Source: Phytophthora colocasiae
Taxonomy: Eukaryota > Oomycota > Peronosporomycetes > Peronosporales > Peronosporaceae
Length of the DNA stretch: 64,000 bases
Direction: 5' to 3'
Assembly (NCBI GenBank): GCA_018806915.1
Contig: JAGKQI010000091.1
Span: forward strand, 2,232,001-2,296,000
The number at the start of each line of letters is the position of its first letter. Within the stretch, counting starts at the first letter, position 1. Below, one piece after another: positions 1-64,000 of the stretch. Made by a program: the position numbers and the translations under genes. Below the pieces are notes generated by a model. It was not told the DNA's origin. It saw nothing but the letters and a program-made list of their open reading frames with translations, and made no database searches.

Positions 1-529
1 CCGGCACATCAGTATCTGAACCCGTCGAGCCTGTTACGGATCCATCGGTGCTGCTGTCAGGGCATTCAACGAAAGCCGTCGATTGCACAGTTTCAGCCTC
101 CTTGCAGAATCTGCAGTGGTCGTTGAAGCAGCCCAGGCCTCCATACAAGCAAGTATCATCCGTGAATGCCGAGATACCCACAGCCGCATCACCGCTAGAA
201 ACTTCACAGGCACCAGTTGAAGCAATGAGGGGCGCCATCGTAGGAAATTCCGCGCCGAAAGTCGTGCAGTTTTCGAAAGCTGAAGACTGCGGGGTCTCTA
301 GAATCTTGCAAAACCGGCAGTGGTCGTTGAAGCAGCCGAGACCACCCGTAGCGCACGAGCTGTCATCGACAGCACGAATACCGACGGCTTTATCACCATC
401 AGAGATTCCACAGACGTCGACTGCAGTTGATGAGGAGCCGTCGGCATGCACCACGCTCAATGTAAGCGCGCATAATACCGCTGTCTTGATTAGGGCACGT
501 GTGCCGATACGGCTGATAGAGTACACCAT
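1..529 (-). CDS. Secreted Cys-rich repeat protein, N-terminal part (runs off the window)
   Basis: I read this frame by hand: ATG is at 529 on the minus strand and the frame stays open to base 1, so only about 176 residues are visible. It starts with MVYSISRIG and a hydrophobic run ending near AHA/VHA, a likely secretion signal. Two copies of a six-cysteine module follow (C..GD.AVGI....D..C..GGLGC..DHCR.CK....QS..F..C). The second is followed by a Ser/Thr-rich stretch. It is a paralogue of the genes at 1048-4743, 19498-21117 and 44066-45721, lying head-to-tail downstream of the 1048-4743 gene. I recognise no named family. Extracellular or cell-surface location is inferred from the signal peptide and paired cysteines. 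Confidence 0.8.
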   Translation of the reverse strand, partial: MVYSISRIGTRALIKTAVLCALTLSVVHADGSSSTAVDVCGISDGDKAVGIRAVDDSSCATGGLGCFNDHCRFCKILETPQSSAFENCTTFGAEFPTMAPLIASTGACEVSSGDAAVGISAFTDDTCLYGGLGCFNDHCRFCKEAETVQSTAFVECPDSSTDGSVTGSTGSDTDVP

Positions 530-1047
530 GACGCTCAAGAAGATCTTTCCAGTTTGAAGAGTTTTGTTTGGAGAGGTGAACCGAACTCGAGGAAGCGAGT
601 TGAAGAATGAAGAGATAGTTATGCTTGGGCTCAATGGTGGTGACTTCCGTTTCGGGTTTCATTAACGTTGGCGACTGGCACATTTTTAGTGCAGTCGGAA
701 GAAAACCAACACTCCATGACTGCAACACCGGCTTCATTGACGGCGAACGTATAGAAGGAGTTCCACGCGATCATGCGCATCGAAAACAATCAGCCACGTC
801 CGTTTTTGAGGTATTAGGAATAAAGTAGCTTCAAAGCAGTCCTCAACATTTTTCAAGCGAAACTTACCATGCAATGGCCAAAACTGTATGAAGGCGGTGG
901 ACAATATACATGCGATCAAGCTGAAGACATTGGTCGAGTTGACTATCCGATACCTCTACAAAAATGAAGAAGAGTGAGAAGAAGAATAGAAATGACTAAA
1001 AAGGCATGCTGGGCATTCATACGAAATACGAGACGCACTAGTAATAC
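530..1047. other. Intergenic region between two tandem Cys-rich genes
   Basis: No convincing gene. It holds the promoter side of the partial gene on the left and the 3' flank of the 1048-4743 gene. The short open frames here have no recognisable content. Confidence 0.6.
597..611 (-). promoter_or_regulatory. Initiator-like core promoter motif
   Basis: Minus strand reads TTCATTCTTCAACTC, 68 bp upstream of the ATG at 529. It resembles the Phytophthora initiator (consensus GCTCATTYYNCAWTTT). Equivalent motifs occur at 4801-4816, 21197-21211 and 43973-43986 before the paralogues, which supports a real function. Confidence 0.5.
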
Positions 1048-4000
1048 TCAAGCGTCGAGTCCATCCGTAGATTCTTCCGAGTCCAAGTAAGTCGAATCCG
1101 ATTCTTCGTCCAACTCACCCGATCCATCCCAATCGATATCGTCATCAACATCGACATCCGAGACCGGAGCGTTGGTTGACGCTGCAGCAGTCCCCACAGG
1201 AGCATCCGTCAGCAAGTCTGAGGTGTCTACAGCCGCTGTAGGGTTTTCAGTCCTTGGTGAAGTGGTCGACCCGTTAGAAATTGAAGAGGAGCTAGGGCTT
1301 TCCGTGTCTACAACCGGAGCTTCAGTCAACGCAGTGCCGTCAGAACCGGGTACGGTGGTGTCCACAGCGTTCGAAGCGGCCGATGGGGTGTTAATGCCCG
1401 ATGTGGTGATAGTAGGGCGATCGGTTACCGCATCAGAGCCGGTGTTGGTCACCCCAGCACTTGACGATGTTGAGGAATCGGTTGAGGTAGTGACAGGTGC
1501 ATCCGACGTGGCGTCAGGAGATTTAGTCACGAAATCCGTTCCGGGGGCCTCAGTATCAACTGGAACACTTGTGTCATTTAGTGGAATGTCCGAAGTATCG
1601 ACGCCGTTGTTGGTTGGTGCAGTAGTTGCGTCCGGGACAACTACAGGGCTTGTGACAGTAGGTACTACGGCAATCGGGCAATCGATAAAGGCAGCAGACT
1701 GGTCCGTAGTCCTCACTTTACAGAAACGACAGGCGTTGTCGATGCAGCCAACACCTCCAAACTGGCATGTCAAATCTGCGATAATGTTGATGCCAACTGC
1801 AGCGTCTCCTTCAGCAACGACGAGCCCACAGGTGGCAGCGGGAGTGATTGTATCTGCACTTGTGGAGGTTGTGTCGGTCGGTGCATTGGTTGCGAGTGTA
1901 AACCCAGCAATAGACGTGCAGTCCACAAAGCCAGCGGACTGGATGGTAGTGGTGACCTTGCAGAAGCGGCAAACGTTGTCGATACAGCCAACGCCACCGG
2001 CTTCGCAAGCTGCGTCGCCCGTGATACTGATACCGTTTGCGGCATCACCGGCTGATACTACCAAACTGCAAGTAGCCTGTTCGACTGGTGCGTCCGTGGT
2101 CAAAGGGATATCAACGGGAACTACCGGTCGAGGTGTGTAGCCGGCGATCGTCGTGCAAATGGGGAAAGCGGCGGACTGAGAAGTAGCAGCCGTCTGGCAA
2201 AAGCGACAAACCGTGTCGATGCATCCAACGCCCCCAAAGAGACACGAAGTGTCGGTGGTAATGTCGACACCGACAGCAAGATCGCCGTCGGATGCAACTT
2301 GAGTGCAGGTAGTTGAAGATACAGAAACAACAGGGGTAACAGTGGTCGGGGCCTCTGTTTCGGACGTGTAGCCGTCGACTGTAACGCAGTCGTTGAATGC
2401 TGCCGATTGAACTGAAGTAATCACCTTGCAGAATCGACACAAGTCGTTGATGCAGCCTACACCACCGGCACTACACGATGCATCCGTGACGACCCGAATA
2501 CCAACAGCGGCATCACCACTCGATGCTACAAGATCACATGTACCCGTAGGAGCTGGAGAGACTGGGGCAGTTGTCGAAATATCAACGGGGGCTGCTGTAT
2601 CAGATATCCCTGAAAGCGTTGAGCAATCGACAAACGCTTCCGATTGTGGCGAGACTTCAACCTTGCAGAATCGACACAAGTCGTTGATGCAGCCTACACC
2701 GCCGGTGCTGCAAGAGGCATCCGTTGCGATGTGAATGCCGACAGCGATATCCCCTTCTGCAGCTACAATACCACATTTGGTTTGAGCAGGGGCTTCTGTA
2801 GAGACAACTGGAATTGCGGTAGTTGAGACTGGAGTATCGGTGGTAACAGGAGCTACTGTCGGTGTGTCCGCTGGTGTCTCGGTCGTTACAACATCAGTAA
2901 AAGTAATTGGTGTCTCGGTGGTTGCATCAGGCGTATCGGTTGTGACTGGTGTCTCCGATGTAGCGTCTGGCACCTCAGTTGGAGCTTCACCAGTTGAGGA
3001 AGACTGAGAGCCATTTCCCAGCGACGCACAGTCCACGTAAAGCGACGACTGCAGAGTTGTTGTAAGCTTGCAAAACCGGCAAATATCGTCGATACATCCA
3101 ACACCTCCTAAGCTGCAGGATGGATCCGTACCAACACTGATCCCAAGCTCAACATCATCGGCGGAAGATACCAACGTACATGTAGTTGCAGGAGCTCCTG
3201 TAGTTAAATCCGGAATTTCAGTTGCTGTAGTTGTTGTCGGCGCGTCAACCGGGATATCCGTAGGGGTGACCGGTACGTCCGAACCGATTGGAGCTTCGGT
3301 GGTAGCGTCAGGGATAATAGGGGTCTCAGTCGTAGCATCAGGAACAACAGGGATTTCTGTGGTTGATGCTGGAGTTTCAACTGTAGCAACAGGGACTTCC
3401 GTGGTTAGTGCTGGGGTCTCCGTTACTACATCAGGGGCTACTGTAGTCGATGTTGGAGCTTCAACTGTAGCAACAGGGACTTCCGTGGTTGACGCTGGTG
3501 TTTCAACTGTAGCAACAGGGACTTCCGTGGTTGATGCTGGAGTTTCAACTGTAGCAACAGGGACTTCCGTGGTAGATGCTGGGGTTTCAATTGTAGCGTC
3601 AGGGACTTCTGGAGTCACAGTCTCTACTGGTGTAATAACCGGAGCTTCGGTTGTCACGTCCGGGATAGTAGGGGCTATAGTATCAATCACTGGTGGCTCT
3701 GTCGTTGGTGTTGGCTCGCTATTAACAAGCGCGCAATCCATATATGTATCCGACTGCGGTGTCGTCTTCACCTTGCAGAAACGACACACATCGCTCAGAC
3801 AGCCAAGACCACCTACAACACACGATAGATCCGTCACGATGTTAACACCAGCGTCGACATCACCAACGGAAGGTACAATTGTGCACGTCGATGGAAGCGT
3901 AGGCGTCACCGCGGCTGTAGAAGTAGGGGTCGCAGTCGGAACGTCTACAATTGCTGTAGGTGCTTCAGTTACAGTAGGGGTTGCAGTAGGAACATCCACA

Positions 4001-4743
4001 AAAGCGGTCGGAGCTTCAGTCACTGTAGGCGTTGAAGTCGAAACATCCACGATAGTTGTCGGTACTTCAGTAGGCGTTGCAGTTGGAACATCCACGATAG
4101 TTGTAGGTGCATCAGTGGTCGGTTCAGCTACAGCAGGGGGTAGCGTTGTTGGAGCATCAGTAGGAGCAACAGTTGGTGCTGTAGTTGTTGGAGCATTGGT
4201 AGGAGCAGCCGTTGGAGTCGTAGTTGTTGGAGAAGCAGTGATTGGAGCGAGGGTGTTGTAGGAACTGTCGAGAGTCGAGCATGCTATGAATCCGGACGAC
4301 TGTTTTGTCTCTGTTATCTTACAGTAGCGGCAGTGGTCATTGTAGCACCCAAGGCCCCCCTTCAGACAGCTCGAGTCCGTCACAGAAGAGATGCCTGCCG
4401 CAACATCACCACTTGATACCGTACAGGGGCCTTGAGCAACAGTCATGGGTGTTGTACTCGTGAATACGACGCCATAGGACAAACATGTATTCAGGTGTGA
4501 CGACTTCGGAGTATCAAGAACCCTGCAGTAGCGGCAGTGGTTATCGAAACACCCGAGACCTCCTTTGACACATGAGTCGTCATTGATCACTTCGACACCA
4601 AATCTCTTGTTACCCTCCGAGTTGCGACAGACAATCGTTGTGGTCGGAGCTAGTGTGGGTCGTTTTGCTTCGAGTGAAGGCAGTAAACTTAATGCAAGAG
4701 CACACAGAGCAGCAACGTGTAGTACTCCACGAGTAGTTACCAT
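1048..4743 (-). CDS. Large secreted Cys-rich repeat protein with Thr/Pro linkers and acidic tail
   Basis: 1231 aa, single exon, ATG at 4743 and TGA at 1048. Residues 1-26 form a signal peptide (hydrophobic AALCALALSLLPS, cut near LEA). I count nine six-cysteine modules with the pattern C-(x)n-GD-x-AVGI-x-TD-x-SC-x3-GG-x-GC-x2-x-CRFCK-x-TT-x-QS-x2-F-x-DC. The first two carry the DHCRYC variant. Between modules are long Thr/Pro/Ala/Val-rich linkers with tandem 'TPASTTEVPVATVE'-type repeats (near 3330-3600), likely O-glycosylated and mucin-like. The last 40 or so residues are very acidic (Asp/Glu/Ser). No transmembrane anchor is seen. A secreted wall or extracellular-matrix protein is the best guess. 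The module is not one I can match to a named domain. Confidence 0.88.
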   Translation of the reverse strand: MVTTRGVLHVAALCALALSLLPSLEAKRPTLAPTTTIVCRNSEGNKRFGVEVINDDSCVKGGLGCFDNHCRYCRVLDTPKSSHLNTCLSYGVVFTSTTPMTVAQGPCTVSSGDVAAGISSVTDSSCLKGGLGCYNDHCRYCKITETKQSSGFIACSTLDSSYNTLAPITASPTTTTPTAAPTNAPTTTAPTVAPTDAPTTLPPAVAEPTTDAPTTIVDVPTATPTEVPTTIVDVSTSTPTVTEAPTAFVDVPTATPTVTEAPTAIVDVPTATPTSTAAVTPTLPSTCTIVPSVGDVDAGVNIVTDLSCVVGGLGCLSDVCRFCKVKTTPQSDTYMDCALVNSEPTPTTEPPVIDTIAPTIPDVTTEAPVITPVETVTPEVPDATIETPASTTEVPVATVETPASTTEVPVATVETPASTTEVPVATVEAPTSTTVAPDVVTETPALTTEVPVATVETPASTTEIPVVPDATTETPIIPDATTEAPIGSDVPVTPTDIPVDAPTTTTATEIPDLTTGAPATTCTLVSSADDVELGISVGTDPSCSLGGVGCIDDICRFCKLTTTLQSSLYVDCASLGNGSQSSSTGEAPTEVPDATSETPVTTDTPDATTETPITFTDVVTTETPADTPTVAPVTTDTPVSTTAIPVVSTEAPAQTKCGIVAAEGDIAVGIHIATDASCSTGGVGCINDLCRFCKVEVSPQSEAFVDCSTLSGISDTAAPVDISTTAPVSPAPTGTCDLVASSGDAAVGIRVVTDASCSAGGVGCINDLCRFCKVITSVQSAAFNDCVTVDGYTSETEAPTTVTPVVSVSSTTCTQVASDGDLAVGVDITTDTSCLFGGVGCIDTVCRFCQTAATSQSAAFPICTTIAGYTPRPVVPVDIPLTTDAPVEQATCSLVVSAGDAANGISITGDAACEAGGVGCIDNVCRFCKVTTTIQSAGFVDCTSIAGFTLATNAPTDTTSTSADTITPAATCGLVVAEGDAAVGINIIADLTCQFGGVGCIDNACRFCKVRTTDQSAAFIDCPIAVVPTVTSPVVVPDATTAPTNNGVDTSDIPLNDTSVPVDTEAPGTDFVTKSPDATSDAPVTTSTDSSTSSSAGVTNTGSDAVTDRPTITTSGINTPSAASNAVDTTVPGSDGTALTEAPVVDTESPSSSSISNGSTTSPRTENPTAAVDTSDLLTDAPVGTAAASTNAPVSDVDVDDDIDWDGSGELDEESDSTYLDSEESTDGLDA

Positions 4744-4800
4744 CTTTCTTGAAGTAGTACGTCAATTTTCACTGAATTTAGTCAACTGTGTCGAACAACG

Positions 4801-4816
4801 CAGGTTGAAGAATGAT
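4801..4816 (-). promoter_or_regulatory. Initiator-like core promoter motif
   Basis: Minus strand reads ATCATTCTTCAACCTG, 58 bp upstream of the ATG at 4743. It shares the CATTCTTCAAC core with the motif before the partial paralogue at 529 and fits the Phytophthora initiator consensus. Confidence 0.5.
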
Positions 4817-4996
4817 AAGAATTGTTTAAAGGACCAAAGCAACATCTCATTATTTATTCTTGTTGTGCTCGATCGCAAGATATAAAGACAAGCGCACTGG
4901 TACTATGGGATCATTTTGGTGTGAATGGATCCGATGATGATCGTTTGCCGGTAAAACGGAACTCAAACTAGTTAAGAAAATTTAGTGATATTCATT

Positions 4997-7900
4997 CTAC
5001 TGGTCAGTAGAACATAGTAACGCTACACCTCGAAGTGTCCAATGTAGTGGTCGATGGTCTCTTGAAGCCAATGGGACCGAGAAAATATAGTGTTTGTCCG
5101 TGCGTCGAGCGTACCGGTAGACTGGAGCTTCATAGGCTCCATACGGTCCGTGATCCTGAGCTGCTCGAGTCTTCTTGTGTGCTTTCGTTGCAGCCGTGAC
5201 ATAGACGGCAGGTAGCGGGGCGAATAAACGCTTAGGCTCCTGCTCCACAAGCGTCCCATCCGGTCGATTCCAGGCTGCACCGTCCAGCATCAGCCCATGA
5301 ACCAACACACCTTCGCGTGGCGGCTGCTTGATCTGCTCCAGACGTTCATAATCCGTTACTTCGCTGTAATAAACCACGTCGTCCAGTGCCCAGCGTTCGC
5401 TCGCATGAGCACGAGTAGATTCCTGAGCCACTGCAGTAAGAAAACCTTGAGGGTTAGAGAACCCAGCGAGCCAAAAGCTCGAGGGTCGACCACGATCAAG
5501 CCATGCACGCAGTTGAGTTACACGATCCAGTAATCCAGTGACCCATAGACCCAAAGTACCAGCAAGCCATGCTTGTTCGTTCGCTACCCATGAAGGAGGA
5601 ACTTTCCCGTCGAAAAGAGCTTGACTTGTTTCACGGAGTGAAGATGTAAGGAGAACTTCACCAGCTAAAGCTCTCTGGGTCTTGATAAGAGAAGCTCGGA
5701 CGTATGCAAGAACCTGTCGAAGTGCTCGAGCTTCTTGACAGAGAAAGAGATTCAAAGGGAGTTCCAACCCACCACCGAGAACCTTCGAACGTAGTGCTTG
5801 AGCCAAAGCTTCTTCACTCAAAGCTTCCTCTCCTCCTGCTGGAAGACCAGCAAGCAGTTCTCGGATTTTTTGCTGGATAATATCCTCCCTCGTTTCCGCA
5901 ACTCCTGGTTTACTTGAGGTAGCAGTTGGTCCACCTTCAGCATCGGTAGGTTGTGTATCAACGATTGTACCTAGTAATATCGATACTTCCTTCACTCGAT
6001 ACGTCAGGTCAGCGTTTGGATGTAACCCGAAGACTTCGGGGGAGTCAACACTAGGGAAACCAGCGATATACCGCTGGAATTCTTCGATTTCCGCCATGGA
6101 CGAGTCAGGTAGACTGTAGTTGAACAATTGACCCGAAGAAGATGCTGACGTTCCAGTAGAAAGCTTCACTTCTGGATTGAATGAGAAGGATCCTCCTAGT
6201 AGTGTTGGGTTAAACCATGCATCACAGTAGGCTCGGAACAGTCTTCGATCCAGCTCGTCAGTGATTCGACCGCCATAATGAACCTCGGCTACCATATACT
6301 GCACGGTAGGCCATGATGGAGACGGAGAAGTATACAAATGTCGTTCTAAAAAGCTCAACGATGCACCCATATCCCCCGCGTTGAATTCGTACGGCACACT
6401 GAAGCCCAAAGGACCAAATTTACGTCGTTCTACCACAACAGCGTGCAAGAAACAAACCGTAAAGAGTAGCGAACGCCAGGACGGACTTTCAAGACGGTCC
6501 AACTTGTCCTGATCCACTAAAACCGTGAAGCTACGTAGTAAACCAGCTCGAAGACCAGCAGGAGGTTCATTCGTCACTTTCGTACTGCGATGTAACAATG
6601 CAATGGGGAAATCTGGATGTGGTTCGGACGTTAAGAACAACCGGAACTCCGGTGCTCGTGTAGGTGCCGCACCAGAAGTACCTGCTCCTCCTCCATTCGC
6701 AACTGTAAGAGCTTCACATAGTGAATCCATGTAATTCAGTCCAAGATGACAGTTCTGGAGTAAAACCCACGCCCCATTCAACATCGCAGACGCTATAGTA
6801 CGTGCAGCCACGGCTTCCTGTCCTTCTCCCATTGAAATCGTCGTCACATTTTGACGTTTTCGTCGTGCAAGTTGCTCAATTGATTCTGTAGGATCGGCTC
6901 CAGGGGAGAGTAAGTAGAGAACAGGAGTCTCTGCACGCATTTCCTGATAAACACTCTCCACTGTATCCGTGATAGGCTCGATATATCGAGGTCCTAACGC
7001 TGGCAGTCGAGATAAACTAACTCCAACTACACCTTCAATCAACTCAATCGCACGGATAAAATCCATAACAGCAGGAATTGTACGGTCTTCACGCAATGAA
7101 CGAACTAAAAGAAGTCGATGGAAGTGAAGATTTGCTGTGATAGCTCGTGGGTCGAATAAAAGTCCTTCATAATCCGGTACAGCCAGACGTTCCGGTTCGT
7201 TATCCTCAAACCATTTCCGCCACGCACTTTCACTGCGTTCTAAATCGCCAAGAAGGTTCCGAAAGTGAGGTTTATCACTGGAAAGCTGTATAGCATTCAG
7301 CCAAGCCCCAGTAGGCATCCAACCGAACGGTTTTGGTTGATCACTTGACAATTTTCGAGATGCTCCAGCCTTAAGGAAAAGCGTCACATCCGCTGCAGAT
7401 ACACAGTCGGCAGCAACGAGAATCTTAAGAGCTATCATCAACAGGAAACTGAGGCGATGGCGGTCATACAGACCTCGATTCACGTATCGGAAGACGATAT
7501 ACGTCAATGTTTCGATAATATACGTCACACGTTTGGACGCAAGAGTAGACCTCTCTGCTTCCTCAATAGCTCGTACAAAAAGCAGTAGAAATTGATCCAG
7601 AGATGTCTGGTACATGGCGTTTACAACAGCGAAATCTACAATACCGAAGTACAGAACGGAACCGCGGGCAGCTACTGGCCGATAATGTTCCCGTTTTTCA
7701 TCGATTCCTCGTTTCACTTCTTCTGCTGCGAGGATTTTATCATTCACTTCCGTAGCTTTGGCTTTTGTATTCGCCAACACGGACACAAGCTCAACGTCGT
7801 CCAATAGATTGGCTTTACTCGCTGAAAGACGTTCGAGTAACAGCGCATCTAATGCCACAAGTGCCTTGGCATTGGCGTTTAATTCACATTGAACCCTTTC

Positions 7901-10900
7901 CAACTGTTCTTCAAGCGAACGCTGTTCCTGTCGGATCACTTGAGCTAGAAGTTGCTCTTCTAAACCTCGTTGTGTCACTGTAAAATCTACAACAAGCGTT
8001 CGAGCTTGTAATTCCGGTGAAAAGTGGGGATTTGGCACGCGAGTTGTCAAGTATAAAGCGAATTCTTCGTGATATTCACACACTCGATCCATGATCTTGA
8101 CGAACTTCCCTTTCGCACGCACAATGAAGTTTTTATCCAGTACATTCGCCATCAAAGGATCTGGATCGGCACCGTCAACGCCATCGAGAACCAGAGCTTT
8201 CCCTTCACCCACACAATGTTCCAGGATTTCTCGAAGTTTGGGGCTGCTGACGGAAAGAACACCCACTGAAGGCAGTCGTTCAGCTTCACGACGAAGAACC
8301 CACGATAACGCTTGGCCTTGAGGATCTATTAGCAGTGGAAAACGAGGGGCTCTATCTACCAGCATCCCGTTTTGAATGGACAGAGGGTCTGAGGGTAAAC
8401 CCTGTAACTTCCAGTCACTAACAGACCCCGCATCAGCCAGAAATTCCTCCAAAGCGAGTCCACGAGTAAGGGGGATACTATACGGAGGTTTAACTGGACT
8501 AGCAGGGCCACCAGCTCCCAACTCAAAAGGAAGACGTTCCCGTAGGAGTAAATCTCGGTATTCCCGGTTAAAAGGTCCACAATAACACAAAAATGCCGCA
8601 GCTAGAGCGCAATCTCCAACGAGATGTTGCTTCCTCTCCACGAATCGATTTGAATCTTCCGTCCAGCGTAGTTTTTCCCCTCCGAGACCTCCAATTAACG
8701 CCGTAGCCTGTTCCATTTTCCGTTTTGTTGCTTGTGCGAAAGCTTCCACTCGTGTTTTTTCGGCCATCTGCGTCTGAAAATCCTCCTGTAAACGATTGAG
8801 AACGTTCTGACACTTTTGTAACTTTTCTTCCGAGCTCTGAAGCCGGGATTGAGCTGCTTCAAACTTCCCTTCAGCGATACGAAGTGCTTCCAGTTTCGGT
8901 TTCACCACTTTCGAAGCTTCGTGGTACATGCTCATGGCTTTCACCCAACAGAATAACCCTTCTGCAGCTTTAGACGCATTCTTTGCCACTGGCGCACTAA
9001 ACCCTGCGAGATCCATGTACGGAGCCATAAATTCCAGCGTTTCATCATTCATTTGATCCTTTTGATGCTTGGAAAAGTAGAAAATATTCTGTAAAAATCT
9101 GGTATCGGCTAACATCCCGGATTTGGCGAGCTGGAACGAGTCGAGAAGGAAATCGCACGTGTGTTTCTCCTTACCAACGCCCATTGTTACAGAGGTACGC
9201 TCTACTTTGAGCAATGGAGCCATTTGAAGAATCGCCACACAATCGAAAATCAGCTTGATAATATCTCCAGGTTTCGCCAATTTCTTGAGTTCGTTCAAAT
9301 CATTCGGGCGAATACTGCTCGCTGCTCTCTCAGCTTCATCCAGGAACGGCTGAGCTCGTTTTAAATCTTCTTCTGCTGCTTCTTTCTCCGCTAAAATCTT
9401 CGCAGCATCGTCCAGACATTGTTCACGAATTTGCTGCACGATATCGTTCTCCTTTTTAGCTTCCAGAGATTTAACCTGTAGCGTTTCCAGCATTTTATTC
9501 GCTGCTGCTTCCGCTACCACCAATTTCGCTTCTTCTTCCTTTAAAACGACCTTCATTTTCTCCACATCCTGAGCTCCTTGGCCTAATTTCTGCAGTCCCA
9601 AGTTCACAGCACCTTCCTGATGTCTCACCTCACTCAATTTCTCACTGTACAGTTCTTTGTATGTTCCAAGGAAACTTAAAAAGCTTCTTGGCGTCTGAAC
9701 AACGCGTCGTCTGCGACGTGTGAAATACTCACCACTAACCTTCTCCACGGCTTGATGCATTCGTCCCATTTGTAGTATCAACGCATCTTTCGTAGCTGGA
9801 GGAGTCTCCAGTACGAATTTCTCGAGATAACCTTGACTTACAGCAGTAAGAGCTTCTTCAGGCCACGGTAAGAACCAGTCGATCGTACATCCATTCACTA
9901 AGTGCGGGAACTCCCTACAGCGGTCTGCAAAGCGTGCACTTACAGGTGAAAGACACAAAACAATATGAAGATTTCTTCGAACCCGATCATGGAAAAACCG
10001 AGTAAGGTTTTGTAAAGTATCTGGTCGATCAGGACATTCCCGCTGCATGATTCCACGTAATTCACTCGCCATAGCTACCAATTCATCTCTAGGAAAGAGA
10101 CCAGGGACTTCTCCAGTAGCTAGTAGAGCATTAACTTGTTCTAGGAACGAATCGTCTTTAATTTCCGCTTCGGTAAGTAAAAATACGATTCCTTTACCAA
10201 CTTGCCCCGCAGTCTTACATAATCCACGTAGATCGTCAAGAAAAGCTGCAAATGTATAAGCTTTCGTGACGGATAATTGACACAGTTCATGACCACTAAG
10301 TGCGGCTGCTAGTCGAGCTAATGACTGTTTCCCTGATCCACCCACACCGACCAGCATCATGTTGCTTTGAGCCAATCCGAGCACACGAGTTAATCGTGCT
10401 AAATGGGATAACGCTTCTTCAAACAGGATGAGACTGGGTAGAGCTCGTGCCGGGTTTTCCCGGTTAAAATGAGCTAAAAGGGTTTCAACTCGAGTCCGAA
10501 GAGCCGATAAATTCGCTACTGGCTCGTAAACGCGAGGAAACTCTCCAATGGGTTCTCCAAACTCATCTTGTGGCTGATCTTGTAAGAAATCCACGTAAAT
10601 CTGCCCTTGCCACGACATATTGAAAGCTGACCGTACAGAATTTTGACGTGAGAAGTGATGTAAATTATTCGGTAAGTTATGACCATCAGACGTACCGGTG
10701 GATGGTTTCTCTTTAGTTGATGCACTGGATACCAATCCACTCGCTGTTCCAGTGGATTTTACCACTAATCCTTCCGTCACAGCGGTTAATTCGTCGCGAA
10801 ATCGCTGTTTATCTTCCAACGAGACTAATCGGTCTGCAAATACACGCATGTGTTCATGTTGCCACAGTCGAACCAGAGTTTTATCAGGACTCAGCGCGAT

Positions 10901-13900
10901 ACTTTCAACTGGGATACGTAATACACCTTGGAAACAACGACTCAGTTCTCGGAGACTGAAAACGTAGTGGAATTTCTGCGGTGTAGGCGGCATCGAGCGA
11001 CGTAACCAGTGCAAAACTTGCACAGAAGCTGCAGCAAGACGAGAAATCAACTCCATTAACGGCTTCTTAGCAGCTGTAGAACTGCTCGAGTCTGATTCCA
11101 ATTCAGCAACGAATTTCCAACGCATTAATTGTGCGAAAATGGACTCTGCGACTTCAGGAGAAGCAGATAATAGGTTTAAAATGAAGAAATGACGTTTAAG
11201 TCTTGCTGGTGCGTCATTTTTTCCCGCACTTGGGATCCCCATAGCTGCTAAGAAGCGTAAGCCTTCAATGACCTTAATATCTCCACGTTTATCCTTATCC
11301 AGGAAGCACAAAGTCCGAGTTTCAACTAATTGACGCACAACTTCAAGCGTAGGTTGATCTCCCCATTCATTCAACGCTGGCATGGACAGATCGTCCATAA
11401 ACACTGTAAGTTGTTGCCCATTGGACGGCCCGTACGTTTTTCCACCTCGTTTCTCTAATTCTCCTTCAATAGTAGCTTGGAAAGCTCCTCCAAGTGTTGA
11501 TCCAGCGAAAATTAATGTTCTTGATGAAATTCCTTCCGAGCCAGAGCCTCTAGTTTCGAAAAACATACGGGTAAGTGTGGATTTACCAGTACCAGGTTCA
11601 CCGACAAGTAGAACAGGTAATTGACTGGCGTGAAGATGTTCCAGTAGATGCAAAGCCCGAGCAGTATCAGTTGTGGGGATAATCAGACGTCCAACATTTA
11701 CCACTCCACTGGTACGTGTCAATAGATTCTCACACGTATCTAGAGTCCATTTTTCCCATTCTAAAGTCGACGGATGCAGGAAATGATCGAAAATGGTCTG
11801 ATGTGACCCAGTCTTTTGATCATTTGCTTCAATTGTTGACGATGGGAAACTACCAGGACTCTTTTCACTCAAATAAATGTGCAATTTCATACGGTCTTCA
11901 AGATCTAATACCCCTCCAATAGCCCAAGCGATGGAATAAGCGAACAATCTTTCCAATTCCAGCTCCATATCACCGACATTTTCACTCAATTCACTGCGAT
12001 CCATAAGCGCTTGTAAGAGATTAAAGCACGACTGAATCAGAGCTATACGTGGTGTATTCATCACTGGACGACATCTTCGATTTAAAAACTCAAATAAATG
12101 TCCAGAACCGAGTTTTTCTCCTCCCACTAATGTCCGTAGACTTCGAGATAAAGCTGATCGTTGTATTTCCGGTCGTAAACGAAGCCAACGTTGAGCAACA
12201 GGCTCCCAATCGAGATCCGTATCACTGACGTATACAATCCCTGCCCTTGAGACTGTCGCGGGTGAAGCGTTTCGTAAATCTTCGACTTCAAACACGAGTT
12301 TACAATTATCTGTCATTGGTAGACGATCACCATTCGCTAACGTTAACAGCTTGTTATCATCCAGTACAGTGTTTAAATTCTCAATCCAAACAGCGTCGAC
12401 AGGGCCGTCACAGACCAACCAGGCTATATCTTTACGGCTTCGGTCATTATACTTAGCCCAAATAGCTGCAAATACTCCGTCGACCCATTCTCCAGATAAT
12501 CTGTCGGTCTCACCGAATAATTCTTCAGCACGAACCGCTTTGGGGTTTAATCGCACTTGTCGGTGTGGAGTACGAGTAGAAAAACCCAACGCAGTCTGTA
12601 ATGTCCGTAAAATCTCGGATTTTCCGGATCCCGCGGGACCTACAAGCGCAATTCCATGACGAACAAGCTGCGTCTCGTACAACTGCGTGACTTTAGCGCT
12701 CCATGTAGCTGGAGGAGGCCAGCATTGGGATTTTTGCAGTACATCTTCAATCGCTCCAGCGATTTCGTTCGTACTATTCCCTCCAGAAGGTGATGGTTCA
12801 ACACCAGGGAAAATATCTCGAAGTAGAGATAAAAAGATTGGAACATCCGCAGCTACTAGTTTTGAAAGGTTCATATCCCTCAATGTCGTCATCAACAGTA
12901 ATTCTTCACTTGCCAGTAGGTTATCACGCTTGGTAGCACCAGCAGAACGTAATACAGACAGGATATTCCTCAATCCGAAATCATAGTGGCGCTGTTTCGA
13001 CAATTGACCCTCACAAACAGCATACAATGTCTTGAATTTACGTGCAAGTTCAGCAAAAGCGTCATATCCCACTGCACAAAGTCTCACTTTCATGATAATT
13101 TCACGATCTGGCACCATCATAGAGACTCCACGGAAAAGAGCTTTAAGGTTTTCAGGTAACTCCTGTCGTCCTTGATATCCTGGATTCATCGTGATGAAGT
13201 AAGCGGAATCTGTATGGAGACCAATGGGCAATGGATCACCAGGGAAAGTAAACGTGGTAGCTTGCACTCTCTTGGCGTTGGTGATGGCTAAAACTTGCTG
13301 TGCCACTACAGAAAGAACCGGTAATTCAATACGGTTAAATTCATCAAAACAGCCCCAAAGTCCGCCTTGACAGAGTCCTTTAAAGATCTTTGCCATATCG
13401 GAATACCGTTGTTGGTCAGTACAATTCGTGACAATCACGTACACTCCAAGACTGCGGCCAAGATCCTTCACCGTCTCGGTTTTACCGGTACCTGCAGGAC
13501 CAGCGGGAGCTCCACCTAGATACATTCCTAAAGCTTGAGAGAGCGTGATATACGCTCTGTCTGTCAACGGAGTGATCACTAGTCGTTCCTTACAGCCTAA
13601 ATACTCGAAAGCGTATTTAAAATCCACATCACAAATGGAAATCAAACAGGCATCAGGTCCCACAGAATCAAACGCTCCTTGACTGCCAATACGCCAATAG
13701 AATCGAGCTTGTTTCAACCATTCAAAGTCATTGGCATCCGATAGTTTCTTCTCTTTGTAAAGTCGACAAAGTTCCAGGAAACAATCACGTTGGTGTACTT
13801 GAATTGTAATCAACGTCTCCACTTTAGTACGTGTAAGTTTCGTTCCAAGATCCGTTAAACACCAAGATGAAAGCTCGGACAGCATTGTCCCATGTTTCTT

Positions 13901-16900
13901 TGCAGTCTGAGCCATTATCCCTTTAGTAGTTCGACATCTCTGCAGTGCATCTTGACATTCCGCAGTCCAACTCAACTGAATTCCAAGTAAAGCGAACTGC
14001 GCACAGGTTTTACTCACAAATTCACGTAAAGAACCGGACGAACATTCAGCAGCTGCTTGTCGACATAAAGTCTTGAGAGTCCGTCGCATTTCCTTCTCCA
14101 ACATCCCTAGCCAGTCCTCAATATTACCGTCAGGAAGAACTGGTTGTACTAAGGAGATTGTCTCTTCGTCATTACCCACCAAAGATTTAATCTCAATGAT
14201 TTTTCGCTTGGAATTTGGATTCGTTGCAGCAGGAGCTTTAGGGTCTGCAGTCATCGGACGTTCATGGACTACTTGACTGATACTATCGAAGATTTTCTCG
14301 TAGTATTGCTGTACAGCAGCTGGGTCCGATCCTCGAGAGAGAATTAGCAGTAAAAGAGGGTTTGACACGAAGTAAAACCGAGGGAACTTCTTCCTTTTCT
14401 GCTCGAGGTATCCTTCCAACGACTTCTGGCACTTCTCAAGTTCTCCGAAAAGAGAAGGAAGTGTACTACGTAGTAGCTCATTAGAGCAACACGACACGAC
14501 AAACCCTACTTCCGATGCTTTACTCATAACTTTAAGCCAGTCTTTGTCGATTTTCGCGAACTTTTTCGCTTCCAGTGGCATTTGCTTGGCGATATCTCCA
14601 CCTGTGAAAACCGATTCCAGTGACATCCACAAGGTTTGTACTTTTGCCCACAATTCAAGCACATCTGCTGTATCTGAAAGTTGAGCCAGTTTCGCTTGTA
14701 CTCGGTCTTTGAAAAATACCACATGCCTCATACTTAAAATGGCTTGGAGTTGTAGCTGCCCTTCTTCCAGATCCTCGATAATCTGCCCGTAACCTTTAAG
14801 CACAGGCACGTTACGTTGTCTCCACTCGCTAAACTCAAACGCTGTACCTGCCCAACGATCAGTGAGATCTCGAAGTTTATGCTCAATTTGCAGTTGCTTC
14901 TGAGCACTTTCACAAATATATTCAACATCTTCTTTCCACGTGAGAAGTTTTGCGTCAAGAACGTCCTGAAATTTAAACGATTCACTGTCGTAAGGTAAAC
15001 GTTGACCATTGCAAGCTTTGATTAGTTCTTCCCAGTGTCGAGGCTTGATACTTTCCCTTGTTAATTCACGGACAATTGGTAACATTTCGAGAAATTCCGC
15101 GATAACTTTCCGTAAAATACCATACGCTTCCCACTCGCATAAATTCTTAGGCATTTTCTTACATCTCAAGTCATAACCAGCGAAACAATCACTCATCCGT
15201 TCGACATTAACCCCCACTTGTGACCAAGCAATACCTCGGAACTCATCCATTGTCTTATCAACGTCCATATAGAGACCATAAAGCTGATCCAGAAGTGCCA
15301 TTTCTTTTCGAGTACGCACAATTTCAGGATATTCCGTCGGTCGCATCCCGAAAAGCTCCTCTCCAGCTGAAAAGACCTCTAATTTCCGTTCTCGAATTCC
15401 TAAAAGGTCTTTGAATCGTTTCAGACGTTCCACAGCTTCTGCAGGTTCAAGACCTGAAACCATTGGACCAATTGCTTCGTATTCGTTTCTAAAAACTGCC
15501 ACATCCGCTTGGAAATCCTTGACATCTTTAATCAATTGCTTCTTAAATCCTCCCTGCACTTCGGATAAATTATCCGTCACTTCTTCCGCATAATCCACGA
15601 GTTTCTTCCACGATCCACGTAGTACACTCTTCTGGTCCATTTCCTCTTTATCCATGTACCCTCCAGGGAGAAAATGCTCCAGCATATCGTACATATCAGC
15701 GATCGGGTTAAGTTCCATTTCAATCGCAGATTCTCGCTCTCTCACTTCTTTTAATACCCCCATAACGAATCGAAGAGCGTCGAGAGATTCCACCCGTGTA
15801 CTTAGTTTGGATGTCGTCGTTCGGATGTAATCAGTTAAGTTAAACAAAGCAGTTCGAGCTTGTTGGTGGACTTTATCCGAGTATTGAACCTTCCATTGAC
15901 GACATTCATTCCGTAATTGAAGCTTCAAGTTCTTCGTGTTGAGAGATAACACCGCAATGTTGTGTACCGGTGCGATCAATGAAATCTCCGCTTCGACAGC
16001 CATAAAATGACGTAATTCCGTCTCGAAATCCTGGATTAAAGGGTTTCTCTGCATGAACTGGTTGTACCGGAACTCCATATCTTCTTTCCAGAGCCAATCG
16101 TACTTTTTAAAGGCTGAAAGATATTCGTGAACTTGGTTTTTCGTGCCGTGAAGCGCTCCAGTAAGTAAAATCGCCACTTTAATGATCTCTGTATCGCAGC
16201 CAAGACGTTCGAATAAACTTGTACGTGCAGTTTCCGGAAAAACACTCTGTTGTCCCCATTCATACAAACTTTTCGAGCAGCGTAAGACAGCGACAGCAGA
16301 TCGGTTGATCGCTTTCTGGATATCATCCAAAGACGGACTTAAGCGGACAGAAGGCACGGATAATTGGACATCCACTTCGAAGAACGGTCGTTCCAAGAAG
16401 AGGAAACCTGTACCAGCCTTAGAACATACGCGTTTCTTGATGGCATCTAATGACTGCTTCGTGCACGTAACTAAAGAACGGTAGAAGAGATTTCGATAGA
16501 AACTCCGGAATGTTTCCATCGCTTCAACATCACACGTCACCGTTCCTGAAGTGGAAGCACCATTTACTGTTGAAGGAGTCCCATCAAGATGATACTCACA
16601 TATCAATCGTAGTACATCTTCCACTGCATTCTCAATCTCCACGTTCTTGGCTGCTAATTGTCTGGTAACATTAGCCACGTGTTTCTCCTGCATTCGGACG
16701 AAATCATCCAGAGCAAAAGATTGATCGGTTGGTAAATTAACCAACGAAGCTTTCGAAACAATCACTAAGTTCTTCTCAATCCGGTTCTCGATAGCATCTA
16801 AAACACTGGAAATGAGTTCTTCTAGGCGTTGTAAAGCTGCGTGAGCTACTGCAGTATACGCATCAATATTCATACTTGTCCACGTAAGAGTAACCAGTCC

Positions 16901-19297
16901 AGGTCGGAGTTTCTGCTGAAGATCTTCCAAATGTGGACGCAGTAAAACAGCAGTAACAGGAATGATTTTTGCAGTCACGCGGTCGTATTCGTGAAGTGCG
17001 TAGCTTAAATCGTTGTAGTAGGCCTTGAATTTATCCTCCTGTAGCATCACCATACGTGCGTTCTCCGGTACTTCAATCCCCATCCGATCTAGACACCGAG
17101 CTTCTCGAATTAACTGTAAAATCTCTTTGTCGAAATTCACAAAAAGTCTACCTGTTTCTGGATGTCGGATAATCAGAGTAGCATGCAATCCAGCTCGTGC
17201 GCTTTCAACTGAACGGCACCAGGCTTCATACCACAGATACTCGAAAGCCACTAAAGTGCGTGCTACTTTGTTGTACGTCTTGATGATTTTCTTAGAATCT
17301 TTTGTGGATAAAACTGTCGGATTACTCTCAAACTTCCGCATGGGTTCTTCAATCCGACGTAATAAATGACGCGACCAGAGAATATTACCAGCTACAGGAG
17401 GCAGGTTTCGAGCCACAGGAGGGTCATGTCGATGGCGTTCATACAGCTCCTGAACGTGAGATAGATCCAGTCCATAATTGTGAAAAATCACTGTGAATTT
17501 CGAGTCTAAATCGCTGCGTAACGTCTCGCGCTGCAGGATCTGCTGGAATTGTTTGAGTAATTGCAGAGATTGTTCGATACTGGTGATCGAGTCGAAGCTC
17601 ACGTTGATAAATTGCTGCAGCGAGGCCTCGAGATCCGCGATCTGAATGTTAAATTCCACATAATCCCGATCAAATTTGTTGTTGTGAAAATCCAACAGAT
17701 CATGCTTGTGCGAGCGAAATTCCCGGATAATTGTGTTAAAAGATGCCAATAAAGCATCCATCCCTTCTAGCGAATGCTGAGCCAAAGCTCGGAACTGGTG
17801 GATAGTGCTGAACATGTCGATTAGCTTAACCAATCGTCGACAGAATAGGTCAAACTTGCCGAAAATCTGCGTCTCGCTGAAGTCAAACTGCTTTCCTTTA
17901 GGCATCGTTAGGAGTTTGTCTTTTGTTAGTCGATACTGCTCTTGATACGCCTCGTTAAGCTTTAAACAGGCTTCAAGACCTACAAGTAGCTCTTCAGGGT
18001 CTTTCTCCCAAATTACCTCGGCAGGTTCTCGTCCAACCAAGCTGTTCTTGCACAAAGTGATCATCTGGTTGGTAATTTTCATAAAGAGTTTCGTCATTCT
18101 CTCCGTTGTGTTGTAGTAACGAGCGATAGTATGAATCATCTTGACAGCGTTCATCAGAGCCGGAAGAGCATCTACCACGGACGTTGGTGTACCATTATAC
18201 AATGGTTCAATGAAACGCTCCAGTGTCGCGAGATATTTTACATTATCCTTCGCTTCATTCGAAGCTTCCGTGATATTTGTGTCGATGAGCCTCCACTGCC
18301 TTAATAACGACGTAATTCCAAGCTTATCCATGACTCCATCCTGTAATTTCGAGACCACATTGAGAACGCCAGTGACCATTTTACACTCTTTTGTTTTGAG
18401 CTGTTCGGTAATCCCCATGAGTCTCTGTAGTCTTCGTTTCCAATACTCTAGCTCTGTAGCTGGACCTGCTTCTTGGGATTCCCATCGGCCTTGATCATTA
18501 TCTTCGAGATACGCCTCTGTCTGCTTACACCAATCCTTCACCAGCTCCACAAAGTGCTGCACTGCACTATCGTCAGTAGATAATTTGGATAAACTTCTGG
18601 AATCCGACGGATCGTATTTTTTATCCGGTTTGCGTAAATCCAGCCCTGTATTCATCGCCTTGAGGTTCTCTTGAACATCTGTCACGAAGCTTTTTAACCC
18701 CAACATGAATTCATTTCTCGCCTCACTAGCTGCTTGACCCCACTCACTCTCATCCCTCACTGTTAACATAGGTAGAAACAACTGCGAAAGGTGCGTTTCA
18801 ACTGATAACAACACGGACGAGTCGAGTACCCCGTACGTGAGCAAATGGTCGTTAGCTACTGCCGGATCTAAAGGAAGTCGAGGAGCTGTCTCGTATGAGT
18901 AGCTTTCATCCGTCTCAGGGGCACTTGAATCATCCTTGACACTGTGGTGGTCGTCCCGTTCTGCCGGTTCAGGGACGACCTTAGCGAAGAAGACAGCGCG
19001 TCCTTGTAGTGTCTCGTCCAGTCCGTCCGTCACGAATAATTCTTTCTTTATGTTTTTGTCTCTCTGTAGTAGTTCTGCTGTAGAAGACGAACCCGACACA
19101 ATTACATCGTCTGGAAACACACCCTTTGCCTGGTAGTAGAAGAAGATCTTGGTGGGGCCGTCCGACCGGAAGAACCGGGTGAGTTGTTCCATGATGCCGT
19201 TGCCCCGCATGAGCTCTTCCACTTGAGATTCATCCTGGAATCCCAGACCGAGCTGCAAACGCTGAATTATCCAGCGATGCCGTGCCTGGAACGCCAT
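4997..19297 (-). CDS. Axonemal outer-arm dynein heavy chain (gamma / DNAH5-DNAH8 type)
   Basis: 4766 aa in one uninterrupted reading frame. The first ATG is at 19297 (MAFQARHRW); the frame is open a little further up but without another ATG. Order: N-terminal tail (DHC_N1, about 1-1300), linker (about 1350-1800), then six AAA modules. P-loops: GPAGTGKTE at about residue 1933 (AAA1), GPAGSGKSE at 2220 (AAA2), GEPGTGKST at 2566 (AAA3) and GVGGSGKQS at 2984 (AAA4). A coiled-coil stalk with the microtubule-binding tip follows (about 3250-3550), then AAA5/6 and the C-terminal domain ending in LRGVALLC. AAA1 carries GGLWGCFDEFNRIELPVLS. Motifs such as LRDMNLSKLV and the final HW-LRGVALLC resemble DNAH5/8-type chains. 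The protein is the ATP-driven motor of zoospore flagella. Length is normal for the family. I see no frameshift; the absence of introns in 14.3 kb is notable. Confidence 0.95.
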   Translation of the reverse strand: MAFQARHRWIIQRLQLGLGFQDESQVEELMRGNGIMEQLTRFFRSDGPTKIFFYYQAKGVFPDDVIVSGSSSTAELLQRDKNIKKELFVTDGLDETLQGRAVFFAKVVPEPAERDDHHSVKDDSSAPETDESYSYETAPRLPLDPAVANDHLLTYGVLDSSVLLSVETHLSQLFLPMLTVRDESEWGQAASEARNEFMLGLKSFVTDVQENLKAMNTGLDLRKPDKKYDPSDSRSLSKLSTDDSAVQHFVELVKDWCKQTEAYLEDNDQGRWESQEAGPATELEYWKRRLQRLMGITEQLKTKECKMVTGVLNVVSKLQDGVMDKLGITSLLRQWRLIDTNITEASNEAKDNVKYLATLERFIEPLYNGTPTSVVDALPALMNAVKMIHTIARYYNTTERMTKLFMKITNQMITLCKNSLVGREPAEVIWEKDPEELLVGLEACLKLNEAYQEQYRLTKDKLLTMPKGKQFDFSETQIFGKFDLFCRRLVKLIDMFSTIHQFRALAQHSLEGMDALLASFNTIIREFRSHKHDLLDFHNNKFDRDYVEFNIQIADLEASLQQFINVSFDSITSIEQSLQLLKQFQQILQRETLRSDLDSKFTVIFHNYGLDLSHVQELYERHRHDPPVARNLPPVAGNILWSRHLLRRIEEPMRKFESNPTVLSTKDSKKIIKTYNKVARTLVAFEYLWYEAWCRSVESARAGLHATLIIRHPETGRLFVNFDKEILQLIREARCLDRMGIEVPENARMVMLQEDKFKAYYNDLSYALHEYDRVTAKIIPVTAVLLRPHLEDLQQKLRPGLVTLTWTSMNIDAYTAVAHAALQRLEELISSVLDAIENRIEKNLVIVSKASLVNLPTDQSFALDDFVRMQEKHVANVTRQLAAKNVEIENAVEDVLRLICEYHLDGTPSTVNGASTSGTVTCDVEAMETFRSFYRNLFYRSLVTCTKQSLDAIKKRVCSKAGTGFLFLERPFFEVDVQLSVPSVRLSPSLDDIQKAINRSAVAVLRCSKSLYEWGQQSVFPETARTSLFERLGCDTEIIKVAILLTGALHGTKNQVHEYLSAFKKYDWLWKEDMEFRYNQFMQRNPLIQDFETELRHFMAVEAEISLIAPVHNIAVLSLNTKNLKLQLRNECRQWKVQYSDKVHQQARTALFNLTDYIRTTTSKLSTRVESLDALRFVMGVLKEVRERESAIEMELNPIADMYDMLEHFLPGGYMDKEEMDQKSVLRGSWKKLVDYAEEVTDNLSEVQGGFKKQLIKDVKDFQADVAVFRNEYEAIGPMVSGLEPAEAVERLKRFKDLLGIRERKLEVFSAGEELFGMRPTEYPEIVRTRKEMALLDQLYGLYMDVDKTMDEFRGIAWSQVGVNVERMSDCFAGYDLRCKKMPKNLCEWEAYGILRKVIAEFLEMLPIVRELTRESIKPRHWEELIKACNGQRLPYDSESFKFQDVLDAKLLTWKEDVEYICESAQKQLQIEHKLRDLTDRWAGTAFEFSEWRQRNVPVLKGYGQIIEDLEEGQLQLQAILSMRHVVFFKDRVQAKLAQLSDTADVLELWAKVQTLWMSLESVFTGGDIAKQMPLEAKKFAKIDKDWLKVMSKASEVGFVVSCCSNELLRSTLPSLFGELEKCQKSLEGYLEQKRKKFPRFYFVSNPLLLLILSRGSDPAAVQQYYEKIFDSISQVVHERPMTADPKAPAATNPNSKRKIIEIKSLVGNDEETISLVQPVLPDGNIEDWLGMLEKEMRRTLKTLCRQAAAECSSGSLREFVSKTCAQFALLGIQLSWTAECQDALQRCRTTKGIMAQTAKKHGTMLSELSSWCLTDLGTKLTRTKVETLITIQVHQRDCFLELCRLYKEKKLSDANDFEWLKQARFYWRIGSQGAFDSVGPDACLISICDVDFKYAFEYLGCKERLVITPLTDRAYITLSQALGMYLGGAPAGPAGTGKTETVKDLGRSLGVYVIVTNCTDQQRYSDMAKIFKGLCQGGLWGCFDEFNRIELPVLSVVAQQVLAITNAKRVQATTFTFPGDPLPIGLHTDSAYFITMNPGYQGRQELPENLKALFRGVSMMVPDREIIMKVRLCAVGYDAFAELARKFKTLYAVCEGQLSKQRHYDFGLRNILSVLRSAGATKRDNLLASEELLLMTTLRDMNLSKLVAADVPIFLSLLRDIFPGVEPSPSGGNSTNEIAGAIEDVLQKSQCWPPPATWSAKVTQLYETQLVRHGIALVGPAGSGKSEILRTLQTALGFSTRTPHRQVRLNPKAVRAEELFGETDRLSGEWVDGVFAAIWAKYNDRSRKDIAWLVCDGPVDAVWIENLNTVLDDNKLLTLANGDRLPMTDNCKLVFEVEDLRNASPATVSRAGIVYVSDTDLDWEPVAQRWLRLRPEIQRSALSRSLRTLVGGEKLGSGHLFEFLNRRCRPVMNTPRIALIQSCFNLLQALMDRSELSENVGDMELELERLFAYSIAWAIGGVLDLEDRMKLHIYLSEKSPGSFPSSTIEANDQKTGSHQTIFDHFLHPSTLEWEKWTLDTCENLLTRTSGVVNVGRLIIPTTDTARALHLLEHLHASQLPVLLVGEPGTGKSTLTRMFFETRGSGSEGISSRTLIFAGSTLGGAFQATIEGELEKRGGKTYGPSNGQQLTVFMDDLSMPALNEWGDQPTLEVVRQLVETRTLCFLDKDKRGDIKVIEGLRFLAAMGIPSAGKNDAPARLKRHFFILNLLSASPEVAESIFAQLMRWKFVAELESDSSSSTAAKKPLMELISRLAAASVQVLHWLRRSMPPTPQKFHYVFSLRELSRCFQGVLRIPVESIALSPDKTLVRLWQHEHMRVFADRLVSLEDKQRFRDELTAVTEGLVVKSTGTASGLVSSASTKEKPSTGTSDGHNLPNNLHHFSRQNSVRSAFNMSWQGQIYVDFLQDQPQDEFGEPIGEFPRVYEPVANLSALRTRVETLLAHFNRENPARALPSLILFEEALSHLARLTRVLGLAQSNMMLVGVGGSGKQSLARLAAALSGHELCQLSVTKAYTFAAFLDDLRGLCKTAGQVGKGIVFLLTEAEIKDDSFLEQVNALLATGEVPGLFPRDELVAMASELRGIMQRECPDRPDTLQNLTRFFHDRVRRNLHIVLCLSPVSARFADRCREFPHLVNGCTIDWFLPWPEEALTAVSQGYLEKFVLETPPATKDALILQMGRMHQAVEKVSGEYFTRRRRRVVQTPRSFLSFLGTYKELYSEKLSEVRHQEGAVNLGLQKLGQGAQDVEKMKVVLKEEEAKLVVAEAAANKMLETLQVKSLEAKKENDIVQQIREQCLDDAAKILAEKEAAEEDLKRAQPFLDEAERAASSIRPNDLNELKKLAKPGDIIKLIFDCVAILQMAPLLKVERTSVTMGVGKEKHTCDFLLDSFQLAKSGMLADTRFLQNIFYFSKHQKDQMNDETLEFMAPYMDLAGFSAPVAKNASKAAEGLFCWVKAMSMYHEASKVVKPKLEALRIAEGKFEAAQSRLQSSEEKLQKCQNVLNRLQEDFQTQMAEKTRVEAFAQATKRKMEQATALIGGLGGEKLRWTEDSNRFVERKQHLVGDCALAAAFLCYCGPFNREYRDLLLRERLPFELGAGGPASPVKPPYSIPLTRGLALEEFLADAGSVSDWKLQGLPSDPLSIQNGMLVDRAPRFPLLIDPQGQALSWVLRREAERLPSVGVLSVSSPKLREILEHCVGEGKALVLDGVDGADPDPLMANVLDKNFIVRAKGKFVKIMDRVCEYHEEFALYLTTRVPNPHFSPELQARTLVVDFTVTQRGLEEQLLAQVIRQEQRSLEEQLERVQCELNANAKALVALDALLLERLSASKANLLDDVELVSVLANTKAKATEVNDKILAAEEVKRGIDEKREHYRPVAARGSVLYFGIVDFAVVNAMYQTSLDQFLLLFVRAIEEAERSTLASKRVTYIIETLTYIVFRYVNRGLYDRHRLSFLLMIALKILVAADCVSAADVTLFLKAGASRKLSSDQPKPFGWMPTGAWLNAIQLSSDKPHFRNLLGDLERSESAWRKWFEDNEPERLAVPDYEGLLFDPRAITANLHFHRLLLVRSLREDRTIPAVMDFIRAIELIEGVVGVSLSRLPALGPRYIEPITDTVESVYQEMRAETPVLYLLSPGADPTESIEQLARRKRQNVTTISMGEGQEAVAARTIASAMLNGAWVLLQNCHLGLNYMDSLCEALTVANGGGAGTSGAAPTRAPEFRLFLTSEPHPDFPIALLHRSTKVTNEPPAGLRAGLLRSFTVLVDQDKLDRLESPSWRSLLFTVCFLHAVVVERRKFGPLGFSVPYEFNAGDMGASLSFLERHLYTSPSPSWPTVQYMVAEVHYGGRITDELDRRLFRAYCDAWFNPTLLGGSFSFNPEVKLSTGTSASSSGQLFNYSLPDSSMAEIEEFQRYIAGFPSVDSPEVFGLHPNADLTYRVKEVSILLGTIVDTQPTDAEGGPTATSSKPGVAETREDIIQQKIRELLAGLPAGGEEALSEEALAQALRSKVLGGGLELPLNLFLCQEARALRQVLAYVRASLIKTQRALAGEVLLTSSLRETSQALFDGKVPPSWVANEQAWLAGTLGLWVTGLLDRVTQLRAWLDRGRPSSFWLAGFSNPQGFLTAVAQESTRAHASERWALDDVVYYSEVTDYERLEQIKQPPREGVLVHGLMLDGAAWNRPDGTLVEQEPKRLFAPLPAVYVTAATKAHKKTRAAQDHGPYGAYEAPVYRYARRTDKHYIFSVPLASRDHRPLHWTLRGVALLCSTDQ

Positions 19298-19497
19298 GTC
19301 GGACTCGTCAGGACTGCGTCTCTTCAAGATCTAAAATGAAGATCGATCAAGAAGTTAGTGTGTGAAACAACAGTTTCCATGCACGGCCAATAGGTCTCCA
19401 CAATTGAGATGTTCCGACCCTTTTAAGAAGATAGAAGAGATCGTTTCATAAGTGTAGATTGATAGTTGTTCAAACTTTGTGTGATCTTATGATAAAT

Positions 19498-21117
19498 CTA
19501 AGCCGAGGGGCAATCCACGAAAGCCGACGACTGATCGGTGGATCGAGTCTTGCAGAAACGGCAGACGTTGTCAATGCAGCCCACGCCGCCGTTCGCGCAC
19601 GACGTATCCGTGATGATGTTGATACCGACTGCAGCGTCACCATCCGACACGGTCTGAGTGCACGATCCGCTCGAAGCTGTGGTAGCGGTGGTGGGCGCGT
19701 CAGTAGGCGCGTCAGTGGGAGCCTCGGTCGGGGCCTCAGTGGGAGCGTCCGTCGGAGCGTCCGTGGTAGTGACCCCTCCCGTGGAGTACCCGGTGATTGA
19801 CGTGCAGTCCGGGAAAGCCGTGGATTGGATTGTGGTGATCACCTTGCAGAATCGGCAAAGGTTATCGATGCATCCCGCACCGCCGTTCGCGCAGGTGGCG
19901 TCCGTGACGATGTTGATGCCGACCGATGCGTCACCGGCCGAGACAACCTGAGAGCACGTGGGTTGAGCAACCGGTGCTGGAGTAGGCGCAACGGTGTTGA
20001 TAGGGGCGACGGTGGGGGTGTCCGTGGGTGCATCAGTGGGTGCTTGTGTTGGTGCTGCAGTGTTAGTGACAGCCGTACCCTGAACCGTGCCACAGTCCGT
20101 GAAAGCCTTGGACTGCTCCGTGTACACGAGTCTGCAGTAGCGGCAGACGTCAGTGACGCAGCCGATGCCGCCAGTGGCACAGGTGGCGTCTGTGACGAGG
20201 TTGATACCAACGCGGACGTCTCCGTCAGAAGCAACGAGCTGGCACGCGTTGGTGGCGGATGGCGCCTCCGTAGGGAGTTCGGTCGGCGCATCGGTCGGGG
20301 CTACAATCGGGGTGTCAGTCGGAGCGGTCGCGGGGGTGCTCGTGGTGACGGCGGCGCCTGCAATGGAGTTGCAGTCTGCGAACGCGGCCGATTGAACGGT
20401 GGTGGTGACCCTGCAGAAACGACAGACGTTGTCAATGCAACCAACGCCACCACTTGCGCAGGAGGCGTCCGTGACGATATTGATACCGACCGAGGCATCG
20501 CCGTCAGAAACCACCAGTGAGCAAGATGAGGCACCGGCAGCCGGCGCCTTGGTGGCGGTCGTATCCGTGACAACTAGGGTCGGTGCAGTAGTCGGCGCAG
20601 CAGTGATTGGTGTGCCGTCGGTGATGATTGTAGTGGCGTGAAAGTCTGCACAGCCGACGAAGGCAGTGGATTCCGGCGTCTCCTTGACCTTGCAGAATCG
20701 ACAGTGGTCGCTGAAGCAACCGAGGCCTCCGTAGAGACAGTCGTTGTCGACGATGGCCGCGATGCCGACTGCAGCGTCACCTTCGGATATTTCGCACGGA
20801 CCAGTGGTCACCGTCGGAGCCGCCATGGCTCCAAAGCTGGCTCCGAAAGACGAGCAGCTCTCGAACTGCGTGGATTTGGGCGTGTCGATGAGCTTACAGT
20901 AGCGGCAGTGGTCATTATAGCATCCGAGTCCGCCGTTGGCACAGCCGGAGTCGTTGACGACGCGCACACCGACGCTCTTGTCGCCATCGGAGACCTCGCA
21001 TGCGACGGTGGTGGCATCTTGAAGGGAAGTGGCGAGGGGCAGTGCAGCCAAACTCAGAGCGACTAGAGCGACTGCCTGGACGTAGGCTCTGGTGGAAGCG
21101 CTGCGAGAATACACCAT
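19498..21117 (-). CDS. Secreted Cys-rich repeat protein, six modules (left copy of an inverted duplication)
   Basis: 539 aa from the ATG at 21117 (MVYSRSAS). A longer frame begins 27 codons upstream, but I prefer the internal ATG: it puts the hydrophobic signal (VALVALSLAALPLATS) at the N-terminus and aligns with the MVYS start of the partial paralogue at 529. Six six-cysteine modules follow. The first two are close together with DHCRYC/DHCRFC. The other four (CRFC/CRYC) are spaced by Thr/Pro/Ala linkers with APTDAPTEAP repeats. The protein ends just after the last module (FVDCPSA), with no acidic tail. It is nearly identical to the gene at 44066-45721; the visible length differences are two short linker expansions there (+4 and +8 residues). 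Probably extracellular; function unknown. Confidence 0.88.
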   Translation of the reverse strand: MVYSRSASTRAYVQAVALVALSLAALPLATSLQDATTVACEVSDGDKSVGVRVVNDSGCANGGLGCYNDHCRYCKLIDTPKSTQFESCSSFGASFGAMAAPTVTTGPCEISEGDAAVGIAAIVDNDCLYGGLGCFSDHCRFCKVKETPESTAFVGCADFHATTIITDGTPITAAPTTAPTLVVTDTTATKAPAAGASSCSLVVSDGDASVGINIVTDASCASGGVGCIDNVCRFCRVTTTVQSAAFADCNSIAGAAVTTSTPATAPTDTPIVAPTDAPTELPTEAPSATNACQLVASDGDVRVGINLVTDATCATGGIGCVTDVCRYCRLVYTEQSKAFTDCGTVQGTAVTNTAAPTQAPTDAPTDTPTVAPINTVAPTPAPVAQPTCSQVVSAGDASVGINIVTDATCANGGAGCIDNLCRFCKVITTIQSTAFPDCTSITGYSTGGVTTTDAPTDAPTEAPTEAPTDAPTDAPTTATTASSGSCTQTVSDGDAAVGINIITDTSCANGGVGCIDNVCRFCKTRSTDQSSAFVDCPSA

Positions 21118-21196
21118 GGTTGACGGTGGTGAAAGAGTAGCGGGAGCTGGGGAAGGTGGTTGGTTGTGTGTCCAGGTGATGTCTGGCCGACGATGC

Positions 21197-21211
21197 AAGT
21201 TGAGGAATGAC
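21197..21211 (-). promoter_or_regulatory. Initiator-like core promoter motif
   Basis: Minus strand reads GTCATTCCTCAACTT, 80 bp upstream of the chosen ATG at 21117, and fits TCATTYYNCAWTTT closely. It also supports MVYS as the start, because the 27-codon upstream extension would begin inside this motif (ATG at 21198). Confidence 0.55.
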
Positions 21212-21290
21212 TCGAGAACTGGAGAAGTTGGTGGTCACTGAACAGGTTCATACATGTAGATATACGATGTGGTGTGCAGATCTCATGCAC

Positions 21291-21305
21291 AAAAATGGAG
21301 AATGC
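21291..21305 (-). promoter_or_regulatory. Second initiator/FPR-like motif
   Basis: Minus strand reads GCATTCTCCATTTTT, an even better fit to the combined initiator plus flanking-promoter-region consensus of Phytophthora. It lies about 175 bp upstream of the ATG and just inside the duplicated segment. Which of the two motifs is used cannot be told from sequence. Confidence 0.4.
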
Positions 21306-21323
21306 GTTGTGTATTTTGAGACC

Positions 21324-22081
21324 TCTCGATGGGCGTCGCGCTTGCGCGATCTCATCTCTCGGTCAAGCTTGACAACCATATCAATGTCCACGACTTCCCC
21401 GATGATGTCGTTGCAGATCAGGACGTTAGTGCTCTTGTTATCGGCGCGTTCGTTTGGAACAACGAGAGCTACCCGATCCATGCGATCGAATAGGTCACTG
21501 TGGTGAGGCTCAGCTTGAGGCGATTCATCAGCAGCAACAGCGTACGGAGAAGGTGCTTGGATGGGTAATGCGTCCCTACCGGATGCCCCGGGACGTGAAC
21601 GGGAGGCTGATCTCGCACGACCATCTCCGGTACGTTGAGAAAAGTTTTCCCGATCCGCGTAGGAAAGAACTCCATTGGTCCCTTGGACAGCTTTTCAAGC
21701 AAGGGTTGCCACACCACGTGGTTGGGATCTGTTTTGAGATCACTTCGGGGCGAACACCTTATCGTTGACAATGGTTCAAACATCTTGTATGGAGAGGGCA
21801 ACCGCGCCTTCCTAAAACTCGAGGACATTCTGCAGGAAGAGCGCCTGTACCGCGCCACCAGTAGCCTTCACCACAACTGGGAGAATGGGACTCTCCATGC
21901 AGAGGTCACGACCGACCCCATGCGGTGCATCACAGGCCGCATGTGACTGGGGTTTTCTACGATCCTCCACGTCCTAATGGAGCAGGACGTTCTACACTGT
22001 GGATCAACGTCAGCATTCAACCACAACATGACTTGACCCAATTTCATCCTGAAGGTTGGCCATTCCAAGGACATCCTCCCG
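21324..22081. other. Unassigned spacer, probably decayed element
   Basis: No gene recognised. A minus-strand frame at about 21324-21481 reads like protein (RVALVVPNERADN...NDIIGEVVDIDMVVKLD) but is short and has no family I can name. Overlapping frames on both strands around 21.45-21.95 kb are equally uncertain. It may be a retroelement remnant. Confidence 0.35.
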
Positions 22082-22198
22082 GAGGGCTCCGAAAATAAAA
22101 TACTCAGTATACGGAGATCAATGTCAACACAGTAATAACTAGTGCAATATCAAGCAAAACAATAATCCGCAATACCGCAATTTGCACTGTATTGTTAG

Positions 22199-23130
22199 TG
22201 TAATATGCCTGACTTGCAGAAGGGCGCGGATCTGGGATCTACCGTCCCACAGCAGCCAAGGCATGGAAGAATCCTACCAGTGACTTCGAAGTGGCTCGCT
22301 GGAGCACCAATGAGAGAGACGCTCGCGAACATGCAGGCAGACAGGCCTACGTTGAAGCTACGACTGACTGGGATGCCAGACGAACGCAATGGCGGACTGG
22401 ACAGTCAGTCTCGAATCGACCGGGTGGGAAGCAGTTGCGAATTGACCAAGTAGGAAGGAGTCGCGAGACACACTCCAAACGACGAACGACCAGTGAAGTG
22501 TAGCTGAAGGTGGAGACAACCACAAGTGGAACCTGAGGGAACTGCTTACAAACGACGAACGAAGCCAGTGGCTAAGAGCTACTGAAGGTTGAGACAACAA
22601 CGAGTGGCGTCCAACGGGACCGCTCTAAACGACGAACGAAGTGGAGACAACCACGAGTGGAGTCCGAGGACCCGCTCTAAACGACGAACGAAGTCAGTAG
22701 CGAGCGAGCTGCTGCATAGCTGAGCGACCAGGCGGATCAGTAGAACTAGTTGGGTTCTCAGGCGGTGGCGTCTGTGGCAGCCAATAGCGGACAACGGTTC
22801 GATTGGTACGGCCCGAAGCAGGTGTCACGGGACTGAGGGACAACCAGGGAAGCTGTATACGTTTACGTCTGAAAGCGCAGGCACGAACGAAAGAGACGAA
22901 CGAAAGAGACGAACGAAAGAGACGAGCGTAGTGTATATTCACATACGTTAATATAAGTAGGCAAGTTCTTCGTTGACGAACGACGAACGAGCCGGCGCGG
23001 TGAACCGAGCCAGGAGACGACCAGTTGACGTTGAAGAGTGTCCTTCGACACCCGATCCTTGGGCACACCACCCAGCGCAGCACACGAGCGACGACCCACT
23101 GACTGGCAGTGAGAGAATAAACCTGTTACA
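22199..23130 (+). repeat. 5' LTR (932 bp)
   Basis: Begins TGTAATATGCC and ends CCTGTTACA. It contains three tandem 13-bp units (GAACGAAAGAGAC, about 22886-22924) and GAGAATAAACC near the 3' end, a likely polyadenylation signal (AATAAA) region. Compared by eye with the 3' LTR, I find one extra T here near 22588. Confidence 0.93.
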
Positions 23131-23186
23131 TGGTTGTCATACAGGTGCCTTCTCTTATTGTCTCACGTCAGCCGAAACGCACGAGG

Positions 23187-25567
23187 ATGCCAACTAAAAC
23201 GCGAGAGACAGCACGGACACGAGTCACGAGGAAGAAAGCGACGCGATCGCAAAGCTCGAGAAGAGGACAGTCTCGACGCCGTGATGAGGCTATTAATGAA
23301 GGTGCCGTAGGCGACCGGAACAGTAGTGACGAAGCGACGATCAGTCCTGATGAGTACGAAGACAAACGTGCTGTACCCGCAGAAGAAGAAGAAGAGTCAG
23401 CCGTCATGACAAGGAGCCAAGCACGAAAGGAGTGGGAGGAAGCAGAGCGCTTCTTGGCTACAGCTGCCGCCTCGGGAGACGGACAGACAACATTTAGCAG
23501 TGGACAAGAACTCATTAGCGCTGTACTGGGAGAACTCCCGATGCACCCGGAAGACGAGCAGTCACGAGTGGCTGGACTGGATGCCGCTCCAGGCGCTGAA
23601 ACCGCTAACGATGTGGCCGATGCACACGATGACGATGAGCCAGTACGAGGAAATGCGCCACATGCAGCCGAGGATGACCCTGATGACGATGTTCCCGTAC
23701 ATCCACCCTCAGAAATGGAAACCATAGCGACAGCACTTCAAGAGCTCCGTGAAGAAGTTCGGCAGCTACGGTTGAGGCGTGAATCTGGACCTAGGCAGTC
23801 TGCAGAGAACGAAGATCGTGATCGGCAGGTGCATCGACCCCTTCAGCAGAATGTACGGCGAGATTATGACGAAGATGCACGACGAGTGAACCGACGTAGG
23901 TCACAAGGGCGGGAACGAAGAGAGAGATCGCAAGGCCGGCGAGAGGTGCCTCCAAGACGACAACCGGAACGACAACGACGAGAACAACCGGGAGGTGACG
24001 GGCAACCCTCCTCCTCCAGCAGTGAAAGCGACTCCGATGATCACGGAAGACGCGACGCCGGACGAAGACAACGGCGACGAAGCAGCTCTGAAGACAGTTC
24101 CACTGACGAATCAGAAAGAGACGCACGGATTGAACAGCGCCGGGAACGTCACGAGCAACGAGAACCGCGAGGGGGAAGACGACGAGACCAACGCGGATCA
24201 CCACGACGCGAGCGACGCCGAGAGCGTCATGAAGCACGTGGGCGACGAAGAGGTAATGTCAAGGATCTGGAACTGCCAACGTTCACCCCTACGACTGGAG
24301 CGACGGTATCACTTGGACGGACCGCATCGATTTGGCGTTGCAGGGCGCTAAGGAATCAGGACGTGGAGAGTGGAGTGATCATGCGCTTTACTTTATCCTG
24401 GGGAACAAGCTCATGGGCGAAGCCGCAAGTTGGTGGGTAGACTTCAATCGCAGACTGACAGACAATCAACGCACGTGGACACATCTGAAGCAGGCTCTAT
24501 TACGGCGGTATGGACCGAAGGAGGATATCTCACTAGCGGAATATCGAGTGAACACCAGGTCAAGAGGTGCGAAGGAATCACATGCTGATTACGCAGCCGC
24601 TCTACGGAAAGCAGCAGGACGAAGCCGTGTAAGTGAACGCGTATTGATGGCACAATTCTACCGCGGCATGGACAAAACTACGCGTCAGTTGGTGAAGCAG
24701 CAGGAACCAGAAAATCTGGAAGAAGCGGTGATCAAAGCAACGGAAATCGATGACCCGATGGAAAACCTTTCGCAACTGGCACCAACTGGACAAACGACGA
24801 CGACGGCGACGACTGAAACGGCAGCCACGGATGGTATCGCGGCGAGGACGGTGACTTTGCCAGGCGTGGGTAGTGTGTATGTCCCGGTATCTGGTACCGT
24901 AGAAGGAATCAAAAATTACGCAGCTGTGGATCCAGATGGCCTCGTCCTCTATACGAATCCGAAAGGGGCGTGGAACATCATAACCGGGAAGTACGAGTTG
25001 CCGGCAGGAAGGAAGTGGAATTCGCGATACTGGGCAGAGCCTACGGTTCAGAAACGTACGAAAGCGAGGAAGGCGGACAACCGGCGCGACGAACGGAAGC
25101 AGCGAGCGCGGCGAGACGTAGAATCTTCGGACGACGAGGAACGGGACACGCAGTCTCGCAAAGCGAGCAAGCAACGGCGTACGACGGACACCAGCGAGGA
25201 GGAGTACGAGCTGAAGTCCCGGAAGAAAGCAAAACCGAAGCGTACAGTGCATTCTAGTGACGAAGAAGGAGATGCGAAGCCCCAGAAGAAGTTGAAGGCG
25301 GCAGTACGGCAAGTGTTAGCAGAAGAAGGCCAGAAACAACGAACCTCGAAGAAGTCGCCACCGAGCGAGACCAGTTGTCGGATCTGTGGGCAGAGCGGTC
25401 ATTGGGCTGCATACTGCACCGTCGGACCAAAGTGTTTTGCGTGTAGCAAGCATGGGCACATGGCGCGAGACTGTCCAGACCCCAAAGCCAAGGCCAGGAA
25501 TGACGAGTACATGGCTAAGCGGAAGGAGGCACTAAAGTCAGCGGAAAACGGGAACGGGACGTCGTAG
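23187..25567 (+). pseudogene. gag: Retrotransposon gag, interrupted by a one-base frameshift
   Basis: The first plausible ATG is at 23187 (MPTKTRETART). The N-terminal part is long, acidic and then very Arg/Ser/Glu-rich (about 23600-24240). The frame is lost at about 24290: the capsid-like part (GITWTDRIDLALQGAK..., GEAASWW, YGPKEDISLAEYRV, Retrotrans_gag type) continues in the -1 frame to the TAG at 25567. The C-terminus has two CCHC zinc knuckles (CRICGQSGHWAAYC and CFACSKHGHMARDC) preceded by a Lys/Arg/Ser-rich stretch. The break falls at CCT|ACGAC, and one missing T would explain it. It does not match a standard -1 slippery heptamer, so I read it as a mutation rather than programmed shifting. 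Confidence 0.8.
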
Positions 25568-25569
25568 GG

Positions 25570-28500
25570 GGAGTACGATGTCCGAGAAATGCCCGGGATC
25601 CCCAGCAAGTGGCAGACGTGAACAGGAAAGCAACGACGACCGCAATCACGGACACCATAAGCCTACCGAGCACCGAGTCGTGTATGGACGAGCGAACGAA
25701 GAATGACGAGGAGCATGAACGGAAGAAGTGCAAGATGAATGATGGCACGATGACAAACAATGAATTGACGGGCGACCAGACGACCCGAAAATGGTCGACA
25801 CTGAATGAGGATGACAAGACACCGGTCAAGAAAGTGACGAACGAACTACTGAAGGACGCGACAGAAGAGGATGTCGAGCGATCTGCCCGATATGTGTCGA
25901 CTACGCGCCCGACAATGGTAGCTGTGCGATACCTACGTGCCAATCGTGAAGATGAAGAACGAGAATGGAGTGCCAACACCGCCAACAGTAACGTTTGTGA
26001 GGACGGAACTGGAGGGGGCGAGCACAAAAGGAGAACTGGAGGGGGCGCGAAAGAGCGTTCTGATGGCGACGGAGTTACGAGTGACCCGAATGACGAGAAG
26101 ACTAACACGGGTGTAGTGACGGCACCAGATACGGGCGTGGCGACGGAGGTGAACTCGAGTAACAGTACTGATGAACAGAATGAACACATGAGGAGTGGCC
26201 AGTCGTTGACGAGTGGTAGTACGGAAGTCACTAGCGCAGTGAATGATCCGGCGCAAGGTCTGGACGTCGCTAGTCTCCGGAAGGCACGAAAAACCGCAAG
26301 GAAGATCGCTAAACGACGGAAAGCGAAGGCACGATTGGCTCGGCAACGACGCGATAAACAAGAAGTTGAAGCCGAACGAACAGTTGTAGCAGCGGCGCTA
26401 AACAGTAAGAGGCGTGAAGAAGCGAATGCAGCATGGGAAGCGTTCGAATTACGCAAACAACGACGGCAATTGGAAGGCGAAGACCTCACAGAAAGAAACG
26501 TGCGATCTCTGGACACTGCACGTGTAAGTTTAGTGAAACAACGACGGTCAACACAAGTACCTACCAGTGAACGGCGTGAAGATCTGGTGGAATACGTTGG
26601 AGCCGACGATGGACTGCCGACAGCTTTAATGAACGTGAATGGCGAATTTCGGCAAGTGAAGCTCGATAGTGGTGCGCGATACACCGTGGCAGGCACAGAC
26701 TGGATGAAGTACGGTGATCGAGTATCTAACGAAGCTCTCGTTGATTACGTAGAAGGCATTGGAGGATTTCTGCTGGATGTTATTGGTGTGTGGCGGTTTA
26801 CCTTCAAAACGGTGTTCGACGAAGAATTAACGACCGATGCATGCATTATTGCTGGCTGTGGAAACGAATTCCTACTGGGAGTGGATTTCATGCAAGCACG
26901 AGGGGCAACTATGGACTTTCAGCGACAAGAAGTACGATATGCCGAAGGAGAACGAACAGTGGTAATTCCGTTCAAAACTCATGATGGCGACGGAGCCGGT
27001 AGAGTTGCAACAGTAAGGATGATTAGTCGCACGGAGATCGCTGGGAATACGGTGATGCCAGTGGAGGTAGCCGTTCCTGCTGAGAATGGTGAACGAGGTG
27101 TGTTCCTACCGACGAAGCACATTGGATCGGTACTGTTAGCCGCGACGGTGACAACCGCGAGAAATGGAAGGGCGTGGATACCCGCTATCAATACGAATGC
27201 CAAGTCCGCGAAGATCCCAAACAAGAAACAGCTCGGAACGTGGATACCCGTTGACGATGATGTAGAGATCCTCACGATGAATGGGCAACTAGATACGGAA
27301 CGAGTAGAAAACTGGCTGAGCGAACTTGGAGACTGTGAGACGCCACTCCTGAATGAGAACGAAGTGGATATTGGCAGCGATGACCCGAAGTCGAAAGAGT
27401 TGGTTTTGAAGTTATTACGGGCTTACCGATCATTGATGACGAACACTAGTGAGTGCCCACCTGCAACGACGTTAGATGTTCACCATCACATTGACACAGG
27501 GACAGCTTCACCAATTATGCTCAAACGAAGACGCCAGGCACAAACGGATGACGGTATCATTGACGACAACGTAGAAAAGATGCTGAAGGCTGGCGTAATT
27601 GAAGAAGGCAATGGCGGATGGGGATTCCCAGTGGTTCTGGTACGGAAGAAGGACGGAGAAGTACGTTTTTGTGTCGATTACAGAGCTCTCAACAAGATCA
27701 CTAAGAAGGATGTTTACCCTCTTCCGCGAATTGACGAAACTTTGGAGGCATTAGGTGGTGCCTTGTTGTTCACAACGTTGGATCTTCGAGCAGGGTATTG
27801 GCAGATCCTAGTAGCACCTGAAGATCGTGACAAGACAGCTTTCACCACTAAGAGAGGGCTGTACCGGTTTGTACGAATGCCCTTCGGATTAACGAATGCA
27901 CCATCGACATTTCAACGACTAATGAATGGAGTGTTAAGGGGCCTCACTTGGTCTACTTGTTTGGTGTATCTAGACGACATCGTAGTTTTTACGCGAGGTG
28001 GCATCGAGCGACACATTGTAGAATTAGCTGCGGTGTTAGAACGGTTGGAGAGAGCGGGGCTTACACTCAAACTGAAGAAGTGCAAATTCGCGACCCAAAC
28101 AATGGAGTACTTGGGCCACGAACTCAGCAGCGACGGAGTTAGACCATTGGACCGGTTAGTTTCTGCGGTACGAGACTTCCCGACGCCTAGCGATGCTGTA
28201 GAAGCGAAGAGGTTTGCTCACTTGGCTGGTTATTATCGACGATTCGTTAGTGGATTTGGTACGATCATGGCGCCTATCACGAAGCTGTTACGGAAAAGCG
28301 TTGCCTGGGAATGGGGAGATGCACAGAAGACAGCTTTCGAACGCGTGAAGGACATATTAACTGCGAAGCCTCTGCTCATTTACTCAGACTTTCGGCTACC
28401 ATTTCGAGTAGTGACAGACGCGAGTAAGGTTGGATTGGGTGCATGTCTGATGCAGGATCAAGGTGAAGGTTGGCAACCAGTAGCGTTCGCCAGTAAAGTG

Positions 28501-28782
28501 AACAGTGAGACAGAAGGAAAGTACGGGATCACGGAGTTGGAATGTTTTGCTGTCGTGTGGGCCATTAAGCTCTTCAGGCCTTACCTGTATGGACGCAAGT
28601 TCGAGATCATCACGGATCATGCTGCGTTAAAATGGCTGATGACGAGTCCACACTTAACTGGAAAACTGCATCGATGGGCACTTACCTTGCAAGAATTTGA
28701 TTTCGAAGTGCACTATCGACCGGGCCCCACGAATGTGGTCGCCGATGCATTATCGAGGGCGCCAGTAGCAGCTACGGTATGA
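25570..28782 (+). CDS. pol: Retrotransposon pol: protease, reverse transcriptase, RNase H
   Basis: This frame has no ATG near its start and is open upstream into the end of gag, so expression as a -1 extension of Gag is likely. After a basic, low-complexity region comes the aspartic protease motif LDSGARYTVAG (near 26660). Reverse transcriptase runs from about 27500 (FCVDYRALNKIT, TTLDLRAGYWQI, VYLDDIVVFT at about 27966). RNase H follows (VVTDASKVGLGACLMQ near 28410, ITDHAALKWLM near 28615). The frame ends ...ADALSRAPVAATV, the usual end of the RT-RNase H block, at a TGA whose bases overlap an ATG (ATGA). Catalytic residues look intact. Confidence 0.9.
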   Translation, partial: GVRCPRNARDPQQVADVNRKATTTAITDTISLPSTESCMDERTKNDEEHERKKCKMNDGTMTNNELTGDQTTRKWSTLNEDDKTPVKKVTNELLKDATEEDVERSARYVSTTRPTMVAVRYLRANREDEEREWSANTANSNVCEDGTGGGEHKRRTGGGAKERSDGDGVTSDPNDEKTNTGVVTAPDTGVATEVNSSNSTDEQNEHMRSGQSLTSGSTEVTSAVNDPAQGLDVASLRKARKTARKIAKRRKAKARLARQRRDKQEVEAERTVVAAALNSKRREEANAAWEAFELRKQRRQLEGEDLTERNVRSLDTARVSLVKQRRSTQVPTSERREDLVEYVGADDGLPTALMNVNGEFRQVKLDSGARYTVAGTDWMKYGDRVSNEALVDYVEGIGGFLLDVIGVWRFTFKTVFDEELTTDACIIAGCGNEFLLGVDFMQARGATMDFQRQEVRYAEGERTVVIPFKTHDGDGAGRVATVRMISRTEIAGNTVMPVEVAVPAENGERGVFLPTKHIGSVLLAATVTTARNGRAWIPAINTNAKSAKIPNKKQLGTWIPVDDDVEILTMNGQLDTERVENWLSELGDCETPLLNENEVDIGSDDPKSKELVLKLLRAYRSLMTNTSECPPATTLDVHHHIDTGTASPIMLKRRRQAQTDDGIIDDNVEKMLKAGVIEEGNGGWGFPVVLVRKKDGEVRFCVDYRALNKITKKDVYPLPRIDETLEALGGALLFTTLDLRAGYWQILVAPEDRDKTAFTTKRGLYRFVRMPFGLTNAPSTFQRLMNGVLRGLTWSTCLVYLDDIVVFTRGGIERHIVELAAVLERLERAGLTLKLKKCKFATQTMEYLGHELSSDGVRPLDRLVSAVRDFPTPSDAVEAKRFAHLAGYYRRFVSGFGTIMAPITKLLRKSVAWEWGDAQKTAFERVKDILTAKPLLIYSDFRLPFRVVTDASKVGLGACLMQDQGEGWQPVAFASKVNSETEGKYGITELECFAVVWAIKLFRPYLYGRKFEIITDHAALKWLMTSPHLTGKLHRWALTLQEFDFEVHYRPGPTNVVADALSRAPVAATV

Positions 28783-29650
28783 GCAGCGATAGGAAGGCAA
28801 CGACGAGCGCGACGAGAGAAGCCATCACGAACGACCCAACGAACCGTCATGAACACGGGCGAGGTTACGCGGATGGAAGTTGCAACGCACGACGAACACA
28901 CGACGGGTGCTCTAGAACCGGTGACGAACGACCAGAGCAAGGAAGCGAGTACGCCGGACGAAGAAGTAAGCGCGGTAATCGAGCAATTAGTCAGCACGAT
29001 CGTGGATGCCACTGTGGAACCTCCGGGTTCAACAGAGCCAAAGCGTAACGAGGAAAGGAGACGTCGAGCAGGGCGACCAAAAGGCAAACGACCAGCGAAG
29101 TCCGCAACGAACAACGCTGAACGCCCGATGACGAGAGGTGAAAAACGTAGGAGAGAACAGGCGGCGATCAAAGAATCGTTGGTGTCGGACGAAGGGGAGC
29201 CTGACGCGAGAAAACCCGGCGACGGTAATGACGCAACTACCATAAGAACAGATGAAGTAGCCGTCACAATGATTCCAGCACCGGGACCGACGACGACTAT
29301 GGTAACTTCAGCAGTCAGACCGGCAACGAAGAGAGCATTAATGACGGGAGTGGCTGAAGTGACGGAACGTGCAACGGTGGGTTCAGCAGCGACGGACACG
29401 ACGGCACCAGCACCATTGGCAGTATCAACGGTGACGTCGAGATCAGCGACTACTACGAGAACGTCGGGAACACCATCAGCAACGACGGGAACCACTCCAG
29501 CCACGGAACCAACGGCGAATAGAGCGATAGCAGCAACGACGAGTGACAGCACCAATAGGAAACGGAAGCAACGAAAGACGGTGACTTGGGCCGACGGCAT
29601 GTCAAGTGGCGGTGATAAGTCAGGCGAAGTACGAACGGACCCAAAGACGA
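28783..29650 (+). other. Spacer between RNase H and integrase with a 278-codon open frame
   Basis: A frame at 28849-29685, in the same phase as pol, is open after the single TGA. It encodes a Thr/Ala/Arg-rich low-complexity sequence (TTMVTSAVRPATKRA..., then KRKQRKTVTWADG). No domain is recognised. In related elements this interval is a linker of Pol. Here it is cut off by a stop before it and a frame change to the integrase after it. Confidence 0.5.
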
Positions 29651-31393
29651 GTACGAAAGCGACGCGTTCCGTTGCGAGAAGGTGATGTAGCAGCCGTACG
29701 ACGCCAACGAATGAAGGAACCAACGCTACAACTAACCGATGCAGAGATCATGGATGAACAGTCGAAAAGTAAGATGGTACAGCAAATGTTACGAGCTGGA
29801 ACTTTTCACGGACGGGCTATCAGTAAGGTGTTTGGCCTGGTTGTGATAGAGGCGCCGAATCAACGAAGGATTGTACTTCCACCAGCATTATGGGCAACGG
29901 TGTTCAAGGAGTGCCACGACAGCGTATGGTCAGGACATCTCCGTGCAGCTCACACGTATGCGAGGATTGCGCAGCAGTATTGGTGGCCGAAGTTGAGAGA
30001 CGAAGTGCGACGATGGGTACTCGGATGCCAGGAATGCGGAAGCCGAAAGGCGCGCCCACGTGAAGTAGTGCCGCCATTAAGAAGTATTCGAGGAGGTGAT
30101 GTCGGTGACCGATGGGCACTTGATGTAGCAGGCCCGCTACCAGCTACTGACGGAGGAGAACGATACGTGATCGCCGCAGTGGAATATGTGACGCGTTATG
30201 CAGTTGCGATTGCAGTGAAAGACCATGCAGCAGAAAACATTGCCGAGTTTCTGATGAAGCAGGTAGTGCTTCGGTTTGGACCATTTCGAGAGATTTTAAC
30301 GGACGGTGCACCCGAGTTAGTGGGGAAAGTGATCGAAGAATTGGTGATACTGCTACAGGCACAGCAGATCAACCCGGTTCCCTACAGGCCACAAATGATA
30401 GGACTTGTAGAGAGATTTCACAGGACGTGGAAGGACTGTGTGGCAACCTACATGAGCGATGAACGACAACGAGACTGGGACACGTGGGTGGACTACGCCG
30501 TGTACGCGTATAACTCGGGACGTCACTCCACTGTGTTACTTTCGCCAAATGAACTGATGATGGGACGACGGCTACGAGCTCCCAACGAACTTCTACGCGC
30601 TACACGAGTTACGGAGGCTGGTGATCTGGTTAAACATCATCAGAAGCTCTTGGATACGTTGAAAGTTGCTCACGAATGTGCAGAACGAGCGAGAATACGA
30701 GAGCAGCAACGGCAAGCTCGTTACTACGATAGGAAAGTGCGCGTGAAACGAGAATTTTCGCCAGGTGATCGAGTTTGGATGTTCCGACCTCCGAGAGGCC
30801 CTAAAGCTTCCAAGTTCGTACATCAATGGATAGGACCTCTACGAGTAGTAGAATCGGCCGGTTACGAGAATTTCTTGGTTGAACGGGAGGATGACGGCCC
30901 AGAACACGAGCAATTTATAGCTCACGTGTCGTTTCTTGCGACGTATCGGCGACCGACGGTGCTTTTGGAAGCAGCAGCTCGAGATCTGGAGGAGCAGCTT
31001 GAGTATGAAGATGAGTGCTCACGGAAAAACGATGACGAGGCGACAGAACCGACTGCACGAGCAGCGACGGCTCTTGTTAACACAGCGATTCCGAGACGAG
31101 GTGAGAAACGAAATGCGACGGCAGTGGCAAACGAGGGCGTGGCCAACACCAACGACGAACTCTTGGTGGAAGTTTGCCGACGACGAAGAAGAAACAGAGC
31201 TGGACAATACGTGTTGGAGTACCAGTTACGGCCCGCCGGTACACGAACGCAGCAGCAACACGGAACTGGACACGGCAGTGGCCGACACGAATCAAATGAC
31301 GGTGGAGGACGATGGTATTCTGTCGCTGAGTACGAAGACTTGTTTAACCGCGGCAAGGTCGTGGAAGACCTTGGAGTGGATGGAGGCGTGTAA
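29651..31393 (+). CDS. int: Retrotransposon integrase
   Basis: Meaningful sequence starts about 29651 (LREGDVAAVRRQRM). The HHCC zinc-binding domain is ECH...GHLRAAH...GCQECG (about 29910-30045). The catalytic core has D in WALDVAGPL, D in ILTDGAPEL and E in GLVERFHRTW (DDE). A C-terminal GPF/Y-like module follows (DRVWMF...QWIGPLRVVESAGYENFLV, about 30765-30890), then a basic, variable tail. I see no chromodomain. Its stop codon TAA (31391-31393) lies inside the 3' LTR, formed by the LTR's own TGTAAT start. Confidence 0.88.
   Translation, partial: VRKRRVPLREGDVAAVRRQRMKEPTLQLTDAEIMDEQSKSKMVQQMLRAGTFHGRAISKVFGLVVIEAPNQRRIVLPPALWATVFKECHDSVWSGHLRAAHTYARIAQQYWWPKLRDEVRRWVLGCQECGSRKARPREVVPPLRSIRGGDVGDRWALDVAGPLPATDGGERYVIAAVEYVTRYAVAIAVKDHAAENIAEFLMKQVVLRFGPFREILTDGAPELVGKVIEELVILLQAQQINPVPYRPQMIGLVERFHRTWKDCVATYMSDERQRDWDTWVDYAVYAYNSGRHSTVLLSPNELMMGRRLRAPNELLRATRVTEAGDLVKHHQKLLDTLKVAHECAERARIREQQRQARYYDRKVRVKREFSPGDRVWMFRPPRGPKASKFVHQWIGPLRVVESAGYENFLVEREDDGPEHEQFIAHVSFLATYRRPTVLLEAAARDLEEQLEYEDECSRKNDDEATEPTARAATALVNTAIPRRGEKRNATAVANEGVANTNDELLVEVCRRRRRNRAGQYVLEYQLRPAGTRTQQQHGTGHGSGRHESNDGGGRWYSVAEYEDLFNRGKVVEDLGVDGGV
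31373..31388 (+). promoter_or_regulatory. Polypurine tract
   Basis: GGAGTGGATGGAGGCG directly abuts the 3' LTR, the expected position for plus-strand priming in reverse transcription. Confidence 0.55.
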
Positions 31394-32319
31394 TATGCCT
31401 GACTTGCAGAAGGGCGCGGATCTGGGATCTACCGTCCCACAGCAGCCAAGGCATGGAAGAATCCTACCAGTGACTTCGAAGTGGCTCGCTGGAGCACCAA
31501 TGAGAGAGACGCTCGCGAACATGCAGGCAGACAGGCCTACGTTGAAGCTACGACTGACTGGGATGCCAGACGAACGCAATGGCGGACTGGACAGTCAGTC
31601 TCGAATCGACCGGGTGGGAAGCAGTTGCGAATTGACCAAGTAGGAAGGAGTCGCGAGACACACTCCAAACGACGAACGACCAGTGAAGTGTAGCTGAAGG
31701 TGGAGACAACCACAAGTGGAACCTGAGGGAACTGCTTACAAACGACGAACGAAGCCAGTGGCTAAGAGCTACTGAAGGTGAGACAACAACGAGTGGCGTC
31801 CAACGGGACCGCTCTAAACGACGAACGAAGTGGAGACAACCACGAGTGGAGTCCGAGGACCCGCTCTAAACGACGAACGAAGTCAGTAGCGAGCGAGCTG
31901 CTGCATAGCTGAGCGACCAGGCGGATCAGTAGAACTAGTTGGGTTCTCAGGCGGTGGCGTCTGTGGCAGCCAATAGCGGACAACGGTTCGATTGGTACGG
32001 CCCGAAGCAGGTGTCACGGGACTGAGGGACAACCAGGGAAGCTGTATACGTTTACGTCTGAAAGCGCAGGCACGAACGAAAGAGACGAACGAAAGAGACG
32101 AACGAAAGAGACGAGCGTAGTGTATATTCACATACGTTAATATAAGTAGGCAAGTTCTTCGTTGACGAACGACGAACGAGCCGGCGCGGTGAACCGAGCC
32201 AGGAGACGACCAGTTGACGTTGAAGAGTGTCCTTCGACACCCGATCCTTGGGCACACCACCCAGCGCAGCACACGAGCGACGACCCACTGACTGGCAGTG
32301 AGAGAATAAACCTGTTACA
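31389..32319 (+). repeat. 3' LTR (931 bp)
   Basis: Same sequence as 22199-23130 except, by eye, one missing T (GAAGGTGAGAC against GAAGGTTGAGAC). Followed by the target duplication TTAG. Confidence 0.93.
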
Positions 32320-32331
32320 TTAGTGTGGAAC

Positions 32332-32765
32332 TCAGCGAAAAAATAGCCAAAAAGAGATGATGTCCGTCCTACCGTCGTATATGATACCAAACGACGTACC
32401 CATCGCTTCGGCGAGGGTAGTGCCGAGGCGAGTGGCTACTCTCTGCATGTAAGTCTGTAGTGTTACTACTGACATAAGCTGCATTTTCACTAGCTTCCTT
32501 GTAAGCGGGTTTTCAACCTCACACAACGTGAGGTTCCTCTCCACTACCCACCGTAGCCAGTCGAATATGTCGCTCGTGACGGCTTCGACGAACCCGAACG
32601 CCTCCAGGGACGTGAGGTTGCGACGCTGGATGCTGCGTACTCGCCAGGATGCGTAGGATGCGCAGAGTGTAGGTGCGACATCAAGTTAGGGTAGCCTGTA
32701 CAGCTAGCTTGCTTGCGTGGGAGTTCGCAGATGTTACAGCGGTAGATGCCTGGCTCGAGGGGCAA
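32332..32765 (-). pseudogene. hAT transposase N-terminus with BED zinc finger (remnant)
   Basis: Minus strand from the ATG at 32765: MPLEPGIYRCNICELPRKQ..., with H..H in LMSHLHSAHP. This is a BED-type finger (C-x2-C...H-x4-H). The frame then shifts near 32650, and a second frame continues with the hAT N-terminal region (FGFVEAVTSDIFDWLRWVVERNL, then NPLTRKL...RTD..SFWLFF). It ends close to the LTR retrotransposon. The catalytic core is absent. Confidence 0.7.
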
Positions 32766-33015
32766 AGAAGAAGGCGGGGAGTTGGCGGGACGTCATGGCA
32801 GGCTTGAGAATAGAGCGATATTTACTTGATCATTGCTGTGTCAGGGCGTAAAGAGATGGTTGGGCGTGTTCAGGCTTGAATATTTGTATTATTGGGTCAG
32901 TATTATATTATATTGACTTGGGGTAAAAGCAATAATACGCAATATAATAATAACCCTTTCGCGAACAGAGCTTATTGACCTTGACTACTATGGTATACAA
33001 AGTTAGCATGTTAAC

Positions 33016-33127
33016 ATACGAAGGGGGGCAAAATGACCACCTTCTTAAAACACGGTACTTGCCTGATCGGAGTCGTCCTGAACATATGGCAATAGGTCAA
33101 TCAAGGAGGGCAATTTGATCCCTTTCA
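33016..33127. repeat. Left subterminal palindromic repeats of PB-1
   Basis: Two copies of a palindrome-like motif: AAGGGGGGCAAAATGACCAC at about 33021 and AAGGAGGGCAATTTGATCCC at about 33103. Copies of the same motif lie near the right end. Candidate transposase-binding sites. Confidence 0.6.
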
Positions 33128-33485
33128 TAAGCCACTGTACTCTCCTCAATATTCTATGCAATAATTTCATTGGCTGACATAACAGCTGCCACAAGCAAAA
33201 TCGACAGCGAGTTTTGTCATTGGTCAAGCTGTGTTCACGTAATGCACAAAACCTGAGACAGATAGAGGCGGATCCGTGATAAATTACGGATCCCACTACA
33301 TACCTTACGCGTTCAATTTCAACGGATGTGCTGTCAGTGGCCCTGAGCGGACACGATCTACATGACGAAGTACATCCGCCTTCACTCCGCAACGCGAGCC
33401 AACCCCATCGGCCCAGTAGAAACGTACCCATATTGTAGCCTGCTTACAGCGGCACAATGAACACTCAGTTGCATGAATATAAATA

Positions 33486-33573
33486 AGTGTGGCACGTAAC
33501 TTGTTTTCAGTATTGAAATTGAATTTTCTAGTGTGGCACGTAACTTGTTTTCAGTATTGAAATTGAATTTTCT
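33486..33573 (+). repeat. Exact 44-bp tandem duplication
   Basis: The unit starting AGTGTGGCACGTAAC occurs at 33486-33529 and again at 33530-33573, with no differences seen. It lies about 100 bp upstream of the transposase ATG, so it may affect its promoter or leader. Confidence 0.9.
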
Positions 33574-33670
33574 CAAATTTGATCTTGTACCAACTGATAC
33601 AAATCGACGGACGCAATGCGTCTCAGTTACCACTTACAAACCGAAGACGCGTGGAAGGGAGAGGCTTGCA

Positions 33671-36472
33671 ATGACTACACCCTCACAAGCGATCGAGCCT
33701 ATGCAGGAGGTAGCGACACCCATCAGCACCCCTAGCGATGAATCACGTACGCTCGAAGCTGTGACCCGTGGAAGGACAGCACAGGAGGGGGCCGTAGCAC
33801 CAGACATCCAGCATTCAGATGCCGCCCCACCCAAGCGGAAGCGAGGCCGCCCGAGGGGGTCAAAGAACAAGCCAAAGTCTGCGTCAAAGCGAAGCCGGCC
33901 GCCAGAGGAAGTGCCAGTGGTGAACAAACAGGCCACTAAACCCAGACGAAGTCTTGACCTCATCTTGAACGACGTCGCTGAAGCCTCACAACGACCCAGC
34001 ACCAGTACAGACGCCGTACTGCCCACTACCACAACCAACACCAACGAGTCGCCGTTATTACGTGCCGCAGCATTGTCACCTGCTAATGCTACGGGACTGC
34101 CCACCAGGTTGTCTTCTACGGCCACTGTTACCGAGCCAAGTACACCGACGCCTAATGGTACAGCTACTCGACGTACGAAGAAAAAAAACCTGCCGTCAGT
34201 GTTGTCTATGTATGTAGACACACTGGTAGCATTCGCTCCAGCGAAGGAGGGCTTTATTACTCAAAAGAAGAAGTATGTTGGAGTCGGGAGTGCGTATCTG
34301 GTTGGAAGAGTCTGCCGAGTTTTGAAGCAGTCGCTGTTCCAGATTAACTGGTTGGACTCGCAGTTCCAAAACCACGTTGAGACTTTGAATCTGAGCGCTG
34401 TGCAGCGGGGCAACGCTAACTATCGGGCTCTACACGGACGTTCTACTGGGGCTGGATGGGGCGCTTGTGTGCAGTTGATGACGGTGAGGAAGTCAATGTC
34501 GATGATGACACCGACATTCTAGAGGAGTACATGGAGCCTTTCGACCCTCCGATGGAACTTCCGACGTCATTAGCAGAGGTAGAGGCTATCAAAAGCATCC
34601 GATTTGAGCCCGAAAACCAGTGCGAGGCTCCTCCTGACCTGTACGAACATGCCGATGGATCAACTAAAACACGACTGCGACCAGAATTCAAGCATATCTT
34701 CCAGCACTCGGCCTCGTCGAGTTTTTTCGCGTACATTCCGGTTTCATTCTGGCAGCAAGTTGTTGGAGAGATGAATACCTATGCACGCCTGAACAATATC
34801 GCAGTCGGGAAACCGTTTTCACGTGATGAACTCATGATATTTTTGGGGATACTGCTGTTCCTATCTCTTGTCGACAAAGGTGAATACGCTAACTACTGGG
34901 GCACACAAGTGGAGAATTTGATATTGGGTGGGGCTTCAGTTGGGCTGGATAACGTGATGCCTCTGCGCCGATTCAAAGAGCTGAGGAAAGCTTTCTGCTT
35001 TCAATGTATTGAGACCAACGCGGGAGCACAGGACCAGGCCGCCAAGATCCGCCCACTGCTGAATATATTGAAGACAACTGGGGCAAAATACGTGGAGGTC
35101 GGTCGTAACGTTGCGCTAGACGAAGCAAGTGTTGCTTGCCGGTCAAAGTACGGCAAGGCCCTCATTGTATATAATCCTATGAAACCGACGGGAAATACCA
35201 CTTCCGGATTTACATGCTCTGTTGCGCTACGAGTTGGATATCGCTGAACTTTCGGTTGCATTGCGTGAGCGAAATCACCGAACGTTTGGATGGCGTTGTT
35301 TCACCTGAAGCAGCGCAGGCGTTGAGCGATGAAGTCGCAGAGCTGTCCTCGATTCGGAAGTGCGTTCTGAAGTTGTTCGGCCGCTGTATGCTACTCGTCG
35401 GATTGTCAACTCCGACAACTACTACACTTCAGTGCAGCTGCTGATGGCACTACGTCTCAAGGGTCTCTACGCTCGTGGCACTGTGCGGAAGACCAGCTCC
35501 CATTTTCCTCGCCATGTACTTTTGGAGAAGAAAGACTGCTCCCGTGGAACCTCCCGGCAGGCTGTTTCGGCTGATAGCTCGCTGGTTGCAGCGTCGTGGT
35601 ACGATAGCGCTATTGTAACCGTGATCTCAAATGCCGACCCGTCAACGCTTACTTCAGTAGCCCGACAAGTGCGCTCTGAAAAGCGAAGTTTTTCGGCCCC
35701 GACATGCATCAAGGAGTACAACGCTAGTATGCAATGCGTAGATCGCCTTGATCAAATTCGCGCTCGGTTTTCGCTGTCAGATGGGCACTCGTTCAAGAAA
35801 TGGCACAAGAAACTAGCATTAGCTCTTATCGACGTTGCTCGAGCTAATGCTTATTTGACCCGGAGGTTGGCGGTGGATTTTAGTAAGGTGCGAGACCCAC
35901 ACCGAGATTTCGTTGTTGAACTCTGTTCCGAGTTGTTGTCGGGGAAGTGGAAGGAGGCCCCCAGTGAACGGTTGATGTTTTACGCGGACAGTGCGGCAAG
36001 CATGGATCCTGAACATTCATCTCCGTCGAGCACAGTCTGGGTTGCACGATCAACAAATGAAACTCCATGCTCTGAGAGTCCTCAGAAAAGATGCTCGGCT
36101 GTTTCCTCGAAGCAATTCTATACTGACATGAACCGCAAGCGTAGGAAATGCGTCGTGTGCCGTTGGGAAGATCGCTACGCTACTGAAGTGACGGACGTGT
36201 GTGTGCTTCATAACGTTTGCCTTTGCCAGAATGTCCATGTCTCCAAGGAGCCGTTTGCTTGTCCAGAGACCACTTGGACGTGTTGGGAGAAGTTTCACCG
36301 CTTCTATCTCCCCAAGAAGCTCTTTTCACAAAGAGGAAAGGCACGGACAAGCTCAGAATTGTATAAACTAAAGCGGAGTCTGCTATCAACTGCGGTTCAA
36401 GAGAATGTGGACACTGGCGAAGAACTTAGAGCTGATGGAGGTCGTACAGTTGTAAGGTCAATAGTTCTGTGA
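33671..36472 (+). pseudogene. piggyBac transposase with AT-hook N-terminus (frameshifted)
   Basis: The ATG at 33671 opens an N-terminal part with an AT-hook-like block (KRKRGRPRGSKNKPKS). The frame moves near 34450, again near 35200 and again near 35380, so at least three breaks (or undetected introns) separate the pieces. Recognisable piggyBac (DDE_Tnp_1_7) parts, in order: FWQQVVGEMNTYA, FLGILLFLSLVDKGEYANYW, NVALDEASVAC (first Asp), VNSDNYYTSVQL (second Asp), LYARGTVRK, MQCVDRLDQIRARFS (third Asp region) and WHKKLALALIDVARANAYL. A Cys-rich C-terminus with CVVCRWEDR and CLCQNVHV follows. It is not closely similar to the transposase at 55032-57887, so two piggyBac lineages are present. Confidence 0.8.
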
Positions 36473-36604
36473 GTTGTGGGTATTTATCTTGATCTAAGTA
36501 TGTAAAAGCAGCACAAGAAAAATTACGGTGGGTTAAATGTGGAAATACACTTGAATATAGTATAGAAACAAAAAATGTATATTGCTGTGATTTCACTACG
36601 CACT

Positions 36605-38005
36605 TCAGAGCGACTTGTATAAAAAGATCTGCTGGAGGTCGGCCTTCCAGCTACAGGGGAGATCGAGCACCTTCTCCAACTTGAACGCACGACAGAAATC
36701 GTTGTGGCAGCTGTCGCGGTGTCTTGGACAGAAGTTTAGAGCGCTCACCAATACGCGCAGCAGGAACATCCCAGAAAGCTCGTTCTTCACGTACTCAATA
36801 GCTCGCTGTTCGAAGAGAACATTGTTCCAATATACAACTGTAGCGTCGGCGTAGGGTAGTGTGGTCGAAATGGGCAGGCCAACAATGTCCTGACATATAA
36901 GTTGGGATCTTTCGATGAGCCGTGTCGATCTCACGCTCCTGGACATCATCTCCAACCCCACCGTGCATAACTCGCGACGAATTTCAATGCCAATTGCCCT
37001 ATGCACGTTTGTTGTCAAGGCAACATGTGCGATCACATTCCCAACACCAGCACCGATGTCGAGAAAGATGTCAGACGCCTTGATCTCGCCGATCTCACGG
37101 AGCAGAGTAGAAATTCCACTTGGCAGTAATTCTCCAGCGTTGCGATGCGGCATTTTTATAGTCCCTTGAACAATAACTTCGCGAGGGACATCGGCAAAAA
37201 TTGCTGTTACATCTCGTTCTCCACTTGGCGGGGACATTGGTGGTGATATTGCTTCTTCTTGAACACCGGGAAAACTTAGTGAGCTGCTACCACCACAAAG
37301 GGATCTGATCACGTCCTCATCCCGGGCGGTTTGCGACCCCAACGAACCTCCTGCTGTTGCCTGAATTCTTGGGATGCTATGACCACATGTCTGTTCTGGC
37401 GCTGGTGCTGTTTGAGTACCGAGAGATCCTTGTAACGCTGAAGGGGAACATGTTTGGGTGGTCGTAGGCGCTAGAGATGCTTGAGATGCTGGCAGTAGTA
37501 GAGGCGCAGGTGTCCCAGGCGGCCGAGATTCTGAAGGTACATGAAATGTTGGAGGCGCTGCAGAAGTCACGTGCTGAGGTGTGGAGGCAACACGATGGTG
37601 GCTTGTGTCCGGATGCTGCACTAGAGGCGGTCGTGGCGCAGCGCTCGTGCCAGGTCGCTGTTGCCGCACCTGACCACCATCACTCGAGCGTTGCTGTTGC
37701 GTTATCCGTCCTCCAGATTCGCGCTGTTGTCGCGGAGCGGCTTGCCGCAACTGACGTATCACTGTGAGTGGCCGACCCCGCGGCCGATTCACCGGCGTAA
37801 AGAAGCTTGGCGGGAACTGCTGGATGTCCGCCCCCCATGTCTTCTTCAGAGTCCGAACGCGCTCCCGTAGCGCTCTCGCACCGTGGCCTGTGCGCTTCAT
37901 ATGCTGAGCGATGTCCGCCCATGATATTCGCTTCCTCGCGCGCACGTAGGATGACGCTAGCTGTACGACCTCCTTGTCGTCCTCAAAAGTGAACGAAGTG
38001 GCCAT
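36605..38005 (-). CDS. SANT/Myb plus DOT1-like histone-lysine methyltransferase carried by PB-1
   Basis: 466 aa from the ATG at 38005 (MATSFTFEDDKEVVQLAS). A longer frame has an ATG 56 codons upstream, but that extension is hydrophobic and unlike the rest. Residues 1-58 form a SANT/Myb-like helix bundle (WADIAQHMKRTGHGARALRERVRTLKKTWG). Residues 60-260 are Pro/Ser/Gln-rich. The C-terminal half is a DOT1-type SAM methyltransferase: GELLPSG loop (about 291), motif I DIFLDIGAGVGN (312-323), acidic GIEIRRE loop (about 339), QDIVGLP, the DOT1 signature YWNNVLFE (NN at 394-395), and a closing PCSWKA...LYK. The key residues are present and there is no frame break, in contrast to the ruined transposase beside it. 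DOT1 methylates histone H3 Lys79; here a role in chromatin at transposon copies or targets is inferred. Confidence 0.85.
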   Translation of the reverse strand: MATSFTFEDDKEVVQLASSYVRARKRISWADIAQHMKRTGHGARALRERVRTLKKTWGADIQQFPPSFFTPVNRPRGRPLTVIRQLRQAAPRQQRESGGRITQQQRSSDGGQVRQQRPGTSAAPRPPLVQHPDTSHHRVASTPQHVTSAAPPTFHVPSESRPPGTPAPLLLPASQASLAPTTTQTCSPSALQGSLGTQTAPAPEQTCGHSIPRIQATAGGSLGSQTARDEDVIRSLCGGSSSLSFPGVQEEAISPPMSPPSGERDVTAIFADVPREVIVQGTIKMPHRNAGELLPSGISTLLREIGEIKASDIFLDIGAGVGNVIAHVALTTNVHRAIGIEIRRELCTVGLEMMSRSVRSTRLIERSQLICQDIVGLPISTTLPYADATVVYWNNVLFEQRAIEYVKNELSGMFLLRVLVSALNFCPRHRDSCHNDFCRAFKLEKVLDLPCSWKADLQQIFLYKSL

Positions 38006-38316
38006 GTTGTCGACAAGCAGGCACCACAGACTGAATCCTTGTAGGGAAAGTTGGCAACTGACTTCAGTTTTGTATGAAAAACTAATGTGGAAGTAATGGT
38101 GTGGAGACAGGGTCCTTACCAAAAGCACCTCACTACGCTGGCGCATCACCAAAATTACGTACTTAGTACGCATATTGCTGACGCAAACACCATAGTTTTC
38201 GTACCTAATCGCATATCTTACGTGATGTTTGCCACACCACGTAAAATATTAACCTGCGTTATTTGACCGGATTGGTTGTAATTGGAGAAGGTGATGTGCT
38301 CGTTGAACTTCTGCGA

Positions 38317-38398
38317 AAGGGGTCAAAATGACCCCCTTCATGGCAGTTTTGATGGGTGCAGTCGGAGGAGATGTCAACGGGGTCAAAATGCACCTTAT
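38317..38398. repeat. Right subterminal palindromic repeats of PB-1
   Basis: GAAAGGGGTCAAAATGACCC at about 38317 and ACGGGGTCAAAATGCACC at about 38378 match the motif at the left end. They lie some 300-400 bp upstream of the methyltransferase ATG, so they could also be part of its promoter. Confidence 0.6.
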
Positions 38399-38459
38399 GG
38401 CCTCTAAAGGGATAATAGTGCCGCAATTACGATATTGATATTATTTTTTCGGAGCCCTG

Positions 38460-39713
38460 TAACCAACATCTTATTAAAATGGTGTTTGCTCGATTTCATC
38501 ATAATCGAAGGTCGCAGTGGGGACGCATACTACGTAGAACACTACAACAAGATTTCTATGATTTTGTTGGTGTGAGCAGTTCCTTGCTTCATTTTCCAAT
38601 TCGACAATTACAACGCAGTCACCTGTCATGGCATCTCCAGCGCTGTCGATTCCCTACCTGCGTCTAGTCCTGGCGGGAGGAATCGTATTAACGTACACAA
38701 ATCCGAAGTCTCGGACCTGTTTACAGATCCGCACCTGCTCGTACTGGCACCGCACAACTAGTATCCACTGGGGAAATCTAAAACAAAACCGATACGGCAT
38801 CTTCTACGCGAGTAACAGGTGCAGCCCAGACTTGGACTATTACTTCGTCTCGGATAGCGCTGATCCTGCGGGTGGGAACTACACGTTCAAGACCTCACAA
38901 ACTTTCGGCTCCATCGCTCTTGGTGTATTCTATACTGAGCCATCATTCAAAAGTTTCGTGGATAATTGTCCGAATGACAGAGAGAACGCTATGGTGAACG
39001 AAACCAGCGTTTTTCTAACCTCGTCCAGCGAAAATGGAGGTCTGTCATCGAATTGGAATGACTCTCTTGCTTGAAAACCACGTCACGGTCAAAATCCAAT
39101 TACGTTTGAAGCATAAAACACAAAAAAATGATCAGCTTCATAAAGATTTTTTTATATTAATGCCAATGAATCAAGCATGCTCTGGTTTCAAAGATGTTTG
39201 TCCATCAACGCGGTAGTGCTGGTTTATCTAGAATGGGCTCATCAAAGGTTGTACCACCACACCAGACATTGAAAATCTGGTTGGGCTTCAAGCCTCATTC
39301 CACATTTGAATCGCTACAAGGCACATCCCCGTCACTTTGTGGTGAAATGATCCGTCCTGCTATAACGGTCCCATACCTGCAACTTGCGCAGGAGGATTCC
39401 TCCGTCGACTTCACGAGCACCAACAGGTTGGTTCAAATCTACGCATACACGGCGAGGTGGAATTCCTGTTAGGAATTAAGTGCGATCGAGTCCCTGCGGA
39501 GTCTGTCGTTCTAACGGAGTTCGGCTTTTCTCGCTTTACTGTTATAACACTGAAGGGCGATTGCGACATCGAAGTCAACGGCATTTGCATGTAGAGTTCT
39601 ACCTGTACATGTCCCCTACATGGTCACCCAGTATTGCTTGTCGTCTCACCAGAACTCTGCAGGTTGATTGACTAACCTCATTGCAGAATTTGCGTGCCCA
39701 GCCCAGACACACA
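38460..39713 (+). other. Two related, degenerate open segments upstream of the DUF1279 gene
   Basis: A frame at 38628-39074 (MASPALSIPYLRLV...NYTFKTSQTFGSIALGVF) and a second segment at about 39345-39593 share DNA similarity at their starts (TCCCTACCTGC... against TCCCATACCTGC...). In the second segment the better-looking frame ends LTEFGFSRFTVITLKGDCDI..., while its other frame stops early. I cannot name a family. They look like a decayed duplicated gene, possibly of a secreted protein. Confidence 0.35.
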
Positions 39714-39875
39714 ATGAGTTCCCGCGTCAAGCAGGTTTTCCAGCGCTATGGACGGACAGCCCTCCTCTTCTACTCCACAGTATTTATGGCGACGTTAGCG
39801 GGATCATACGCAGCGATTCAGCGAGGTGCAGATTTCCAGCGCCTGGCAAGACGTTTGCCTTTTGTAGACCTGAGT

Positions 39876-40807
39876 CAGGGGTTCCGAAAATGTCATTGAT
39901 TATTTATTTTTTTCGTTTTCAGCGAAAAAATAATTTATTTCCAGGTTCACATTTCGAAGCTTCCAATTATTTTCTTTCAAGTTTACCGACCAATAACCTA
40001 GTGCCTTCCAACCAACCGGTTAATTGTAGATTGATGGTTCAGGGCGCTTTGTTAGTCTCAAGCGTACCATGCTACTCGATTCAGATTCAAATTTGCTGTT
40101 TTAGCACCTCTACCATGGCTCCATTCAAGAATTCGTCACGCTCAAAGTCGTCCTAGACTCTGCCCAAGCGTTCAAATACCCTCAAGCCAAAACAACCGTA
40201 TGAAAAAGCGAGAAAGGAGAAAACCAACAAGAAAAAGTCGACGGCGCCATATACATCCAAGCAGGTTGCTCAGTTCTACTACAAAAATGTCGAGAACATT
40301 GAAGGAAATGTAACAGCGTACTACAAGTGTAGATGTGGTGTTCAGCGCAAGATGGAGGTAAACACGGGGTATACCAACCTCCTTCAGCATGTCTTCATGT
40401 GGCACTCAAACTTCCTATGCAAATGCCGGCAACAACAGTGGCACTCTTGTGGGCTACATCGACGACAAGTCTTTCAAGATTTACTCTTGGATCGACATGA
40501 CGATCTCCTGCAACCTTCCGTTTACGTTTTGCGAGTCGCAAGCTGCTACCGACTACGTGAAGATCGACAGCTTATCTACGGACAGTTTGATCAAGTACAT
40601 GGCTTACTGCCTCGTGAGGTCGGAATGCGAGTACAGTTCGCAAGATCGTTCCCAATAATCTACCAATATACACCTTCGGTACATTCGTCTATATATTACG
40701 CTGCAATAATCCCAATAATTTTCTGGCACACCTGCAGTGCAACATGCAGAATTATTTTTATTGCATTTTTTAGGCTTGCAATAACAATTACATTTTCGGA
40801 ACCCCTG
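39876..40807 (+). mobile_element. hAT-like element (hAT-2) inside the DUF1279 gene
   Basis: TIRs are CAGGGGTTCCGAAAATGT at 39876 and its inverse ending at 40807. The flanks are GACCTGAG (39867-39874) and GACCTGAC (40808-40815), a 7-of-8 match that fits the 8-bp target duplication of hAT elements. It contains only the N-terminal part of a transposase, so it is non-autonomous. Confidence 0.8.
40114..40658 (+). pseudogene. hAT transposase N-terminal remnant with BED-like finger
   Basis: From the ATG at 40114 (MAPFKNSSRSKSS, then a stop) reading resumes with a Lys-rich stretch and YYKCRCGVQRK...LLQHVFMWHS, a BED-type finger (C-x-C...H-x4-H). A frame change then leads to GYIDDKSFKIYSWIDMTI, NLPFTF..., the usual region after the finger in hAT transposases. 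The RNase-H-like catalytic domain is missing. Confidence 0.65.
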
Positions 40808-41334
40808 GACCTGACCAACATCGACCAAGACGCCGGTTCATTTGCACTCGCGTATTTGTCGACCGTCGCGACAGGGCCAGCTAGATGTGCGCTCACGATC
40901 ACTGTCTCGCCGGTTTTAGCACGCTTCCTTGTTCGGAGTCGCTCGGTTGCAAATAAAAAGCGTTGAGCAAGTGTTGTTGTGCACAGACGGGAGAAACTAA
41001 GGAGCGCCCAAGTACGGAGCGCCCAAACATAAATAGAACACCCAAAGATTATAAGATGGCGTGATTGATGGAGTATTAGGACGTTTCTAGGAAAGAAAAT
41101 CCGAAGGATTCATAGTGATGGAGAACAAGTAGTCACGAGCTGTGGTTAGAAAAAATTGTTCATTGTCTGATTGACTGCCGAAGGGCAAATTGAGCGGGGG
41201 CTTCTGTCCTAAGAGGGTTGTCGCGGCATGCCGTTAATTCCCCGTCAGACAATTAAAGGTGCGCTGATGTGTTGACCATACAACTCCAGAATTGTTAACT
41301 AACTATGACAACGTTTCTTATTTCTTAATTAGAC

Positions 41335-41399
41335 ACCACCGTAGCTTAATGGTAAAGCCCCCGAAAGGGGTGAAGGAGGTTCGATTCCTCTCGGTGGTA
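41335..41399 (+). ncRNA. tRNA-like sequence lacking an anticodon loop
   Basis: A 65-nt sequence folds like a tRNA. It has a perfect 7-bp acceptor stem (ACCACCG / CGGTGGT), TA at positions 8-9, a D arm GCTT-AATGGTA-AAGC with the conserved GG, and a T arm with loop TTCGATT on a 5-bp stem. The anticodon arm, however, is CCCC-GAAA-GGGG, a 4-base GNRA-type loop with no room for an anticodon. The TAGCTTAATGGTAAAGC core recalls organellar tRNAs. It lies inside the MULE between the left TIR and the transposase stop. It is likely a captured, degenerate tRNA or a tRNA-like structure, not a decoding tRNA. Confidence 0.6.
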
Positions 41400-41460
41400 T
41401 TGTGTTATCGAACAGATTTGTGAATGTGACGCGTATTATATGAAGGAATTCCATATCAGC

Positions 41461-43610
41461 CTAATTCAATCCGGAATAGCCCCATGTACGAGGTGGCAAG
41501 TACGCACTGGTGAAGCTTTCATGTGTACCTTCTTGCAGAAGCGCCTGAAATGATTGAACCGGTGGAGTATTGGAATTGGAACTGTTGTCTCTCTCGAACC
41601 ACGATAATTCGCGACGTGTGGTATTGGCGCCGTGCCCAGCCTTGTGTTGACAATGCGAACTGCCCCTGCTTTTATGGTTGCGCCGGTTTGAAGGCTCCAA
41701 AACGCGACAGGTTGAATGCTCATCGTTTGCTAGTATCCACCAGTGCTTGTCGAAGTGTGTTGGCAGAATCTTTAAATCTCCGTTGGACTCGTAAATGTTT
41801 ACTAGCTCGTGGATACATGGTCTACCGTACGTGTGGCGAAAAACTCCGGTACATAGTGATTTTTCGGCTCCAGAAATTATTAGATTGTGCGCCATCTTCC
41901 AGAGCTTGTCCGTCTCAATTAGCGCATAGGTACTGATCAAGCGAACCACAGCAGAATATTGGTCGTATCTAAGTCGGTGTGGAATAATAGTAGCATCTTT
42001 GGCTGACTGGTAGCTGATAGCATTTGCAGAGGATATCCACCACGGAAGTAGCTTCAGAAACACAGTGAGAAGATCTCCTTTTGAACTTTCCAACCATCTT
42101 TTAATCTTCGCATGCGTGCCTTCCACCGTAGACGTGTCATGGCATCCAAAGTGCGCGTACTTGTCCGTCCAGCACTTCACGATCTTCGTTTTGTATCTCC
42201 ACCAGGTACGTTCCAAATAGAGCGCCAACGTATTGCTTAAAGCTCGCAAGGCAACGCAATGTGCGTCAAAATCTGCTTCCGTCTTTGATTCTAGTGTTTC
42301 GTAATATTCAGCCATGAAAACATTGGTCTGCACAGTGTTTGTTTTCGTCTCTCCATTTGGCCCAGGTTGATCGAGTCGTACAGTTCCTAGTTCACCTTGA
42401 ACACGCGCCAATACGTTGCGGTTAATGTGCCAGCGACAAAGAATTTTGGGGACGTCTGGGAAAACCATATCACTGGCGTTCATACAGGCAAGATCCCTGT
42501 CCGTAGCGAACAGTCGGGGTTCAGGGATTCCAACCTCCTTTAGAAGTGTCTTCAATGATTCGAATGCCCATGTATAGTTCGGCTCAGCCTCCCCGGGTAG
42601 CCAACATTGAGCTAGCGGAAGCACCTTATTCAGTCCAGTAAGGATGACCATGTTTAATAAGGGCCAGTTGTGCTTATTAGTCTTGTATGTGCAATCCAAC
42701 ACAACGACACCCATGTAGTGTGTCGAGATAGCTCCAATGTTTGCGGGTGCGCCCACAACAGGTACATTAACCGAGGGTTGGAGTCCGACTCAATCTCATA
42801 TTTGTAGCGAAATCCATGGTCACTCAACTGTCGAAATAAAACCTCAATCGCAGTGTCCGTTTCCAGCATCTCGCGCCGCCACACATCCTTAGCGTTTGCA
42901 ATGTCCTTAGGTATAGCAAGTGATTTCGTGTTCGCAAGTAATAGAGTTGAATAAATTCGTGACACAGGAATTCCAGCTTCTGTTTGGAGAGTTATCAACT
43001 CGTTCGCACTTGAAATCGCATGACCACAATTTTGTTGAACGCTACGTCGCCTATGTCCAGTGTGTACTCGAACATCCAAAGAAGGCGGGTGGTTGTGGGT
43101 TCGACTTCCATCTCGTGTGTACACAATTTTCCATGCCCCCGCCGTGTTGTTGCGATCTATAGCCACAATTTTAATGCGCATGGGGCAACCCATTCGTTTT
43201 GACCCTCGCAATGTTCTGACACGATCCTCCTCACGAATACGGCGAGTATTCTTGGGTCTTCCACTACGATCACAGGCAAATAAAATTGTCTGAATTTCGT
43301 TATTGTTGTTGCGTTCGATCTTTTGCCTGGATACGTCATAGCGACGAGATTGGGTCCACCTGTGTATTGCGTCAATAGCTGCATCTACAGAAGGATGAAC
43401 ACCTTCTGGAGGTGGTTCGATGGTATAAAGCTGCGATACCTCTGCGGTGTAGTCATCCGGATAATTGAGGGCTTCAGCGTGATTCTGCATGGTGTTCCTT
43501 GCTCTTAGTGTTGTACAGGTATTGCTCGCGTCAGGTTGGAAATTGTTCTCTGTTCTAGTTGATGTTATCTCTAATGTTAAAGTAATAATAGATTCGAAGA
43601 CGATCACCAT
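41461..43610 (-). pseudogene. MULE transposase with FAR1-like DNA-binding domain (one frameshift)
   Basis: The ATG at 43610 starts the N-terminal part, which has a FAR1/WRKY-GCM1-like region (KRMGCPMRIKIVA...SRTHNHPPS). The reading frame changes at about 42715. The second frame holds the MULE catalytic core: GVVVLDCTYKTNK (first Asp), LFATDRDLA (second Asp), ILCRWHINRNVLA and STVEGTHAKIKRW (Glu). It ends with a SWIM-like C/H segment (GVFRHTYGRPCIHEL). Apart from the single frame break the protein is nearly complete, about 710 residues in total. The intact TIRs and TSD indicate a fairly young copy. Confidence 0.85.
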
Positions 43611-43877
43611 ATCCTCCGCATCTTATAATCTTTGGGTGTTCTATTTATGTTTGGGCGCTCCGTACTTGGGCGCTCCTTAGTTTCTCCCTGCACAGACTCG
43701 CAAAGTATTCGAGTTCCGCAACTTGCACCAATAGTTCAACTAGATCAACATGTTGTCTTAAAACATATATTTTTAAATATTTAAAAATACGTCGAACAGT
43801 TGGATCTAAAACCAGCTTCGGGATATTGCTTGAAGATTCCTTGCAGGAGAATGACACTTGGTCTCAAAATACACAAC

Positions 43878-43892
43878 GCATTCTCCATTTTT
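43878..43892 (+). promoter_or_regulatory. Initiator/FPR-like motif
   Basis: GCATTCTCCATTTTT, the mirror of 21291-21305. It is retained in the duplicate, so this copy probably keeps its promoter. Confidence 0.4.
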
Positions 43893-43972
43893 GTGCATGA
43901 GATCTGCACACCACATCGTATATCTACATGTATGAACCTGTTCAGTGACCACCAACTTCTCCAGTTCTCGAG

Positions 43973-43986
43973 TCATTCCTCAACTT
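43973..43986 (+). promoter_or_regulatory. Initiator-like core promoter motif
   Basis: GTCATTCCTCAACT-type motif about 80 bp upstream of the ATG at 44066, the mirror of 21197-21211. Confidence 0.55.
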
Positions 43987-44065
43987 GCATCGTCGGCCAG
44001 ACATCACCTGGACACACAACCAACCACCTTCCCCAGCTCCCGCTACTCTTTCACCACCGTCAACC

Positions 44066-45721
44066 ATGGTGTATTCTCGCAGCGCTTCCACCAGAGCCTA
44101 CGTCCAGGCAGTCGCTCTAGTCGCTCTGAGTTTGGCTGCACTGCCCCTCGCCACTTCCCTTCAAGATGCCACCACCGTCGCATGCGAGGTCTCCGATGGC
44201 GACAAGAGCGTCGGTGTGCGCGTCGTCAACGACTCCGGCTGTGCCAACGGCGGACTCGGATGCTATAATGACCACTGCCGCTACTGTAAGCTCATCGACA
44301 CGCCCAAATCCACGCAGTTCGAGAGCTGCTCGTCTTTCGGAGCCAGCTTTGGAGCCATGGCGGCTCCGACGGTGACCACTGGTCCGTGCGAAATATCCGA
44401 AGGTGACGCTGCAGTCGGCATCGCGGCCATCGTCGACAACGACTGTCTCTACGGAGGCCTCGGTTGCTTCAGCGACCACTGTCGATTCTGCAAGGTCAAG
44501 GAGACGCCGGAATCCACTGCCTTCGTCGGCTGTGCAGACTTTCACGCCACTACAATCATCACCGACGGCACACCAATCACTGCTGCGCCGACTACTGCAC
44601 CGACCCTAGTTGTCACGGATACGACCGCCACCAAGGCGCCGGCTGCCGGTGCCTCATCTTGCTCACTGGTGGTTTCTGACGGCGATGCCTCGGTCGGTAT
44701 CAATATCGTCACGGACGCCTCCTGCGCAAGTGGTGGCGTTGGTTGCATTGACAACGTCTGTCGTTTCTGCAGGGTCACCACCACCGTTCAATCGGCCGCG
44801 TTCGCAGACTGCAACTCCATTGCAGGCGCCGCCGTCACCACGAGCACCCCCGCGACCGCTCCGACTGACACCCCGACTGTAGCCCCGACCGATGCGCGGA
44901 CCGATGCGCCGACCGAACTTCCTACGGAGGCGCCATCCGCCACCAACGCGTGCCAGCTCGTTGCTTCTGACGGAGACGTCCGCGTTGGTATCAACCTCGT
45001 CACAGACGCCACCTGTGCCACTGGCGGCATCGGCTGCGTCACTGACGTCTGCCGCTACTGCAGACTCGTGTACACGGAGCAGTCCAAGGCTTTCACGGAC
45101 TGTGGCACGGTTCAGGGTACGGCTGTCACTGACACTGCAGCACCAACACAAGCACCCACTGATGCACCCACGGACACCCCCACCGTCGCCCCTATCAACA
45201 CCGTTGCGCCTACTCCAGCACCGGTTGCTCAACCCACGTGCTCTCAGGTTGTCTCGGCCGGTGACGCATCGGTCGGCATCAACATCGTCACGGACGCCAC
45301 CTGCGCGAACGGCGGTGCGGGATGCATCGATAACCTTTGCCGATTCTGCAAGGTGATCACCACAATCCAATCCACGGCTTTCCCGGACTGCACGTCAATC
45401 ACCGGGTACTCCACGGGAGGGATCACCGCCACGGACGCTCCGACGGACGCTCTCACTGAGGCTCCGACGGACGCGCCCACTGAGGCCCCGACCGAGGCTC
45501 CTACTGACGCGCCTACTGACGCGCCCACCACCGCTACCACAGCTTCAAGCGGATCGTGCACTCAGACCGTGTCGGATGGTGACGCTGCAGTCGGTATCAA
45601 CATCATCACGGATACGTCGTGCGCGAACGGCGGCGTGGGCTGCATTGACAACGTCTGCCGTTTCTGCAAGACTCGATCCACCGATCAGTCGTCGGCTTTC
45701 GTGGATTGCCCCTCAGCCTAG
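44066..45721 (+). CDS. Secreted Cys-rich repeat protein, six modules (right copy)
   Basis: 551 aa from the ATG at 44066 (MVYSRSAS), with the start chosen as for the left copy. It has a signal peptide, then six six-cysteine modules separated by Thr/Pro/Ala linkers. It is almost identical to the 19498-21117 product. The linker before module 4 gains four residues (TDAR) and the linker before module 6 gains eight (extra APTDAPTE-type repeats), typical of slippage in linker DNA. All 36 module cysteines appear conserved and no frame is broken. Both duplicates therefore look functional. Unlike the left copy, it is read away from the transposon block. Confidence 0.88.
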   Translation: MVYSRSASTRAYVQAVALVALSLAALPLATSLQDATTVACEVSDGDKSVGVRVVNDSGCANGGLGCYNDHCRYCKLIDTPKSTQFESCSSFGASFGAMAAPTVTTGPCEISEGDAAVGIAAIVDNDCLYGGLGCFSDHCRFCKVKETPESTAFVGCADFHATTIITDGTPITAAPTTAPTLVVTDTTATKAPAAGASSCSLVVSDGDASVGINIVTDASCASGGVGCIDNVCRFCRVTTTVQSAAFADCNSIAGAAVTTSTPATAPTDTPTVAPTDARTDAPTELPTEAPSATNACQLVASDGDVRVGINLVTDATCATGGIGCVTDVCRYCRLVYTEQSKAFTDCGTVQGTAVTDTAAPTQAPTDAPTDTPTVAPINTVAPTPAPVAQPTCSQVVSAGDASVGINIVTDATCANGGAGCIDNLCRFCKVITTIQSTAFPDCTSITGYSTGGITATDAPTDALTEAPTDAPTEAPTEAPTDAPTDAPTTATTASSGSCTQTVSDGDAAVGINIITDTSCANGGVGCIDNVCRFCKTRSTDQSSAFVDCPSA

Positions 45722-46116
45722 ACTTCCAACCGTACAACAACGCAAGTGCGATAGCACTGGTGGCAAACCTACCGAAATGTCGGTAGTCTTATTGAACTGG
45801 CATTAACCTTTGAACAAGAACATTTTCAAAAACATCAACATGTACGAAGTATATTGTACAAACGACCCAAATGAAGTGTTACCTTAGCGCAGCTTGCGCC
45901 CACGAACGTATGCCAATGCACGACGGTCAAGTCGTTTCGTCTTCTGTATAGAAACAGCACTTGAAGGCGCCGGGTGGTGGTTGTAGTCAGCGATGGAGTG
46001 GTGTAGCGTCCCTGGATGGCATGATATCTCATCGTCCTCTTCTCCAATACCGATCTATAAGTTAAGGTAAGCATCAGGTTAGAACAAGCAGTCCAATGTC
46101 AATTTGGCAAGTAAAA
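45722..46116. other. Convergent intergenic region
   Basis: The 3' flanks of the Cys-rich gene (plus) and the membrane-protein gene (minus) meet here. No gene, repeat or terminator structure that I can support. Confidence 0.6.
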
Positions 46117-49100
46117 TCAAACTCGCACCCATTCGTCGTCAGTCACAGCCATAACGTGCAACGAATAGAGTGCCAGAGCCAACTGAAGCCACTGCACAAT
46201 CAATTCGGACCCAAGGAAAACAGCGAGCAAACACTGAACACCAAGCGATAACATAAGTCAACCAATAGTCTTCCACTAAAAAAACATTCGTTCATTCGTA
46301 CCTGGGTCGCCAATGATAAGAAAAATACTGGACTGCACAAGTTGCTAGTCTTCACTGCGGATATGATAAAAGACGTCAGCAAAAGCTCAGCACCTGAAAA
46401 CAAGTAAGTCAGTAATTCATCACGGTGAATCAGGCGAGACATTAATAAATAAACCGTACCGTTAAAATCCAGTAAGAAACTGTGGTGTGAAATGCCCTCC
46501 ACAAGAAAGACAAGCGGCAAAATCACTCGGAAGGTCGTCACCATAGCCGTAGGACCGTTCGTGCAGAATAGTTGCACGAGGAACGCATACCAAAGACAAA
46601 CTGGCGCCCAAGGAGGTGCCCACGGGAACACATACTGCACCAGGAACGGGAATCCATAGAGGAACGCGAAGCAAAATCCAATGTGACGGTGGGTCAAAAT
46701 TGCACGAAATGCAACCCGATGAATACGAATGAACCAGGAAGCAGCGTGCAACGAAAGCAGTAGAACCACACTAAACACGACCGCCAGCACCGATTCCATG
46801 TAAGAAAATGTGCTAGCGAGGAAGCCCTTCATGTTCAGTCGACCAGCAACCCACATGCAGCCACGCTGGGTGCCAAGGAAAACAAGTAGTCCCGCTGAAA
46901 CGGCTGTTGAGTACCCCTTGCGTAGGCCTCGGCTTAGTCTTGCGGGAAGTGGGGTGCTTTTGGTTGCCAGAGCCTCCAGCAGTTTATCTTGCGCCTCTGT
47001 CATCGAATTGTCAGCTGCATCTGAAGGCTTCGACACCAACGACGAGCCTCGTTTATCTTTCTTCCCCCTCGCAGGCTTTTTCTTGTCTGCCTTGTCCTTC
47101 TTCGGTTTGTCCTTGCGGTGTTCCTTTGTGGCATTTTTCCTCTCTGCAACTGCAGGTTGCGATGACTTAAGCGGGACAGAAGTCTCAGCCTCAGTGTTCT
47201 CCGCAGGAGTGCTAGTTTCAGCTGAAGGTTCAACCGGACCAGTACTTTTCTTCTTTGCCTTCCTCGTCGAGTGTGCACGCTGTTTAGTAGTAGGTGCTTG
47301 CACTTGCTCAACATCCGATTCAGAACATTCTATCGATGACAAAATCTCATCCGAGTCAGGTGAGTTCGCTCTGGGCTCATCAGCAAGATCTTCCACTGCA
47401 ACATGGTCATATTCTGGCGTGTCACTCGATGAAGTCGATGCACGTTCCGTATTTGTTGTCGGATCTTCTGATAAAGTATCTGCAACTGGAGCGGCGCTTT
47501 CACCGTCGTCAATATCCGAATTCTTCACATCAGCACGCTGATCCTTTGCCGTCTCCACTTTATCTGTGGAGGGTTTCGCAGTCGCACTTTCCTTGATTCG
47601 AGTCGAGACACTCAAAACAACTTCGGCTGTTTTCGGGGAGGAATCCTTACTTTGAATCTTTGGCGTGTACGTTTCGTTCCGTTCAAGAAGTTCTCCCTCG
47701 AGCATTAGTGAGTCACTACTCACTTGACTTTCCTTTGGAGAAATTGATGAATTTGGTGAAGCAGCGCTTAGTGTAGTTTCTTCAGGCAACGACAGGTCTT
47801 TTGTGGTTTCCTTGACTTGTTTCTCGCGATACACCTGGCGACGGGTAGTTGGCACCTTTTCATTTCCTCGAGTAGGGTTTTTCCGAGACGTACTGCGACT
47901 TGAAGGCTTGGTATCATCTCGACGCTTAATTTTGCCAGGCTCTCGCAAAACTGTCTGCCCAGACGTTGCAATGGCCTCTAGACCTGGTGGCGGAGTGAGC
48001 ACAGGTCCCGACTCTTCAGTTTGGTTCGTTGGCACTCTTCGACGTGCATCAATTGCACTCGCGCTCGACACCACCTGATTACGTCGCTTGCCTCGTGTTT
48101 GATCATTGCTACGGTTGTTTTCCAGCGGACTGTCATGGCCAATGGAAGAAGTAACTTTACGTCCACGTTCAGAACGCCTCGGGCGCATAGGTGACCCCGG
48201 TGTAAAGGCATTGATCGCATCCATACTAAACTCCAAAGCCTTTGCTCTCAGGTCCGAGTGGCCTTCAGGTTTCTTTCTCCCCTCTCTAGCTTTCTTAGGA
48301 CTTCGTGGAGTTTTTGATCTCGCTTGGATGTCGATTCGCCTTGAATTTGTAGGCTCTCGGTTATCCCACATCGCTGACGACGAATCAACAGCTTGTCGAA
48401 CATGCATGCCGTCCATTCCACCAACTTTCACAGAGTATGAGTTGAGCTCAGCTAGATCTGGATTCGACACACGTTGATCGTCACTTTGCTCATGGATGGA
48501 GCTATCACTGAACATGCCGGTCGACAGTCTCAAGTTGGAGAGTAAGCTTGATCCATACTGTTCTCCTGTGCTCGCGAATCCTCTGCTTGAAGCATCTCCA
48601 ACTGCAATTGATGGTGATGTCGACGAATGAAAAGGTCCAAACTGAGAACTCGGTGCTCGCTGCGGCATCATACCCCCACTTCCAAGTCGCATACGAGGCT
48701 GCATTGCATCAGGCTCGCTAAGCCCAGGTGGGCCTGCCAAACCAGGTGGACGCTGGAGTACTCGACGGGGCTGGGATACATCCGTGGACGGCCACGTTCT
48801 CATTGAATTTGATCCAAACGGGCTGTTTGAATCTCCTGCAGATAAGTACGACATGCCACCTCGATACAATTGAGCTTCAGTGCCTCCATAAGCTCCTGTA
48901 GTCCCTCTGCTGCTCCTGTTGTCTCCTTGCATAGTAAAACTCTTAGCTGCCTCTTGTCCACGATCAAACATTGAGCTTGGAGATCGAATAGCTCCAGCTC
49001 CTCCAATAGCTCCAGTATCACTGAGTCCCGAGCCAAAAGGTCCAGTAAAACCAAAAGGGCCACTGGAGCTTGAAGTGGGTCCACCTGCATCTCCAAAGTC

Positions 49101-49559
49101 CCGGGAACCTCGTGGAGTGTGAATTTCCCCTCCCAGATCTGATAACAGGAAATTGCTAGCCGATGCTGAGCCTCCACTAGCTCTAAATGGTGATGAATCC
49201 AGTGTAGGACGAGGTCTGGTGTGGAGACCACTGAAATCCATGTCACTCCTTGAATTCGAGGGTCCTTGTGCAGCAGAGACCGTTGTTATACATTCCAGAC
49301 TATTAGATGTCTGTTGATTTATAGTAGCTGTGCTGCGTCCTCCAATGGGGCCAAAACTAGCCTTGATTCGGCTGTAAAGTAAGAAAATGAATATTGGATA
49401 TGACATTAGTAATTAATCGATATTGAACGTAATACAAGGCCAAAGAAGGCAAGAGCGGTATGAGTAGATAGATAAGACGCACCTCTTCTTAGGAGGCGAG
49501 TCATCTGCGATACCATTCGGCAGGAAGTACGCCATCGCTGGTTCATCATCTGCCTCCAT
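46117..49559 (-). CDS. Multi-span membrane protein with long disordered Lys/Ser-rich N-terminus (4 exons)
   Basis: Exons by hand, minus strand: 49559-49483, 49371-46460, 46393-46302, 46233-46117 (total 3198 nt, 1065 aa, frame kept). Introns of 111, 66 and 68 nt are GT...AG with pyrimidine-rich ends (ACTTTACAG, TTGTTTTCAG, GGTGTTCAG). Without splicing the frame would end at 46200. The spliced end gives a further hydrophobic helix (CLLAVFLGSELIVQWLQLALAL) and a natural TGA. Residues 1-800 or so are Ser/Pro/Thr-rich with GPFGFTGPFGS-like repeats, then very Lys-rich (KDKPKKDKADKKKPARGKKDK). The last 260 residues hold about six to seven membrane spans. No named family is recognised. It is divergent from the 49746 gene, 186 bp apart. 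Confidence 0.78.
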
Positions 49560-49745
49560 CGTCGCCTCTTGCGATCCTTTGGTTACTTTTTTTTTGTGGA
49601 CTAGCTGGCTTTTTACATAACTGATAAAATGTTGCACGAATGTATACTTGATGTAACTGACATGAATTGAGTCAGGGAGGGATGAAGTGTAAAGCGTTTC
49701 GGGTTTAAAGAGCGGAACTAATGTGGCGATGGACCAGGTGGCCGG

Positions 49746-50970
49746 ATGTCTCCGCCTACTGGCCGCTATTATCGTCCGCCGCAGCGTAATGTTCCCTTCG
49801 CTGCTTCATTTTTCAATCTATCACGGATGCAACAGACGTCAAAGACTGAGCGCTCCAATCGTCGCTCTTCATGGCGATTGAGCTCTCAAAGTGCCGCCAG
49901 TAGTGACAGTAACAATTCCAACAATGTGACGGCTGCACCAGTTAGCAATTCCAGCTCCTTGACGTTAACTAGCAGTTCAATCGACAGTTGTAACCCTGCA
50001 AAGGATGAAGAACTGGAGACGAGAAGACCAGGGTCTCCTATTAAAGGAGTGGACTTGGCTGCGTACTATACTTTTTCCAAGAGGAACAGCAAGATCGTGC
50101 ACGATGAAACACAGGGGTTATCAGGCTTTTTGGAGTACAGGAAGCTTAATGGAACGTGGCGACCCTTCCTATTCCAGACTATCGGTCATCAACTTGTACT
50201 CTACAGAGTTCACGTGCGTAGAATTCCACTACTGATGGAGATATTTACTAACTGTTGTTGCCATCTAAGTCTACACATCAAGTGCTGGTGATGTCTACGG
50301 ATATTCGCAATGCTTCAGATATTTCACTTGAATACGACGGAGACACAGGTGTGTGCTTTAGTTGCTTCACTGATCCTTCACTTTGTTCTCATTTTTTTTT
50401 CTTTGCTTTGCTTCTGGGATAGAACGACAAGATACAAGGTTGCTGCGGCTTGGAATCAACGGCACTACGATTGTTCTGCGCGCGGTGACACACAATGCAG
50501 CAAACTATTGGGTCGATGTAAGTTCCGCTGACGGGTGAAACGTTCATGATAGCTGTAACTGACAAAATCCCTCTCTAATTTTCAGGGATTGCAACGTCTT
50601 CGAGATGGCAAACCTCTTCACATTATTAGCGATCCTCCTTGCACTGGTGTGTTTGAGTGTTGAAAGTATCTACATGTGTTTGATGGCTAACTAACAGGCT
50701 GTTTCAAATGCAGAATCTCAAGAAGAGATTTTTAGCGAAATTGACCAACTTCTTTCACTGCGGGAGTGGACACCGCCTCCACCTTCCACGCCACTATGCG
50801 GTCTCTGTATTTCAACTCGTAAGCCTGAACCTCCAACTGCTGGTATGCTTCTAAAGGCAAAGGTACGTGTCGAAAACAATACTGAATTCTTGCGCATTAA
50901 TCTGATGTTGCTGGATTTGCAGAACAAAACACTGGATGAAGGAACATCTACTGGTTGCAAGATCTGCTGA
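49746..50970 (+). CDS. Small PH-like domain protein with C-terminal CKIC (6 exons)
   Basis: Exons: 49746-50213, 50270-50348, 50423-50517, 50586-50646, 50714-50862, 50923-50970 (900 nt, 299 aa, all phases consistent). The first intron ends in AAG rather than CAG but has a perfect TTACTAAC branch site. Residues 1-100 are Ser/Asn-rich. From about 120 a PH-like fold is suggested: LSGFLEYRKLNGTWRPFLFQ, HQLVLYR, then RLLRLGINGTTIVLRAVTHNAANYWVDGL, whose last helix with the single Trp is typical of PH domains. A Pro-rich stretch with CGLC follows. The protein ends GCKIC, which resembles a CaaX prenylation box. A membrane-associated adaptor is a reasonable guess. Confidence 0.72.
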
Positions 50971-51510
50971 TCCATTAAACTACGAACTTCGTAGTACGAA
51001 GCATTTAACAACATTGACACGACAAACAGTTTTATACCTCTAGTAGTAATAAGCAGTGTGAATGGTAGTTCATCGTGCAGCTTACAAATTCACTTGCTGT
51101 TGTTTCATGTTGTTTATTTGTTTTCTGAGTATTGTGAGTCTGTCCTTCTCCTCGTTGACAACGTCCTGCTACCCACTGCGCTGTGCCAGGCGAATAAGGC
51201 AAATGAAGACTGTCTTCAGCTAGTCTTGGTTCTTGGGAGGTGGCCCGCTGAAAGGAAGCAGAACGTGTGGGGGATCGATTACAACACCATACAAATACCC
51301 CCTGAGGAGAAGAAGGCGCCGAGGCTACGAAGCGCAGCCCTGCTAGCATCTCAAAGTGATTTGTGCGCTAACAGACGCCTTCCTTCGTAGCATAAGATGG
51401 GTTTTCTCGCAGTGTAGCGCTCATTAGTTGCCAGGGCAGGTATCCTGGGCATTCGTGGCGAGATGCGGTGTCGGGCTGGAGCGAGGAAGTCAGTAACGAG
51501 CGGGAACACA
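50971..51510. other. Convergent intergenic region
   Basis: Lies between the 3' ends of the PH-like gene and the RING gene. The open frames here (for example 51058-51390 plus) have no recognisable content and are not called. Confidence 0.55.
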
Positions 51511-53603
51511 TCAGGAAATATCGTCAGAAACGCACCAAACCAGATAGCTCGGTTCATCTTCAGCTTCCGAGTCCTCGTCGATTGCCATGCGTGATATTTC
51601 CAGCTCGAGCTGGTCAATTTCCACTGGAAACAAACAGTTCGTCAGTAACTTGTGATCCAAAGAGCGTTCACTTAACTTTCATACCTGGAACAACAGGACG
51701 GAAGCCTGCGTGCTGCGAGGAGGAGCGCATCTGGCGGCGAATTCGCTCCTGGTCGACAGGAGAGCACTCTGTAAAATTGTGTTTCGTGCTGGAAACTTCC
51801 TTCTCCTGGTCGACAGAGACTTCCGTACGGCAGAGTGGGCACGACGTGTGATTCCAAAGCCACTTGTCTACACAACACGCGCTGGGGAGTGGACACGAAC
51901 ATGTAAGCAAAAGATTGGTTTTGTAGTAATCGGATGTATAAGTAAAGTTGAGACGTACTGAAAGAAATGCTGACATGGCAGCGTGACGATATGGTCACCG
52001 ATGCCATAACGAAGTTGGCAAATCGTGCACTCTTTGCTGGTCTCATTAGTCGTGCCCAGCGCCAATGGAAGTTGGTACCGGACTTCGATGGGCAGACCCC
52101 TACAGTGAAAGCGCATATATAAGTTAGCGAGATCTACTTCAAAACAGTAGCAACTAAAGTAAGTTTGTGAACGCACTTTTCTTCGATCAATGGACTGAAG
52201 CATTGAAACTCTGGACTGCTACTAAGATCGTAGTCCCCCACCAAGATCTGGCGATACATTTCTTCTTTAGCCAGCTTGCTGTCACAGTCTAGGTCAGATT
52301 TGTCCGCGCTGTAGATAAACAACCAGACAGTATGATTAGTAGCAGCTCCTATCACAGAGGAACTAGCAATGAGTATACCAGAATGATTGATCCATTGACG
52401 ACAGTTGGCTCAGCTCGTCGTCACTACTGCTGCTGCTATACAAGCACAACGCAGCAATCGTAAATAAGTCCGACCCATGTGAACATTGCTCACAAAATCT
52501 TACCTTGATCCAGGGCTCATCCCTCCATATTCTCTGTGTTTGGACGCCGAATCGTAGTACCAACCACAGTCTTTACTTTCCAACAGATCTCCATCAAAGC
52601 ATCCTTCAATGGAGCGCTTTCGAGCGTTGCTCTGCTCCATTTTCCGCTTCCTGATGCAGTCTTGTAGCACTGCGCGTGCACAGGTCACAAGAGGATCGAT
52701 AGTTGAAAACGACTGTGAGCTGAAAGATGATGTTGTCGAGGCTGTTGAAGCCGCAGACGGCGAGCTTGGTGGAAACACAGGTTTGCTGGACTTCAAGAAG
52801 TTCCCATCAAAGTCGAACGTCGGTGTTTCAGCAACAGGAAACTTTTCACTTTTCTCACTCCTCGATGAGGAAAAGCTCGAACTCTCACGAGCGTTACTTC
52901 GACTTGGCTTCGTCTGCTGCGGCGAAAACGCGAACATGTTTGAACCACCATCGGGCGCTCTCATCTCCGTATCCTCATTGACATCTGGTAAGTAGTATGT
53001 GCTCCGAGTCGCCACAACACGTGCCGTAGATCGAGAACTGGACAGCATGGAAGAAGAGCTTCTGGTACTGCGTCTGTCCTTCCTCGCTGTCGGGCGTTTA
53101 CTCTTCCCCATTGACCACGAGATCTCAGATGAAGCGGCACGTTTATCCTCTCGAGCAGAAAACGTGAATGTCGACGATGCTGACGACGCTGAGAGTGACG
53201 CTTTCTTGCCAGGACCATCTCGAAGTCCACGACTTGAGAGTGCCGACGTCTTCTTCTTGGATGGGATAGCTGGAGCTCGAGAAGAGCTGCGTGCCGTTGA
53301 GGAAGCTGTAGGTGAAAAGAACTTCGGAGAAGAGGAGTTTCCTCCAGCCTCAGGGGAGGTGGACCAGGCCAAGGACGCGTTGGTTTCATCCTTGGGGGTC
53401 CGACTAGCTCTCTTGTGCCACCGGATACCGTTGGAAGGGGAGGCTGTAGCTGCTGGCTTACTATTACTACTGCTAATTGTGTCGTAGGATGAGCCTACAT
53501 GACTGCTGGAAGCCGTCGTGCCGCTCTTGCCGTGCGTCCAGCGCCACCATAGCCCCTCCTTCGACTTGGAAGCTCGTGCGCCATCGGCGGCCTTGGACTC
53601 CAT
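51511..53603 (-). CDS. RING-H2 finger protein, probable E3 ubiquitin ligase (6 exons)
   Basis: Exons, minus strand: 53603-52504, 52435-52379, 52308-52177, 52099-51959, 51881-51685, 51623-51511 (1740 nt, 579 aa, every phase agrees). Introns of 61-77 nt are GT...AG; the second has a GCTACTAATC branch site. Exon 1 encodes about 366 Ser/Ala/Lys-rich, probably disordered residues. The RING-H2 finger is spread over exons 4 and 5: CTIC, then LPCQHFFHACCVDKW (C-x-H-x3-H-x2-C) and CPLC, the C3H2C3 pattern. It follows an acidic stretch. The C-terminus is short and acidic (ISRMAIDEDSEAEDEPSYLVW). RING-H2 proteins recruit E2 enzymes for ubiquitin transfer; the substrate is unknown. The finger is only complete when the introns are removed, which supports the model. 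Confidence 0.85.
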
Positions 53604-54113
53604 GCGCGCTCGGTCGCTTCGCTTCTGGTTAGGACCAATAGCCAGAGCAGCGTCAGTTTTATTAGCCTTTTACAGTATAAATACCAGAAAAGATTGCTGG
53701 GACTTCTTTACCGATTCCTCTACGTGTGTGAATTACGATAAAATTCTGTGTGTTAGGAGCAAGGAAGACGAAGGTGTTTTCCATTAGTAATTGAAAAATT
53801 ACGCATGAAAATTACCTTAATCTAACGGAAAATTACGCGGGAACGCTGTGGGGAATGTACGTACATGGCAGCTCACGCTTAGACACTAGTCGGCATCGAG
53901 AGGCGTGCGACAGCGAAGGACAATGCAGTAGATCGAGGCCCAGGAAGTGCTGAGGGTGCTGGGCGACGCAGAAGGGTCCAAGCACGAAGGAGTATTTTAC
54001 GCTTCTTGTGTAGGGGCGGCGGGAGTTAGTTTTAGTCTGGAGAATATATCGGGACTAAATTGCAATCACATTTTAGCATACTGGATCTCAGTCTAAAAAG
54101 TGTTACTCAGGTA
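53604..54113. other. Intergenic region upstream of the RING gene
   Basis: Contains a CCAAT (minus strand GGCTATTGGTCC, near 53640). Short ATTACG repeats occur at 53790-53840. No gene seen. Confidence 0.5.
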
Positions 54114-54647
54114 CCGTAATATCGGTGTCAAGTGTCACCCCCCTGGTGCCAACAAATCCAATGATAGGGATAAACTCAAGGTGCAGTGTAGAGATAAGAG
54201 AAACCCGCCGCAGCTGTTTGCAAGTCGTACAACGATGCAACTTCCAACTCCAGCATTGTATTGTACTCTGCAGAAGTGAAGACACCGGTAGTTTATTACT
54301 AGGAATATTAAAGCTACCAGAGATAGAAAATAGGACATGGTAATAACGACGCGCATGCTGCAGGTTTCATACATGCAAAGCGCAGCAGCCTTGAATGCAA
54401 AAGTCTCAGACTTTAGCCTTGGTTTCCAACCGTCTCCTCACCACCATTTCACCCCTGTTCGGTGAACAGTGTTCACTTCTCTGCTCTTCGGTTGTTCGGA
54501 CTATGCGACTGGCTTCAAAAATACTGAGGGGTGACACTTGACAAAGCGGAGCAAATCCTACTTGGCTGTTGCGCTATCAGGTCTGTGATTGGCTAGAATA
54601 GGGGGGTGACAGTTAACAAAAGCGGACACTTGACACCGATATTACGG
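54114..54647. mobile_element. TA-flanked MITE with 23-bp TIRs
   Basis: Ends CCGTAATATCGGTGTCAAG... (54114) and its inverse (to 54647) match over 23 bp. TA dinucleotides lie on both sides, as for Tc1/mariner-type elements. Subterminal GGGTGACA.TT.ACAAA-GCGGA copies occur at about 54530 and 54603, with a related inverse near the left end. No transposase is inside. Confidence 0.8.
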
Positions 54648-54705
54648 TAAGGACAAGTTAACTGCTGGATAATGTGCATGGCACTGGCCTTCATCCAGCC
54701 TACTA

Positions 54706-57700
54706 TTAACACCTTCCTTCCGAACGGTACTCGCCTCAGACGGCTAAGCGGATGTCGTAAGATACGCCATAACAAGTCACTAGATGTTTGTATGAGCCAT
54801 CTGTTTGGCTTGCGGGAAGATGTATAAATTGTCAATAGGGTTTTCAGGCAATGTCGTAACTCATACCGCATTGTGATAGAGTTATGATGGCTCAATGTCG
54901 TATCTAACTCCTATTGTTGTCAGCAGATGATCAGGGACATGCACTTCTACGCAACTCATTCCAGAAAACACACAATAGAAGGTACGTTGGCTCAACAATT
55001 TTGTATTCAATTGCACGAAACTTACCACTAATCAACTGATACGCAGCCTACCAGACGATGCCTCGCCACCACTCCCTTCATTGTCGCCATCGCCGCCGTC
55101 CACATCTTCCTCACGGCGAAGCTGCAGTTCTCGCTTTGTCTTTTTGCGCTTTCCTGCGCTCTGCCCAGGCCGACGCAGCACGACACGCTTCCCCAAGCTG
55201 GCTGGAATGTCCTGACCTGCCCCAAAGTCCTCGTGCCAAATCTCGAAACAGGTCTTAGGGACGCCCTTGAAGTCGCGGCGGATCTTGTTGCAGAGCCAGC
55301 ACTTGGCATTGTCAATGGAGCACCTCTCGCAGAAGTATGTCGTGGCAAAAGACTTCTTTTTCTCCGTCCGTAAAAGCGCACAAACCTTACACGACCGTTG
55401 GCGGCGTTTCTGGACCCCGCTAACGGTGACCCAGTCGTCTACCTGCTGGAGAGTATGTGTCAGTCGCACAGGTGTTCGTCGGCGTTTCTGGCTGGAAGCA
55501 GGTGGAGTAGCTTGAACCCCAGCGAAGTCCTCGGCCTTGAGCTGCAAGAGCTGGTTCTGAAGAACCGCAAACCACTCCGACCTTTGCATCGCGACCGTGC
55601 CTTTGATCTTCGCCGCCTCTTTATGGCTGAGGAACGCGTTCACGAGCGCGAGGTCCAAGAACCCCAAGAACAACCCCTTGTAGTACTTAGTAAAGCGCGT
55701 GGACATTTGCAACGAATAACTCTGGAGGCGGAGTTGATCATGACGATCTACTCCGCCCATCCAGTTCTGGTAGTCGTTGACAGACCGAGGGCACCCCACT
55801 TCCAAAGCGCCCACACGCTTGATCTTCCGCTGAATAGTCGACGCTGTCATGGCGGATCCTGTGCACAAGTAGTACACAGGCTTCCGGTCCCACCAAAGAC
55901 ATGAGATGAGTGAGGGAACAGCGACTGAGCGCGAGAAGAGAAACGAGCCACGGGGAACGCTGGCTGGACGCGTTTTGCGCTTGGACTGGAGTGCCTTGTT
56001 GAAACCCAAACGATTCGTCTGAACAGTCCCCACCACGTACACGTTCTTCTTTAGAAGCTCCACAGCGAGGAGAACGGAGGAATAAAACCTGTCTACCACG
56101 ACCGCATGCCAGTTATGGCGTGATTCAGGAGTGAAGACAGCCGTCAGGTTCCGAAGTACGGCAGCTGCGCCAGTCTTGAAGTCAATTGGGTTGTCTACTC
56201 CTTCACGCTTTCCCACATAAACTTCGAATCTAGTACAGTTACGACATCGAGAGCTGTTAGTATGTGCTGCATCGCGTAAGTTACGACATAGAAAAAAGGC
56301 CAAAAAAAATACCTGTGGCAGTACGCAGTCTTTTGCGTCACACAGCATAAACAGTTTGGAGCCGTATCGGTGAGGCTTGTCCGACATGAACATTCGCGTG
56401 GGGTTGCGCCTAGATGTTGCAGGTAGGACGCCTTCATCGAAAGAGAAGATGGCTGGAAGGGACCAACCTGACAAGAATCGTTCTTGGATCTTGTCCACTA
56501 CAGGACGAAGCTTCCATATTTTATCGCGGCCGTGGTCTACGGAATTGTCAACAAAGTGAAGATCCCGTAGGATACTGTTGCAGCGGTCACGGCTCATGTA
56601 CCGTCCAAAGATTCCAGCAGGTATGGCCCCGTCCTCGACCATTGACCAATGAGCAGCGAAGCGCCGTTTCTGGGGGCACAGCATACGTGCCACCAGTAGT
56701 CCAACCACATGAAGAATCTCGTGTGCACCATAGGCTTGCGTTGCCCTCAAGCGGCGGGCAATTTGAACGACGGTCTCACGCTGGCGTCCGGACTGCCGCG
56801 CAGCCATTTTTTCTGCTCGTTTATCCAGTTGCTGCAAGTAGTAGCGGTTAGTCTCGGTGGTGATTGTTACCCAGAGGGATTTCGGCACGAAGTAGAACAG
56901 TGTTAGAAGTGGTGACCGCCATGCATCAAGTAGTTCGCCCACAGGTCTCGCCTCTTCATCGCCCAATCCAGGGTACGAAGGAGTGTCCGTCTCGAACTCC
57001 GCCGATGGTTCACTCCACTCCATCGCCCGCAAAGTGTTCTCGCGCACCTGAAGAGCCGCTTTGTTCAAAGTAGTATCATCAACATGCAGCGACGCAAGGA
57101 AAGCTTGATCCATTTCCTCAGCGTCACTGTCAGAGAGGTCATCACCCTCCTCATCAATTTCACCAACACGAGAATCCCAGTCGTCGTCAACGATCCCAGC
57201 ACCATCGCTCTCGTCGCCGGAGCTGAACTCTTCGTACTCACTACTGCTCTCCCCGTCCTGCAAAACGTTTACGTCAGCGTTCGGTCTCGCCGGGATCCTA
57301 ATTCGCCGAGTAGGAGCAGCGAGCGGAGTGACAGCATGTTCGTCCTCCTCCTCGCTCTCCAACCCTGATGCCTCAGACAGTAAATGCAAACTGGCTGCCG
57401 CATCTCGTTGCTCCTCGTCCGGGTGGAGATCTCTTTGCGAGAGATCAAACGCTCTAGCTACTGCATCCTGGGAGAGATCAGGCTGTGATGCATCAGATTC
57501 TGGACCAAACAACTCGTTGACGGTGTTTTGCGACAGCTGAACACTAGTGTCGATCTGCGACGGCCGAATGGTGACGTCGTCAGTGCCACCACCTTCTGCT
57601 TCCTCCCCTACGTTCTCATCACCAACTACATCGTCTAATCCGTCCTCGGACGAACACTCCTCGTCCTCCACCAGCAAGCCGGACCGGAATGCGTACTCAA

Positions 57701-58135
57701 CTACAGCATGCTCACCAACCAGTACATTCCCATCCTTTGGACAGGTATACGTCCACTCAGTCTGGATCCCGGACGGCCGTTTCGACGTCCACCCAGCAGC
57801 TCTGAGCTGTCGCCATAGGTGCCCGAAGTCGACGTCGTGCCTGGGGGCGGTGGGGGTGGGTGGTTTCTCTCGGCGACTGGACCTCATGTGCGTTGGGCTG
57901 CAAAATCAGGAATGAGTGGTCTGGACCACAATCTGTATCCACCACCCATCATCTGACCTGGTTATGTGAACTTGTCGCAGAGACCTCTAGCAACTTATGC
58001 GTTGCAGTACACTTGATTAAAGTATTGGAATTTCGTTTCTGAGCCATTTTCTAATATAAATCGAGATATGTCGTATTATACGACATACGAAAATAGTTAC
58101 GTCGTATTATACGACGTCCGGAAGGAAGGTGTTAA
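54706..58135 (-). mobile_element. piggyBac transposon (PB-2) with TTAA target sites
   Basis: 3.4-kb element. Both ends read TTAACACCTTCCTTCCG inward (54706 and, inverted, 58135), which includes the canonical TTAA target duplication. The right subterminal region has two GTCGTATTATACGAC palindromes (about 58069 and 58100); related TGTCGTA motifs recur at the left (about 54752, 54853, 54895). It encodes a single transposase on the minus strand. Family end sequences differ from those of PB-1. Confidence 0.92.
55032..57887 (-). CDS. piggyBac transposase (DDE_Tnp_1_7)
   Basis: 951 codons from the ATG at 57887. N-terminus: a short tryptophan-containing module (FGHLWRQLRAAGWTSKRPSG...YTCPKDG) and a long acidic stretch (about 80-290). 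Catalytic core: D484 in FSFDEGVLP, D599 in VVDRFYSS and D714 in GGVDRHDQL, with KPHRYGSKLFMLCDAKD and VYYLCTG between. The C-terminus is Cys-rich (CKVCALL, CERCSIDNAKCWLCNKIRR), as in the piggyBac zinc domain. Between VLPQ and FEVYVGK lies an 83-84-nt stretch (56230-56312) with intron-like ends (GTATTT...CTAACAG/TACTAG) that other piggyBac proteins lack. Splicing at the best GT/AG removes 83 nt and breaks frame, while reading through keeps it. The copy may therefore be slightly damaged. Confidence 0.85.
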   Translation of the reverse strand: MRSSRREKPPTPTAPRHDVDFGHLWRQLRAAGWTSKRPSGIQTEWTYTCPKDGNVLVGEHAVVEYAFRSGLLVEDEECSSEDGLDDVVGDENVGEEAEGGGTDDVTIRPSQIDTSVQLSQNTVNELFGPESDASQPDLSQDAVARAFDLSQRDLHPDEEQRDAAASLHLLSEASGLESEEEDEHAVTPLAAPTRRIRIPARPNADVNVLQDGESSSEYEEFSSGDESDGAGIVDDDWDSRVGEIDEEGDDLSDSDAEEMDQAFLASLHVDDTTLNKAALQVRENTLRAMEWSEPSAEFETDTPSYPGLGDEEARPVGELLDAWRSPLLTLFYFVPKSLWVTITTETNRYYLQQLDKRAEKMAARQSGRQRETVVQIARRLRATQAYGAHEILHVVGLLVARMLCPQKRRFAAHWSMVEDGAIPAGIFGRYMSRDRCNSILRDLHFVDNSVDHGRDKIWKLRPVVDKIQERFLSGWSLPAIFSFDEGVLPATSRRNPTRMFMSDKPHRYGSKLFMLCDAKDCVLPQVFFLAFFLCRNLRDAAHTNSSRCRNCTRFEVYVGKREGVDNPIDFKTGAAAVLRNLTAVFTPESRHNWHAVVVDRFYSSVLLAVELLKKNVYVVGTVQTNRLGFNKALQSKRKTRPASVPRGSFLFSRSVAVPSLISCLWWDRKPVYYLCTGSAMTASTIQRKIKRVGALEVGCPRSVNDYQNWMGGVDRHDQLRLQSYSLQMSTRFTKYYKGLFLGFLDLALVNAFLSHKEAAKIKGTVAMQRSEWFAVLQNQLLQLKAEDFAGVQATPPASSQKRRRTPVRLTHTLQQVDDWVTVSGVQKRRQRSCKVCALLRTEKKKSFATTYFCERCSIDNAKCWLCNKIRRDFKGVPKTCFEIWHEDFGAGQDIPASLGKRVVLRRPGQSAGKRKKTKRELQLRREEDVDGGDGDNEGSGGEASSGRLRIS

Positions 58136-58366
58136 TACTACGTAGTACTTAGGATACAATAAGCCCAGAAACGTCGTAACTAACGGAAATTCCCGATTAA
58201 TACCTCGGGCACTAGGGGGAGTCAAAGTTAGGATTCGCGTGTCAAAATATACTGTACAAGCAAGCGCGCCAAAATATCACAGAAACCCGGTCAAAATATA
58301 ATATGGGTACACGCCAAGAAATAAAGGGGCTCCAACTTTGACAACCCCAACATTGTGGCCACCGCA

Positions 58367-59099
58367 ATGCACGGCACTCCTACAGAAAGGCAACACAACG
58401 ATCATCACTCTGCATTCCGCACTCCATCAAGCATGCCAAGACTAAGCGAGAGGCAGCAGTTCACCGTCGAGATCATCGACTTCCTGGCGATCCTGATACT
58501 AAAGGAGGAGGACGACGAAGATCTTGGCTTTTGCGCGCGACAGACTGATGGGGTGGACCTCGCCGTGGACACCCCTGCAGAAGAGCTTGCCGAGTTGCTC
58601 CAGTTTGGTCATCCAGAACCGATATCTCGTACCACGAGAGCGAATTCCCCTGATCTCTGACTTCGCCTATAACGTGCTTCCTCGGCTTTGTGACGAGGAT
58701 TTCAAGCAGCAGACCAGGACCACGCGCAGTACGTTCAGCAAAATTCTCACAGCGATTCAAGGGCACACCATCTTCAGCAACGCCAGCCAGAACCCTAAAT
58801 CTCCTATCTCGCTTCAGCTGGCCGTCGAGTTTGACCGGCTTGGAGCCAACGGCAATGGGGCGTCTCTCGGCCGCTCTAGAAAACTGCGGGGACTTGGAAA
58901 GGGAACTGTTCCCTTTTATACAGCACGCGTCATAATAGCTTTTAATGACCTTCGTGACGAGTTTGTAGTGTGGCCAGACTCAGCAGAAAGAAGACGACTC
59001 TCACGCCGCATGGAACACGAGGGATTTCCAGTTTGTGTTGGGTTTATTGATGGTTGGAAGATTGGCATTAGTTATGTAAGTATTCAAATAAGCGGCTAG
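58367..59099 (+). pseudogene. Harbinger (DDE_Tnp_4) transposase, 5' half
   Basis: From the ATG at 58367, with a frame change at about 58610. The second frame shows the HARBI1-like N-terminal region: TRTTRSTFSKILTAI, ISLQLAVEFDRLGANGNGAS, LGKGTVPFYTARVI and EGFPVCVGFIDGWKIGI. The last is the first catalytic Asp region, normally CVGxIDGTHI, here with Trp in place of Thr. The sequence stops right after this, so the second and third catalytic residues are missing. Confidence 0.75.
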
Positions 59100-59288
59100 G
59101 TCGTTGAAGGCCTGCGTCTTCGTCCGCAGCGGTTTACCAGAGACTGTAGTTTTCTTGTTAGTCCCGTGAGTAGCATTAAAGTTCTCTTGTATCTCCATCC
59201 AAGTCACTAGAAGACCGTAGTCTCTTCTGGTAAGATGCACCTTCGCGGACGCGCCGTTCTCATAGTTCGCGGCCATCTTTACTTGCAT
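59001..59288 (-). pseudogene. Harbinger Myb/SANT-like companion protein, N-terminal fragment
   Basis: Minus-strand frame MQVKMAANYENGASAKVHLTRR... then DYGLLVTWMEIQENFNATHG and the Lys/Thr segment KTKTQAFNDLAAYLNT. This type of ORF accompanies Harbinger transposases in oomycetes, where it supplies DNA binding. It overlaps the end of the transposase fragment on the other strand, where the internal deletion joined them. Confidence 0.6.
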
Positions 59289-59597
59289 GCAGCATTATCG
59301 TTGCGTAGCATAGCATACGGGTGGGTGTACGTACTGGAAGGTAGCGTATGGCGGAGGAAATCTAGCTAGTGGCACGGACCTTGTGATGATGAGTACTCGC
59401 CAGTGCGGAATGCCCCGAGCCTTGTTGGGTACAGACGTAAAATACCGACTGACAGCACTTTGTTATTTTCGGGCCGATTTTGCATCTCTGGAAAACCTGT
59501 GATCCCTGAAATCGTTCAGGTCTGGGGCTGAATGATTTCAAAAATCACAGGTCATTTGGCCGAAAAATGACATATTTCGCGCCAAAATATACAAATA
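59289..59597. other. Non-coding interior of the Harbinger element
   Basis: AT-rich sequence between the Myb-like fragment and the pogo-like insertion. No gene seen. Confidence 0.5.
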
Positions 59598-60386
59598 CCG
59601 ACTTCCTCTGTTTATAACGGTCACCCGTGTACATGGTACACCGTACCACCATGATCATGCATGTACAGATGGCTACAGAATTAAAGAATTAAAAAAACAT
59701 AAAATAAAAAATACTGTTATGTATCCATATCGACCCAACTTCTCCTACAGCGAGATCTTCCGGTGTTTTTTGCCCTTGTCTTGTTCTAGCACGCATTGAA
59801 AGCTTATGCCGAGATTTAAAAGACGGGGACCAACTCCATGACGCGTCAAACTCAGTAACGCCATAGCTTGTAGCTACGTCTTTGGCCTCTAACGCTAACA
59901 TCAGATTTGAAATAGGTACGCCCTCCTTTCGGAGGTCGTTTACCCATTTAACAAGTTCCTGTTCAGCTTCTAGTGATAGTACAGTACCTACTCCTTTTGG
60001 ACGAGCTTTCTTCTTTTTCTTCCCGTGCGGCATTTGACACTGCTCTTTGATTTTATCTTTTTCTCTAATCCACGACTCCACCAGCTTTCGCCGGGAGTCG
60101 TAGACGGCAGGACTCAGATCAGGATAGAACAGCCGTATAGCCTTGCGGATGTCTTGAGGCTCCCCCACCGCATTTATCACGGCAAGCTTTTCTCCTGCCG
60201 TGAATGACGCTCGTCGTTTGCCGCGCATTGTCAACTTGAAATGACTGGTTCAGTGTCAAAAACGCGGTGCCGTTGTGATTCGGCTTTGTACGACCGTTAT
60301 AAGCAGAGGAAATTAACTATTCTCTTTCTTGATTGTGATTGGCTGACCGTTATATGCAAGCGACCGGTATAAACAGAGGAAGTCGG
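59598..60386 (-). mobile_element. Pogo-like element reduced to its DNA-binding domain
   Basis: Ends CCGACTTCCTCTGTTTATA at both sides (inverted), flanked by TA (59596-59597 and 60387-60388), as for pogo/Tc1 elements. At 789 bp it is too short for a transposase and contains only the CENP-B-type DNA-binding ORF. Inner copies of CCGTTATA..CAGAGGAA near 60290-60390 extend the terminal structure. Confidence 0.85.
59689..60228 (-). CDS. Solo CENP-B-type helix-turn-helix protein (pogo-derived)
   Basis: 179 aa from the ATG at 60228 (MRGKRRASFTAGEKLAVINAV). The first HTH is of the psq/CENP-B N type. After a basic KKKKK linker comes a CENPB-type domain: LSLEAEQELVKWVNDLRKEGVPIS, then WSWSPSFKSRHKLSMRARTRQGQ, the conserved W..F..RH.LS.R..T. 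The DDE catalytic domain that should follow is gone. The frame instead runs into the right terminal region and stops (FYFMFF). It could still make a protein that binds related element ends and competes with the transposase. Confidence 0.7.
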   Translation of the reverse strand: MRGKRRASFTAGEKLAVINAVGEPQDIRKAIRLFYPDLSPAVYDSRRKLVESWIREKDKIKEQCQMPHGKKKKKARPKGVGTVLSLEAEQELVKWVNDLRKEGVPISNLMLALEAKDVATSYGVTEFDASWSWSPSFKSRHKLSMRARTRQGQKTPEDLAVGEVGSIWIHNSIFYFMFF

Positions 60387-60501
60387 TAAACGTGCCAAAA
60401 TATCACAGGCAAAAATGCCAACTTTGACTTCCCCTATTTAATACGGTAGTACCCTCCCAAAATCCAGGTTACTCTGTATTACCGGAAGGTTACTCGAAGG
60501 G

Positions 60502-61465
60502 TTACTCGTCCATCAGGGCTGGCTCGTCCAGATTAAAGTCTCCTACGTCCTCAAGGTCCTCGTGATCTTCGTCAGCGGCTTCCCAGCTTGAACGGAATCG
60601 CTCACCGTAGACGTCGTGCTTCGCAATATGCCAGTCCAGGTAGCTGTCTGTAAAGCCAGCAGCAGCGACGGAGTTGATGACAGTAGTATCTTGCCATGCC
60701 TTTCTTACCCACTCACAAACTACAGCTACCGACGGCATACACGGGTTGCCGAAGCGAGTGTGCTCGACCTTGTCGCTCTCCTTTCACGCAATGGTCTCCA
60801 TGTAGAAGGTTCTTGAACGTCTTGTTGATGCCAATGTCATTGGAATTCTTGATGGCATTTTGCTGAATGAGCGTTGCTGGTATAGGACAGACGCACACCT
60901 GTAGACAGTGCTAGTGAATGACTGGCGCTGCAACAAAATACTACTAGTATTGTCGTTTTTGCTATAATTTGTAGAACCGGGAGGGAAAAGTGGCGTTTTT
61001 CGAATCGATTTGCAGTCATTTTTAACCAATCCTGCATCACTTTGCATTCCTCCAGCAATGAGCCTGACAACATACCGTTGAGATCGAAATAAAGCGTGTG
61101 AACTGGTGTTCAAACCCAGCCTTCGCTTCATCGAGAAATGCAACCGGGTGCTTCGTGTAGAAGTCTAGCAACCACTCCCTCTGCTCTGCTGTGAGTTGGC
61201 TGGTGCGCTTCGTAGCGCGGCGTTCGTAGTCGTTGTCAGCCTCGAAGCGTTGGATCCAGTTCGAGATGGTGTTGCTATGCTTGTGGTAGATCGTTGCCAG
61301 CCGGCTTTTCGACAAGCCCAGGTAGAAGTATCCGTACAGTGCGTGCATGATGGTGCTTCTTGATGCATGGCGCCCATTGACCGCCTGCTGAATGCTTGCC
61401 ATCGCTGTCGCTTGCCGGTCTGAATGGGCGAGCGATTGGAGCTTCTGACTGGCTAAAAATGGCAC
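60502..61465 (-). pseudogene. IS630/Tc1-like transposase, decayed
   Basis: Minus strand. 61465-61037 has the N-terminal HTH (ALYGYFYLGLSKSRLATIYHKHSNTISNWIQRFEADNDYERR...LTAEQREWLLDFYTKHP). The middle (61073-60784) survives only as short frames with a PG/DNA-like segment and several shifts. 60738-60502 matches a C-terminus (CEWVRKAWQDTTVINSVAAAGFTDSY...). There is no continuous frame. Confidence 0.7.
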
Positions 61466-61724
61466 GAATCGATTCGAAATCGATTCGTCAAAACGATTCG
61501 ATTCAGGCTATTCTCACAAATTCGAATGAAACTGACAATACAAATTATAGCAAAAAACGACAATAGCTGGTCACTTGTGTTGAAGGTTACTATCGGGTTA
61601 CCCTCAGAGGGCACTATTCGGGTAGAGGGTATTAATCGGGAATTTCCGTTAGTCAGCAACGTCGAATGATGTACCTGGCAATACAATGGCTGTGCCAGGT
61701 AAAAAGTCTCCAGAGTTCTTCTCC

Positions 61725-63098
61725 TTACGCTACTCTGGCCAGTTCCCACGGCTGCCACAAGTTGTCCGTAGTGTTCTTCTTGCTCGATCGCTGAGGAGAT
61801 GCCATGGCTACACCAGTGAGCTCGATGTCATCGTCGCCAGAGTACACACTGCTGGTTGCACTTCTAGCCTTGCGCTCGTCGTCCGAGAGACCGTACCGTT
61901 GAAGCTCGTCGCCGTGGACAAAAATGGGCTCGGCAGCCATACTCACGTCCGAGATGAAGCTCTCGGCGTTGGATCCGTTCCGACTTGTCGCTCGTTTGCT
62001 CGAGTGTGGACTCTCGAAGGCGCTGGTGCCCACGGATAGCTCACTCTCTGCTAGCGGACGACGTGCCGACAGGTTGCGTGGCTCACTGCGGTGCTTCACA
62101 AGCTTCTGCTGGAAAGTGTTAGCCTCCTCCTGCTCGCGAAGGTGCCGTTGCTTCTTCTCGTCAATTGACTCCTGCAGCGGCATCGACGAGAACTTGCCAC
62201 TCTGGATCTTCTGCTCCATGTTCTGCTGCGTCGCCTTCTTCACCTTGGATTGTTTCTCCGGCAAATAGTCGTTGAAGGCATCATACGGGTCGTCATCCAG
62301 GTGACGACTGCGTTGGCTGGATTGCTGACGTTGATAACTCAGTCTCGGCTGCTGGTACGTCGACCTCTGATGCGGCTGTGGTTGTCCTCTCGCCGACTGC
62401 GTCTGACTCGGTGTTACTTGTTGGCTTGATCGTGGAGGTGGTGCCTGACTCGCTTGTGATGGTCTGCTGGAGCTTCGAGGGATGTACATGCTCTGCGTCA
62501 TGTCTGGGTCCGCTGTCATCCAGCTATTCTTCCGCAAATGAGTAGCTCCCCTCGTGCTTCCCAAGTTGGACTCTGCAAAAGCTTCAACCGACATGGATTC
62601 TCGAATGGAATTCATGTCCGTACCAGTTGACGGATCGTCTCCTTCCAGTACAAAGTTGCGCACCACCTCGAAGGCGTAACCTCCACACGTAGGACATTTC
62701 GGCGTCTTGGAAAAGGCCCACGAAGCCAGTAAATTGATGAAGGAACGTAACGCCTTCACGCGATAGTTGACTACCGGCGGGGCTCGTGACGCGAACAGGT
62801 GCTTCTTGGGGAAGTCGAAGCGCTGGATCGAATGCAAATAGTTGCGGCAGCCGGGACACTTGTCCGTAGACGAAGACAGGAACTTGACGAGCTGGTCACG
62901 GAGCTTCAGGAACTCCGAATAGCGGTGACTCACTTCCCATTGCTGGCCCGTGGACGTGAAGCGGCCGGCAATGCGATAGTACGTCACTCCCTGGTGCGTT
63001 GCGGCCGAGAGCAGCCAGAGTCTCAGATCACGGCCGCTCGGATCGCTTTGGTTCATTAGCGACATACTCATACGCGTCTGCGGCTGGCTATCCCTCAT
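61725..63098 (-). CDS. PX-domain protein with Cys-pair insert
   Basis: 457 aa, single exon, ATG at 63098 and TAA at 61725. The PX domain spans about residues 25-155: the strand YYRIAG, then WEVSHRYSEFLKLRDQLVKF, with the conserved RYSEF Arg/Tyr for phosphoinositide binding. It continues to FPKKHLF and VKALRSFINLLASW. It contains CPGC (about 80) and CPTC (about 135), four cysteines that could bind zinc, unusual for PX domains. The rest is Ser/Gln/Arg-rich and disordered, with short charged helices (about 280-350). PX proteins attach to endosomal membranes through PI3P; the precise role is unknown. The nested transposon stack ends 75 bp downstream, probably in its 3' UTR. Confidence 0.88.
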   Translation of the reverse strand: MRDSQPQTRMSMSLMNQSDPSGRDLRLWLLSAATHQGVTYYRIAGRFTSTGQQWEVSHRYSEFLKLRDQLVKFLSSSTDKCPGCRNYLHSIQRFDFPKKHLFASRAPPVVNYRVKALRSFINLLASWAFSKTPKCPTCGGYAFEVVRNFVLEGDDPSTGTDMNSIRESMSVEAFAESNLGSTRGATHLRKNSWMTADPDMTQSMYIPRSSSRPSQASQAPPPRSSQQVTPSQTQSARGQPQPHQRSTYQQPRLSYQRQQSSQRSRHLDDDPYDAFNDYLPEKQSKVKKATQQNMEQKIQSGKFSSMPLQESIDEKKQRHLREQEEANTFQQKLVKHRSEPRNLSARRPLAESELSVGTSAFESPHSSKRATSRNGSNAESFISDVSMAAEPIFVHGDELQRYGLSDDERKARSATSSVYSGDDDIELTGVAMASPQRSSKKNTTDNLWQPWELARVA

Positions 63099-63131
63099 GA
63101 TAATGGAGAGAGACCTGCGTGCAGGTAGCCG

Positions 63132-63145
63132 TTTTGTCTAATGAG
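63132..63145 (-). promoter_or_regulatory. Possible initiator motif of the PX gene
   Basis: Minus strand GCTCATTAGACAAAA, 34 bp upstream of the ATG. It begins with the exact GCTCATT of the Phytophthora initiator and has CA at the expected place; the remainder is a weaker match. Confidence 0.4.
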
Positions 63146-63898
63146 CTCGAGGAATTCCTAACTTTTGGGCGGAGATGCGAGGTGAACCGACTCCTGGTTT
63201 ACCGCATTCTTTTCAACGTGCCCGAAGGAAGATGATTGGTGGATCTAATTTTTGGAGATGTTTCGGATTGGATGAAAATGGTAAATGGACACTTGAAGCG
63301 GGACACAGCCCATTCTCCGGTTATGCTCACAATCCCGAGCAGATAGACGCGCTTCATGGCCGTGTCCAGAAATCTGGGGCTCCATTCCGGCCGATCCACC
63401 GCAACACCACACAGCCGCATTAGAGGAGGAAACCTGCAGACTATCTTTTATCTCATTAACAGTGTTGTGATATTATTTTGCAGCGGCTTCGCTAATGTAC
63501 AACTTGGAGCATTTCTGCACATCGCACAGATCCCACGCATCAAAAATTTCAAGCAATCTCGAACCGCTTCGATAGGGGATCCCACATATCAGCATGGCTG
63601 GTTATGGACTCAAGTGTCGACGTGAGTCCATCCGGATACACTCAAGCTTTGAGCGTGGTGGCACGTGTCGGCAGCACTATTACCATTTTTTGCAATGCAA
63701 TACTGGCACCACCTGCTACATACCCGGCTAATGACAACAGATACTGGTGTCCGACGGACAGATTAGCCTTACCGAATTGCATTGCTGCAAAGTTGTGTCG
63801 TGCTGCAACTTGGAAGTGTTGTCATTTGTGACAGAAGAATTTGTGTCACCATTTGTTTAAGGTCACTTCAACTTGTCCAGTTTCAGTCTACATTTTCT
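63146..63898. other. Intergenic region with no supported gene
   Basis: Small frames at 63175-63423 and 63604-63831 (plus) show no recognisable domain or splice context. The segment lies upstream of the PX gene and downstream of the minus-strand gene at the window edge. Confidence 0.5.
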
Positions 63899-64000
63899 TC
63901 AAAGTCGGGCTCGTTTCATGGTCTTCAAGAGCCCGTCGGCGATTTCCTCGGCGAACTGCGTGTCAATGCCGTGGCCGCCGTGTTTGAAGAAAAACGACTG
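63899..64000 (-). CDS. C-terminal end of an unidentified protein (partial)
   Basis: Minus-strand frame open from the window edge, reading QSFFFKHGGHGIDTQFAEEI, then a Leu/Lys-rich helix and the end RARL, TGA at 63899. 33 residues are too few to assign a family. The GGHG turn followed by an amphipathic C-terminal helix is enzyme-like, but that is a guess. Confidence 0.55.
   Translation of the reverse strand, partial: QSFFFKHGGHGIDTQFAEEIADGLLKTMKRARL

Follow-up and report, generated by a model that had tools for sequence, protein, structure and literature searches.

A two-gene piggyBac element encoding a DOT1-type methyltransferase in Phytophthora colocasiae

Elements of the piggyBac superfamily feature inverted ends beginning with CCC and sub-terminal repeats, and excise without leaving a footprint. 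piggyBac (PDB 6x67) and piggyBat (PDB 9c0f) are single-gene elements with CCC ends and TTAA targets. DOT1 proteins are histone methyltransferases lacking a SET domain, and the SET methyltransferase fold is unrelated to the DOT1 fold. Dot1 and DOT1L (PDB 1u2z, 1nw3, 8fjm) are cellular enzymes. VANC, a protein encoded by Arabidopsis transposons, is not known to methylate histones. Anti-silencing of the VANC type consists in a sequence-specific loss of silencing marks from an element's own copies. According to PMC10398659, VANC is an accessory protein of VANDAL elements and counteracts silencing via repeats located in non-coding parts. VANDAL elements are MuDR-type (PMC12730594). Passages of PMC12730594 report that HarbingerS and MuDR transposons of Phytophthora carry a histone methyltransferase gene of SET type (Kojima and Jurka 2014, cited in PMC12730594), and that fungal DNA transposons of several lineages, with transfers between them, encode TET/JBP dioxygenases in mostly intact frames.

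The element described here resides in a 64-kb window, the whole stretch of P. colocasiae DNA that was analyzed. It resembles piggyBac and piggyBat in transposase sequence, in its CCC ends and in the TTAA target of its family, but its transposase has an extended N-terminal part, and the element carries one gene more. HarbingerS/MuDR transposons with SET reside in the same host genus and likewise carry a histone methyltransferase as accessory gene, but belong to other transposase superfamilies and encode SET, not DOT1. Membership in that group was rejected, the window element encoding PF13843 and PF08123 domains instead. With the fungal TET/JBP transposons it shares an enzyme acting on an epigenetic mark, but those enzymes target DNA bases and their hosts are fungi. 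With VANDAL it shares an accessory protein encoded by the transposon, which here too would counteract silencing. No piggyBac with DOT1 is described in titles and passages of PMC13076208, PMC12477816, PMC7341134, PMC12730594, PMC3212892, PMC13317346, PMC9224773 and PMC12937675, and the word piggyBac was not found in the main text of PMC12730594. Repbase Reports, which described oomycete transposons in 2014 (cited in PMC12730594), may hold one. The first-pass annotation knew of no description of such a system; this agrees with the literature searched as far as piggyBac with DOT1 is concerned, but the Phytophthora SET transposons are a nearer precedent than those it had in mind.

Structure of the element

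The window element is a genuine piggyBac, a cut-and-paste DNA transposon in the form of a two-gene unit of 5.46 kb. It spans positions 32954..38411 (+ strand, 5458 bp), from CCCTTT to AAAGGG, between two copies of the tetranucleotide ATAA (32950..32953 on the left, 38412..38415 on the right). Ends and duplication, proposed in the first-pass annotation, were confirmed by direct reading of positions 32950-38415. The inverted ends start with CCC and are accompanied by sub-terminal repeats, as in other piggyBacs, the perfect terminal inverted repeat measuring 6 bp only. In six further complete copies the flanking tetranucleotide is TTAA at either end, as expected of the superfamily; the window copy, with ATAA, has an unusual target. 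Sub-terminal palindromic repeats are found at the left (33019..33044, + strand, CGAAGGGGGGCAAAATGACCACCTTC) and at the right (38314..38339, + strand, CGAAAGGGGTCAAAATGACCCCCTTC), and a third sub-terminal copy, AACGGGGTCAAAATG, lies about 20 bp inward of the right end (38376..38390, + strand). Within the window their core, GGGBCAAAATG, is confined to the element, where it is present three times. Sequence related to the third copy was also seen at the right ends of most of the diverged copies read.

The transposase gene (33671..36472, + strand, start inferred) has an interrupted frame, as had been noticed at first pass, and is read in three pieces (33671-34522, 34456-35247, 35360-36472), the last two of which contain the DDE_Tnp_1_7 domain (Pfam PF13843, E 8.4e-20 and 9.3e-23). 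The transposase copy L034 matches PF13843 at E 2.4e-48, and sequence comparison relates it to piggyBat (E 7.8e-15) and to piggyBac (E 1e-4). Its LDE, DNYY and GVDRxDQ blocks align with piggyBat, and within these blocks lie residues which we take to be the catalytic aspartates of the superfamily.

The accessory gene (36605..38005, - strand, start inferred from relatives) encodes a protein of 466 aa made of a SANT/Myb-like N-terminal region (residues ~1-75), a variable linker (76-266) and a DOT1 methyltransferase domain (267-466). The open frame and the DOT1 assignment of the first-pass annotation are borne out by the match to PF08123 (Pfam, E 3.1e-12, 46.9 bits vs a cut-off of 23), and by the SAM-binding and substrate-loop motifs GELLP, DIGAGVGN and NNVLF. 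The domain can be aligned, SAM motifs included, to the solved Dot1/DOT1L structures, from which the protein differs in being multicopy, transposon-borne and provided with an additional N-terminal domain. SAM-site motifs are kept in most relatives, changed in three (L044, L045, L015) and broken in one (L046). The SANT/Myb label given at first pass is weaker than stated: the window protein has no Pfam Myb match at E<=1, but Myb matches below cut-off are found in the N-terminal domain of some relatives, and one of these (P0027) matches PF13837 at E 1.5e-5 (Pfam). The N-terminal domain accompanies DOT1 in 34 of the 36 rows examined. Two loci encode a peptide (QDFKTDLRF) that corresponds to histone H3 in the region of K79; a control pattern gave zero matches. 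Judging from its domain and motifs, the element-borne protein probably has histone methyltransferase activity; the methylated substrate could be other than H3.

Copies of the element and linkage of the two genes

About ten near-identical copies, the window element among them, were found in 92.5 Mb; their left ends are 97-100% identical. The six other full copies reside at different sites, each with TTAA on both sides and identical gene order; the arrangement is hence not due to chance, and the two genes transpose together as a single unit. Twenty left ends were found, 10 of the window family and 10 related to it at 75-76%. A DOT1 match precedes a right end in all 20 (one pairing is doubtful), and of the 21 right ends 20 are accompanied by the gene, in one case in a rearranged copy. 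The first-pass annotation had asked for many copies with both genes inside the same ends, and these were found, in related families too; the outcomes named as contrary to it, other copies of the ends never containing DOT1 or a gene at a conserved host locus without the transposon, did not occur, and the gene is not tied to a single host locus.

Linkage extends to the whole lineage. Among the matches listed, 42 of the lineage's 49 transposase loci have DOT1 no more than 6 kb away, where chance would give ~1.9%, which rules out a casual neighborhood of the two genes. At least 59 piggyBac loci of the genome have a DOT1 locus at a distance of 6 kb or less, the piggyBac count being a minimum, with 116 of the 1055 candidates scored. 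Distances among transposases are correlated with those among DOT1 sequences (Mantel r 0.58 over all families, 0.77 once a single outlier family is left aside), and the two trees show corresponding groups. DOT1 relatives are encoded by ten Phytophthora species, in 3 of which a piggyBac relative resides on a contig of length identical to that of the contig of the DOT1 relative. As for a viral origin, 35 stretches of viral contigs matched a pattern, and none encoded a relative in one scan with protein alignment.

That DOT1 might be a host gene family, with piggyBacs inserted nearby or nested, is hardly credible. The count of 76 out of 136 merged DOT1 loci without a piggyBac within 6 kb, among the matches listed, may be quoted in its favor, as may two loci of a group of 329-aa proteins (L058, L059), with no piggyBac in the stretch fetched; but the unpaired counts rest on the lower-bound piggyBac set, two loci counted as unpaired (L060, L061) do carry transposase fragments, and DOT1 lies within a TTAA-bounded unit at many sites. 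For the window family, leaving the 329-aa group apart, these bounded copies refute the idea. A single one of the DOT1 loci read, C28, resembles a host gene. It lacks the N-terminal domain, and no transposase was found in the 2.5 kb read around it or, among the matches listed, within 10 kb.

Selection on the accessory gene and its possible roles

Between two families, purifying selection acts on the DOT1 domain: dN/dS is 0.19-0.26 in three pairs across one unsaturated split, with bootstrap upper limits <=0.42. Constraint is weak in the linker (0.66) and in the N-terminal domain (0.50, interval 0.24-1.13). In recent pairs the values for the DOT1 domain range from 0.39 to 1.80, and in the recent family change is near-neutral in both genes (0.84 and 0.78). 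A dN/dS below 1, named in the first-pass annotation as support, is thus clear for the DOT1 domain between families. The further suggestion of that annotation, that an intact methyltransferase beside a decayed transposase hints at DOT1 being selected separately, does not hold for the recent family, in which both genes change near-neutrally; in the nine copies read, the DOT1 frame is broken in four, and the DDE domain is interrupted in six and open in three. The two-gene element is almost certainly under selection, and the DOT1 gene is a lasting functional part of this piggyBac lineage.

The near-neutral recent family and the broken DOT1 frames would fit a captured gene bringing no benefit to the element. 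Purifying selection between families already disfavors such a passive passenger, of which DOT1 in all 20 left-end units and correlated histories are equally unexpected, and the transposase also decays near-neutrally after insertion; we hold this to be quite improbable. The benefit to the element, tentatively, is anti-silencing, the likeliest of the readings considered: the protein would alter the chromatin of the element itself. In yeast, methylation by Dot1 keeps silencing proteins away from DNA (passages of PMC9224773). The N-terminal domain would guide the protein to the chromatin of the element, possibly via the sub-terminal palindromic repeats or jointly with the transposase, and the protein would methylate histone H3 at K79 there. 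The mark would hold this chromatin open to transcription and transposition, so that copies encoding the protein would spread.

Data from brown algae, which are also stramenopiles, argue against open chromatin in this lineage, since H3K79me2 goes there with reduced transcription and intact transposons (passages of PMC13076208 and PMC12477816). In five species the mark is tied to low expression, a relation possibly secondary according to the authors (PMC13076208); in Ectocarpus, H3K79me2 peaks overlap 30.2% of intact transposons vs 23.1% of the others, and the relation with expression is weakly negative (PMC12477816). The element might accordingly restrain itself, DOT1 marking H3K79 repressively on the element's own copies and on related ones, either to limit copy number and host damage or to silence rival families. 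The window family numbers only ~10 copies in 92.5 Mb, as such restraint would predict; however, oomycetes are not brown algae, and selection within the genome favors copies that escape, yet the DOT1 domain recurs over many families. We regard this as less likely than anti-silencing, but as a serious rival to it. No title dealing with H3K79 in Phytophthora was found in the literature searched, and in two papers the passages containing both words treat other matters. Slightly less likely still is that the protein partners the transposase, steering insertion to a type of chromatin or preparing it. A DNA-binding-like domain adjoins the enzyme, and 20 of 91 transposase relatives contain a chromodomain (PF00385) within the same protein, indicating that a link between piggyBac and chromatin exists in another form; on the other hand, eight transposases scanned from the P. 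colocasiae genome gave no additional Pfam match at E<=0.1.

Implications for Phytophthora genomes

The long association of transposase and DOT1 suggests that these elements act on the very chromatin by which they would be controlled. Where a transposon brings its own enzyme for chromatin, the struggle of selfish DNA with silencing by the host becomes open to direct test. On whether H3K79 methylation opens or closes the chromatin of stramenopiles, the evidence from yeast and that from brown algae disagree (passages of PMC13076208 and PMC9224773), and a transposon lineage keeping DOT1 under selection is a natural assay of what a selfish element gains from the mark. In a wider and doubtful extension, most DOT1-type genes of Phytophthora would belong to transposons, each lineage keeping its own enzyme as a chromatin label, part of the host H3K79 landscape would be written by selfish elements, and the gene would pass between piggyBac lineages as a cassette. 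Annotators should be warned that many Phytophthora genes labeled 'histone-lysine N-methyltransferase' may be transposon genes.

Structure and copies of the window element

The element at 32954-38411 is bounded by CCCTTT and AAAGGG ends and flanked at either side by an ATAA duplication; ends and duplication, read directly, coincide exactly with the limits proposed in the first-pass annotation. A piggyBac-type transposase gene with an interrupted frame (plus strand) lies tail to tail with a 466-aa ORF (minus strand), here called DOT1, whose C-terminal part is the DOT1 methyltransferase domain. In the genome (105 contigs, 92.5 Mb in total), which its best protein matches place in Phytophthora or a closely related oomycete, nine more loci with near-identical DOT1 sequence (L031-L039) have been read together with their flanks. 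L031-L034, L036 and L038 match the window element at 98–99.8% along the whole 5.4 kb or most of it, L036 being internally rearranged, and TTAA precedes CCCTTT and follows AAAGGG at six different sites. L035, L037 and L039 feature TTAA at the right end, the left end lying beyond the stretch read. The window element is a mobile unit.

The left 500 bp identified 20 places genome-wide (21 rows, two of which make one interrupted copy), ten at 97–100% and ten at 75–76%; the right 300 bp identified 21 (22 rows). Once every left end was paired with the closest same-strand right end, a DOT1 match was found inside all 20 spans. Transposase matches are listed inside 18, and a 19th (C46:1250566) contains a transposase by reading. 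Sixteen spans measure 5.4–7.8 kb and another is 9.9 kb long. In two longer ones (32 and 45 kb) the transposase and DOT1 sit at opposite ends, the arrangement that later insertions into these copies would leave. The 52-kb span in contig C58, with two DOT1 matches of which one is inverted relative to its right end, is unlikely to be a single element. The right end at C28:179479 is the sole one of the 21 with no DOT1 match.

Other features of the window are a 4777-codon open frame in which dynein heavy chain domains begin close to the start and continue to the end (4997-19330, minus strand), Ty3/Gypsy-type retrotransposon pieces encoding a zinc-knuckle gag, reverse transcriptase with RNase H, and integrase (24257-31393, plus strand), and a MULE transposase domain (41461-42789, minus strand).

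Linkage of DOT1 and piggyBac genes

Transposase and DOT1 have long been associated. A search with the L034 transposase protein, from a recent copy, gave at least 59 matches, a lower bound since 51 of 1105 candidates were scored, which merge into 49 loci. A DOT1 locus lies within 6 kb of 42 of these, within 3 kb of 38, and tail to tail in 32; about 1.9% of random points have one within 6 kb. Two of the seven exceptions (C9:1216266 and C5:599923) are halves of the 32- and 45-kb split copies, and at another, in C11, DOT1 is 7.2 kb away. Conversely, 135 PF08123 matches (all 150 candidates scored) and the main rows of the sequence search merge into 136 DOT1 loci, at least 60 of which lie within 6 kb of a listed piggyBac, a lower bound because scoring covered 116 of 1055 piggyBac candidates and the list of matches is incomplete. 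L060 and L061, counted as unpaired, yet contain transposase fragments by reading.

Among listed piggyBac loci of all kinds (124 after merging), 59 have DOT1 within 6 kb. Some lineages have none at that distance, including one in the window, where a second piggyBac-type transposase of other lineage has a 957-codon open frame (55032-57905, minus strand). It shares no more than 47% identity with any other row of the transposase tree, and the closest listed DOT1, about 17 kb away, is that of the window element. A 329-aa family combining the N-terminal domain with DOT1 is found at L058, L059 and eight more loci of similar score; L058 and L059 are 98.7% identical across 3 kb, and the stretch fetched contains no transposase in either. 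In several families (L060, L061, L040-L042) tandem repeats lie between the transposase gene and DOT1, and these copies align to one another in many registers.

Of 47 rows examined (L024 being the L056 locus), the transposase domain was sufficient in 35, the DOT1 domain in 36. Both trees were built by a quick method with SH-aLRT as the sole support measure; several of their deep forks are unsettled, and branches of the DOT1 tree are long. With DOT1 presence scored from the stretch fetched, one large transposase clade has DOT1 in 24 of its 27 rows, a distant clade has it in L055, and well-supported branches require at least three changes of the label. L068, scored without DOT1 in the large clade, has a DOT1 fragment 3.8 kb off in the locus listing; for L069 and L070 none was found in either stretch or listing. 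Corresponding groups are seen in the DOT1 tree, and pairwise identities of the two proteins correlate in ten families (Mantel r 0.77, p 1e-4), as they do when L055 is added (r 0.58, p 1e-4). The L055 transposase is just 26–29% identical to those of the other ten families, and the L052 transposase is closest to one group, its DOT1 to another. Both misfits are read as probable transfers of DOT1 genes between piggyBac lineages; nested insertions could also have produced them. The distant lineage, tail to tail with DOT1 about 0.8 kb apart, occurs at three loci, L055 (C57:758600-762600, read) and, from the listing alone, C8:116926-119639 and C21:1522474-1525080, and apparently acquired DOT1 separately.

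Protein searches, each scoring the 8000 candidates with most shared words, identified at least 33 DOT1 relatives (29 named Phytophthora, ten species), labelled, in those entries that display a name, as hypothetical protein, histone-lysine N-methyltransferase or histone methylation protein, and at least 91 transposase relatives. When contig sizes of 32 DOT1 and 90 transposase relatives were compared, equal sizes were found in P. palmivora (10703), P. fragariaefolia (27343) and P. lilii (12587), presumed to be the same contigs; the other 29 sized DOT1 relatives had no equal-sized partner among the matches listed. A chromodomain resides in the same protein in 20 of the 91 listed transposase relatives (P0045 and 19 others, one from P. 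rubi), a further way in which related piggyBac elements are connected with chromatin.

The accessory protein and selection on the two genes

The PF08123 match exceeds the cut-off, and solved DOT1 structures are weak sequence matches (best 8fjm, E 5.5e-5; also yeast 1u2z and human 1nw3). SAM-site motifs are conserved in most relatives, altered in L044, L045 and L015, and broken in L046. The N-terminal domain accompanies DOT1 in 34 of 36 rows, the others being L050 and a host-like gene at C28; in L060 and L061, sister loci of L050, it is in a separate frame. The first-pass label of a DOT1-type enzyme holds, that of a SANT/Myb domain is tentative, deriving from below-cut-off Pfam matches and one relative at 1.5e-5. 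A peptide matching H3 around K79 is encoded in the genome.

Nine of the ten recent copies, each compared with the column majority, feature 12 synonymous and 30 nonsynonymous changes in DOT1 (dN/dS 0.84), 49 and 121 in the transposase (0.78), the rearranged L036 supplying 28 and 83 of the latter. Copies thus decay near-neutrally once inserted, to no lesser degree in DOT1 than in the transposase. Five of the nine have an open DOT1, and three (L032, L033, L034) an unbroken DDE domain; the L034 transposase frame is 956 codons long, and the DOT1 match of that copy extends to residue 456 of 466. Between two related families with unsaturated silent sites, three non-independent pairs representing one split gave DOT1-domain dN/dS of 0.255 (bootstrap 0.16–0.41), 0.19 (0.11–0.34) and 0.24 (0.14–0.42). 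In one pair the linker gave 0.66 and the N-terminal domain 0.50 (0.24–1.13). Across that split the transposase gave 0.37 and 0.44, its DDE part 0.32. The window's family against those two gave DOT1-domain values of 0.10–0.13, with silent sites near saturation; recent within-family pairs, with few changes, gave 0.39–1.80. Such a combination, constraint in the lineage that survives and decay in its dead copies, is typical of genes that an element needs in order to spread.

Possible function and precedents

The data show a two-gene transposon, its genes held together by selection. The accessory protein would act on element chromatin through H3K79 methylation. Anti-silencing is the favoured benefit, tentatively, because copies that evade host control are favoured in the selection among them, because in yeast, by a passage of PMC9224773, Dot1 keeps silencing proteins off DNA, and because passages on VANC, a transposon-borne factor (PMC10398659), and on TET/JBP transposons (PMC12730594) report or argue a comparable action. 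Passages on brown algae count against it, as low expression accompanies H3K79me2 (PMC13076208), and this mark is somewhat commoner on intact transposons (PMC12477816). Restraint of the element by its own DOT1 is a real though less probable alternative to anti-silencing, and targeting of insertion is another, slightly less probable still.

For the P. megakarya genome, PMC7341134 reports some gene families that are expanded in association with piggyBac elements, the words methyltransferase and histone being absent from its main text. The literature search, whose scope left Repbase Reports outside, found no title or passage on piggyBac with DOT1. SET histone methyltransferases are known in Phytophthora Harbinger and MuDR transposons (cited in a passage of PMC12730594); those elements carry a SET enzyme, whereas the window element is a piggyBac with DOT1. 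Histone methyltransferases in Phytophthora transposons are therefore already known, and what would be new here is the combination of piggyBac and DOT1.
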